Origin: Candidatus Rifleibacteriota bacterium | GTDB taxonomy: Bacteria > Muiribacteriota > Ozemobacteria > Ozemobacterales > Ozemobacteraceae | NCBI GenBank assembly: GCA_012520995.1 | Contig: JAAYNI010000019.1 | Location: 1-37,993 of the forward strand | Reading direction: 5' to 3' | DNA length: 37,993 bases | In this document: in pieces, positions 1 to 37,993 of the stretch | How the letters are laid out: every line of letters begins with the position of its first letter | How positions within the stretch are numbered: the stretch's first letter is position 1 | Notes under the pieces: generated by a model | The model's database searches: none | The model's input: the letters and a program-made list of their open reading frames with translations, nothing else | What the model was told of the DNA's origin: nothing | Program-made: the position numbers and the translations under genes

Positions 1-53
1 CCATTGAACACTTCATCAAGGACCTTTTTTCTGAAATTAACACTGTATGCCAT
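1..53 (-). CDS. IS630-family transposase, N-terminal fragment (runs off window)
   Basis: Reading leftward from an ATG at 53-51, the frame is open to the window edge and gives MAYSVNFRKKVLDEVFNG. This matches the typical start of the helix-turn-helix region of IS630-type transposases (M-x-Y-S-x-x-F/L-R-x-K-V). An AAGGA ribosome site lies about 8 bases before the ATG. Only 17 complete codons are visible, so family assignment rests on the N-terminal pattern. The terminal inverted repeat would be expected between here and the rnd promoter; the stretch at 102-120 (GTGTTACCTTTTTGGGGTC) is a candidate, not verified. A multicopy transposon at the very edge would explain why an assembly stopped here. 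Confidence 0.6.
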   Translation of the reverse strand, partial: MAYSVNFRKKVLDEVFN

Positions 54-145
54 TATAAATTTTCCTTTCTGGTTACCCGGAAAGGATGCAGTGCTTGGAA
101 AGTGTTACCTTTTTGGGGTCCGGATCAGTCTTTCTAAAATTAATA

Positions 146-175
146 CTGAACAATTTCCTGTCTTGGTGTTATAAT
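146..175 (+). promoter_or_regulatory. sigma-70-type promoter for rnd (extended -10)
   Basis: TATAAT at 170-175 is preceded by TG at 167-168, giving an extended -10 (TGTTATAAT). A weak -35 (CTGAAC, 146-151) sits 18 bases upstream. Predicted start of transcription is about 20 bases before the RNase D ATG. Confidence 0.5.
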
Positions 176-203
176 AGCTCACAGTCATATTTCGGATCAC
201 ACT

Positions 204-1451
204 ATGAAGACAATAAAATTCTCACCAGACAAGCTTTTAGAAAAAACTCAACTTATAGACAATACTGAAGATCTCGCAAAATTTTTCAAGCAAATTAATA
301 AAGCTGCTGTTATAGCTGTAGACGTAGAATCAGCGGCATTTTACAAATATTACGCCAGAATAAATCTCATACAAATTGCTACAGATAAGCATGCGGCTAT
401 TCTAGATCCTCAAAAAATCACTGATTTTACACCTTTCAAGGATTTTGTTGCCAAATCGAAAGCCGTGTGGCTTGTGCACGGTGGAGAATATGATATTGCT
501 ATGTTGGCAACTGACTTGAGTATTTGCATACACAACATTTGCGATATTAAGAAAGCAGCAGAGTTGATGGGATATGACCAGCTTGGGCTGAGTGCCCTCT
601 CTGAACGATTTTTAGGTTTCAAGCTGGATAAAAAATTACAGCGTTGCGATTGGTCCAAAAGACCTCTTACAGATGCCATGAAGCGTTATGCCATATTAGA
701 TTCCATATGCTTGGTTCCTATATATAAGTGCATAAAAGATGAGATAGCAAAAGCAGGCAGGACCAAATGGCTAAAGGAAGAGTCCGACAAGGTAGCTGAA
801 AAAGCCTGCAACACGCAGCCTCAAAAGCCTGATCCTTACGCTTTTTTGATAAAAGGCTCAAACAGACTTGGCAAACGTGGCTTGGCAATTTTGCGCTCGG
901 TATGGAATTTCCGTGAAGACTTGGCTAAGAAAATGGACAGAGCTCCATTTATGATTTTAACTAACAAGGATCTTCTTGATATAGCTCGTCAGGCACCTAA
1001 GAGTATGGCAGGCTTGGCGGCTGTTACCCAAGTTAACGAAAAGTTTTTGAAAAAACATGGCGCCGCACTTCAAAAAGCCATAAAGGAAGGCGCTTCTGCT
1101 TCTTTGACAGATCTGGAGCGTCCAAATGGCAGGTATAAACCCCACGAAGTGCCCTTGACTGCTTGGGAAGGCATGCTTTTAGCTTCTTTGAAAGAAATAA
1201 GGGTTGAGTTAGCTAACAAATTGGGTATAAGTCCAGGTGTTTTGGTTTCATCTCAAGCTCTTTATGAGATTGTCAGAGAGAAACCTGAGACTTTGGGGGA
1301 ACTCATACAGAGCGAAATCGTGCATGAGTGGCAAGCAAGAGAGATAGCCGCAAGCATGCTGCCAGTTTTGCAACAGGAACCGCCCGCTTCCGCCAAAAAG
1401 AAAAAACGCCGAACGCGACGGAAAGAACAGGGTGTGGGGCGTAGAGAGTAG
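204..1451 (+). CDS. rnd: Ribonuclease D (3'-5' exoribonuclease with HRDC domains)
   Basis: A cytoplasmic 3'-5' exonuclease that trims tRNA precursors and other small RNAs. The DEDD-type exonuclease motifs are visible: D40-V-E42 (Exo I), H92-GGEY-D97 (Exo II) and Y162-AIL-D166 (Exo III, DEDDy type). Two HRDC-like helical segments follow at about residues 212-295 and 310-390. At 415 aa it is somewhat longer than the usual 370-390 aa, because of a Lys/Arg-rich tail (KKKKRRTRRKE). The last codons (QGVGRRE and the TAG stop, 1428-1451) are formed by the same G-rich repeat found in intergenic DNA at 11541-11570, so the gene's 3' end seems to have been remade by a repeat. The ATG at 204 has no strong Shine-Dalgarno, but the domain starts soon after it. 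It is transcribed alone, away from the neighbouring minus-strand genes. Confidence 0.9.
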   Translation: MKTIKFSPDKLLEKTQLIDNTEDLAKFFKQINKAAVIAVDVESAAFYKYYARINLIQIATDKHAAILDPQKITDFTPFKDFVAKSKAVWLVHGGEYDIAMLATDLSICIHNICDIKKAAELMGYDQLGLSALSERFLGFKLDKKLQRCDWSKRPLTDAMKRYAILDSICLVPIYKCIKDEIAKAGRTKWLKEESDKVAEKACNTQPQKPDPYAFLIKGSNRLGKRGLAILRSVWNFREDLAKKMDRAPFMILTNKDLLDIARQAPKSMAGLAAVTQVNEKFLKKHGAALQKAIKEGASASLTDLERPNGRYKPHEVPLTAWEGMLLASLKEIRVELANKLGISPGVLVSSQALYEIVREKPETLGELIQSEIVHEWQAREIAASMLPVLQQEPPASAKKKKRRTRRKEQGVGRRE

Positions 1452-1645
1452 TTTTCAGTATTTGCGTGTAAAAACCATTCTTACTGGACCAGGAAGTTTT
1501 GTTTTTTTACAGAGTGCAGAAAAAAATGATCCAGCAATGGCTATTAAAGCTAATGATGCTAACATAAAGTCTCCCTTGAAAAAGGAACTAAAAACAAAAA
1601 CTTCTATAAAACTCTTTTGTATAAGTCATCAGCTAACTAGCGGTT

Positions 1646-1768
1646 TCAAAGTTTTACGGGAGACCTCATTCCCTTAGGCGGATAGTAGCAGAAATCTTTG
1701 TCTTGGGTAATAGAGACTATCTTGTTGTCAGATATGACAAGTGCCTGAAATAATTCGATGTCTATCAT
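1646..1768 (-). CDS. Possible 40-aa small protein downstream of the trk operon
   Basis: An ATG at 1768-1766 opens a 40-codon frame that ends with TGA at 1648-1646. It starts 5 bases after the stop of the membrane protein at 1774-2457, in the same direction. The product begins MIDIELFQALVISDNKIVSI and continues with TQDKDFCYYPPKGMRSPVKL. Composition is protein-like (hydrophobic N-half, then charged and aromatic residues), and the tight spacing suggests translational coupling. There is no obvious ribosome site beyond the preceding stop. No family is recognised. It could be chance, since it is short. The 190 bases between it and the rnd stop (1452-1645) show no feature I can name. Confidence 0.35.
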   Translation of the reverse strand: MIDIELFQALVISDNKIVSITQDKDFCYYPPKGMRSPVKL

Positions 1769-1773
1769 TTTTT

Positions 1774-2457
1774 TTAGTCATCGGCTTTATATGAGCAGTT
1801 GTTAAAAATTTTTTGATCCAGGATATCGTTAAGATCTCTGAAGATACTTCGAATACCCTGCGGAGCTTCATAACCTGTGCAACGTCTAAATTGGTCTCCA
1901 CTCTTTACTGCTTGAAGAACAGAATTGATTTCTTCAATAGGTGCAAGCAAGTTTTTTCTTAAAAACCTTAGAAAAAACAGTGTTATTGTGAAGACGAGGG
2001 ATGCCATAAAGACAATTCCCCAAGCTCCGGCGTTTCCTAGGTTTCTGGCTTTAAGATCGGCTCTAAGCATTGCATTTCTATTTGCTTCGCTTAGTTTTTG
2101 TATGGCTTCGACAAGAGCTTTTTTGCTTTCGTAGTTTCCTGAGAGTGCTTGGACATAATTAAAATTTATGCTTTTGATCGCGATAGCTTCGCCTTTTTCT
2201 GTTACATTATCTTTGGCTTGTTGAAGAGCCTTTTCGAAATCTGTTTGAATTTGCTTCGCATGCTCTTCGGAGTTATTTAATAAGGCTAAGCAGGCAAGCA
2301 TTCCTTCGCAAGCACGTAGGGAGCGTTCATTTTGCTCAATAATTATTTCTATTGCCGGTGCCATTCTCATAAACACCCAAATAGAGGCAAAAGCTGTTAA
2401 AAGGTTTATTGTGATTAGAAACCACATTCTTGTTTTTACGCTTTGCACAAGTTTCAT
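1774..2457 (-). CDS. Two-TM membrane protein with HAMP-like tail, no output domain
   Basis: 227 aa. A membrane helix at about residues 11-31 is followed by an extracytoplasmic helical segment (32-141, with many Glu/Lys/Ala heptads) and a second helix (145-166). The tail (167-220) contains PIEEINSVLQAVKSGDQF and ends RDLNDILDQK. That order (proline start, amphipathic helix, GD, second helix) resembles a HAMP linker. This is the layout of a chemoreceptor or histidine-kinase sensor half, but the protein ends before any kinase, methyl-accepting or cyclase domain. The start codon overlaps the trkA stop (ATGA at 2454-2457), so it is translated with the potassium uptake genes. A role as a potassium or osmotic sensor, or as an accessory subunit of the transporter, is inference from position only. 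Confidence 0.65.
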   Translation of the reverse strand: MKLVQSVKTRMWFLITINLLTAFASIWVFMRMAPAIEIIIEQNERSLRACEGMLACLALLNNSEEHAKQIQTDFEKALQQAKDNVTEKGEAIAIKSINFNYVQALSGNYESKKALVEAIQKLSEANRNAMLRADLKARNLGNAGAWGIVFMASLVFTITLFFLRFLRKNLLAPIEEINSVLQAVKSGDQFRRCTGYEAPQGIRSIFRDLNDILDQKIFNNCSYKADD

Positions 2458-3119
2458 GCTAAATTTTCCTCGCTCAGCTTAGGAATAGCCGCATCATTTG
2501 CGACTATAATGAGGTTGTCCTCAGCTTTTAATGGTTCATTTGGCGAAGGCTGAATGATTTTGCCTTTTGCATTTTTTCTTATTCCGACTACCAAAATGCC
2601 AAATTTTTTAGGCAACGAAAGTTCTATTAGAGTTTTACCAGCCATTGATGGCAGTGTCCGTATTTCTGTCAAATTTAAGTCTTCGCTTAGGCTGGTTTCT
2701 GTAACTATGTCCCTGTAGAGAAGTCTATTGGCAAAGCGTCTGCCAAACTCTTGTTCAGGGTTTATGATCTGGTGTGCTCCGACAAGTTGGAGGATTCGTT
2801 GCTGAGTTTTGTCAGTAGCTCGGGAAATAACCAAAGGGGTTCCCATTTGCCGTAACAAAGCAGTGCAGATTATCGAAGCTTCTCGTGATTCGTTGCCTAT
2901 GGCGCAGACTGCTGCATCTCTTTTACCTGGCTCCAGTTTTGCTAACTCTGCTTCGTCAGTTGCGTCAGCAACTATTGCTTCTGTTGCGAAGTTTGAAGCT
3001 TCTTCCACTAAGTTTTTTCTGGAATCTACAGCAAGAATTTCAGCACCTTTTTCAGATAATGCTCTAGCAAGGGACATGCCGAATTGCCCGAGGCCTATAA
3101 TTAGTATTTGTTGCGACAT
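2454..3119 (-). CDS. trkA: Trk/Ktr potassium uptake regulatory subunit TrkA (RCK)
   Basis: Cytoplasmic gating ring subunit of a Trk/Ktr potassium channel-transporter. 221 aa, matching the single-RCK KtrA type rather than the duplicated ~458-aa E. coli TrkA. The Rossmann dinucleotide site is G9-L-G11-Q-F-G14, with acidic D32 at the end of beta-2, as expected for NAD(H) binding. The C-terminal RCK_C-like part covers about residues 145-215. A good ribosome site (AGGAG, 8 bases before the ATG) selects the start at 3119. It lies 15 bases downstream of trkH and overlaps the next gene by 4 bases, so the three genes form one operon. Confidence 0.9.
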   Translation of the reverse strand: MSQQILIIGLGQFGMSLARALSEKGAEILAVDSRKNLVEEASNFATEAIVADATDEAELAKLEPGKRDAAVCAIGNESREASIICTALLRQMGTPLVISRATDKTQQRILQLVGAHQIINPEQEFGRRFANRLLYRDIVTETSLSEDLNLTEIRTLPSMAGKTLIELSLPKKFGILVVGIRKNAKGKIIQPSPNEPLKAEDNLIIVANDAAIPKLSEENLA

Positions 3120-3134
3120 TGGATAACTCCTGAG

Positions 3135-5138
3135 TTAGGTTAAGGATATCTTTGCTTCGGGATAGCGAGAAGCAGAGACAGAGTGTTCTTCGCTGAGAAG
3201 TGTGAATAAAGTCATAGGTCCTATTCGTCCAAGAAACATGGCGACAATGATTATGATTTTGCCAATCTCATCCAGGAGAGGGGTGGCTCCTATTGAGAGG
3301 CCAACTGTAGCTATTGCAGATGTGGTTTCAAAAATTAGATCTTTTGCTGATATTTCTTGTGTTGTAATTAACATTAATAGAGCGGTAAACCAGACTATTA
3401 TTCCTGCTGTGACAATAGTGACGGCTCTGTAAACGGTTGAGGAATTTATGCGTCTGTTTTGAAAAGTGATATCCCTTTTGTTGTTTATGTTTGTCCAAAA
3501 TGTCATGAGCAGAATTCCGAGCGTTGTAGTTTTTATTCCGCCGGCTGTACCGCCAGGGCTTCCGCCTACAAACATAAGGACAAGCATTATAAGAAAGGTA
3601 GAAGCTTTAATGCCTGAAAGAACTACGGAGTTAAATCCTGCGGTTCTAAGGGTTGCAGATTGAAACCAGGCATTATGAATTTTGTCAGTTATTGAAAGAC
3701 CAGACAAAGCTCCATTCCATTCAAAAATCGCTATAAAGATAGTGCCTGAAACCAATAAAAGAGTGGTGATGACAAGAGGTATTCTTGCAGCAATAGGAAC
3801 AGGTTTGCCTGAGAGCCATTTGGGGATCAGAAGTGTGGTTGTCGGAGCTATGCCTCCAAGAATTATTAAAGCTGCGACAGTGTGAAGTGCCAATGGAATT
3901 GTCTGGTATGGGATTAAGCTGCTGCTTTGCAGTGCGAATCCTGCATTGCAAAAAGCGGATATCGAAGTGAATAAACCGTGCCAGACAGCAGTAGCAAAAG
4001 GAGCTCCTTTATTATAGAAAAGAGAGGATAAAATAATTGCTCCTAACCCTTCAACTATGAAAGTGAATTTCAAAATTGTTTTCAGATAATAAAACAGGTC
4101 GTTATGATCAGTGTCTGTCAGCGAAGTGAGTATTTGTTCTTGCTTCAGAGATAAGCGGCGGCCCATGGCATGCATTGCGATAGTTGCTATTCCCATGATT
4201 CCGAGACCGCCAAGCTGGATTAGAAGAATGATGCAAACTTGTCCGAAAAGTGTGAAATCTTTAGAAGTATCAAGTGTTGTCAAGCCTGTAACACATACCG
4301 CACTGACAGATGTGAAAGCTGCATCTATAAATTTTATTGAACCGTCTTTGGCGGAGGCTGGCAGATAGAGCAAAAAGGTTCCAGTCATACATAGTGCCAA
4401 AAAAGTGCTTATTAAAATATGAGCGGGGCGGTTTATTAAAACTTCCCACCAATGTTCCTTTTTTTCAAAAAGTTGCTTTTCTCTTGGAAAGGACAAAATC
4501 ATCAGTATAGACAGGAAAAGAAGCGAATAGGGAAGATAGGTGAAAGCGGTTGTGTAAAAAGAGAGAATTAGAACAGTAAATATTATCAACAATAAAACTG
4601 TGTGCTTCTTTGATTCACTTTTATATGCCCAGTATCCATAGAAAGCCATGGCTATAAAAAAGGCACTTGTCAAAGCATAAGGAGCAAACAGGGTCTTGTC
4701 GGAATCAAAAATAAGATGGCATGCTGTGAGAATAGGAATTGAAGCAGTTGCCCAAAGCGCTCTTTGTTTTGCATTTTCTATGCGTATATTTTTACGTTTC
4801 TTAGTGAAAGCCAGCTGAAAACCGCTTATCAGAAAAATCGTTGAAATCAGAATAGTTGTTGCAGCCAAGGCGAAAAAAGGATTGGTGCTGATATAGATGA
4901 AAAGTGATGCGTAACATGAAATAGAGGCTATAATAGCAAAAAATTTTCCTGCAACAGGTTTTCTGAAGAGAGTTAAAGCGGATATTAAACAAGTTATAGT
5001 TGCAAGAGATGCTGTCACTAATTGATATGGACTATCAAATATTTTTTTTTCTGAAAAAGCAAATACAAAAGGAAGGGCGGCGAGAACAGGCAATGCTCCT
5101 TCAAGTCCAATGTTTGAAAGATTGGCGGGCGATTTCAT
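3135..5138 (-). CDS. trkH: Trk/Ktr potassium uptake membrane subunit TrkH, with N-terminal membrane extension
   Basis: Pore-forming subunit for potassium uptake. The four selectivity-filter repeats are visible: TSVSAVCVTGLTTLD (about residues 276-290), TSISAFCNAGFALQS, TLRTAGFNSVV and TSAIATVGLSIGATP, each with the conserved glycine. The TrkH/KtrB core begins near residue 235 (NRPAH), and core proteins are about 430-490 aa. This one has 667 aa because about 230 residues precede the core. That extension is rich in membrane helices (around 14-30, 37-57, 66-84, 88-111, 127-145, 151-172 and 179-215). The function of the extension is unknown to me. It is the first gene of the trkH-trkA-sensor operon. 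Confidence 0.92.
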   Translation of the reverse strand: MKSPANLSNIGLEGALPVLAALPFVFAFSEKKIFDSPYQLVTASLATITCLISALTLFRKPVAGKFFAIIASISCYASLFIYISTNPFFALAATTILISTIFLISGFQLAFTKKRKNIRIENAKQRALWATASIPILTACHLIFDSDKTLFAPYALTSAFFIAMAFYGYWAYKSESKKHTVLLLIIFTVLILSFYTTAFTYLPYSLLFLSILMILSFPREKQLFEKKEHWWEVLINRPAHILISTFLALCMTGTFLLYLPASAKDGSIKFIDAAFTSVSAVCVTGLTTLDTSKDFTLFGQVCIILLIQLGGLGIMGIATIAMHAMGRRLSLKQEQILTSLTDTDHNDLFYYLKTILKFTFIVEGLGAIILSSLFYNKGAPFATAVWHGLFTSISAFCNAGFALQSSSLIPYQTIPLALHTVAALIILGGIAPTTTLLIPKWLSGKPVPIAARIPLVITTLLLVSGTIFIAIFEWNGALSGLSITDKIHNAWFQSATLRTAGFNSVVLSGIKASTFLIMLVLMFVGGSPGGTAGGIKTTTLGILLMTFWTNINNKRDITFQNRRINSSTVYRAVTIVTAGIIVWFTALLMLITTQEISAKDLIFETTSAIATVGLSIGATPLLDEIGKIIIIVAMFLGRIGPMTLFTLLSEEHSVSASRYPEAKISLT

Positions 5139-5205
5139 ATTGAGATTCCAAACGGCATAAAAGCTTTCTGTTGGGCACTCTTCTTAGTGTGAAAAGCTGT
5201 CGCAG

Positions 5206-5268
5206 ATAGTTTGATGTTTTATGATTTCAAACTATGCTGGCAGTATAATATGATTTTTTCCGCATAGT
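5206..5268 (+). promoter_or_regulatory. Promoter with inverted repeats upstream of the 57-aa gene
   Basis: TATAAT at 5244-5249 is a perfect -10, though no good -35 lies 16-18 bases upstream. A 9-bp perfect inverted repeat (ATAGTTTGA 5206-5214, TCAAACTAT 5227-5235) covers the -35 position. A second pair (ACTATGC 5231-5237, GCATAGT 5262-5268) brackets the -10. Missing -35 plus overlapping palindromes suggests an activator- or repressor-controlled promoter. The spacer is shared with the divergent trkH gene. Confidence 0.4.
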
Positions 5269-5387
5269 CAAATTTGGTGAAAAGTAAGCTCAGCAGCTAA
5301 CTTTTATCTGCTTTAAAAAAATAAAAAAAACTCTAAACCTTTTCCGGGTTTTTGCCGATGTTGATCGCAGAAAGGGGAATTGAAGAT

Positions 5388-5561
5388 ATGAAACTTAACA
5401 AAGAACAAGCCTATTATATGCTCACTAATCTGGATAGTTTTGTGAGCAGCTTTGAAAAAAAGCACAACACCAAAGTTGGTGTGGGAGCTTTGCAGATTGT
5501 TCACGAACTCTTGCTTGAAAAGTCATTCCCCGAAGGCTACAGAGCAGATAAAGCACACTAA
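5388..5561 (+). CDS. Small uncharacterised 57-aa protein
   Basis: A soluble, mostly helical small protein starting MKLNKEQAYYMLTNLDSF and ending YRADKAH; no family is recognised. The ATG at 5388 is chosen because AAGGGG at 5372-5377 lies 10 bases upstream. An earlier in-frame start would add about 12 residues but lacks a ribosome site. The unit is self-contained. A -10 box lies at 5244, the roughly 130-base leader has two small hairpins (AGCAG/CTGCT at 5292-5312, AAACC/GGTTT at 5335-5351), and a strong terminator lies at 5695. That independence argues it is a real gene rather than a stray frame. Function is unknown. Confidence 0.6.
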   Translation: MKLNKEQAYYMLTNLDSFVSSFEKKHNTKVGVGALQIVHELLLEKSFPEGYRADKAH

Positions 5562-5694
5562 TCTCTTTCTGTAAGGCAAAAAGCGGAGAACCTATTCTCT
5601 CTGTTGCCTATTTGCGGAAAGATTCATGGTGTTGCGGCTCCGAGAGGCTTTTCGGATGACATACTCGCTTTTTGGTGCCTATGTGACACCCAAC

Positions 5695-5741
5695 TCGCCC
5701 GTGTCTTAAATAAACTTAAAGATACGGGCGAAATTATTTTT
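5695..5741 (+). terminator. Strong intrinsic terminator
   Basis: A 13-bp stem (TCGCCCGTGTCTT 5695-5707 with AAGATACGGGCGA 5719-5731, one G-T pair) has an 11-base loop and is followed by AATTATTTTT. It ends the 57-aa gene transcript, leaving a 3' untranslated region of about 130 bases that contains another small hairpin near 5638-5655. Confidence 0.75.
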
Positions 5742-6258
5742 AGCGGTTAAAACTAGTGCTTTGTTGCAGCAACAACTTTCTTTTCTTTTTTATCCACAGA
5801 TTACACAGATGGCCACAGACGAGGACAAATCTCGCAAAAACAGCTTATGCTACTGCATAAATTCTGTTTTTGCTCATAGCCTCTGATTAAGGACAGATAC
5901 TGATAATCGACACAAAATGGTTCTAAGCATTTATTTCTAATTTATACTTTGTAAGTTTTAATTTAATTCAGCTCGCCACTCAGCACTGTTCGTTGCCTTT
6001 CTGCCCACTATCCAGTACCCGCAACCCACTGTGTGTTATAGTCTGCGTCATCTGCGGATTTTACAATTTTTGGCAGTTTTTGTTCTAGGTATTTGGGTTT
6101 TTGCTATCATTCCCTACACTCTACTCCCTAAACCCTGATTTTAAGCTATGCTAATAATCTCGTCAGTGTGTTCCGTGTGTTCTGTGGTTTAAAGAGGGTT
6201 TTGGAATTTTTTTGTGCTTTTAGTGTGTTTCGTGGTTGAAAATGGTTTTATAGTTCCT
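5742..6258. repeat. Gene-free, repeat-rich spacer
   Basis: No coding potential is seen. The stretch strings together short sequences that recur elsewhere: AGTGCTTTGTTGCAGC (5755-5770, again at 11434-11449); a block at 5848-5908 related to 20416-20474; CTGCGTCATCTGCGGAT (6044-6060, close to 11610-11626; an inverted relative near 5790); C-rich CCCTA-type sequence (6112-6137); and GTGTTCCGTGTGTTCTGTGG (6168-6187, identical at 11657-11676), with a degenerate third copy at about 6222-6240. It lies between convergent units, so it may serve only as a repeat landing site. Confidence 0.6.
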
Positions 6259-8388
6259 TTAAAAATTTACGTCTAAGCTAATCAGAAAGTCTTGGTTGGT
6301 GACGGGACTTCTGAAATCCCAAGTCAGTTCTTTGGTAATAAAGTCATAGTTCTTCTTCCATGTCTTTTCATAAGAGTAATGAGCGTTTATACTGACATCA
6401 TCCGAAAAGCGCTTGTTGAAGGTGCATTCCATAATCGGCTGTTTCTTCTTGGCCCAAGGTGTGGGCTGATTATCGTAATTTTTAAAGGAAAAATCCCGGA
6501 CTCCTGCAGATAAAAATACAGCTATAGTCGGGGCGGGAGAATAATCAGCTATTATGCGGAGGCTATTGTGTTTATAATCAGGATACCAAAGAAAAGTGTA
6601 TTCGCGGCACAAGAATCTGTCTTCAAGAGAGATATTGAGACTTTCAAGAATGTTGTAAGAAAACTTGGCACCGTATTCGTCTTCTCCGAAGTCCATTACC
6701 ATACCCGTAAGTGACATGTTTCCTATTCTTTTTCGGAAAATATTCTCAAACGTAAAATAGAGCTTGTCCGAGAGGCGAGCTTCATAGATTCCGGAATACT
6801 CGTATTTATCGTGAGACAGTTTTTCAAAATTTTCTTCATCGCAAATATAAAGCGAAGAAACAGTGAATGAATGCTTCGCTGAGGGTCTGTAGACAACTTC
6901 GCCGAATAGGCTCCATATATGGTAACCCTGAATATTGTCATTTTTGTAGCGTCTGTTTTCGCTGTCTCCTTCAAAAGTGCAATAAAACATTTCTGTAATA
7001 GGCAGTGAGTAAGCTAATTGGAAAGAATTGTTGAAATAGCTGTCTCTGTAAAGGGCTGGTTCAGGGTTATCGCTGATAAAGGCTGTCGCGTAGTTGGAAA
7101 TATCAAGAACAGCCTGATTCCCGGCAAATGTTCTGGTGTTTTCAAGATACAGATTATGTTGGCTGTGATCCAAGTTTTTGAGATTTTTATAAGAGGTTAT
7201 ATCGCCTGAATATTCAATATGTGACGATGAGTTTTCCTTAAAGGTGTTTTTTGTTGCCTTAAATATGAGCTGATCAAAATCGGTAATTGAAGTTCTGTCG
7301 TATCTTCTGTTTGCTATCCCTGCTGAAGCAGAGTAGGTGCTTTCCGAGGATTCCTTTATATAAGTTGCTTTTACCAGGTTGTTTTTGAAGTTTTTGTAAC
7401 TTCTGCTTGGGTAATCTGTTCTCTGAAAATCATCGCTCAGAACAAAATAAGAGTTGTTGCCGACTTTTTTTTGTAAAGCCAAAGTTGTGAAATGCTCCAA
7501 TGTTTTTTCATATTTTTCTCTTGCCTGAAAATCTTCTTTAAATATTAAAATAGTTTCAGGATTTAAATCCCATTCAAGTGAAAGTTTCAGTTTGCCGAAT
7601 TCATTTTTTTTCAGTGTTTTTTCGCTTTTAAAAGGCGGTATAAGGCCTTGGATATTTTCTGTTTCATCATTTTTTGCCAACAGAAGCGAAAAGTCACCCG
7701 TAACTCTGAGTTTTTCCAGGTTTGTAAGCTTTTCATTTGGTGCAGGCAGACTTGTTTTTTCTTGCTCAAGTTTCTCAAGTAACCTGTCTATTTGTGTTCC
7801 CAACTCAGCAAAATAAGAATCTGTTTCACTCTGCTTGTCGCCTTCGCTTTTGTCAGGAGTTGTTTCATGTTTTTCAGAAGAAGCTTCTTTCTCTTTTCTA
7901 TTGTTTGCAAGGGACTTTTTTGAAGCTTTTTGTATTTTTTCCTCTTCTGCTTTTCCTTTGATTTCATGGTAATAAAAATTCTGAAGTTCGACATAAGCGC
8001 TTTTGGCTGTGGAAAATGCAGTGAAAATCTCTGCTTGATGTATGGGGTCTGCTTCTGCGGAAGATGTGTATAGAGCCTCTAAATTAGAATATCTGCTGTT
8101 TGCTAACTGTATTTTTTGTTCAACTTTTGAGACTATGTCCGAGATTTTTTTCTTATCTTTTTCCTTTAGAGCTGTTTTGAGTTTTTCGTCTAAGGTTTTC
8201 AGCTCTTTAAGGGTTCTTTTTAAAAAGGTTTCTTGTCTGCCGAAAGCAGAAATTGTTGCTCTGGAGAGTGGGGACAAAGCCTGTGCTTGGCAAGGTGAGC
8301 AAAATAAAAAAAAGAAACTGAGGGCTATCAGATTGAGGTTGAAAAATATTTTGACTGTTTCTGTATTTTTGTTTTTGCTGATATTCAT
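6259..8388 (-). CDS. Exported protein with N-terminal helical region and C-terminal outer-membrane beta-barrel-like region
   Basis: 709 aa, no family recognised. A signal peptide (hydrophobic 15-30, cleavage probably after QAQA near residue 37) is followed by a helical, Lys/Glu-rich region (about 45-170) and a charged low-complexity linker (170-200). From about 230 to the end the sequence is a series of alternating polar/hydrophobic strands rich in Tyr, Phe and Asn. It finishes in FLISLDVNF, with a terminal Phe as in barrel proteins recognised by BamA. I infer an outer-membrane barrel with a periplasmic helical domain; porin-like transport or surface anchoring are both possible. It is the second gene of a pair, 21 bases after its partner, and has no clear ribosome site, so it is probably coupled to it. 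Confidence 0.7.
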   Translation of the reverse strand: MNISKNKNTETVKIFFNLNLIALSFFFLFCSPCQAQALSPLSRATISAFGRQETFLKRTLKELKTLDEKLKTALKEKDKKKISDIVSKVEQKIQLANSRYSNLEALYTSSAEADPIHQAEIFTAFSTAKSAYVELQNFYYHEIKGKAEEEKIQKASKKSLANNRKEKEASSEKHETTPDKSEGDKQSETDSYFAELGTQIDRLLEKLEQEKTSLPAPNEKLTNLEKLRVTGDFSLLLAKNDETENIQGLIPPFKSEKTLKKNEFGKLKLSLEWDLNPETILIFKEDFQAREKYEKTLEHFTTLALQKKVGNNSYFVLSDDFQRTDYPSRSYKNFKNNLVKATYIKESSESTYSASAGIANRRYDRTSITDFDQLIFKATKNTFKENSSSHIEYSGDITSYKNLKNLDHSQHNLYLENTRTFAGNQAVLDISNYATAFISDNPEPALYRDSYFNNSFQLAYSLPITEMFYCTFEGDSENRRYKNDNIQGYHIWSLFGEVVYRPSAKHSFTVSSLYICDEENFEKLSHDKYEYSGIYEARLSDKLYFTFENIFRKRIGNMSLTGMVMDFGEDEYGAKFSYNILESLNISLEDRFLCREYTFLWYPDYKHNSLRIIADYSPAPTIAVFLSAGVRDFSFKNYDNQPTPWAKKKQPIMECTFNKRFSDDVSINAHYSYEKTWKKNYDFITKELTWDFRSPVTNQDFLISLDVNF

Positions 8389-8409
8389 AAGAAGATTTTA
8401 TTATTGAAT

Positions 8410-9294
8410 TTAAGGGGTGTTTGAGGCTGTTTTTTTAATTTTCTGCCACTTCGAAAAGGATAGATCCACTGTTAATCCGAATTTTTCCAAAATGCTGTTT
8501 TCAAGCTGCGAAGAAAGTTTTTCTGCGCTTGTTCTTTCTGCGCCTTTCTGAACTTCTTCTAGAATTTCTTGCATTCCCGAGTCATCTTTTAATGATGTCA
8601 GGGCAGAGTAAGAGATATTCAGATTGCTCCATAAGTTTTCAATTCTACGTTGTTCTGCAGTCATGTAGCAGTTGTTTCTGCAAGACATGTCTATTTCATG
8701 CTTTAGACGTTCTGCTTTTTTGAATATCATGCTGAAAGAGCCCCATAGCGGAGTCTTAGTATCGTTTCTTCTAAAAGATCTTTTCAGTGAAAGGTTTTTG
8801 AGTTGCTCAGGGGTTTTACCGGCTCTTTTTGCGATGGTCTGAGCAGCAGAAGTTATATATTTCTCAAATTCTTCCATTTCGTTCATTTGAGCTTTTGAAA
8901 TTTGAGAAACAGAGTAGTCTTTGCTTTTCTTTTCCAGAAGTTTCACTAGCCTTTGGAGTCTCTTAGTTGATTTTATTCCGTCAGAGTTTTCGAAAAGTGC
9001 TTTTGACTGCAATAGTGCTTTTAAAGTTGCTGATTCCCGTTTGCAGATCTCGGAACTTCTTTTAAAAGCGACTTGGCTGGCATTTTGTTTAGCACTTTCT
9101 TCAAATAAGTCGATCTTCTTTAAAGTCAGAAGAGCTTTTTCCATAATTTTTTCTAATGAATTATGTTCGGAAAAAGAGGAGGGAGGCTTTTGTAAGGTGA
9201 TTTCACTTGCTTCGTCTTTTGATGATGCGGCAAAAACAGCTCCTTGTGTCAGAACTCCGCAAAGAAGGTAAACCGCTATAGCTTTGACTTTCAA
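8410..9294 (-). CDS. Exported helical, coiled-coil-like protein of unknown function
   Basis: 294 aa with a signal peptide (MKVKAIAVYLLCGVLTQGA, cleavage near residue 22). The mature part is almost wholly charged and helical, with two nearby cysteines (SCRNNC, about residues 200-205) that could form a disulfide in the periplasm. The start is a TTG at 9294, supported by GGAG at 9301-9304 six bases upstream. No homologous family is recognised. It is the first gene of a two-gene operon with the barrel-like protein, so a periplasmic partner or chaperone role is plausible but only inferred. Confidence 0.65.
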   Translation of the reverse strand: MKVKAIAVYLLCGVLTQGAVFAASSKDEASEITLQKPPSSFSEHNSLEKIMEKALLTLKKIDLFEESAKQNASQVAFKRSSEICKRESATLKALLQSKALFENSDGIKSTKRLQRLVKLLEKKSKDYSVSQISKAQMNEMEEFEKYITSAAQTIAKRAGKTPEQLKNLSLKRSFRRNDTKTPLWGSFSMIFKKAERLKHEIDMSCRNNCYMTAEQRRIENLWSNLNISYSALTSLKDDSGMQEILEEVQKGAERTSAEKLSSQLENSILEKFGLTVDLSFSKWQKIKKTASNTP

Positions 9295-9377
9295 AAAATA
9301 CTCCGTTTTTCTGTTTTTATGCTCATCGGCAATACTTGCAAGAATTAAAACTATACTTTCGAAAGATAATTCTCTTA

Positions 9378-9406
9378 TTGAAATAAAGTTCGCAAGGTAC
9401 TATAGT
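9378..9406 (+). promoter_or_regulatory. sigma-70-type promoter for the M23 peptidase
   Basis: TTGAAA (9378-9383), 17-base spacer, TATAGT (9401-9406). Predicted transcription start is near 9413, about 30 bases before the ATG. Confidence 0.65.
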
Positions 9407-9442
9407 TGCTTCTGAATAAATGATAAGGACTTGATAAAACAA

Positions 9443-11431
9443 ATGAGAAGACTAATAGCCTTTTTGACAGCTATTTTGATGATTTTGTTCTTTTTGCCGC
9501 AATTAGAAGCCAAGACAGGATGGCCTCTGAAGATACCGGTATCTTTCAGTTCTTCTTTCGGAGAGTTCCGAGGAATGAGGTTTCATGCGGGAGTAGATTT
9601 CAGAACACAGCAAAAGAACGGTATTCCGGTATATGCCATAGCAGACGGATATATCTCAAGAATAGGAGTCAGCTACCGAAATTACGGTTATGTTCTATAT
9701 TTGACTCATCCAGAGCTTGGCATTAAAAGTGTTTATGCCCACTTGCAGGAGTTCTCGGAGCCCATGAAGTCCCATGTTGAAGCTAAGTTGAAGAAAATGA
9801 AAGCAAGGCATGGTCTTAGCGAGTTTTTTGGGCCAGATTCTTTTCCTGTAAAGAAAGGGCAGCAAATTGCTCTTTCAGGTGAAAGCGGTTCAGGGCCTCC
9901 ACATCTGCATTTTGAGTTGAGGAACATGAAGGATGAACCTGTGGCTCCAGCTCTTTACGGTTATCGCGAAACAGACAAGATATGGCCAAAAATGTCTAAG
10001 ATATATTTGGTTCCTTTGTCTTATGGAAGCGTGATCGACGGAAGCTTCATGCCGGCCTCTTTTTGGCTATCAATGAAAACCAAAGAATCCTATTCATTGG
10101 ATTATGCTCCTTCTCTTTTGGGGAAAGTAGGTATTCAAGCTGGAATCTATGATTATAATAATTTTGGCGGTGTCTTCGGAGTTGAAGATCTGGAATTGAA
10201 AATTAACGGCAAAACATCTTTCAAAAGCCAATTTCATAGATATCCATATAATAAAGACTATCAGTGTCCTATGGTTTATGATTACTTTAATTCGCAAAAT
10301 CGCAAACTGGGATATGCTTATATGCTTTATAAATTGCCTTGGGAAACCTTGCCTTTCTCGGATGGCTGGGCAGGCTGGAGCGGTGTGTTCGATGAAAAGG
10401 CCTTTTCCGGAGATTCAAGTAGAGCCTCATTTGAGGTTACTGCTCATGATTTTGGCAGAAATGCGGTTAAATTAAACGGAAAATTCAGGCACTATAAAGG
10501 AACTTTCAATGCTCATATTACAGACGCAGAACTCGATGCTTATTCCTTTGGAGAACTCTTTCATAATTTTTATAGCTTGATATCAGTCGGAAGAGTTGGA
10601 AAAAAGGTTAAACAGCAGACTATCAGAACAGGGCACGTTGTTTGTAAAGACTCCAAAGGCCGAGAGTCTCAAATACCTTGCATTCTTTTTACCAACAAAG
10701 CAGAATTGGCCTTTCCTGTAGAAGAATCTTGGGCTGATGGAGCATGGCTTTTGAACGGCAAAATGGTTTTATCGCCTTCGGAATATATTCCAGAAAATGG
10801 AAAGACAGTTTCTTTCGAAAATGGCTTGGCGGAGCTCAAGTTTAACAGAAATACCTTGGAATTCCCTATTTTTGCTTCTATGAAGTCTGATAAAGCTTCA
10901 ATGCCTTCTTATTCACAAGAGGGATTCGGAACTCTTAAGGCTTTCAGCCCGGTTTGGGATTTTTTCCCGGGCAACATTGTTTTCAGCAGAGATGTTAAAG
11001 TTTCTGTAAAAGCCGATTCTTATGCGGGCGATCGCAAAAAACTGTCGCTTTACAGCTTTGATGACAAAGGAAATGTAATCTGTGCCGGAGGCAGTTTCGA
11101 GGGTGATTTCTTAACTCTTGGAACCAGAACCGGAGGACGTTATGTAATAATGGAAGACTTGGTTCCCCCAGAAATTAAATATCATAGATATTTTAAACAT
11201 TATCAGTTGGGGCATTGTTATTCATTTAAGGTCACAGACTTTGGCAGCGGAGCAGACTTGCTTTCTGCGGAAGCATTTTCTGGCAATAAAAAGCTGGATG
11301 TTTATTCAGACCCAGACAAAAATGAAGTCTATATTATGAGACCCTCTTTGAAAAAGCCGTTTGAAATGACTTTGACTGTGAAAGATAACGCAGGAAATAT
11401 AGCAACAGCGACAAAAAGCGTCACACAGTAA
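9443..11431 (+). CDS. Exported M23 (LytM-like) metallopeptidase with large C-terminal region
   Basis: Zinc endopeptidase expected to cut peptidoglycan cross-links in the periplasm. A signal peptide (residues 1-23) is followed by the M23 domain. Counting from the ATG at 9443, the zinc ligands are H48 and D52 (HAGVD) and H156 of the HLH motif (PHLHFE, H154/H156), with H100 of YAHL as the further catalytic His, so the enzyme looks active. A charged insertion of about 30 residues (106-135) separates YAHL from VKKG. The remaining ~480 residues look like beta-sandwich modules, perhaps Ig-like, and may bind the wall or the envelope. A TTG at 9431 is an alternative start; the AAGGA at 9425-9429 is too close to the TTG and rather far from the ATG, so the choice is uncertain. 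Confidence 0.88.
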   Translation: MRRLIAFLTAILMILFFLPQLEAKTGWPLKIPVSFSSSFGEFRGMRFHAGVDFRTQQKNGIPVYAIADGYISRIGVSYRNYGYVLYLTHPELGIKSVYAHLQEFSEPMKSHVEAKLKKMKARHGLSEFFGPDSFPVKKGQQIALSGESGSGPPHLHFELRNMKDEPVAPALYGYRETDKIWPKMSKIYLVPLSYGSVIDGSFMPASFWLSMKTKESYSLDYAPSLLGKVGIQAGIYDYNNFGGVFGVEDLELKINGKTSFKSQFHRYPYNKDYQCPMVYDYFNSQNRKLGYAYMLYKLPWETLPFSDGWAGWSGVFDEKAFSGDSSRASFEVTAHDFGRNAVKLNGKFRHYKGTFNAHITDAELDAYSFGELFHNFYSLISVGRVGKKVKQQTIRTGHVVCKDSKGRESQIPCILFTNKAELAFPVEESWADGAWLLNGKMVLSPSEYIPENGKTVSFENGLAELKFNRNTLEFPIFASMKSDKASMPSYSQEGFGTLKAFSPVWDFFPGNIVFSRDVKVSVKADSYAGDRKKLSLYSFDDKGNVICAGGSFEGDFLTLGTRTGGRYVIMEDLVPPEIKYHRYFKHYQLGHCYSFKVTDFGSGADLLSAEAFSGNKKLDVYSDPDKNEVYIMRPSLKKPFEMTLTVKDNAGNIATATKSVTQ

Positions 11432-11720
11432 CAAGTGCTTTGTTGCAGCTAAAACTTCCTTTTAACAGACATCCGGCTCTACGATAAATCATCGTTGGCA
11501 GGCACTAAGATCGCACGGTGACGAGTGGCGAAAAGTCAAAGGGAGTGGGGCGTAGGGTGTAGGGAGTAGTGGAATTGTTTAGACTCAACTTCTAAAACTA
11601 ATAATTTCTTTATCTGCGTAATCTGCGGATAGAAAGGTTTTTGGAGTTTGTTCTGTGTGTTCCGTGTGTTCTGTGGTTTAAAAGGTATTTTTGTCCTTTC
11701 TGCTCCCTACGCCCTAACCC
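11432..11720. repeat. Repeat-rich spacer bounded by inverted G-rich/C-rich blocks
   Basis: Non-coding, between the convergent M23 gene and flhB. It holds AGTGCTTTGTTGCAGC (11434-11449, as at 5755), a small ACGAT/ATCGT hairpin near 11480, a G-rich block on the plus strand (11541-11572), TCTGCGTAATCTGCGGAT (11609-11626), GTGTTCCGTGTGTTCTGTGG (11657-11676, as at 6168) and the complementary C-rich block (11705-11728) that runs into flhB. The two outer blocks are near-identical in opposite orientation, so the middle looks like an inverted-repeat-bounded unit. Confidence 0.6.
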
Positions 11721-12884
11721 CTATTCCCTGGTTTTGTTGGTGTAATAGACTTGTGCGAGAATAGCCGCTACGGCACTGTAGAGGTCTTCTGGTATGACAT
11801 CGCCTGCTTCCATTGTTTTATACATTTGTCTTGCCAGAGGTTTATTCTCTAGTATTGGAATGTTATGTTCTTTGGCTATTTCCCTGATTTTTTCAGCCAA
11901 GTGATCGGCTCCTAGGGCTACCACGGTAGGAGCCGTTTCGCCGCCGAATTCATATTTTATGGCTACAGCTATGTGAGTCGGGTTTGTGATAATTACCGTT
12001 GCTTGGGGCACTTCTTCCAGTTGCCGTTTGCTGGAGACAGCTCTTTGTTTATCTCTGATTTTCTGTTTGACATAGGGGTCGCCTTCTTGTTGTTTAAATT
12101 CCTCTTTGACTTCTTGTTTGGACATTTTCAGATTCTCTTCATATCGCCATTTTTGGAAGCCCCAGTCGAGGAGGGCAATTGCCAATAGAATTGCCAATAT
12201 TTTGACTCCCATGGTGAAAACTATATCTAGCAGAGCTGTCATGCCTTGAGCTGGTGATACTTTGAGAATTCCCACAAAAAAAGGAAAATGCTCTTTAAAC
12301 GTGTTGTAGGGAATAATAGCTATAGCTATGACCTTTAGAAATGATTTTACAAGTTCTGCAGCCATTTTCCAAGAAAAGATGTTTCTTATGCCTGAGACAG
12401 GATTGAATCTTTCAATGTCAGGAGTCAGAGGTTTCAGAGTAAAGAGAAATCCGACCTGAATCAGATTTGATAGAGCGGAGGCTACAAATATTGTTGTGCA
12501 GATTGGAAACAGCAGTTTCAACATCAATAACAAAAATTGGTTCATTCCCAGCAAAATATCATCATATGTTGCTTCTTTCAGCAGCAGGTCTGTAAATGAA
12601 AATTGCATGTAGCTGGCGCAATCGCCATATATTGTTGCTCCTTGATTACGTAAAAACAGCAAGCCTGCAAGCAATATTATGACGGATGAAAGATCTTGAG
12701 ATTTTGCGACATTGCCTTTTTCTCTGGCCTCTCTGCGGCGTTTTTCAGTGGCGGGCTCTGTCTTGTCACCTGCAAAAAGCTGAAGGTCGAACGGTCTTTC
12801 GGCAAATGAAAGCTTGTTGGGCAAAGTGTTGTCTTCTAAGCTCAGGATTTCTTGTTCTAATAGAAGAGAAAAGTGGAAGCTCAT
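11721..12884 (-). CDS. flhB: Flagellar export switch protein FlhB
   Basis: Inner-membrane component of the flagellar type III export apparatus that switches substrate class from rod/hook to filament. 387 aa. After an unusual extension of about 30 residues comes the typical DLQLFAGDKTEPAT start, four membrane helices and the cytoplasmic domain with the self-cleaving N301-P-T-H site. The start at 12884 overlaps the fliR stop (ATGA), which supports it, although no Shine-Dalgarno is visible. The last codons and TAG stop (11721-11729) fall inside a G-rich repeat (see findings). It is the last gene of the fliP-Q-R-flhB operon. Confidence 0.93.
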   Translation of the reverse strand: MSFHFSLLLEQEILSLEDNTLPNKLSFAERPFDLQLFAGDKTEPATEKRRREAREKGNVAKSQDLSSVIILLAGLLFLRNQGATIYGDCASYMQFSFTDLLLKEATYDDILLGMNQFLLLMLKLLFPICTTIFVASALSNLIQVGFLFTLKPLTPDIERFNPVSGIRNIFSWKMAAELVKSFLKVIAIAIIPYNTFKEHFPFFVGILKVSPAQGMTALLDIVFTMGVKILAILLAIALLDWGFQKWRYEENLKMSKQEVKEEFKQQEGDPYVKQKIRDKQRAVSSKRQLEEVPQATVIITNPTHIAVAIKYEFGGETAPTVVALGADHLAEKIREIAKEHNIPILENKPLARQMYKTMEAGDVIPEDLYSAVAAILAQVYYTNKTRE

Positions 12885-13660
12885 GGGGAGATCAACCTTG
12901 AAATCTCGAAAATTTTGTTGAGCAATATCTCCAGAAGATCTCTGGAGGCGTCACCCAAAATGTGGATGAAGAGCACTATCATCAAAAGGCCGGCCAGTAT
13001 TTTGATTGCAAATCCAAGCTGGAATATGTTGATTTTGGGCACTGTTCTGGCGATTATGCCGAGAGCCACGTCGCTTATAAGGGTAACGGCTATTATAGGC
13101 ATGGCAACTTGAAGACCTGATACAAAGAGAACCTTTGTGGATTCCATTATTTCCTTTATTGCTAATATGTTTAAGTCAGCTCCGGCGGGCGGTATTTTTA
13201 AAAAGCTGTCAAAGAAAGCTTTTAGAATTATCAAATGCCCGTTGATGCAAAGAAATATAAGCATTCCCAAAAGTCTGAAAGAGTCGGCTACTATTCCAAG
13301 ACTTTGTCCTGATATGGGGTCTGCGACTTGCACAAAGGAAAATCCGATTTGCATGCCAATCATGTTGCCGCCCATTCTCAGAGCTGACTCCGCCAGAATA
13401 GCTACAAAGCCTATTGCAAATCCGAATGAGAGTTCTTTGATGACCAAAATAGCATAGCCCCCTGCTGAAAGAGCTGGGAATGTGTGAGTCTGTAAGAGGG
13501 CTGGCAACACCAGCAAGGCGCAAAGCGCGGAAAGTCCGGCTTTCACTCTGGCTGAAATCTGGTTGCCTGAAAAAACAGGTGTGTATAAGAAAAATCCGCT
13601 GAATCTGACAGTTGCTGCCAAGAAAAGACCAAATGCGTTAAGAAAATAAGCTTGAGTCAT
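12881..13660 (-). CDS. fliR: Flagellar export gate protein FliR
   Basis: Membrane component of the export gate (FliP5-FliQ4-FliR1). 259 aa, the usual length, with six hydrophobic segments and the typical MGGNMIGMQIGFSFVQVADP stretch in the middle. The start codon immediately follows the fliQ stop and the end overlaps flhB by four bases. Confidence 0.92.
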   Translation of the reverse strand: MTQAYFLNAFGLFLAATVRFSGFFLYTPVFSGNQISARVKAGLSALCALLVLPALLQTHTFPALSAGGYAILVIKELSFGFAIGFVAILAESALRMGGNMIGMQIGFSFVQVADPISGQSLGIVADSFRLLGMLIFLCINGHLIILKAFFDSFLKIPPAGADLNILAIKEIMESTKVLFVSGLQVAMPIIAVTLISDVALGIIARTVPKINIFQLGFAIKILAGLLMIVLFIHILGDASRDLLEILLNKIFEISRLISP

Positions 13661-13930
13661 TTAGAAGGCGTAGTTTTCAAGTCCGCCTAAAAGGCGTGTG
13701 GCGAAACCCATCAAAAGATTCAGCATCCAAGGTGCAAGCAGAATCAAAGTGATGGCGGTTGCAAAAAGTTTGGGAATAAAGCTTAAGCTTTGTTCCTGAA
13801 TTGATGTGGCAGTTTGAATTATACTGATGGCTATCCCAAGAAGCATTCCGACAAGAAGCACTGGAGCGGAAAGTGTGAGACACATCAGAAAGGTGTCTTT
13901 GAAGAGTTCTATGAATACCATTTCGTCCAT
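13661..13930 (-). CDS. fliQ: Flagellar export gate protein FliQ
   Basis: 89-aa two-helix membrane protein of the export gate. It contains the family stretch GMLLGIAISIIQTATSIQEQ followed by SLSFIPKLFATAITLI. A G-rich ribosome site overlaps the end of fliP, four bases upstream; the stop directly abuts fliR. Confidence 0.92.
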   Translation of the reverse strand: MDEMVFIELFKDTFLMCLTLSAPVLLVGMLLGIAISIIQTATSIQEQSLSFIPKLFATAITLILLAPWMLNLLMGFATRLLGGLENYAF

Positions 13931-13934
13931 TCAG

Positions 13935-14783
13935 TTATCCCCCAAAGCTTGTCACCAAAGATTTTATGACAAGAGTCCATCCATCTACCAGCACAAAAAG
14001 AAGAATTTTGAATGGCAAAGCTATCATAGCGGGCGGTAGCATCATCATGCCCATGGACATTAAAATGCTGGCTACTACCATATCTATTACGAGAAACGGC
14101 AGATAAATGACTACGCCCATTTGAAAAGCTGTTTTTAGTTCACTGGTTATAAAAGCAGGTATTAAAGCTAAAGTGCTTAAGTCGTTTCGTGTCTTTGGCT
14201 TTTCACCTTTTTGCATGCCTGCGAAAAGAAAAAGATCTGATTCTCTCGCATGGGAAAACATGAAGTTTCTTATCGGGACAATGCCGCGTCTATAGGCTTC
14301 GACATGGTCTATCTCGTTGGCTACATAAGGACGAACGGCATTTTGATAAACGTCGGAAATCACAGGCGACATTATAAAAAAGGTCATGAAAAGAGCTAAG
14401 CCTATAAGTATCTGGTTGCTCGGTTCTTGCTGAGTGCCCAAGGCTCTTCTCACAAATCCTAATACTATGATTATTCTGGTAAAACTGGTGAGCATTATCA
14501 GAATCGATGGGGCGAGGCTAAGAATTGTGAGTATGATCAGGATTTGAAGTCCTGTGCCCAACTGTTGTCGTTCACTTCCAGGGTTTACGTTTATATTGAG
14601 TTCAGGGAGTTCAGGAAAAGCTAAGGTGAAATCTTCGGCTATTGTTGTTTCAGATGTTGTTGCGGTTGCCTGCCTTTCAGTTTGTGCTGACAAGGGCATG
14701 GGGTAAAACAGAATTAAGCAGAGAAAGGCAACTGCCGCGAGTAATCTGCATGGAAAAACTGTCTGTTGAAAGCTTTGGGGCAT
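13935..14783 (-). CDS. fliP: Flagellar export gate protein FliP
   Basis: Main export-gate membrane protein. The start at 14783 is chosen because AGGA (14792-14795) lies 8 bases upstream; an upstream TTG (14819) would add 12 residues without a ribosome site. The product has a cleavable-type signal (ending PLSAQ), an extracytoplasmic segment of about 50 residues, then the conserved helices with LTSFTRIIIVLGFVRRALGT and SMGMMMLPPAMIALPFKILL. First gene of the fliPQR-flhB operon, divergent from flhA. Confidence 0.93.
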   Translation of the reverse strand: MPQSFQQTVFPCRLLAAVAFLCLILFYPMPLSAQTERQATATTSETTIAEDFTLAFPELPELNINVNPGSERQQLGTGLQILIILTILSLAPSILIMLTSFTRIIIVLGFVRRALGTQQEPSNQILIGLALFMTFFIMSPVISDVYQNAVRPYVANEIDHVEAYRRGIVPIRNFMFSHARESDLFLFAGMQKGEKPKTRNDLSTLALIPAFITSELKTAFQMGVVIYLPFLVIDMVVASILMSMGMMMLPPAMIALPFKILLFVLVDGWTLVIKSLVTSFGG

Positions 14784-14804
14784 AGGTTGGTGTCCTGTGT
14801 GATG

Positions 14805-14817
14805 GTGCACTGTGCAC
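14805..14817. promoter_or_regulatory. Candidate operator palindrome in the fliP/flhA divergent region
   Basis: Two copies of the self-complementary hexamer GTGCAC separated by one base form a 13-bp dyad just downstream of the predicted fliP transcription start. It could be a repressor site or a short RNA hairpin. No regulator in the window is an obvious match. Confidence 0.35.
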
Positions 14818-14824
14818 AATAGAA

Positions 14825-14853
14825 ACTATACACCCTGAAAGAAAGAAAAACAA
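14825..14853 (-). promoter_or_regulatory. Promoter for fliPQR-flhB
   Basis: On the minus strand: TTGTTT (14853-14848), 17-base spacer, TATAGT (14830-14825). The predicted start near 14818 lies just before the GTGCACTGTGCAC palindrome (14805-14817), leaving a leader of about 35 bases before fliP. Confidence 0.5.
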
Positions 14854-14889
14854 GGCATATAAAAAAGTGAAAATAAAAACTTTATTTGA

Positions 14890-14919
14890 TTGAAAAGACC
14901 CGGATATTTGTACTATACT
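14890..14919 (+). promoter_or_regulatory. sigma-70-type promoter for flhA-flhG-flhF
   Basis: TTGAAA (14890-14895), 18-base spacer, TATACT (14914-14919). A transcript would start near 14926, about 30 bases before flhA. No sigma-28 or sigma-54 signature is seen here. Confidence 0.55.
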
Positions 14920-14954
14920 TCAGCCAAGCTTGAGAGAAAAAGGAGGGGCAATCT

Positions 14955-17057
14955 ATGGCAAATGCGGCAAAAACTGCCTCTGGCAGTGCTTTTGGCGGAT
15001 TGTCTTTGGATTGGCTTGCAAAGAGTCAAGGCCTGCTTTTTGCTGTAGCTCTGGTTGCGGTTATCATAATGATGATAGTCCCTTTGCCCTCGCCGCTTGT
15101 AGATCTCATGTTGACACTGAACATAGCTCTGTCAGTTATTATATTGCTTGTTTCTCTATTCAATAACGATGTCTTGAGCTTTTCCTCTTTTCCTACAATT
15201 CTGATGGTGACTACCATTTTCAGACTGGCTTTGAACGTAAGCTCTACCAGAATCATCCTATCTGGAAAAGGTTCTACTCTACAGCTTGTCAAATCTTTTG
15301 GAAGCTTCGTTGTTGGCGGCAACTATATTGTAGGGTTCGTTGTTTTCCTTATATTGGTTCTGATTCAATTTTTGGTTATAACCAAAGGTGCTGAGCGTAT
15401 TGGCGAGGTGACGGCAAGATTTACTCTTGATGCTATGCCTATTAAAGGAATGGCCATAGATGCTGACTTGAATGCTGGCGCAATAACTCAGGAAGAGGCT
15501 ACGCAAAGAAGACTTGAGCTTTCTCGTGAAGCGGACTTTTACGGCTCAATGGACGGTGCGACCAAGTTTGTCAAAAACGATACTATCGCAGGCATTATAA
15601 TCACTGTTATTAATCTGCTCGGCGGTATAGCTATAGGCGTTATATTCCGAGGAGAAGGCGTTATGGACGCTCTTGCCGCTTATGCTTTATTTACTGTGGG
15701 CAGCGGTCTGTGCACCCAGCTTCCTTCTTTGATGATTTCAACTGCTACAGGTATAGTTGTTACTCGCAGCTCATCGGACAGCAGCCTTGGCCAGGAAATA
15801 AGCATGCAGCTTTTTTCAAACGCAAAAGTAATAGGCATAACAGCAGGACTTTTGATTTTTCTTGGCACTATTCCGGGCTTGCCTAAGCTCAGTTTTTTTA
15901 CTTTAGGTATAATGCTCGCGATTCTAGCTTATGTGCTGGCTAAACATAATGAATTGGCTGTTGTTGCCGAGGCTGAGGCGGCCGCGGCGGCTGTGGAGCA
16001 AGCGCCGAAGGGCCCCGAAGATGTATCTTCATTGCTGGCTGTGGAAAATCTTGAGTTGGAAATAGGCTATAACTTGATTCCCCTGGTTGATACAGAGCAG
16101 GGCGGCGACCTTCTGAATCGCATCACTTTAATTCGCAGGCAAATAGCTATTGATTTGGGACTGGTTGTGCCCTCTATCAGAATAAGAGACAATATACAAT
16201 TGCAGCCTTCTACATACGTTTTTAAAATAAAAGGAAGTGAATATGCGCATTACGAAATTATGCCGGATCATTACCTTGCGATGCTCACAGGTGAACCTTC
16301 ACCTGATGTTAAAGGCATAGAAGTTAAAGAGCCTGCTTTTGGTTTGCCCGCTTTTTGGATAACACCCGAAATGAGAGAAAAAGCTGAGATAGCAGGCTAC
16401 GCTGTGGTTGATCCTTCCACGGTTATAGCTACACATCTGACGGAACTGATAAAACGCAATGCACACGAGATACTGGGGCGCAAGGAACTGCAACAGCTTC
16501 TGGACTCTGCAAGAGAAACTGACCCGCTTCTTGTGGATGAAGTGGTGCCCAAAATTATAAGCAATGCGACTCTTTTAAAAGTTCTCCAAAACTTGCTTTA
16601 TGAAAATGTTTCTGTGAAATATTTGACTGTAGTGTTGGATGCTTTCTCTGGCTGTCACGGCATAACAGATACTAATTTGCTGACAGAAATTGCACGTCAG
16701 GCACTTTCAAGACATATTTGTAAAGATTTGCTTGAAGATGATGGCGTTTTGAGAGTAATATCAATTGATCCTCAGCTGGAACAAAGTCTTAGCTCTGCTC
16801 TGCAAAATGTGGACGGAGTTATGCACCTGGCTATTGATCCTGCCAGCGCAAAGCTTCTGATGGAAAAGATGACGGCATCTATCGAGAAAGCTGTAAGAGA
16901 AGGCCACTCGCCGATTATACTTTGCAGTTCGGCTTTGCGTCTTAGCATAAAGCAGCTTGCCAATCGTGTAGCCCCTCATTTGGCTGTTCTTTCTTATCAG
17001 GAGATTCCAGCAAATGTGAACTTTGAAACTATAGGCATTATAAGTTTGAGAGAATAG
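14955..17057 (+). CDS. flhA: Flagellar export gate protein FlhA
   Basis: 700-aa core of the flagellar export apparatus that forms the nonameric ring receiving chaperone-substrate complexes. The N-terminal half has about eight membrane helices and the family stretch DGATKFVKNDTIAGIIIT; the C-terminal cytoplasmic domain starts near residue 350 and ends TIGIISLRE. A strong AAGGAGG precedes the ATG. First gene of the divergent block flhA-(MinD-like)-flhG-flhF. Ten bases after the stop, a heptamer repeat (AACTGAT) begins. Confidence 0.95.
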   Translation: MANAAKTASGSAFGGLSLDWLAKSQGLLFAVALVAVIIMMIVPLPSPLVDLMLTLNIALSVIILLVSLFNNDVLSFSSFPTILMVTTIFRLALNVSSTRIILSGKGSTLQLVKSFGSFVVGGNYIVGFVVFLILVLIQFLVITKGAERIGEVTARFTLDAMPIKGMAIDADLNAGAITQEEATQRRLELSREADFYGSMDGATKFVKNDTIAGIIITVINLLGGIAIGVIFRGEGVMDALAAYALFTVGSGLCTQLPSLMISTATGIVVTRSSSDSSLGQEISMQLFSNAKVIGITAGLLIFLGTIPGLPKLSFFTLGIMLAILAYVLAKHNELAVVAEAEAAAAAVEQAPKGPEDVSSLLAVENLELEIGYNLIPLVDTEQGGDLLNRITLIRRQIAIDLGLVVPSIRIRDNIQLQPSTYVFKIKGSEYAHYEIMPDHYLAMLTGEPSPDVKGIEVKEPAFGLPAFWITPEMREKAEIAGYAVVDPSTVIATHLTELIKRNAHEILGRKELQQLLDSARETDPLLVDEVVPKIISNATLLKVLQNLLYENVSVKYLTVVLDAFSGCHGITDTNLLTEIARQALSRHICKDLLEDDGVLRVISIDPQLEQSLSSALQNVDGVMHLAIDPASAKLLMEKMTASIEKAVREGHSPIILCSSALRLSIKQLANRVAPHLAVLSYQEIPANVNFETIGIISLRE

Positions 17058-17064
17058 TGAATGC

Positions 17065-17083
17065 AACTGATAACTGATAACTG
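17065..17083 (+). repeat. Short heptamer tandem repeat after flhA
   Basis: AACTGATAACTGATAACTG, 2.7 copies of AACTGAT, sits between the flhA stop and the next ribosome site. Similar heptamer repeats are known from cyanobacterial intergenic DNA; here it is one of several simple repeats near gene ends. Confidence 0.6.
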
Positions 17084-17123
17084 CGTCTGCAAATGCTCTT
17101 TCAGCGAAAAACGGGAGCAATTC

Positions 17124-17870
17124 ATGGAGTCTGTTATGAGACCGGCTCCTTTTGCTGCTATAGCTTTTGTTTTTCCTGATATGGAAGAGTTTGGGATTTT
17201 GCCTCCTGTAAAATGGTTTGACAGAATCGCTGAAAACACTTCTAGCATTTGCCTGTGGGATCAGGCGGGTTTTGTTCCCCCTGACTTGATTCCTCAAACT
17301 CAGATCAGACTTGCTTATCCTACTCCGGTAAGATTGAATGGCAAATCTAATGCTGTCACTCTTCTTCCGCAACTTTCGGTGCCATGGATGTCTGAAGATT
17401 GTAACGAAGAAGATTGCTACGAGTTTTTATCGCATCTGGCTAGGTCTTTGAAGCCATATTCGCAAGTTTGGGTGACAATTAAAGCTTCAGATATTTATTC
17501 AAAACAAGGTTTATTGCACGCTACAGATGCGGCATGTGTTCTAGTTCCAGCTTCTCAAGAAGGTATTTTGCCTTCTTACGAAGCAATAAAGTCTATAACT
17601 TTGTCAGGTTATTTTGCTCCTCTGGGTATCTTGCAGTATGCCTCTTCAGAAGCCGATCTTCAAGAAGATTACGCTGACAGAATTAAAAAAGTTGCAAAGA
17701 GATTTTTAACGCTTGACCTTGTAGAAGCCGGAGTGATATTTTCTAGCGGAGGGTATGAACAACCTGAAAAAAAAGACGGATCTTTGGGAAAGCGCATTTT
17801 AGAACTTAACGCTCGAGAGCGGGACTTTTTGTATTGCCTGTTTGAGAGCGTTTTATATAGAGAGAAATAG
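17124..17870 (+). CDS. MinD/ParA-like protein lacking the P-loop, between flhA and flhG
   Basis: 248 aa, no named family recognised. The ATG at 17124 is chosen because GGGAG (17113-17117) lies 6 bases upstream. Residues about 100-206 align by eye with the second half of the downstream FlhG. KPYSQVWVTIKASD stands where FlhG has DKADYLLIDTGAG (Walker B region); HATDAACVLVPASQEGILPS matches QAADKIIVVTTTEPTALVDA; and RIKKVAKRFLTLDLVEAGVI matches RLAYVAREYLDGYELSFMGS. The first 100 residues hold no GKGGVGKS-type loop, and the Walker B aspartate is not preserved, so ATP hydrolysis is unlikely. It is cotranscribed with FlhA, FlhG and FlhF. I infer a flagellar placement or export accessory that may pair with FlhG or FlhF; resemblance by eye is the only evidence. 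Confidence 0.6.
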   Translation: MESVMRPAPFAAIAFVFPDMEEFGILPPVKWFDRIAENTSSICLWDQAGFVPPDLIPQTQIRLAYPTPVRLNGKSNAVTLLPQLSVPWMSEDCNEEDCYEFLSHLARSLKPYSQVWVTIKASDIYSKQGLLHATDAACVLVPASQEGILPSYEAIKSITLSGYFAPLGILQYASSEADLQEDYADRIKKVAKRFLTLDLVEAGVIFSSGGYEQPEKKDGSLGKRILELNARERDFLYCLFESVLYREK

Positions 17871-17877
17871 ACGGATT

Positions 17878-18813
17878 ATGGCGGAATCGACTCTGGAAAC
17901 AATAGAGAGCATTGTAGAAACAGCAAGGCGTGAAATAAAGCCTTATGTTGCAGAGCGCTTGCAGTCGCGCACTCCCAGATTGCCAGGAGCTAAAATAGCT
18001 CAGACAATTACTGTCACTTCTGGCAAGGGCGGAGTAGGGAAAAGCAGCCTCACGGCTAATTTGGCAATAAGCCTCGCTATGTCAGGCAAGAAAGTTATAG
18101 TGCTTGATGCTGATCTGGGGCTTGCGAATGTAGATGTTATTTTTGGCGTGCGTCCCGAATACAGCCTTTTGGACGTAATCTCGGGTGAGCGCAAGATTGA
18201 TGAGATAATGGTTGAAGGACCGCACGGCATACAAATAATAGCAGGCGGTTCGGGGGTGGCTGAATTGGCTAATCTTGATTCTGAAAATGCTTCGCAGCTC
18301 TTCCAGCAACTTACTTTCCTTGAAGATAAAGCCGACTATCTTTTGATAGATACAGGCGCAGGTCTTAATCGCACCGTGCTCTCCTTTTGCCAAGCTGCTG
18401 ATAAAATAATTGTAGTGACTACAACAGAGCCTACCGCCTTGGTTGACGCTTTCGGTGTAATTAAAGTTATCGTCAGGCGTGAGAAAAAAGCTAATTTGTC
18501 GGTTCTTGTAAACAGGGTTGAATCAAAAGAAGAAGGCGAAGAGATTTATTGCAGACTTGCTTATGTGGCGAGAGAATATTTGGACGGCTACGAACTTTCA
18601 TTCATGGGAAGCGTTCCTCAAGACAAAAATATGCACTTAGCCATAAGAAAACAGCAGCCGCTTCTCTTGCTTTTCCCCGATTCACCAGCCGCGAAAGCTT
18701 TGCAGAGGCTATCAAAGGCGGAGCTGTCAGGTGTAGCTGATGAGTTTGATAGCGAGGAACATGCAGGATTTTTTACCAGGTTGGCGAATATTTTTAAGGG
18801 AGGGGCAGCGTGA
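17878..18813 (+). CDS. flhG: MinD-like flagellar number regulator FlhG
   Basis: Membrane-associated ParA/MinD-type ATPase that controls flagellar number and activates the FlhF GTPase. The deviant Walker A GKGGVGKSS lies at about residues 49-57, followed by VIVLDADLGLANVDVIFGV and the Walker B region YLLIDTGAG. The ATG at 17878 starts eight bases after the previous stop. A TTG at 17842 would extend it into the preceding gene and has no ribosome site. The 45-residue lead before the P-loop does not show the DQAxxLR motif known for FlhF activation. It precedes flhF, the reverse of the usual flhF-flhG order. Confidence 0.9.
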   Translation: MAESTLETIESIVETARREIKPYVAERLQSRTPRLPGAKIAQTITVTSGKGGVGKSSLTANLAISLAMSGKKVIVLDADLGLANVDVIFGVRPEYSLLDVISGERKIDEIMVEGPHGIQIIAGGSGVAELANLDSENASQLFQQLTFLEDKADYLLIDTGAGLNRTVLSFCQAADKIIVVTTTEPTALVDAFGVIKVIVRREKKANLSVLVNRVESKEEGEEIYCRLAYVAREYLDGYELSFMGSVPQDKNMHLAIRKQQPLLLLFPDSPAAKALQRLSKAELSGVADEFDSEEHAGFFTRLANIFKGGAA

Positions 18814-20288
18814 GCACAGTTTACAGGCAAACTACGACTATTGTCGCTACCACTCAATATGAAGCCAAAATTAAGGCTGAACTTGCCTATGGCAAGGACG
18901 GTTTTGAAGTTGTGGAAAAGCGTAAAGTTGAAAGGCCGCTCATGCTTGGTTTCGGAACTGAAACAGTATGGGAGCTGACTATAGCTGTAAACAAAGAACG
19001 CCTCTCGGATGTGTTTGTGCAAGAGCGTAACGATGTTCCGAAGCGCCCTGTTATTTCCAGAGAAATCACTCCAGGAACTAAAATTTCACCTTCATCTTTA
19101 ATTGGAAGACCATCATCCTTACCATCTTCTTCTTTTTCCATAGATATTGACGAGCCTGTAGTTGTGCCTAATTATGCTGCAAGACACGCAGGGGCTCAAA
19201 CCTATAAGAATGTGAGCAATCTTTCTGAGAGCAGGGCAGTTAACGCTCTTCGCTCTATTCAAGATGGCGAGGATGATCCAAAACCCTCTAAGCAAGCTGT
19301 TAAGCTGATAGAGTCTGACAAGTTCACTAACATCATTGATGAGCTTATCGGCTGTAAAGAAATGGACAAACCTTTTGATGTCTCTGGACAGGATGCCGCA
19401 GATTCTGAAACCTCTCGTATTTTGATGAACGAGATCGCTAGCCTTAAAAAGATGCTTTCCAAGATAGTCCAAGGTTCAGGCACTATGCTTCAGGAGCCTC
19501 TGGGTGTAGCTTCTGTAAGAAATTGTCTTGAACATATCGGAGTTCCTAACAACGTGATTGAACACGTTCTGAAAGAGGCTCTGGATGGAGCAGGCAAGGA
19601 AATTCTTGATGTTCCCCTTAAGGTTTTTAAACTGATTGAAGCTTGGCTGAATAAAAATCTTTCTTTTATTTCTGATTCTTTAAATGACAGCAGCGTGAAG
19701 CCTAAAATAATTACTCTTATGGGACCTACTGGCGTTGGTAAAACCACTACTATTGGAAAGATAGTGGGCAGGTATCGCCTTACCCCTGGCAGGCAACGCA
19801 GTTCAGTAGCCGTTTTTACTTTGGATACCTACAGAATAGGCGCTTCGGATCAACTGGAAACCTATGCCGATATTTTTGATGCCGAGCTTGAAGTTCTTTA
19901 CAAACCGGAAGAGCTTGAGGAAGCGGTTAAAAAGCACAAAGACAAAGATCTGATTGTAGTTGATACTGCGGGCAGATGTCAGAAGGCTACAAAAGAACTT
20001 CAAGAACTTAAGCTTTTCTTGGATAAAATCCCTCTTTCTACACGATATCTGGCTCTTTCTTCTACCTCGAAATATGATGATATGCTTGATGTGGTTAAAT
20101 GTTTTGACAAGGTAGGTTTTGATCGTCTGATATTCACTAAGGTTGATGAAACTAATACAGTAGGTTCTTTGTTGGCTCTTATGCTAAAAACTGGCAAGCC
20201 TTTGGGCTATATCACCAACGGCCAGACAGTTCCAGATCATTTTCAAGCCGCTCAGCCCGATTTTTTCACCTCCTGGCTTATGCTATGA
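18810..20288 (+). CDS. flhF: Flagellar SRP-like GTPase FlhF
   Basis: Signal-recognition-particle-type GTPase that marks the site of flagellar assembly. 492 aa. The N-terminal B domain (1-60) is followed by a low-complexity linker (about 70-200), then the N domain and G domain. Motifs in order: G1 GPTGVGKTT (about residue 305), DTYRIGA, G3 DTAGR (about 385), G4 TKVDE (about 443). The start is a GTG overlapping the flhG stop (GTGA, 18810-18813), supported by GGGAGG a few bases upstream. Last gene of the flhA operon. Confidence 0.93.
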   Translation: MSTVYRQTTTIVATTQYEAKIKAELAYGKDGFEVVEKRKVERPLMLGFGTETVWELTIAVNKERLSDVFVQERNDVPKRPVISREITPGTKISPSSLIGRPSSLPSSSFSIDIDEPVVVPNYAARHAGAQTYKNVSNLSESRAVNALRSIQDGEDDPKPSKQAVKLIESDKFTNIIDELIGCKEMDKPFDVSGQDAADSETSRILMNEIASLKKMLSKIVQGSGTMLQEPLGVASVRNCLEHIGVPNNVIEHVLKEALDGAGKEILDVPLKVFKLIEAWLNKNLSFISDSLNDSSVKPKIITLMGPTGVGKTTTIGKIVGRYRLTPGRQRSSVAVFTLDTYRIGASDQLETYADIFDAELEVLYKPEELEEAVKKHKDKDLIVVDTAGRCQKATKELQELKLFLDKIPLSTRYLALSSTSKYDDMLDVVKCFDKVGFDRLIFTKVDETNTVGSLLALMLKTGKPLGYITNGQTVPDHFQAAQPDFFTSWLML

Positions 20289-20726
20289 TTTTAAGAAGAG
20301 CTTAAAATAATGGAGTAGGGCTATCGGCGGGAGTAGCGAAAGCCAAAGATGCAGGATAAAAACTGCATAAAAGACTAAAAAATTATTTATAATTTCTTTA
20401 ATTTCTAATTTATTCTGCTACCGCATAATCACAGTTTTTGCCTGAGCCTCTGATTAAGAGAGATGCTAATAATCTACTAAAGGCTTTCATTAAGAATTGC
20501 ATACTCAAGTGATTAGTAATACTGGACACTTGCTATTGCCTCTGCGTTTTAGTGCCTATTCTTATGAAAAATATACTGTTTATTTTGCAAGGCTTTTTTT
20601 ACTTAAAGAAATATTATCTTATTTTATAAAAAGTTAATTTATAAGAACTTTTACTCCTTTTAGAACTCTCTCTGTTCTATGGTTAAAGAGTATTTATGCA
20701 GTTTTTAAGTAGAATGAAAATAATTC
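20289..20726. repeat. Non-coding spacer with dispersed-repeat copy
   Basis: No gene is seen. TTTTAAG-AAGAG-CTTAAAA (20289-20307) is a weak hairpin after flhF without a T-run. TAGGG-type sequence occurs at 20312-20335. The block 20416-20474 is a diverged copy of 5848-5908 and includes the shared word AGCCTCTGATTAAG. The right end, from about 20560, is AT-rich and leads into the perR promoter. Confidence 0.5.
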
Positions 20727-20767
20727 TTGACTTATTCTAAAGTTTATGGCATTCTAATTATAGAATG
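20711..20767 (+). promoter_or_regulatory. perR promoter with PerR/Fur-type operator
   Basis: A dyad CATTCTAATTATAGAATG (20750-20767; 7-bp arms, 4-base centre) overlaps the -10 region of a promoter whose -35 is TTGACT (20727-20732). A second, looser dyad (AGAAT 20711-20715, ATTCT 20723-20727) and a further TTATTCTAA (20732-20740) repeat the same half-site. AT-rich ATTCTA/TAGAAT dyads resemble Fur-family boxes, so autoregulation by the adjacent PerR-type protein is the natural reading. Confidence 0.65.
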
Positions 20768-20803
20768 AATCCAAAGAATGAAAACGGTAAAGGAGAGATG
20801 CAA

Positions 20804-21208
20804 ATGGATGCGATTTCAATATTAACTGCAGCTGGCATCAATCCTTCTGTTCAAAGGATTCAAGTTATAGATTATTTTCTGAAGAACAAGATACATCCAA
20901 CGGCAGAGCGAATATACTCAGATCTAAGACAAGATATGCCTGCGATCTCGAAGGCGACTGTTTACAACACCTTGTCTCTCTTCGAAGAAAAAGGCTTGAT
21001 AACTGTGATAGCCATAGAAGAAGGCAAAGCAAGGTATGACTTTATGGAAAGTCTTCACGGACACTTTATATGCAGCTCTTGCAAACAAGTGATTGACGTG
21101 CCTTGCGAAGTCAAGTGGCACCCTTCAGTCAAAGAATTTGATGTTCATTCGGAAAAAATTCTTATGAGAGGCATTTGTAAAGAATGCCTGAATAAAACTG
21201 ACAAATAA
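20804..21208 (+). CDS. perR: PerR-type peroxide-responsive repressor (Fur family)
   Basis: Metal-dependent DNA-binding repressor of peroxide-defence genes. From the ATG at 20804 (AGGAG 8 bases upstream; earlier ATGs at 20765 and 20798 are less well spaced) the protein has 134 aa. A winged helix (about 15-75) is followed by the dimer domain. The five residues that bind the regulatory metal in Bacillus PerR are all present with a constant shift: H31, D79, H85, H87 and D98. The structural zinc pairs are C90-SS-C93 and C125-KE-C128. The Asp at position 98 favours PerR over Fur or Zur. It lies 18 bases before a peroxiredoxin gene and behind a palindromic operator. Confidence 0.85.
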   Translation: MDAISILTAAGINPSVQRIQVIDYFLKNKIHPTAERIYSDLRQDMPAISKATVYNTLSLFEEKGLITVIAIEEGKARYDFMESLHGHFICSSCKQVIDVPCEVKWHPSVKEFDVHSEKILMRGICKECLNKTDK

Positions 21209-21226
21209 CTTTTAAGGAGAATCGAT

Positions 21227-21898
21227 ATGACACAGAACAACGTAAATTTCCCTCTAATTGGAACTCCCGCACCTGAATTTACAGCAGTAACCACACAAGG
21301 CGAAATAAATTATCCTAAAGACTATAAAGGAAAATGGACCATTCTCTTCTCTCACCCTGCAGACTTCACGCCTGTGTGCACGACAGAGTTCATGACATTC
21401 GCAAGCATGCATGATGAGTTTAAGGCTCTAAATACTGAACTTATAGGTCTCTCGATTGACTCGATTCACTCGCATCTTGCTTGGCTTAAAGCTATTCAAG
21501 GCTATACTTGGAATGGAATCGAAAAGCCGGTTGTAAAATTCCCTCTGATAGCTGACATCAAGATGGATGTTGCTTCCAAATATGGCATGCTTCAGGGCGA
21601 ATCAGACACAAGTGCAGTTCGTGCAGTGTTCTTTGTAGACCCCGAAGGAATTATCAAAACTATTCTTTATTATCCTTCTTCTCTTGGCAGAAACTTTAAG
21701 GAAATCAAGCGCATTCTCCTAGGTCTCCAGAAAGCAGAAAAAGATAAAGTCGCTCTTCCTGCAAACTGGGAACCTGGAAAAGACGTGATAGTACCGCCTC
21801 CTGGAACCTGCGGCGCTATTCAGAAACGTATGGAAGAAGTAAAGGCTGACGCCTACGAAATGAAAGATTGGTATCTCACCTTTAAGAAAGACAAGTAA
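21227..21898 (+). CDS. Peroxiredoxin (Prx6/1-Cys type)
   Basis: Thiol peroxidase that reduces hydrogen peroxide and organic peroxides in the cytoplasm. 223 aa, the length of the Prx6 subfamily. The active site is HPADFTPVCTTEF with peroxidatic C51 and the supporting T48. A C-terminal extension includes PPPGTCGA, whose cysteine (about C195) may act as resolving residue, as in archaeal Prx6 enzymes. AAGGAG precedes the ATG. It forms a two-gene operon with perR, ending at a strong terminator. Confidence 0.92.
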   Translation: MTQNNVNFPLIGTPAPEFTAVTTQGEINYPKDYKGKWTILFSHPADFTPVCTTEFMTFASMHDEFKALNTELIGLSIDSIHSHLAWLKAIQGYTWNGIEKPVVKFPLIADIKMDVASKYGMLQGESDTSAVRAVFFVDPEGIIKTILYYPSSLGRNFKEIKRILLGLQKAEKDKVALPANWEPGKDVIVPPPGTCGAIQKRMEEVKADAYEMKDWYLTFKKDK

Positions 21899-21920
21899 CC
21901 CCCTCCTCTTCTCTCATATA

Positions 21921-21953
21921 ACGCCTCGCTGAATTTTCAGCGAGGCGTTTTTT
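21921..21953 (+). terminator. Intrinsic terminator of the perR-peroxiredoxin operon
   Basis: A perfect 12-bp stem (ACGCCTCGCTGA 21921-21932, TCAGCGAGGCGT 21937-21948) with an ATTT loop is followed by a T-run to 21953. Confidence 0.93.
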
Positions 21954-22025
21954 CGGTTATAAGAAGGCTCTCTGGTTCTGGCAATATTTGTTTTAAGGTG
22001 ATAGCATAGCGATCTGTTGCAAGAT

Positions 22026-22045
22026 CTCGGATTTCTTTATCCGAG
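22026..22045 (+). promoter_or_regulatory. Hairpin just before the methyltransferase ribosome site
   Basis: CTCGGAT (22026-22032) pairs with ATCCGAG (22039-22045) around a 6-base loop; the AAGGAG ribosome site starts three bases later. Such a hairpin or dyad could limit translation or bind a regulator, as often seen for methyltransferase genes. Speculative. Confidence 0.35.
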
Positions 22046-22060
22046 AGCAAGGAGTAGAAA

Positions 22061-23101
22061 ATGTTCAGAACAATAGATCTGTTTGCTGGTATAGGCGGTA
22101 TAAGGCTTGGGTTTGAGCAAGCTTTTAAAGAGAAAACAGAAACAGTCTTTGTAAGTGAATGGGATACAAAAGCTCAAGAAACATACCGGGCAAACTTCAA
22201 TGATGAAATAGAAATTATGGGCGATATCACGAAAATCGCTGAAGAAGATATTCCTGAACATGATATTTTACTTGCCGGCTTTCCTTGCCAAGCTTTTTCT
22301 CTTGCTGGACAACGAAGAGGTTTTGAAGATGCCAGAGGAACCTTGTTTTTTGATGTGGCTAGAATAGTAAAGCATCATCAGCCGAAAGTCGTGTTTGCAG
22401 AGAACGTTAAGAATCTGCTTAATCACGATAAAGGCCGCACTTTTAAGGTTATTAAAGAAATTTTAACCGACTTAGGCTATAGCGTTTTTCATCAAGTTTT
22501 AAACAGCAAAGACTTTGGAGTTCCACAAAATAGAGAAAGAATTTATATAGTCGCATTCAGAAAGAATATAGCCCCTGAAAACTTTGAGTTTCCTGAAAAA
22601 ACTGATGACACAAAAACAATCGCAGATATTCTTGAAGAAACTGTGCCTCCTACAAGATACTATTTGTCCACAGTTTATTTGGATACTTTAAGAAAACACA
22701 GAGAACGCCATGAAGCTAAAGGAAATGGCTTTGGATACGAAATCAGAGAACATGATTCGATTGCCGGGGCGATTGTTTGCGGCGGGATGGGAAGAGAAAG
22801 AAATCTGGTTGTAGACGAAAGGCTGACAGACTTTACTCCTGAAACCCATATAAAAGGCGAAGTTAATAGAGAATACGTAAGAAGGATGACCCCTAGAGAA
22901 TGGGCTAGACTTCAGGGCTTCCCTGACACTTTTAAGCTAGTTGTTGCGGATACCCACCTTTACAAGCAATTCGGAAACTCTGTAACGGTTCCGGTTATAA
23001 GAGCAATTGCCGAAAAGATTAAAAATCATCTGGAAGGCGGAAAATCTGTGGATAAAAAAAAGAAACATTTGAGTGGAGCCTGTGGTGACTTTAAATCTTA
23101 G
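22061..23101 (+). CDS. DNA (cytosine-5-)-methyltransferase
   Basis: Transfers methyl from S-adenosylmethionine to C5 of cytosine in a specific DNA site. 346 aa, an average length for single-specificity enzymes. Motifs in order: I DLFAGIGG (residues 6-13), IV GFPCQAFS with catalytic C76, VI ENV (114-116), VIII QNRER (156-160), a short target-recognition region (about 190-270), IX RRMTPREWARLQGFP and X QFGNSVTVPV. Intact and probably active. AAGGAG precedes the ATG. No restriction endonuclease is recognised beside it, so it may be an orphan or solitary methylase. Its 3' end overlaps an acetyltransferase gene. Confidence 0.92.
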   Translation: MFRTIDLFAGIGGIRLGFEQAFKEKTETVFVSEWDTKAQETYRANFNDEIEIMGDITKIAEEDIPEHDILLAGFPCQAFSLAGQRRGFEDARGTLFFDVARIVKHHQPKVVFAENVKNLLNHDKGRTFKVIKEILTDLGYSVFHQVLNSKDFGVPQNRERIYIVAFRKNIAPENFEFPEKTDDTKTIADILEETVPPTRYYLSTVYLDTLRKHRERHEAKGNGFGYEIREHDSIAGAIVCGGMGRERNLVVDERLTDFTPETHIKGEVNREYVRRMTPREWARLQGFPDTFKLVVADTHLYKQFGNSVTVPVIRAIAEKIKNHLEGGKSVDKKKKHLSGACGDFKS

Positions 23102-23555
23102 TATAGCGAAAATTTCGGACAGAGATGAAAAACTTTCTATTGTCAGAGAAGTATTGGCTGATCTGTCTGAATGGTTCGGGATTCCTGAGGCTGTCGAAGA
23201 ATATATAAAAGAAGCAGGGAATTTGCCTTTATGGGCAGCCAAAGTCGGAGAAAATAATGCAGGTTTTGTGACTTTGCGAGAATCCAGCAAAGACTGCGGA
23301 GAAATTCATTGCATGGGAGTTAAAAAGCTTTGGCACAGACAAAGAGTCGGAACTTTGCTTATGAATGCCTTGATAAAAGAAGCGAAAAACAAATACGAGT
23401 ATTTGCAGGTCAAAACGCTGGATGAAGGGCAATGTGAATATTATGACAGGACTATCAGATTTTATCGGAACTGCGGCTTTAGAAAGCTGGAAGTCTTTCC
23501 AACCTTATGGAGTGAAACCAATCCTTGCTTGATTATGATAATGAAAATCGGTTAA
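23085..23555 (+). CDS. GNAT-family N-acetyltransferase
   Basis: Acetyl-CoA-dependent acetyltransferase, substrate unknown. About 156 aa from the GTG at 23085, chosen because GGAG (23075-23078) lies six bases upstream; GTGs at 23073 and 23082 are alternatives. The acetyl-CoA loop is seen as VKKLWHRQRVGTLLMNALI (R/Q-x-x-G-x-G/T pattern), and the C-terminal RFYRNCGFRKLE is the typical GNAT motif B. The first 17 bases overlap the methyltransferase gene, implying coupled translation. Aminoglycoside-acetyltransferase-like families share this layout, but I cannot assign a substrate. Confidence 0.8.
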   Translation: MTLNLSIAKISDRDEKLSIVREVLADLSEWFGIPEAVEEYIKEAGNLPLWAAKVGENNAGFVTLRESSKDCGEIHCMGVKKLWHRQRVGTLLMNALIKEAKNKYEYLQVKTLDEGQCEYYDRTIRFYRNCGFRKLEVFPTLWSETNPCLIMIMKIG

Positions 23556-23573
23556 TTCACTATTTCCGATCCA

Positions 23574-25136
23574 TTACACCTTGCTTCCTGTTTCAGATGT
23601 CGTCTTAACTTTGCGCAGGATTTTTTTTGTTCTTTCCAGCGGCAAGGGCAGCTCTTCTTCGTTGAAGTAGTCTATTTTAACCACTTTGACTACAGCTTCG
23701 TGACCGTCAGACCCGACTGGGACATACACTAAGTCTCCGATCTTGATGCTGTCGTCATCAGTAAGGTAATAATAAGTCTTGTAGCCTTTACTGAAGGTTA
23801 CGCTGCATAAAATATAATCTGATTTGCGGCGTTTGGGTTTTCCGTAAATATCGGGATTTAAGATATCTCCAATACCATAGTAAAGCATAAAATCAGAGAG
23901 CTTGGTCGCAATTTTTTCAAAGTGCTTTGGAAGTCCATTTTTGTCGTAACTGCCTTCAATAAGAAGTTGAGGGGCATTTTTGTAATCAATTGTGAGCTTA
24001 TAGTCTTTTGTTTCATCCGAGGCATCAATGGCATCATCAGGATTGCCTTCTATGTCTGTAAAGAAGCCTTCGTTTGCAAAAATTCCAAAATCGTCCATCA
24101 GGCTTTTAACAGCCTCTTTCATTTCAAACTTATGAGATATTTTGCACCCTGGGCCGACATTCTGAAAATATTCGATAGTTCCGGCTTCCCTGTCTAAAAT
24201 CAGTTGCTCCGAGTAGTCCCAAGATAAATATCTTGAAAGAGGGTCTTTGGCTATTTCATCAGGATGGATTTTTGCCAATCTACGATAATCCAAGGTAAAT
24301 TTGGTTATTTCGCCATTATCATAAGAGTTGCAATCAAAAACCCACAGGTTTGGTATGTCGAGGCTCTCGCGAATCAATTGCGACAAGTCTGTGCCGTTAT
24401 GATCGAAATAGTTGTCAATAGGGTGTGAATAATTATATGTCTTCCCATCTCTATTAGTCAGCTCTAGGTTCCAATAACCAGCGTCACATCCTGGAGGGCC
24501 TATATGAGAGGTGTAGGCAAAATACTCTTCAAAGATTTTCAGTAAGTTTTCAGCAAGTGCCTTATTGATTTTAAAATTTTTTGTTCTGGCTGTCTTATCT
24601 TCTTTTGAGGTATCTGTATGATTATAAGCTGAAAACCATACTCTTCCTTGTCTGGTGATAGTAAGTCGCTGCTCTATTTCTTTGCCTATTAGATGGGGTC
24701 CCAAGCAAACCGCTCCGTATGTAGTAATACGTATCTTCCTCAAAGTGCCTTCAAATGTGTAAGGATTGCTTTCCGTAAGAGAAGCCAGATGTTCAAAAGC
24801 CAGAATGAACCATTCTCTGTTTTGGGGCTGAAAAGTTTCTTCATCTTTAAAAGCCCAATAATTAAAGTATTTCCATAGAGCATATATTGCAGAGGTAAGA
24901 AAATGAAGGCTTCTGAATTCGGATATTGTTTGCTTTACTTCTTCGTGGTTGTTTGCCATTTCTCCATATCTTCCTGAGAATTCAGGAGCATATTCCAGAC
25001 TGAATCCTAGAGCAGCGCATTCTTCTCCTAATAAGCAGTCAAACAGCTCTGTTTGATTGATGCTTCGGTCACGAAATTTGTCCAGCCATTTCAGGGCGAA
25101 TTCATGAATCTCTTTTTTAGGTGCAAGTCCGCTCAT
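23574..25136 (-). CDS. Uncharacterised 520-aa protein, convergent with the methyltransferase pair
   Basis: No family is recognised with confidence. The protein lacks a signal peptide and membrane helices, so it is probably cytoplasmic. The N-terminal part (1-110) is helical, with FLTSAIYALWKYFNYWAF. The middle (110-440) is mixed, with a possible motif GPPGCDAGYWNLEL. The last 75 residues (KRRKSDYILCSVTFSKGYKT onward) form a beta-rich module with GDLVYVPVGSDGHEAVVKVV, a pattern seen at the C-terminus of various uncharacterised proteins. The ATG at 25136 is preceded by GAGAGG. Only 18 bases separate its stop from the acetyltransferase stop. Its nearness to a solitary methyltransferase makes a restriction or defence role worth testing, but no nuclease motif is evident. 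Confidence 0.6.
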   Translation of the reverse strand: MSGLAPKKEIHEFALKWLDKFRDRSINQTELFDCLLGEECAALGFSLEYAPEFSGRYGEMANNHEEVKQTISEFRSLHFLTSAIYALWKYFNYWAFKDEETFQPQNREWFILAFEHLASLTESNPYTFEGTLRKIRITTYGAVCLGPHLIGKEIEQRLTITRQGRVWFSAYNHTDTSKEDKTARTKNFKINKALAENLLKIFEEYFAYTSHIGPPGCDAGYWNLELTNRDGKTYNYSHPIDNYFDHNGTDLSQLIRESLDIPNLWVFDCNSYDNGEITKFTLDYRRLAKIHPDEIAKDPLSRYLSWDYSEQLILDREAGTIEYFQNVGPGCKISHKFEMKEAVKSLMDDFGIFANEGFFTDIEGNPDDAIDASDETKDYKLTIDYKNAPQLLIEGSYDKNGLPKHFEKIATKLSDFMLYYGIGDILNPDIYGKPKRRKSDYILCSVTFSKGYKTYYYLTDDDSIKIGDLVYVPVGSDGHEAVVKVVKIDYFNEEELPLPLERTKKILRKVKTTSETGSKV

Positions 25137-25314
25137 TTTATTATCCTCTCTGTTATCTATGTAAGCATTTTAACTTAATGAGAGTGGCTGGAGCAAGTTA
25201 ATGGAAAGGGAATGGAGCATGTTCTGAATAAAATCCCATTTGTGGTGACTGCACGTCTTATTACTTGTTTTTTTCATATCAATATAAACTAAGATAACTT
25301 TTATCTGTAATCTC

Positions 25315-25343
25315 TTGCCATGCTTTGAAATTTAATATATAAT
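25315..25343 (+). promoter_or_regulatory. Near-consensus sigma-70 promoter
   Basis: TTGCCA (25315-25320), 17-base spacer, TATAAT (25338-25343). Drives the small exported protein at 25425. The rest of the 288-base spacer from 25137 shows nothing else. Confidence 0.75.
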
Positions 25344-25424
25344 GTGATTGTAAAAAGGTTGTTTTTATATCTGATAGTTACTTAACTTTGGACTTTATTA
25401 TTCATATTTCATTAGGAGAATCTT

Positions 25425-26015
25425 ATGAAAAGAAATTTTTTAACTTTTTTTATTATGCTGCTGATATTCAGTTTTTCAGTAACAGCATATAGTAAAGAAT
25501 CCTGTGCTGATTGTGACAATCCAATTTGTCAGGAAGATCCGCTTCGTTGCAGTCGAAAAGAAGCGAAAACACCTTCTTCAAACCCCGCTCTTTTGGGAAT
25601 CTGGCGTTTGACTGAAGCACGCCGCTTTATGGTTGAAGAGGAAAATGAGGATTTGGAAAACGTTCGCGACTTGAAAGATATGGGACCATTTCTTCCTGTA
25701 GAACTGAACAAACAAGGACATACAATAACTTATAATTTTTATAATGAGAACACTCTTTTGATTACTGAATGTGAACTGGCTTTAGACAAAAAAGGTAATA
25801 AAATAATTACACTGGATGATGATGAACCCGTTCCTGATACAGATTATTTTCGTTATAAATTAAAAAACAACCTTTTGATGTTTTATTATGATGGGGAAGA
25901 AGAGGACGAAGATAACTGGGGTGCTATCAAATATAAGCTTGTTGACGGCAAGCTGCATCTCACGGAGCCTGAACTAGAAGAGTCGATAATGATTTTGACC
26001 AAAGTAAAACCGTAA
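25425..26015 (+). CDS. Small exported lipocalin-like protein
   Basis: 196 aa with a signal peptide (MKRNFLTFFIMLLIFSFSVT, cleavage near residue 23). The mature protein starts with a Cys-rich segment (ESCADCDNPICQEDPLRC, four cysteines). It then follows a GIWRLTE start, alternating beta-strands and closing KLVDGKLHLT strands typical of lipocalin-like domains. Highly acidic. It shares the signal-peptide pattern (LIFSFS) and overall plan with the lipoprotein at 26959, suggesting distant paralogues. A GGAG ribosome site precedes the ATG. Function unknown; ligand binding in the periplasm is a family-level guess. Confidence 0.65.
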   Translation: MKRNFLTFFIMLLIFSFSVTAYSKESCADCDNPICQEDPLRCSRKEAKTPSSNPALLGIWRLTEARRFMVEEENEDLENVRDLKDMGPFLPVELNKQGHTITYNFYNENTLLITECELALDKKGNKIITLDDDEPVPDTDYFRYKLKNNLLMFYYDGEEEDEDNWGAIKYKLVDGKLHLTEPELEESIMILTKVKP

Positions 26016-26057
26016 TGAAGTTTATTCTGAGATAAAAGTAAAAAATAAATAGGTTGA

Positions 26058-26102
26058 AACGGCTGTCAGAAGCTCATATATAAGGCTTTTGCAGCTGTTT
26101 TT
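26058..26102 (+). terminator. Probable intrinsic terminator
   Basis: AACGGCTG (26058-26065) pairs with CAGCTGTT (26092-26099), with an inner AAGC/GCTT stem, followed by a T-run to 26102. Ends the exported-protein transcript. Confidence 0.55.
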
Positions 26103-26186
26103 GTATATTATGAGATATTAATATGTAAGACTTTTAGATGTTTTTTTAGAGATTTCAGATAAATTTCTGCGGAAGGATTAAAGATT

Positions 26187-26600
26187 ATGTGGGCTTTATA
26201 TGCAGTATTATCAGCTGTTTTTGCAGCACTTACTTCTATTCTTGCCAAGATTGGAATTGAAGGCGTTAACTCGACTCTGGCAACAGCGATTCGTACAGTG
26301 GTTGTTTTAATTATGTCATGGGGAATGGTTTTTCTTACAGGCACTCAGAAGGGGATCGGAGATATAGCTCATAAAAGCTGGCTGTTTCTGATTTTATCAG
26401 GTCTTGCTACCGGAGCTTCATGGCTTTTCTATTACAAAGCCTTGCAGATAGGCGAAGCCTCCAAAGTTGCTCCTATAGATAAAATGAGCGGTGTGCTTAC
26501 GATTATCTTGGCATTTATAATTTTGAAAGAGCAGGTTACAGCGAAAGCTATAGCCGGTTCTATCCTGATAACTGCAGGCACCCTTTTGATGGCACTCTAA
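26187..26600 (+). CDS. EamA-family (DMT superfamily) half-size transporter
   Basis: 137-aa inner-membrane protein with about five hydrophobic helices. It matches a single EamA repeat: YAVLSAVFAALTSILAKIGI at the start and ILAFIILKEQVTAKAIAGSI at the end. Most EamA transporters carry two such repeats (about 300 aa); this one-repeat form is a known class that must pair with itself or a partner. AAGGA lies before the ATG. Substrate unknown. Confidence 0.85.
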   Translation: MWALYAVLSAVFAALTSILAKIGIEGVNSTLATAIRTVVVLIMSWGMVFLTGTQKGIGDIAHKSWLFLILSGLATGASWLFYYKALQIGEASKVAPIDKMSGVLTIILAFIILKEQVTAKAIAGSILITAGTLLMAL

Positions 26601-26603
26601 GTA

Positions 26604-26624
26604 TTTTTAACCGAAGGTTAAAAA
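26604..26624. terminator. AT-rich hairpin after the EamA gene
   Basis: TTTTTAACC-GAA-GGTTAAAAA, a perfect 9-bp stem with a 3-base loop, four bases after the stop. No T-run follows, so it may be a weak terminator or an mRNA 3'-end structure. Confidence 0.4.
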
Positions 26625-26896
26625 TCAGTTGTGAGTGATGAGTGTGTGCGGAGGCTTGAAGTGTTTAGCTTCTAGATATTAAGAGATGATAATTATTAGT
26701 GAACTTCCGAATACTAAAAAAGATAAAAATCCAGCTTGATCAAATTGTCTTGCCCGTGATTTTAATTCTTTTAAAGAATGAAATTCGCGGTCAATTTTAT
26801 TCTAGGAAATTAGATAAAGCAAAAACTCCAAATAGCACCTTAAATTGCGAGTTTTCAATGTTTCAAAATCTTACACTCATTTTGGTTCATTCATTA
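26625..26896. other. Non-coding spacer with a 45-base near-palindrome
   Basis: No credible gene. A simple GTGAGTGATGAGTGTGTG stretch (26631-26648) resembles the other gene-end repeats. Bases 26750-26771 and 26773-26794 are complementary at 18 of 22 positions around one central base, forming a long imperfect palindrome. A further inverted pair (TTTCAAT near 26854, ATTGAAA near 26896) overlaps the next promoter. Confidence 0.45.
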
Positions 26897-26925
26897 TTGA
26901 AACACACTAATAAATAGATTATTCT
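26897..26925 (+). promoter_or_regulatory. sigma-70-type promoter for the lipoprotein gene
   Basis: TTGAAA (26897-26902), 17-base spacer, TATTCT (26920-26925); predicted start about 27 bases before the ATG. Confidence 0.55.
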
Positions 26926-26958
26926 TTTCTAATAAAAGATTGTTTATAGGAGGATTTT

Positions 26959-27498
26959 ATGAAAAGAGGTATTTTGTTTTTCTGGCTTATAGTGCTGATT
27001 TTCAGTTTTTCGCTTACAGGTTGCGGTGGCGGAGGCGGCAGTGACAGGGAGCTGTCACCATATATTGATCCTGAAATTTTAGGCCACTGGGAGCTTACTT
27101 CATGTGAAGTTAAGCTTGAAGATGGAACAACTGTAATGGCAGATGTTTTGCCGCACGAGTATACAGACGGAGATAAAGTTAAGGAGTATAGAGGGACAAT
27201 AAGCTTCCATGACAATGAATTATACACGCTTTATGCTTGGGATTTGAGTACAGTGACTCCTGTTTTAAGGGAATCTCCTGCCTTGGGGGAAAGTCCTTAC
27301 ACGCTTCAGACACCCGGACTTTTTACAGACTTGGAGATCGCGATCCAATATCTTTGCCAAGACAACTTTGTGACTTTGAGCAGAACCGATTCCTCAAAAG
27401 ATGTTAGAAAATATAAACGTGAAGGAAGCCAATTGATAATCTGGGATAAAAATGGCGAATTACGCAGATATTTTAAGCAAATAAAATCTCTTGTTTAA
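26959..27498 (+). CDS. Lipoprotein with lipocalin-like domain
   Basis: 179 aa. A lipoprotein signal peptide ends in the lipobox LTGC with C22 as the lipidated residue, followed by a flexible GGGGGSD spacer. The body has the ILGHWELTSCEVKLEDG start and alternating strands of small lipocalin-like domains. Asp is not at position +2, so outer-membrane sorting by Lol rules would be expected if they apply. GGAGG precedes the ATG. Distantly similar in plan to the protein at 25425. Two terminators follow. Confidence 0.75.
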   Translation: MKRGILFFWLIVLIFSFSLTGCGGGGGSDRELSPYIDPEILGHWELTSCEVKLEDGTTVMADVLPHEYTDGDKVKEYRGTISFHDNELYTLYAWDLSTVTPVLRESPALGESPYTLQTPGLFTDLEIAIQYLCQDNFVTLSRTDSSKDVRKYKREGSQLIIWDKNGELRRYFKQIKSLV

Positions 27499-27519
27499 AA
27501 CAAACTATATAAAATAATC

Positions 27520-27566
27520 AGCCTCGCTTGGAAGCCTTAACCTTCTCAGCTGGGCTTTTTTATTTT
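27520..27566 (+). terminator. Imperfect terminator-like hairpin
   Basis: AGCCT near 27520 pairs with GGGCT near 27551, with an inner GGAAG/CTTCT stem, followed by TTTTTTATTTT. Weaker than the hairpin that follows at 27588. Confidence 0.4.
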
Positions 27567-27587
27567 AGTCTATATGAAACATCTGTG

Positions 27588-27621
27588 TTCATCAGCGTTG
27601 TCTGCTGATGAATTTTTTTTT
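27588..27621 (+). terminator. Strong intrinsic terminator upstream of the fliK operon
   Basis: A perfect 9-bp stem (TTCATCAGC 27588-27596, GCTGATGAA 27604-27612), a 7-base loop, then nine T residues (27613-27621). It isolates the fliK operon from upstream transcription. Confidence 0.9.
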
Positions 27622-27632
27622 AGAAAAAGTAC

Positions 27633-27660
27633 TAAAGTTTTTTACGAGTGATGACGATAA
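27633..27660 (+). promoter_or_regulatory. sigma-28 (FliA/SigD-type) flagellar promoter
   Basis: TAAAGTTT (27633-27640), 12-base spacer, GACGATAA (27653-27660). The enteric FliA consensus is TAAAGTTT-N11-GCCGATAA, so 15 of 16 consensus bases match with one extra spacer base. It lies between a strong terminator and fliK, the first gene of a nine-gene flagellar run. No fliA gene is in the window. Confidence 0.7.
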
Positions 27661-27703
27661 AGATTTTGGGAAAGTATAAAAAAATGAAAGGAGGTGACAA
27701 ATA

Positions 27704-29497
27704 ATGCATAATTTGTTCAGCGAAACTCACTCTACAAAAGCGAATATGCCTCAAAGCGTCTTTTTTGCTTCCACTCATAAAAGCGAAAATAAGGCAAAAA
27801 ATTCTTTTTCGGCGAACTTTTCTGAAATCTTCAACAAAGAAATGATGAAAAATGCTGAATCGGAAAAAAACGCATCAATGAGAGGCAAGTTCAGTAAGCC
27901 TGTTGAAATTATTTTCGATAAGGCTGACTCAGCTTTTCAAAAATCTGCAAACTTCAATCTGAAAGATAAGCCGCTTCTCGAAAGAGGCGCTCAGAAGAAG
28001 TTGTTAGAGAAACCTTATCTCAAGAGTAATGAAAAACCTGAACTTCAGCAAAATGAAGCAAAAGCTTCCGATAAGCTCTCAAGGTCTGAAAGTCAGGATA
28101 ATAGCGAAGTTTCTGCGGGAAATGTTGCGGCAAATAAAAGTCAAGAGCCTGCGAAGGGCTTTGAAAGTGGCAATTGCCAAGAAGTTTCCGAAACATCTGA
28201 CAATACAGCTCCCAAAGCCTTTGAATCGGCTAAAACTCTTGAAGATTCCGAGTCTGAAACAGATAAGTTGCTCAAAGCGGAAGAACTGTTTCTAACAAGC
28301 GAAGTGCCTGTTGAAATTGAACCGGCTATTCAAGAAAATTGGTTGAATTCAGAAGAAACCGCAGTTGCTGCGGAAGGTAAAACTCTTGAATTCGTCAGTG
28401 ATAAAGTTGTCTTGGAAGACATGTCATCTGTGTCTGTAGTTCAAGATAAAGCCGTGGAATTGGAAATCATTGCCAAAAGGGACAGTCTTTCTGAAACAAA
28501 AGAACTTTCAGAAGCTGACTATGGCACCGAACTTTTCGAGACTCTCTCAAATGAAGAACCCAAAGAAACAATGCTTGATAGCGAAAATGTCTTTGAATCT
28601 CTGCAAATGCTTGAAAAGAGTGAGAAAACAGAAAAAACAGAAAAAACAGAAAAAACAGAAAAAACAGACAAATCCGAACAAAGTGAAAAACCTGCTTTTG
28701 CCGAAGCTTTTCAGTTTGAATCTGAGGACAAAGCAATAGAAGGCGAATTGAAGCTTTCGGATAAATCTGTTTATGAGCATCAGTCTGATATGGATTCTTC
28801 TGTAGAGCTCGAAAACTTGGAAGCGGAACAAGCGACAAATCTTGCTCAAGCCTCATCTTTGGAGACTTCAGAAAATTCTGAGGAGAAAATGTCTTTAAAG
28901 AAGCTTGGAGAAAAAGATTTCATGCCTGAAGTTGCGGAGCATAAAAAGCCTGTAAAGGCTTCGTTTGAAGAGCAAAATACATCAAAAGAAGGTTTCGCCA
29001 AAAACTTCTCTTCGAGGGAAACTCCTTCAGATGCGAAGGTCGAGCCTGCAAAGACTGTATTCAAAAACGAACTCTACGAAATGATCGAGAAAGCCGGTTT
29101 TGTAAAAAATATAAATGGCAAACAAACTATAGAGATGGAGCTCAAAGAAAGCAAGCTCGGAAAACTCTCTTTGAAAATGGTTTCAGAAGAGGGAACAGTT
29201 TCGGCGAGGCTGGTAGTTGAAAACAACATAGCCAGAGCCAGATTGGAGAGTGCGACTGCAGAAATCAGGGAAACCCTTGCGAACCAAGGTGTAGACCTGA
29301 AGGAAATTTTTGTGGACGTGCGAGCCGGAGATTCCGATAGCTATTCAGGAGAAGCTTTCAATAAAAGTGAAAATTCTTCTGCGGGAAGAGCGGTTTCTCA
29401 CGAAAAGGCCGAATCTGCAAGACTGGGTAGCTACGCAATATCCGAAAGTTTGCGCAGAAAGGCTTTGCACATAAAACAGATAGATGTGACGGCGTAA
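27704..29497 (+). CDS. fliK: Flagellar hook-length control protein FliK
   Basis: Secreted molecular ruler that stops hook growth and triggers the FlhB substrate switch. 597 aa. The N-terminal ~450 residues are low-complexity and rich in Glu, Ser, Lys and Ala, as expected of a ruler. They include a five-fold EKT tandem (28622-28666). The conserved Flg_hook C-terminal domain is at about 450-550 (MELKESKLGKLSLKMVSEEG, then ARLVVENNIARARLE and ETLANQGVDLKEIFVDV). A full AAGGAGGTGA ribosome site precedes the ATG. First gene downstream of the sigma-28-type promoter. Confidence 0.85.
   Translation: MHNLFSETHSTKANMPQSVFFASTHKSENKAKNSFSANFSEIFNKEMMKNAESEKNASMRGKFSKPVEIIFDKADSAFQKSANFNLKDKPLLERGAQKKLLEKPYLKSNEKPELQQNEAKASDKLSRSESQDNSEVSAGNVAANKSQEPAKGFESGNCQEVSETSDNTAPKAFESAKTLEDSESETDKLLKAEELFLTSEVPVEIEPAIQENWLNSEETAVAAEGKTLEFVSDKVVLEDMSSVSVVQDKAVELEIIAKRDSLSETKELSEADYGTELFETLSNEEPKETMLDSENVFESLQMLEKSEKTEKTEKTEKTEKTDKSEQSEKPAFAEAFQFESEDKAIEGELKLSDKSVYEHQSDMDSSVELENLEAEQATNLAQASSLETSENSEEKMSLKKLGEKDFMPEVAEHKKPVKASFEEQNTSKEGFAKNFSSRETPSDAKVEPAKTVFKNELYEMIEKAGFVKNINGKQTIEMELKESKLGKLSLKMVSEEGTVSARLVVENNIARARLESATAEIRETLANQGVDLKEIFVDVRAGDSDSYSGEAFNKSENSSAGRAVSHEKAESARLGSYAISESLRRKALHIKQIDVTA
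28622..28666 (+). repeat. 9-bp tandem repeat inside fliK
   Basis: Five in-frame 9-bp units (GAGAAAACA, then four GAAAAAACA) encode EKT repeats in the ruler region. Gain or loss of units would change FliK by three residues each and could adjust hook length. Confidence 0.85.
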
Positions 29498-29510
29498 TAA
29501 GGAGGAAAAT

Positions 29511-29963
29511 ATGGCAATGTCCATGGTAAGCGGCTCAAGCGAAGGCATATCTCCATTTTTGGGCGGCACTGGTATAGCGACAACTAAGGTTAGACAGCCT
29601 AACAGCGAGCTCGGAAAAAACGAGTTCCTTAAAATATTGACAACCCAGCTGCAACATCAGGATCCTCTGAGTCCTATGGAGAACACTGAGTTCATTGCTC
29701 AAATGGCTTCATTCAGCACGGTTGAACAGATACTTAATCTGAACAAAACGGTGGAAGGCATATCCAACGCCTTGAATAGCAATTCCGTTTCTCAGGCTGT
29801 TATGTATCTGGGAACTAAAATAGAAGCTAAATCGGCTGACGAGTCAGGCGAGCCCATTGAGGGCACTGTTGAAAAAGTGGGCTTCCAGAATGGCATACCC
29901 TATCTGCAGGTAGGGGAAAATAAAGTGAATCTCACTGATTTGCTGTCGGTAACATACCAGTAA
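29511..29963 (+). CDS. flgD: Flagellar hook-cap scaffold FlgD
   Basis: Caps the growing hook and helps FlgE polymerise. The conserved N-terminal core is clear: LGKNEFLKILTTQLQHQDPL then NTEFIAQMASFSTVEQI. At 150 aa it is the short form, lacking the FlgD tudor and FnIII-like domains seen in ~230-aa proteins. AAGGAGG precedes the ATG, 13 bases after fliK. Confidence 0.92.
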   Translation: MAMSMVSGSSEGISPFLGGTGIATTKVRQPNSELGKNEFLKILTTQLQHQDPLSPMENTEFIAQMASFSTVEQILNLNKTVEGISNALNSNSVSQAVMYLGTKIEAKSADESGEPIEGTVEKVGFQNGIPYLQVGENKVNLTDLLSVTYQ

Positions 29964-29991
29964 CCAATTCACTTCAGGAAAGAAGGCGACT

Positions 29992-30399
29992 ATGGATATC
30001 AGAGTAATTGCGAACATGCTTGAGAATGTCTCAGGAACGCAAAGACCTCAGCAGCACGGGCAAGGCTTATCCGGAAATACAGCTGTTTCCGGCAGGAACT
30101 TTGCCTCATGTTTCAATGAAGCCTTAGGAAAACCCAAAGATGATTTTCAGGTGAGCGCTCATGCTCAAAAGCGGTTTTATGAGCGAAGCATCATGATGGA
30201 TTCCGCATTGCGTTCATCACTGAGCACGGCATTCCGAGAGCTGGAAGAGAAAGGAGGAAAAGACTCGTTGGTGTTGACCGACAGAGGAGCATTCATTGTG
30301 AATGTGCCTAACAGAACAGTTGTGACAGCCATGAACTTGAATGAGCTTCAGAACGGCACTATAACCAACATCGACAGCGTTAACATGCGAAAAGTATAG
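29992..30399 (+). CDS. Flagellar operon protein (TIGR02530-type)
   Basis: 135 aa, matching the small family found between flgD and flgE in Firmicutes-like fla operons. The family core is visible: SAHAQKRFYERSI, then GKDSLVLTDRGAFIVNV and NRTVVTAM, ending TNIDSV. Exact function is unknown. An AGAAGG site precedes the ATG. The TAG stop (30397-30399) is followed by 36 further in-frame sense codons, very Lys-rich, before TGA at 30508; see findings. Confidence 0.85.
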   Translation: MDIRVIANMLENVSGTQRPQQHGQGLSGNTAVSGRNFASCFNEALGKPKDDFQVSAHAQKRFYERSIMMDSALRSSLSTAFRELEEKGGKDSLVLTDRGAFIVNVPNRTVVTAMNLNELQNGTITNIDSVNMRKV

Positions 30400-30507
30400 A
30401 AACGGTCTGAAAATAAAAACAAGGAAGCAAAAAAAGTTCTTAAGGAAAGCAAACAAATTAAAAGCAAACAGGGAATAGCAAAGAAAGCGAACAAATCTGA
30501 TAAAAAG

Positions 30508-30560
30508 TGACCGGACCCTCACGGGAAGTCACAGTCCGCACGAACGACAGACTGCGGACT
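30508..30560 (+). other. Tandem hairpins in the leader of flgE
   Basis: GTGAC (30508-30512) can pair with GTCAC (30528-30532), with an inner CCG/CGG pair. AGTCCGCA (30533-30540) pairs perfectly with TGCGGACT (30553-30560) across a 12-base loop. No T-run follows, so this is not a standard terminator; an RNA-processing site or a translation-control structure ahead of flgE is possible. Confidence 0.5.
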
Positions 30561-30616
30561 AATAAAAAAGAGAAATATCTTTGCTTTTTCCCTTCAATGC
30601 GAAAGGGAATAATGTA

Positions 30617-33352
30617 ATGCTAAGATCATTATTTACTGGAGTCACAGGACTCAAACAGTTTCAAACCAAGATGGATGTGGTGTCTAACAATATCGCCAAC
30701 GTAGATACTACTGGCTTTAAACGCGGCAGAGCAATGTTTGCGGATCTCTTCTCTGAGACAATTCGTCACGGTCAGCAGTCTTTTGGGGACTTTGGCAGCC
30801 AGAATCCGATGCAGATCGGTCTTGGCACCAAGATCGCTTCGATAGACACCATAATGACTCAAGGGAAAATCGAAAATACCGGCCGGGACAATGACATAGC
30901 CATTGAAGGCGATGGATTCTTCATGGTTAAGGGCTTCGATTCCAATATATATTACACAAGAGACGGCAATCTGAACGTTTCCGACAGTCACGATCTGATT
31001 ATGACTAACACAGGAAGCAAAATTCAGGGCTGGTCTGCTATGCAGGATCCCAGAACAGGCAATCTGGAAATGAGGGAAACAGATGTTGTGCCTTATGACA
31101 TCAACATAGCCCGCTATCTCAAAAAACATGCTCATCAGACAAATGAGATTACCTATTCTTGTAATCTTCAATCCAGTTCCCCTGACAGAGATATAGAGTT
31201 TGGAGTGGAAACCCTGACATTTATTGACAGTGCCGATCAAAAGCAGGATTTACGCTTCAAATTCAAAAAACTGGATGCGGAAAACTGGCTCTGGACTGCT
31301 CATGATGATACAGAAGGAAACGTTGCGACAGGAACATTGAAGTGCGATGAAGATGGCACTGTTCTGGAAAGCACAGTAGAACCTGCCGGTTTGACTTCAA
31401 CTCTTTCAGCTCCATATTTCACTTACGACCCTGACGGAAACCCTCAGCCTGGTTCAGCTACCATGCCTATTAACAAAGTTACAAACCAAGGCAATGGCTT
31501 GAGCTCAGGTGTTACAGTTTCTGGAAACTTGGTCAAAGATGAAACAGTCGAGATTATTTTCGACGGCGGAGATCCGACCAGAGCTGTATCTTACAGAGTT
31601 GTGGGTTCAGAGCGCGGTTTCATACACTCAGGCACATTGGGCGGCACCCAAGCAAGATTTGCGGGTGATCCGGTTACCTTTGGACTTTCATGGACTCCCG
31701 CAGCTAATACTTCATTTACAGTTACAGACAGTCAGTTCGCTGTTCCGAGAACGGCTACTGTCAGCTTCGTTGGCGGCACTACTTACACAGCATCTGAGAT
31801 AGTCGATACAATAAATAATGCTCTTGCGAATGACGGTGTCAGAGCCACTGCTTATTTTGATGCTGTCACGTCACAGTTGCAAATTGTCAGCAATGAGATA
31901 GGTGAAAGACAGAACTTGACAATAGGCGGCGCTATAGGCAACTTTGCAGACCTCGGGCTTACAGCTGGCACTCAGGTCGGGACAGGCGCAGGCAAGGCGG
32001 AAGTATACAGTGACCTTGCCATGTCTGCAGCTTTCGCGGCCGACAATGTTGACGTGACAGCTGATGTTCAGCTGGTTGTCACAGACAGGCATGGCAGAGC
32101 GGCCACTATTGAGTTTCCCGACATAGTTGCAGGTGTGAATCAGATTTACTCCAGAGGAGCTATTCTGGCTGAAATCAACTCTCAGCTTGTAGCCAACAAT
32201 GTCAGCGCCAATGCGGCCTTTCTTGATACAGACAATGACGGAAGTCCAGATCAGCTTATGATCTCCAGCAATGTTCCAGGTTCAGGCGAAAGAGTTATAC
32301 TGACTGGAACCAACATCGACCAGCTTGGCTTGGCTGGCGGAAGTTATAGCGGTACTGCGGCTGTCAGTCACTTCGAATACGGAGGTTTGACCTTTGACCT
32401 CACCGAGGGAACTAATCATTGGCTTCCCAACGAGTCCTTATCCTTTGTTACAACGGCGGAAAAGGGTGCCGCTAGCTCGGTGAATATTTACGTGCCTCAG
32501 CCGGGAACCAAGAAAATGGCCTTTGCGACTAATGTTAACAACCACGAATACAAAATCGAAGGAGCTGTCAGCAAAGGTGCTCAGCATAAAACCAATATAG
32601 TTATTTATGACTCCCTTGGCACCCCTCATGGCATGGTCACCACTTGGGAACATACTGACAAAACTAAGCATGAGTGGACATACAAAATGTCATACTCTCC
32701 CGATGATCCTGAAATCCTGGCTTGGCTCAAAGACCCTGCTAACAATATACTGGATCCCGAAAGTCCTACAGATGAAGAACTTGAGCGAGCCAATGATTCT
32801 TTGATCACAGATCGCACAGGCAAGATGTATTTCCAAAACGACGGAAAGATAGATGTTGCCCGTTCTTATATTCCGTCATTCAGCTTGCAGCCGAGAGGCA
32901 GCAATCCTCTCAAAATTGATCTGGCCACTGACCTTATAACTCAATTCGATTCTCAGTTCACTACTAAGGCTGAAAATCAGGATGGATATGCTATGGGTCT
33001 TCTTCAGAAGATTTACTTCGAAGAAGACGGAGTGGTTCGCGGGGTCTATTCTAATGGACAAAAGCAGCCTATAGCACAGCTTGCCATAGCTACTTTTAAC
33101 AATCCGGAAGGTTTGGAAAAGAAAGGCAATAATCTCTATGCCTTTGCTCCGGGTTCAGGTCTGGCAGTTGTTTCAAGAGCAGGAGTAGGGCTTGCTGGCA
33201 AAGTAGTGGCTAACTCGCTTGAAATGAGCAATGTAGATCTTTCTCAGGAGTTCACCGATATGATTGTTACTCAAAGAGCTTTCCAAGCAAACTCCAGAGT
33301 AATAACTACATCAGATGAACTTTTGCAGGAATTGGTAAACCTTAAACGCTGA
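30617..33352 (+). CDS. flgE: Flagellar hook protein FlgE (unusually long)
   Basis: Subunit of the flagellar hook. The ATG at 30617 has AGGG nine bases upstream. The D0 N-terminus LRSLFTGVTGLKQFQTKMDV, then VSNNIANVDTTGFKRGRAMF, and the C-terminus LEMSNVDLSQEFTDMIVTQR, then AFQANSRVITTSDELLQ are canonical. At 911 aa it is about twice the usual 400-500 aa. The extra mass lies in the outer domains (about residues 200-650) and includes two stretches resembling the flagellin/hook IN domain (near residues 375-470 and 480-600). Exported through the FlhA/FlhB gate encoded in this window. A terminator-like hairpin follows the stop. Confidence 0.93.
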   Translation: MLRSLFTGVTGLKQFQTKMDVVSNNIANVDTTGFKRGRAMFADLFSETIRHGQQSFGDFGSQNPMQIGLGTKIASIDTIMTQGKIENTGRDNDIAIEGDGFFMVKGFDSNIYYTRDGNLNVSDSHDLIMTNTGSKIQGWSAMQDPRTGNLEMRETDVVPYDINIARYLKKHAHQTNEITYSCNLQSSSPDRDIEFGVETLTFIDSADQKQDLRFKFKKLDAENWLWTAHDDTEGNVATGTLKCDEDGTVLESTVEPAGLTSTLSAPYFTYDPDGNPQPGSATMPINKVTNQGNGLSSGVTVSGNLVKDETVEIIFDGGDPTRAVSYRVVGSERGFIHSGTLGGTQARFAGDPVTFGLSWTPAANTSFTVTDSQFAVPRTATVSFVGGTTYTASEIVDTINNALANDGVRATAYFDAVTSQLQIVSNEIGERQNLTIGGAIGNFADLGLTAGTQVGTGAGKAEVYSDLAMSAAFAADNVDVTADVQLVVTDRHGRAATIEFPDIVAGVNQIYSRGAILAEINSQLVANNVSANAAFLDTDNDGSPDQLMISSNVPGSGERVILTGTNIDQLGLAGGSYSGTAAVSHFEYGGLTFDLTEGTNHWLPNESLSFVTTAEKGAASSVNIYVPQPGTKKMAFATNVNNHEYKIEGAVSKGAQHKTNIVIYDSLGTPHGMVTTWEHTDKTKHEWTYKMSYSPDDPEILAWLKDPANNILDPESPTDEELERANDSLITDRTGKMYFQNDGKIDVARSYIPSFSLQPRGSNPLKIDLATDLITQFDSQFTTKAENQDGYAMGLLQKIYFEEDGVVRGVYSNGQKQPIAQLAIATFNNPEGLEKKGNNLYAFAPGSGLAVVSRAGVGLAGKVVANSLEMSNVDLSQEFTDMIVTQRAFQANSRVITTSDELLQELVNLKR

Positions 33353-33383
33353 TTTCAAGTAAATAAAGGCTAAAAGTTAACAG

Positions 33384-33433
33384 ACTGGCGTTTTTGTCCG
33401 ATAATAATAAGGACTGAAACGCCAGTTATTTTA
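33384..33433 (+). terminator. Terminator-like hairpin after flgE
   Basis: ACTGGCGTTT (33384-33393) pairs perfectly with AAACGCCAGT (33417-33426), with an inner GTCC/GGAC stem, followed by TATTTTAT. It lies 31 bases after the flgE stop and probably lowers expression of fliL and the genes after it. Confidence 0.7.
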
Positions 33434-33526
33434 TAAAACTTGGAGGAGTATATCAAGGAAAGAGCCTAAAATTCGGTGAAGCCTCATTGACTTGCCTTAT
33501 CAGCTCGTGTTACCTTGAGTCTAATT

Positions 33527-33994
33527 ATGTCTTTCAAAACGAAAATATTACTCTTTTTAGTATTGCTGGTCTTAGCTTTTCTGGGAACTACATTTGTCGT
33601 GTATAGGATTTCCTCTAAAGCAGCTGCCAAGCCGGCCTCGGAGTTGCCTGCTGAGACGGTGAACTCCTATGAGAGCCAAAAAGACAAAATCAGCCGATTT
33701 AATCTTGGCGATTTTATGGCGACTGCAAGAGATCAGGAATTGCACTATATCAAGATTCAGATTGAAGTAGCTTATGTTGGCGACCTTGAGTCGGTTCTTG
33801 AAGAGCACGAAGCTGAATTGCGCGACAAAGTTACTAATCACCTCATGAAGCTGACCATTCAAAGAGCAAAAGAAGACTATATAGACGGTTTTTTGCACAA
33901 AGATCTTGAAAGAGAACTCAATAAAATATTGGGAACTTCCGCTTCTGAAAGCAGGATCGTAAGAGTTGTAATTCCTTCGTTCTTGGTTAACTGA
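33527..33994 (+). CDS. fliL: Flagellar basal-body protein FliL
   Basis: Single-pass inner-membrane protein beside the stators that supports torque. 155 aa: a membrane helix at about 7-26, a short linker, and a periplasmic domain ending with the typical RVVIPSFLVN. The ATG at 33527 has no good ribosome site, and a TTG at 33515 would add four residues. A strong GGAGGAG at 33442-33448 is too far upstream to serve it. Because a hairpin terminator separates it from flgE, it may have its own promoter (possibly TTGACT near 33489). Confidence 0.88.
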   Translation: MSFKTKILLFLVLLVLAFLGTTFVVYRISSKAAAKPASELPAETVNSYESQKDKISRFNLGDFMATARDQELHYIKIQIEVAYVGDLESVLEEHEAELRDKVTNHLMKLTIQRAKEDYIDGFLHKDLERELNKILGTSASESRIVRVVIPSFLVN

Positions 33995-34031
33995 CAAAGC
34001 TTTTATCTCGAAAGGCGGAGCTGGACAGCAG

Positions 34032-35066
34032 ATGGTTGACACCTTATCACAAAGCGAAATAGATGCTCTATTGTCCGCATTGACTCTTGTCGACGAGACG
34101 GAGATGTCCAAGGGCAAAGACAAAGCCTCATCTTCTAAGACCGCTTCTTCCGAAGATAAGAAAAAGAAAGAAACTCTCTACGACTTCAGACGTCAAACCA
34201 AATTTTCCAGAGAGCAGATGGGCACTATGCAAATGGTGCATGAGATATTTGCAAGACTCTTAGGAACCGACCTGTCTACTCGTTTAAGAGCCTATGTTCA
34301 GGCCACTGTGATGTCTGTTGAGCAAAAAACCTTTGAGGAATTTACACAAAAGATTTACAGCCCGACTTTTTTAACTGTCATTTCAGATGATGCTCTTGCT
34401 GACAAGATAATGATAGACATGAACTTAAGCATTGCCTTTGCCATTCTTGACAGACTCCTTGGCGGCAGCGGTACTCCTCTTGGTATTCTTAGACAGCTTA
34501 CAGGCGTTGAAAAACGCATAATGCAAAAAATCCTTAAAGAACTGATGAAGTTCTATGAAGAAGCTTGGGAGAATATAGTAAAACTTTCACCTCAAATTGA
34601 CCTTATAGAGTCTAATCCGCAGTTCGCTCAGATAGTTCCCCCTAACGAAATTGTGGTAGCAATAGCTATTGAGGTCAAAATTCACGATATTATTGGTGAT
34701 ATGAATATCTGCATACCCTATTGCACAGTTGAGCCAATAATCGACAGGTTTAATGCGGCTTCTTGGTTTGCGGCACTTCGAAAAGAGCCGGGGCAGGGGA
34801 GCAATCTTGCTATGCTGACACAGCTTGAGGCTATGACTGTGCCTCTTGTTGTCGAGCTTGGAACTACGACTTGTCATCTCAGCGATATTTTGAATTTGCA
34901 GCCTGGCGATTACATAGTGACTGACCAGTCGGCAAAGAATGATTTGAACATCAAAGTAGGAAATTTAGTGAAATTTTTGGGAACACCGGGAATATCTGGA
35001 AAAAGAATGGCGATATCCATAACAGAGGTTTTTGAATCCCATGACGAAACCGGGAGGAACATTTAA
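34032..35066 (+). CDS. fliM: Flagellar motor switch protein FliM
   Basis: C-ring protein that binds phosphorylated CheY and sets rotation direction. 344 aa. The N-terminal CheY-binding segment (LSQSEIDALLSAL) is present, followed by a charged linker, the CheC-like middle domain (about 50-240) and a C-terminal SpoA domain (about 255-335). Ends directly against fliY. Confidence 0.95.
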   Translation: MVDTLSQSEIDALLSALTLVDETEMSKGKDKASSSKTASSEDKKKKETLYDFRRQTKFSREQMGTMQMVHEIFARLLGTDLSTRLRAYVQATVMSVEQKTFEEFTQKIYSPTFLTVISDDALADKIMIDMNLSIAFAILDRLLGGSGTPLGILRQLTGVEKRIMQKILKELMKFYEEAWENIVKLSPQIDLIESNPQFAQIVPPNEIVVAIAIEVKIHDIIGDMNICIPYCTVEPIIDRFNAASWFAALRKEPGQGSNLAMLTQLEAMTVPLVVELGTTTCHLSDILNLQPGDYIVTDQSAKNDLNIKVGNLVKFLGTPGISGKRMAISITEVFESHDETGRNI

Positions 35067-36500
35067 GTGAGCGATATACTGACTCAAGACGAAATAAACG
35101 CTTTGCTCAGTGGCGAAATCCCAGCTAAGGAAGAAAATGAGCTAAAACCTGAAAAACAGCACTCTGAGCCTGTGAAGCAAGAGACGGCTCCTAAGCAGGA
35201 ATCAAAAAGCCAGTCTTCAGAAAAATCAAAAGACGGCGATGGCTACCGCTTCTCACAAGAAGATATAAATCAACTTGGGGAAGTCTCAAAGCTTTCGTTG
35301 GGTGCGACTTCTTCTGTGGTTCAAATTCTCTTGAATAAAGATATCGAGATAGAAATGCGCAGACTCAGAGTCTTGTCCTTCAAGGAAATTATAGCCGAAT
35401 ATAAAAACGAAGAATATGTGTTTGCTAAAATCGCTTTTACAGAAGGTTTTAACAGCATGTCTTACATACTGTTGAAAAAATCATCTTCAGCGGTTATAGG
35501 CGACTTGATGATCGGCGGAGATGGTGTCAGGAGCAAGTTTGAGGAGATTCATATTTCTGCGGTAGGCGAGCTTCTTAACCAAATGATGGGAAAGACTACC
35601 ACAAGTCTTTCAGAGATATTTAAAAAGCGTGTGGATATCTCTCCGCCAGAGGTAGAACTGGTTTCTCTCAGTAAAATGAAGCCGCAAGATGAACTTTCCG
35701 AGGACTCAGAATTTTTATTGACTACTTTTTTAATTAAAATTGGTGATTTAATTACTACGGAAATCATACAGCTTCTGCCGATAGATTTTGCAGCCAGTAT
35801 GGCTAAAGAATTGAATGATATCAAAGCTAGAAGAGAAGAGAAAGAAAGCACGGGTGTGAATATGGCTAAAAAAACACTGGCTGCTCCCCCTTCGCAGCAG
35901 ACATCTGAACAAAAACAATCGCAGCAAGGACAGCAGCAGACTGTCTCTCCTCCGTCTTATCAAGGCTCGCAGCCATATCCTCAAACGCCACAGCCTCCAT
36001 ATCTTAATCCTCACGCAGGCTATCCGCAAGGGCAGCAGGGCTATGCTCCGCAAGGCTATCAGCCTCAGCCTGCCGGTTATCCTGGTTCTTATTTTCCTCC
36101 TCCTCTTCAGCAACAGCCTTTCCAAGGCCAAATGCCTCCTTATCCGCAGCAATCCGTTCCGCCTTGCGGAATGTCCCCCTTGGCGGCTCCGCCTCTTCAG
36201 GGAGCGGCTCCTGAGTTTCCTCTTTTGCAAATGCCTCACTCAATAGGTTTGCAATCAAATATAGATCTTTTGCTTGATGTGCACTTGCAGGTAACGGTAG
36301 AACTTGGCAGAACCAAAATGCTCATTAAAGATGTGCTTGAATTGGGAGTAGGTTCTGTAGTAGAGTTGAATAAGCTAGCAGGCGAATCTGTGGAAGTTTT
36401 TGTTAATAATAAACTCATAGCCAAAGGCGAAGTAGTTGTCATAGATGAAAACTTTGCAGTTAGAATAACAAGCATAGTAAATCCTCAAGAAAGGATATAA
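35067..36500 (+). CDS. fliY: Flagellar motor switch phosphatase FliY (FliN with CheC-like domain)
   Basis: C-ring component that also dephosphorylates CheY-P. It starts at a GTG abutting the fliM stop, with GGGAGG nine bases upstream. Order: CheY-P-binding segment [11 protein letters not shown] (5-15); charged linker; CheC-like domain (60-250); a Pro/Gln/Tyr-rich linker (about 275-388); FliN/SpoA domain (393-470). The second CheC active-site helix keeps E168-LL-N171. The first has E72-VS-K75, with Lys replacing the usual Asn, so only one phosphatase site looks functional. The 110-residue PQGQQGY-type linker is long for the family. Confidence 0.92.
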
Positions 36501-36527
36501 GCTCAGCGGCGAAGTTGCACAAAAGAC

Positions 36528-36899
36528 ATGCCTCAGACAAAGAAAACCATACTTATAGTTGACGATGCGGCTTTTATGCGTATGATGCTGAAAGACATAT
36601 TGGTCAAAAACGGCTATGATGTCATAGGCGAAGCCAAAACTGGCAAAGAAGCTATTGAGCTGTATCAAAAACTTAAGCCCGATCTTACTACCATGGATAT
36701 AACTATGCCGGAAATGAACGGCATAGAAGCTGTAAAAGCCATAATGAAGCTGGATGCTGGAGCAAGAATCATTATGTGCAGCGCTATGGGGCAGCAAGCA
36801 ATGGTTATTGACGCTATTCAGGCGGGAGCCAAAGACTTTATTGTCAAACCTTTCCAGCAAATGAGAGTTATAGAAGCCGTACATAAGGCTTTAAGATAA
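36528..36899 (+). CDS. cheY: Chemotaxis response regulator CheY
   Basis: Single receiver domain, 123 aa. Acid pocket D12/D13, phosphorylation site D57, S85 at the Thr/Ser switch position and K107 are all in place. Its position between fliY and fliO is that of the Firmicutes/spirochaete fla/che operon CheY. It is expected to be phosphorylated by a CheA encoded elsewhere, to bind FliM, and to be switched off by FliY. The ribosome site is weak. Confidence 0.93.
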   Translation: MPQTKKTILIVDDAAFMRMMLKDILVKNGYDVIGEAKTGKEAIELYQKLKPDLTTMDITMPEMNGIEAVKAIMKLDAGARIIMCSAMGQQAMVIDAIQAGAKDFIVKPFQQMRVIEAVHKALR

Positions 36900-36910
36900 A
36901 GAGTTTTTTA

Positions 36911-37639
36911 ATGACTGCGAAAAAAAATATTCTTTTGCAAGTCTCCCTCATTTTTTTCTCGCTGATATTTTTTTTACCTGTTTTTGCTCAAGAACCGCAA
37001 TCTGTCGGAGTGGCAGAGTATATTTCTGATGAAGCTTCGGATTCTTATGCACCTGATTCTTCAGTTGTATCTGCAAATCAAGTATCAATCGCTAATCCTG
37101 AACAACTGACTCCGAAACTTTCACCTAAACCTCAGATTTATGTCGATCCTGACGGCGATAAGCCCCTGTTTAAAAGCGATCGTGTTGCAATAGCAACTGA
37201 CAGCTCCAAAACCCAAGAGGGCATGCAAGTTTTGAATTTGGCCTTGAATCTTTTTATTGGCTTATTCGCTGTAATTCTTTTAGCGTTAGGCATTTCCTAT
37301 TGGCTGCAAAAAGGTAAAGTCTTTTCCGGTTCAGGACACGGAAAAGTTATTTCTGTGATTCCGCTGAATACCAAGAATTGCTTCTTGTATATAACTGAGG
37401 TTTTGGGCAGAGTTTTTATTTTGGGCGTGACAGATACAAATGTAAATCTAATAGCCGAGATAACTGACAAATTCACCTTGGACATGCTTAAGCTGGAGAA
37501 TGGTCAAAGTCTTGGCGGCGCAGCCAGACTCTTCCCCTTTTTGAACAGGGCTGATGACACAGCTGCAGAAGAAACTCCTGAAACAGCTGAAACAACTCCT
37601 GACATAGTACCCCCTTCAGAAGAACAGCAGAATATTTAG
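36911..37639 (+). CDS. fliO: Flagellar export gate assembly protein FliO
   Basis: Membrane protein that helps assemble the FliP ring. 242 aa: a signal peptide (1-26, ending PVFAQ), a Ser/Pro-rich extracytoplasmic segment, a membrane helix (about 105-130) and the small cytoplasmic FliO domain (KVISVIPLNTKNCFLYITEV then RVFILGVTDTNVNLI). The acidic Thr/Pro/Glu-rich tail (210-242) is variable. In most relatives fliP follows directly; here fliP is about 22 kb away on the other strand. Confidence 0.85.
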   Translation: MTAKKNILLQVSLIFFSLIFFLPVFAQEPQSVGVAEYISDEASDSYAPDSSVVSANQVSIANPEQLTPKLSPKPQIYVDPDGDKPLFKSDRVAIATDSSKTQEGMQVLNLALNLFIGLFAVILLALGISYWLQKGKVFSGSGHGKVISVIPLNTKNCFLYITEVLGRVFILGVTDTNVNLIAEITDKFTLDMLKLENGQSLGGAARLFPFLNRADDTAAEETPETAETTPDIVPPSEEQQNI

Positions 37640-37845
37640 GCAAAATGAAGCGATAGTGCTGTTTTTTCTCTAAAAGTTTTTTTAAAAAAGAAGAATTCAT
37701 GATCCACTGATTGTAACAAACAGTGGTTAGTGGATGGTGGGTAGTGGAGCTGTTTTAGAACCGCAGCTTTTTTTATATTTTGTTTCTTTATTTGCAAGAA
37801 TAACTGTCAATTCTTAATTTTAGAGATGGCAATGTCTTTTAATTG
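37640..37845. other. Spacer between fliO and the tetranucleotide repeat
   Basis: No gene is seen. A GTGG/TAGTGG-rich stretch at 37721-37747 resembles the G-rich repeats elsewhere. CCACTG/CAGTGG (37705-37710 and 37722-37727) can pair. Confidence 0.4.
37748..37774 (+). terminator. Probable terminator of the fliK-fliO operon
   Basis: AGCTG (37748-37752) pairs with CAGCT (37764-37768) across an 11-base loop, followed by seven T residues. The stem is short, so efficiency is uncertain. Confidence 0.5.
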
Positions 37846-37875
37846 TTGACATGCGGTCGGCAAAAAAGCTATTCT
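37846..37875 (+). promoter_or_regulatory. Promoter upstream of the tetranucleotide-repeat ORF
   Basis: A perfect TTGACA (37846-37851), 18-base spacer, TATTCT (37870-37875). Predicted start (about 37882) coincides with the ATG of one of the frames entering the repeat, which would make a leaderless message. Confidence 0.5.
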
Positions 37876-37881
37876 TTCTCC

Positions 37882-37993
<112 letters not shown>

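Follow-up and report, generated by a model that had tools for sequence, protein, structure and literature searches.

A G-rich motif over the flhB stop codon is probably a copy of a dispersed, TAG-bearing heptamer repeat in a Rifleibacteriota genome

We find that the G-rich motif lying over the stop codon of flhB in a Candidatus Rifleibacteriota genome is probably (we put the probability at about 0.77) one copy of a G-rich heptamer repeat, modular in build and dispersed between genes, that supplies the gene with its stop, and that its capacity to form a quadruplex would be incidental. The motif lies in a contig that we call the window, meaning the whole 37,993-nt stretch of DNA that was analysed; it has 41% G+C and is contig 75 of the 101 that make up a 2.84-Mb draft genome, 96% complete. 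What looked like a single candidate RNA switch thereby becomes a member of a repeat family found across the genome.

The 3' end of flhB reads AAA ACC AGG GAA TAG, with the stop TAG at 11721-11723, and the minus strand from 11728 to 11705 reads GGG AATA GGGG TTA GGG CGTA GGG (GGGAATAGGGGTTAGGGCGTAGGG). A first-pass annotation of the window had described four G-runs of 3, 4, 3 and 3 bases with loops of 4, 3 and 4 bases spanning the last codons of flhB, its stop and the bases beyond. The minus-strand letters bear this out, with the motif covering two bases of AGG, the whole of GAA, the TAG and then 16 further bases. The window holds two four-run motifs (G3+, loops of 1-7), where 200 first-order Markov resamplings yield 0.06 on average, and the other intact one sits at 11541-11564 on the plus strand. 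Scored against a profile of the genome's other arrays, from which the window was left out, the full flhB array reaches 47.6. The features discussed here are collected in Table 1.

Table 1. Genes, G-rich arrays and accompanying modules, with positions in the window.
Feature	Position	Strand	Remarks
Exonuclease/HRDC gene (PF01612, PF00570)	204-1451	plus	ends in a degenerate array copy
Degenerate array copy GGGTGTGGGGCGTAGAGAGTAG	1423-1451	plus	holds the TAG (1449-1451) of gene 204-1451
Further degenerate array	6107-6135	minus	~120 nt beyond the stop of gene 6259-8388
M23 peptidase gene	9431-11431	plus	convergent with flhB; TTG start (ORF scorer prefers 9443)
Inverted partner array GGGAGTGGGGCGTAGGGTGTAGGGAGTAG	11541-11569	plus	109 nt past the M23 gene stop
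Stretch between outer ends of the inverted arrays, 188 nt	11541-11728		~135 nt separates the arrays
9-mer module TCTGCGTAATCTGCGGAT	11609-11633	plus	terminator-like stem and TTTTT tail, plus strand only
9-mer module (TGTTCTGTG)3	11649-11675	plus	between both arrays
Full flhB array GGGAATA GGGGTTA GGGCGTA GGGAGCAG	11700-11728	minus
Array core, four G-runs over the flhB stop	11705-11728	minus
flhB	11721-12884	minus	387 aa; PF01312 (Bac_export_2), 1.2e-122
flhA	14955-17057	plus	divergent from the fliP-flhB block here

Across the whole genome the pattern GGGN4GGGN4GGGN4GGG has 58 matches, spread over many contigs, against 1 match for the same pattern at period 6, 1 at period 8, and none in any of ten simulated genomes of equal size. 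These counts rule out a G-rich sequence arisen by chance, an explanation that also faces the excess of four-run motifs in the window and that we regard as having practically no probability. The 58 matches merge into 53 arrays, and their surroundings together with the window make up 349,739 analysed bases, in which genes were called by a hexamer ORF scorer and not by an annotation pipeline. A profile that tolerates decay finds 76 sites.

Within the arrays the order of the loops is fixed, with AGTA in first place, GTTA or CGTA in second and CGTA or TGTA in third. The position information amounts to 0.78 bits, while the maximum across 5000 within-array shuffles is 0.47, so that 0/5000 reach the observed value, and identical adjacent units number 5 of 106 against a random mean of 12.4. 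Given the conserved unit order and the shortage of identical neighbours, the arrays are dispersed copies; the same two observations rule out local slippage as their source. Most loops (127 of 159) end in TA ahead of the next G, so that a TAG recurs every 7 nt, and because 7 mod 3 = 1, successive TAGs step through all three reading frames. In 34 of the 53 arrays all three frames are closed at most 31 nt from the array start (two frames in 15, one frame in 4); three-frame closure occurs in 255 of 3352 intergenic 31-mers. The overlapped stops are TAG in 6/6 cases, against 45 of the 249 genes in the analysed stretches.

The arrays also sit in a characteristic position relative to genes. None of the 53 lies within a gene. 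Six touch a stop codon (one of them, L169, by a single base), in every case that of the upstream gene on the same strand and, as stated, always a TAG; the arrangement at flhB, which the first-pass annotation expected to recur if it mattered, does recur at other genes when stops are counted across the genome. Ten further arrays begin 0-14 nt past a stop, all on the sense strand. Among the 38 arrays with a same-strand upstream gene, the distance is negative for 6, 0-14 nt for 10 and up to 195 nt for the others, which puts 16/38 in the interval from -15 to +14 nt around the stop. Placing arrays uniformly within the same gaps and on a random strand (5000 draws) gives means of 0.85 overlaps and 1.56 arrays at 0-14 nt (P = 0.0004 and 0/5000, respectively). 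The observed counts exceed this null, and the stop overlaps are thus the margin of a broader accumulation of arrays around the ends of genes. Of the gaps between tandem genes, those with sense arrays alone number 21, those with antisense arrays alone 6 and those with both 1 (p=0.006), and the nearer neighbour is the 5' gene for 46 of 51 arrays. Counting both members of a pair, 23/52 arrays have an inverted partner to their 3' side and 1/52 to their 5' side, at a spacing of 105-461 nt. The sense bias and the peak at stops are greater than neutral random placement in gaps would give, and therefore selection probably acts, to some extent, on array orientation or position.

The decay-tolerant scan allows the stop overlap to be compared between copies that could and could not form a quadruplex. 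The 76 profile sites include 7 overlaps with a same-strand stop, 0 with an opposite-strand stop and 0 with a start codon, and the stop overlaps fall on 5 of 56 quadruplex-competent sites and on 2 of 20 non-competent ones: the overlap is independent of quadruplex competence, in small numbers. For five of the six strict-overlap genes, Pfam domains end 2-29 residues ahead of the protein end. The sixth, L170 (583 aa; L170:4010-5761), has no Pfam match; its last codons cross a 9-mer module and the array, and it then stops at an array TAG. The first-pass annotation had also counted flhB as the second gene of the window with a stop inside the G-rich repeat. This holds in a looser form: the TAG of gene 204-1451 does lie in a copy (by a profile built without the window), but that copy is decayed, with just two G-runs of at least three bases, contains no canonical quadruplex motif and is not quadruplex-competent.

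Several other repeat modules accompany the arrays. Five left modules abut the first G, namely the palindrome TTTTAAGCATAGCTTAAAATC and CCTTAAGGAAA, CCGCACTATA, GCTTCGCAGA and GGCGAAAACTCCAA; 35 of 53 arrays could be assigned to one of these types and 18, the flhB array included, could not, and the flhB junction AAAACCAGGG is, judged by eye, akin to the palindrome end AAAATCAGGG. Counted by eye, the palindrome occurs at 55 places with at most 2 mismatches, and, searched for regardless of arrays, 22 of the 30 palindrome loci taken have an adjoining array. The four GGG runs are intact in only 6 of these 22 palindrome-linked arrays, and in 16/22 a CACAGA 9-mer module stands on the far side of the palindrome. 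Consensus is 0.88 at G positions against 0.67 at loops in 19 copies, a sample biased by having been picked for at least two runs. The 9-mer CACAGATTACACAGAT, with 46 matches in this genome (one at 5795-5810) and 1 in 36 relatives, is a lineage-specific repeat that neighbours both the palindrome and the G arrays. A 12-mer assembly of the shared surroundings of the arrays gave short pieces only, the modules being degenerate. Right-flank module classes are loose patterns, and positions of the other modules come from stretches selected for G arrays; both were left out as evidence. Elsewhere in the window, a tandem 9-mer GAAAAAACA occupies 28613-28690 within gene 27704-29497, and a CAAG tetranucleotide is repeated 23.5 times at the window end (37900-37993). 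An Rfam search of the window returned a fluoride riboswitch only, away from the flhB array (1613-1682, minus strand, 35.4 bits at a cut-off of 34); this match lies downstream of gene 1774-2457 and points towards the 3' end of gene 204-1451, and no gene that it might control is apparent.

Now we consider the relatives and the position of flhB itself. In a set of 36 genomes, made up of this one plus 35 relatives, the four-fold GGGN4 pattern ranges from 0 to 302 matches. Two relatives resemble this genome: G019 has 11 arrays, 0 within genes and 1 over a stop, and G034 has 8, none within genes, with six inverted pairs (identified by eye), all convergent, among 100 of 302 places listed. In a third, G011, the 128 matches reflect a composition rich in G, 15 of the 25 arrays examined lying within genes, so that its count is uninformative about the repeat. 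We read the flhB loci of 28 relatives, one of which lacks the 3' end; two of the remaining 27 have 4 and 168 nt downstream. Of these 27 readable 3' ends, 0 carry a three-run array over the flhB stop or beyond it; the relatives searched all lie outside the genus. Named genomes supplied a further 80 FlhB loci, at most 43% identical, which were excluded from this 3' end comparison. In family relatives the FlhB tail stops a few residues past AQVY or AQVF; because the tail here ends in the same way, the length of FlhB is normal.

The gene order around flhB is altered. In 10/10 relatives' regions fliP, fliQ (named by place only), fliR and flhB lie on one strand, and in 8/10 flhA follows flhB directly on that strand; here, across 11431-14955, the fliP-fliQ-fliR-flhB block and flhA have opposite orientations, in contrast to those 8/10. 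Because flhA is divergent here, the 3' end of flhB appears to be a rearrangement junction absent from those 8 relatives; alternatively, misassembly at a repeat in this draft genome may account for it. A block at 30671-37639, found upstream of fliP in 8/10 relatives (one partly), lies here at the far contig end; its displacement implies at least a second rearrangement, or else a misjoined contig. A GGTGCACTGTGCAC-like palindrome stands ahead of flhA at 14805-14822, and a similar GGTGCACAATGCACC was seen by eye between flhB and flhA in G011, G004 and G017.

How, then, should the motif at the flhB stop be interpreted? The proposal of the first-pass annotation, that an RNA quadruplex there influences termination, the formation of 3' ends or the stability of the message, is unsupported by the analysis as a whole, and we consider it quite improbable. 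The motif does have a G4Hunter score of 1.79, and in a 63-nt fragment folded in ViennaRNA with quadruplexes allowed the quadruplex is preferred (-12.1 vs -7.4 kcal/mol). The closeness of the arrays to stops and their sense-strand bias would suit such a role as well, and heptamer DNAs of similar kind, (GGGAATC)n and (GGGGAYT)n, are described as forming quadruplexes in K+ in vitro (PMC4692102). However, the preference disappears with context: the 131-nt model gives -29.2 kcal/mol either way, and the minimum-energy folds of both the 131-nt and the 261-nt context contain no quadruplex. Against the proposal stand also the equal stop overlap in copies without four runs and the decay of the G-runs in most palindrome-linked copies. 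Furthermore, in the results cited here from PMC6974567, an RNA quadruplex behind the stop of hemL and of bswR left expression unchanged in E. coli and P. aeruginosa. A different RNA role would make the inverted arrays a long hairpin formed on read-through, protecting 3' ends or separating the flhB and M23 transcripts, with the quadruplex merely competing. As modelled RNA, the inverted arms of 11541-11728 pair at -54.6 kcal/mol, and folds that contain both arms reach -64.1 (flhB strand) and -88.4 (plus strand) kcal/mol without a quadruplex, so that by these models a hairpin would replace the flhB quadruplex once the inverted partner is included. The frequent 3'-side partner fits this role, as does a convergent arrangement reported in Xanthomonas too (PMC4692102). 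Still, the loop would be long (~135 nt) and 29/52 arrays have no 3'-side inverted partner; an intrinsic terminator (stem-loop and U-tract) was not found on the flhB strand, the sole terminator-like match being the plus-strand 9-mer module of Table 1, with 0.8 such matches expected from shuffles. We therefore see the hairpin role as unlikely.

It might also be that a transposase acting in trans mobilises a MITE- or REP-like element whose ends are the arrays, a reading that is compatible with a dispersed repeat supplying the flhB stop, and which we treat as possible if doubtful. It draws on the convergent geometry and intergenic dispersal of the arrays, on the several left modules that abut the same first G, on the lineage-specific modules, and on reports of small mobile repeats that carry stops in all frames (PMC2229807). 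It is weakened by the variable distance between inverted partners, because of which there is no fixed element length, and by the sequence at 11541/11728, where no target site duplication is visible by eye in this copy. In addition, the Y1 (IS200/IS605-like) transposase family PF01797, the only transposase family searched, has 0 matches in this 96%-complete genome, with control matches in 5 of 14 genomes; mobilisation by a RAYT is dismissed on this ground. A bolder proposal, which strikes us as rather improbable, is a portable gene-end cassette in which 9-mer module, palindrome, array and inverted partner together form a three-frame TAG trap and an RNA structure, selected on the sense strand after genes and especially at rearrangement junctions such as flhB/flhA. 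If it were true, the cassette would fold as hairpin or quadruplex depending on the extent of transcription.

Our preferred reading is the dispersed repeat that supplies the stop. The flhB motif would be a 5'-truncated copy, belonging to a repeat that prefers the sense strand just downstream of genes, often facing an inverted partner. With heptamers that are mostly GGGNNTA followed by G, a copy lying right at the 3' end of a gene would supply its stop; flhB ends on the TAG of the first unit. We infer that the copy reached flhB in the present lineage, with its broken flhB-flhA junction, and replaced an older gene end. Almost all units contain a TAG, so a gene that runs into the repeat usually stops there, and the position of the stop inside the repeat seems to be a side effect of the repeat itself and not a control switch based on a quadruplex. 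In other words, a heptamer that closes three frames can account for the stop overlap with no quadruplex function. Comparing stop overlap with and without intact G-runs is a contrast that can be used in any genome with such repeats.

Among known systems, the REP/BIME sequences with RAYT are alike in being extragenic, abundant, paired in inverse orientation and mosaic, as described in PMC2817692; unlike them, the array here is no palindrome with a GT(A/G)G head and is not self-complementary, and the palindrome module neighbouring the arrays is AT-rich, where the REP palindrome is GC-rich. The 155-bp Correia elements, RUP and CIR share the intergenic position and the stops in all frames, and Correia and RUP also the inverted ends, but, by their description in PMC2229807, they differ from the repeat here, which shows no constant length, no visible target duplication and G-rich heptamer ends. 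The TAACTGA repeats of Beggiatoaceae are intergenic heptamers too but are not G-rich, a comparison made by description only (PMC4679880).

The closest match is to the G-rich heptamer repeats described by Rehm et al. (2015; PMC4692102), with the units GGGAATC in Xanthomonas and GGGGAYT in Nostoc PCC 7120, which that paper places on the coding strand at most 50 bp from stops, stop-codon overlaps included. Just as in that account, the repeat here is a G3N4 sequence of period 7, dispersed and intergenic, lies closer to its 5' neighbour gene (a rule described for Xanthomonas), forms convergent inverted pairs (again Xanthomonas) and is rare between divergent genes. Quantitatively and in its build it differs. 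The unit here is GGGNNTA, with a TAG per unit, whereas the units given by Rehm et al. are GGGNATC or GGGGAYT; unit order here is fixed with differing neighbours, in contrast to one consensus unit in up to 26 units; in tandem gaps the sense strand is preferred here, against sense/antisense shares of 30%/35% in Xcc and 18%/34% in Nostoc; and the arrays here are joined to several other repeat modules, unlike the repeats as that paper describes them (PMC4692102). The flhB repeat belongs with the known G-rich heptamer repeats, and its own traits are the TAG-bearing unit, the fixed order and the sense bias. G3N4 repeats of period 7 recur in distant groups, with lineage-specific units and the same rule of placement.

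Follow-up and report, generated by a model that had tools for sequence, protein, structure and literature searches.

A P-loop-less FlhG paralogue between flhA and flhG of Ozemobacteraceae, a putative ATP-independent activator of FlhF

In the 37,993-nucleotide stretch of Riflebacteria DNA analysed here (the window), an open reading frame, hereafter X, lies between flhA and flhG, and the question raised by this locus is what a protein resembling FlhG, but without a P-loop, does beside an intact FlhG. The original prediction had described X as a pseudo-ATPase paralogue of FlhG, cotranscribed with the genes of FlhA, FlhG and FlhF, which might either titrate FlhG or FlhF or serve as a scaffold at the new flagellar pole. 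The flagellar operon setting was borne out by the order of the cluster, flhA-X-flhG-flhF (14955-20288), and the coordinates of the features are collected in Table 1.

Table 1. Position of X, its diagnostic sites and the associated flagellar genes in the window.
Feature	Position	Strand	Remarks
flhA, export-gate protein, 700 aa	14955..17057	+	PF00771 E 1.5e-249; immediately 5' of X
X, P-loop-less FlhG paralogue	17061..17870	+	269 aa from 17061, 248 aa from 17124
Site of the enhancer helix in relatives' X; the window reads MQLITDNCVCKCSFSEKREQF	17061..17123	+	7-bp tandem repeat ACTGATA x2, about 17066-17083
Former Walker A site of X	17178..17201	+	DMEEFGIL where the window's FlhG has GKGGVGKS (alignment)
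Former Walker B Asp of X, Thr139	17475..17477	+	T/S/V across 22 copies (alignment)
Lys177 of X	17589..17591	+	Invariant, 22/22; corresponds to GtFlhG K177, FliY-binding site (PMC12327844)
Arg207 of X	17679..17681	+	R 15, K 7 of 22; corresponds to GtFlhG R207, FliY-binding site
Phe215 of X	17703..17705	+	Invariant, 22/22; corresponds to GtFlhG F215, FliY-binding site
flhG, 311 aa	17878..18813	+	P-loop intact, C-terminal GFFTRLANIFKGG helix, N-terminus without DQAxxLR
flhF, SRP-type GTPase, 492 aa	18810..20288	+	PF00448 E 2.3e-35; TIGR03499 E 1.7e-44; G motifs intact
fliM	34032..35066	+	N-terminus MVDTLSQSEIDALLSA
fliY, CheC and FliN domains	35067..36500	+	

The stop codon of flhA occupies positions 17055-17057, and the frame of X opens 3 nt beyond it. 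Because X of the relatives starts a few nucleotides past the flhA stop, position 17061 is the start of the gene by synteny. The internal ATG at 17124, with GGGAG 5' of it, has the better ribosome-binding sequence and gives the shorter version of the protein; both starts are possible.

The surroundings of the cluster were also inspected. A fliP/Q/R-flhB run is located on the minus strand at 11721-14819, divergent from the flhA-X-flhG-flhF genes. Downstream of flhF, at 22061-25136, there are ORFs named by eye as cytosine DNA methyltransferase-like and acetyltransferase-like, as well as an ORF of 520 aa, which are possibly an insertion between flagellar genes. The FlgE-like hook protein encoded at 30581-33352 consists of 923 aa, compared with the usual length of about 400 aa.

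The search with the single X sequence against Pfam, NCBIfam and PDB sequences gave no match, and the pairwise BLASTP comparison with the neighbouring FlhG was not significant (E 1.3). The comparison of 22 X homologues with 21 FlhGs in hhalign gave a probability of 95.5% and an E-value of 1.4e-8, and the HMM of the X homologues matches FlhG genes within and beyond Riflebacteria at E about 1e-7 to 1e-10. The AlphaFold model of X, for which the input alignment consisted of X sequences only, reached pLDDT 84 and pTM 0.84; the top three Foldseek matches to it in the PDB are Geobacillus FlhG (4rz3, 4rz2) with E-values of 1.5e-10 to 1.6e-9, followed by FleN and MinD. X is an FlhG paralogue with a MinD-like fold, as had been proposed, and the stretches that the original prediction quoted as parallel to the second half of FlhG do align, at about residues 170-235 of FlhG. 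The blank pairwise and single-sequence searches would also be expected of an unrelated protein resembling FlhG by chance, but the profile E-value, the HMM matches to FlhG genes and FlhG as the best structural match make this extremely improbable.

The Walker A P-loop (GKGGVGK[TS]) is missing from all 22 copies of X, and the column of the Walker B Asp contains T in 11, S in 10 and V in one of them, so that both losses, first noticed in the window's copy, are true of every X. In the DxD motif the first Asp is kept (D67, 22/22) and the second is lost. Likewise, nothing in X corresponds to the C-terminal amphipathic membrane-targeting helix of FlhG (GFFxRLxxxFKGG in the neighbouring FlhGs). To judge from these residues, X appears to be a pseudo-ATPase.

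A survey of relatives for the same gene showed that X is present in 22 of the 24 Ozemobacteraceae (phylum Riflebacteria) genomes searched, with flhG directly downstream in every case (22/22) and flhA upstream in at least 18 of the 22. Of the two genomes that lack X, one is 64% and the other 82% complete, and the search for FlhG was also blank in them; X occurs together with FlhG in all 22 genomes and is absent only where FlhG was likewise not found. A profile search of 40 Riflebacteria genomes revealed no X beyond these 22, and a full-length match was found in none of 358 other sampled genomes. Several of the weak matches outside Ozemobacteraceae are FlhG genes, with the C-terminal half alone covered.

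X is under purifying selection, yet it is faster-evolving than FlhG: in most pairs X has a dN about 2-5 times as high as FlhG has. Its dN/dS (NG86) is 0.06-0.30 in close pairs with 58-90% identity. It is a conserved, constrained gene and not a chance ORF. The high dN, the long stem of X in the tree and the loss of the N-terminal helix from the window's copy (both described below) could be read as signs of a decaying duplicate without function; this is very unlikely in view of the low dN/dS values, the 14 invariant columns of the alignment and the finding of no broken copy among 22.

The enhancer helix (EH) is the N-terminal DQAxxLR helix of FlhG, the Gln of which stimulates the FlhF GTPase (PMC12826062, PMC12327844). 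It occurs in 16 of 20 FlhGs of other phyla and in none of the 22 FlhGs adjoining X. The N-terminus of X itself reads M.DQAxxLR.LK, i.e., the EH, in 19 of the 22 copies, and NQASTLQ, with the Gln kept, in two further copies. In the AlphaFold model of one relative's X, residues 4-17, which correspond to the EH, form a helix.

The X of the window carries an unrelated 21-residue stretch where the relatives have the EH, and since the helix is gone from this copy, the original prediction missed it. The EH motif was absent from all frames of the 5' region of the window's X, the best score for a frame-shifted EH remnant in the window fell well inside the window's own background, and the strict DQAxxLR motif was not found in any frame of the 96%-complete genome to which the window belongs. 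The loss could conceivably be an artefact of the assembly at the 7-bp repeat. The FlhF of this species would be without a recognisable EH partner. The search for compensating changes in FlhF gave no clear signal in the window's genus, with 8 family-invariant positions altered there and 1-16 in the other genera. Since the species retains X without the EH, the EH cannot be the sole reason why X is kept, and after the loss X could keep only docking, or another role.

The binding of GtFlhG to FliY is nucleotide-independent and requires K177, R207 and F215; the text of that paper prints 'Arginine 277', and the variant used there is R207E (PMC12327844). Two of the three corresponding positions of X are invariant and the third is always basic (Table 1). 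The GtFlhG residues were mapped to X with an offset of 8 in the GtFlhG numbering, and the residue numbers of the two proteins are identical by coincidence of the 17061 start. FliM and FliY are encoded in the same window, and their N-termini contain EIDALL/EINALL, which we take to be typical FlhG docking peptides.

Pseudoenzymes often bind their active paralogue, and X adjoins FlhG and co-occurs with it in 22/22 genomes; if X formed a heterodimer with FlhG as its pseudo-ATPase subunit, titrating or tuning FlhG, this would also explain why the window's species still has X although its EH is gone. However, MinD/FlhG dimers are built around two ATPs by way of the P-loop and switch regions, and these parts are exactly those lost in all copies of X, while the EH and the FliY site are its best-kept parts. 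The heterodimer is, on this evidence, unlikely.

We propose instead that X, a pseudo-ATPase arisen as a tandem duplicate of flhG and the carrier of the EH in most Ozemobacteraceae, probably acts as an ATP-independent, C-ring-docking activator of FlhF. X would bind FliY/FliM in the cytosol and, once docked, would present the EH Gln to the homodimer of GTP-bound FlhF at the basal body as it forms. The Gln would trigger GTP hydrolysis by FlhF, X itself going through no cycle of ATP or membrane binding, and the FlhG next door would perform the ATP-dependent, membrane-bound work without EH contact with FlhF. In B. subtilis, flagella and hooks are distributed normally with ATPase-dead FlhG, deletion of the FlhG membrane-targeting sequence (MTS) has a modest effect, and the EH variant Q8A is nearly equivalent to a null or deletion (PMC12327844). 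Because the ATPase-dead protein distributes them normally and Q8A is close to null, a nucleotide-free carrier of the EH could do the central job. The chances are about even that the activities of FlhG are divided in this way throughout the family, between a cycling FlhG without the EH and a soluble, EH-bearing and C-ring-docking X, the switching-off of FlhF being freed from the ATP cycle. The fold, the ATPase loss, the paralogy and the operon of the original prediction stand, whereas the presence of the EH on 19/22 X and 0/22 FlhGs points to FlhF activation with C-ring docking in place of titration or a polar scaffold.

The analysis of other Riflebacteria showed two tandem FlhGs, each with a P-loop, in families f7 (two genomes), f6 (one genome) and f3 (four genomes). 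In f7 and f6 the EH is present on the flhA-proximal FlhG copy only. Families f4 and f5 have a single FlhG with the EH, and f2 has a single FlhG without it. FlhF can work without the EH, because the f3 pair and the single f2 FlhG are devoid of it.

Individual loci illustrate these arrangements. L137 (G029:C80) and L144 (G037:C42) contain a tandem flhG pair between flhA and flhF with intact P-loops and with DQAVKLR on the first copy only. At the f3 loci (L133, L140, L143, L145) FlhF is present and the EH is found on neither of the tandem P-loop FlhGs. The first FlhG copy of L136 (G028:C311) is highly divergent, with a branch length of 2.9, the sequence DQLSDLR and an altered P-loop, GPKGGCGKT; it may represent an intermediate stage between FlhG and proteins like X.

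In the phylogenetic tree, the first copies of f3 and f7 cluster together and so do the second copies, with a support of 96 each; the duplication is therefore older than f3 and f7. X is attached by a stem of 4.2 changes per site, and the AU test gave p 0.62 for its placement with the FlhGs of its own family and 0.59 for its placement with the f3/f7 first copies. X is too divergent for the tree to place it in the copy-1 lineage or as a separate duplication. Its position in the cluster and the EH, rather than the tree, suggest that X would be the first copy of the f3/f7 duplication.

Another possibility is that X has nothing to do with FlhF activation and is a scaffold for the FlhA export gate or for a landmark of the cell pole. 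X directly follows flhA, a few nucleotides past its stop where this could be read, and the invariant D67, Q68, W137, F256 and E262 are not explained by FlhG. This position is, however, the one that a tandem duplication of flhG would produce, given that in other Riflebacteria, too, flhG comes after flhA, and nothing in the sequence of X points to FlhA or to a landmark. We regard such a role as distinctly unlikely, and retain the activation of FlhF by a C-ring-docking X as the preferred reading.

In the control of flagellar number and place by FlhF and FlhG, the ATP cycle of FlhG, its membrane binding, C-ring loading and the activation of FlhF are difficult to study apart, since FlhG alone carries out all four. 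In the Ozemobacteraceae, a gene duplication appears to have uncoupled the activation of FlhF from the ATP cycle, so that this uncoupling can be put to a direct test. Neither an FlhG pseudo-ATPase nor a tandem FlhG of Riflebacteria was found described in the open-access literature, and the main text of a study reporting that Riflebacteria are rich in novel families does not mention FlhG (PMC10849945). X would be a pseudo-enzyme FlhG paralogue that redistributes the functions of FlhG, and a pseudo-enzyme of the MinD/ParA class within a flagellar regulatory circuit.

FlhG/YlxH/FleN (PDB 4rz2, 4rz3, 5j1j) is the MinD-like ATPase in the flagellar switch that it forms with FlhF. X resembles it in fold, in operon position, in the FliY-binding K/R/F and, in most copies though not in that of the window, in the DQAxxLR helix. 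It differs from FlhG in being without the Walker A motif, the Walker B Asp and the C-terminal membrane helix, in the changed second Asp of DxD, and in sitting beside an intact FlhG that is itself without the DQAxxLR helix. The fold is also common to X and the MinD/ParA-type ATPases, but these dimerise with ATP and cycle on a membrane or on DNA, which X, judging from the motifs lost, would not be able to do.

The two-copy FlhGs of f7, f6 and f3 are arranged in tandem between flhA and flhF, as are X and FlhG, and a lone EH, where there is one, lies on the flhA-proximal copy, matching X. Unlike the X/FlhG pair, they have a P-loop on both copies (GKGGVGK; GPKGGCGKT in f6 copy 1). SRP RNA activates the Ffh-FtsY GTPases, and the EH of FlhG replaces it for FlhF (PMC12826062). 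If our reading of X is right, X would be, like SRP RNA, an activator without a nucleotide cycle of its own, although it is a protein and not an RNA, and its origin is unrelated.
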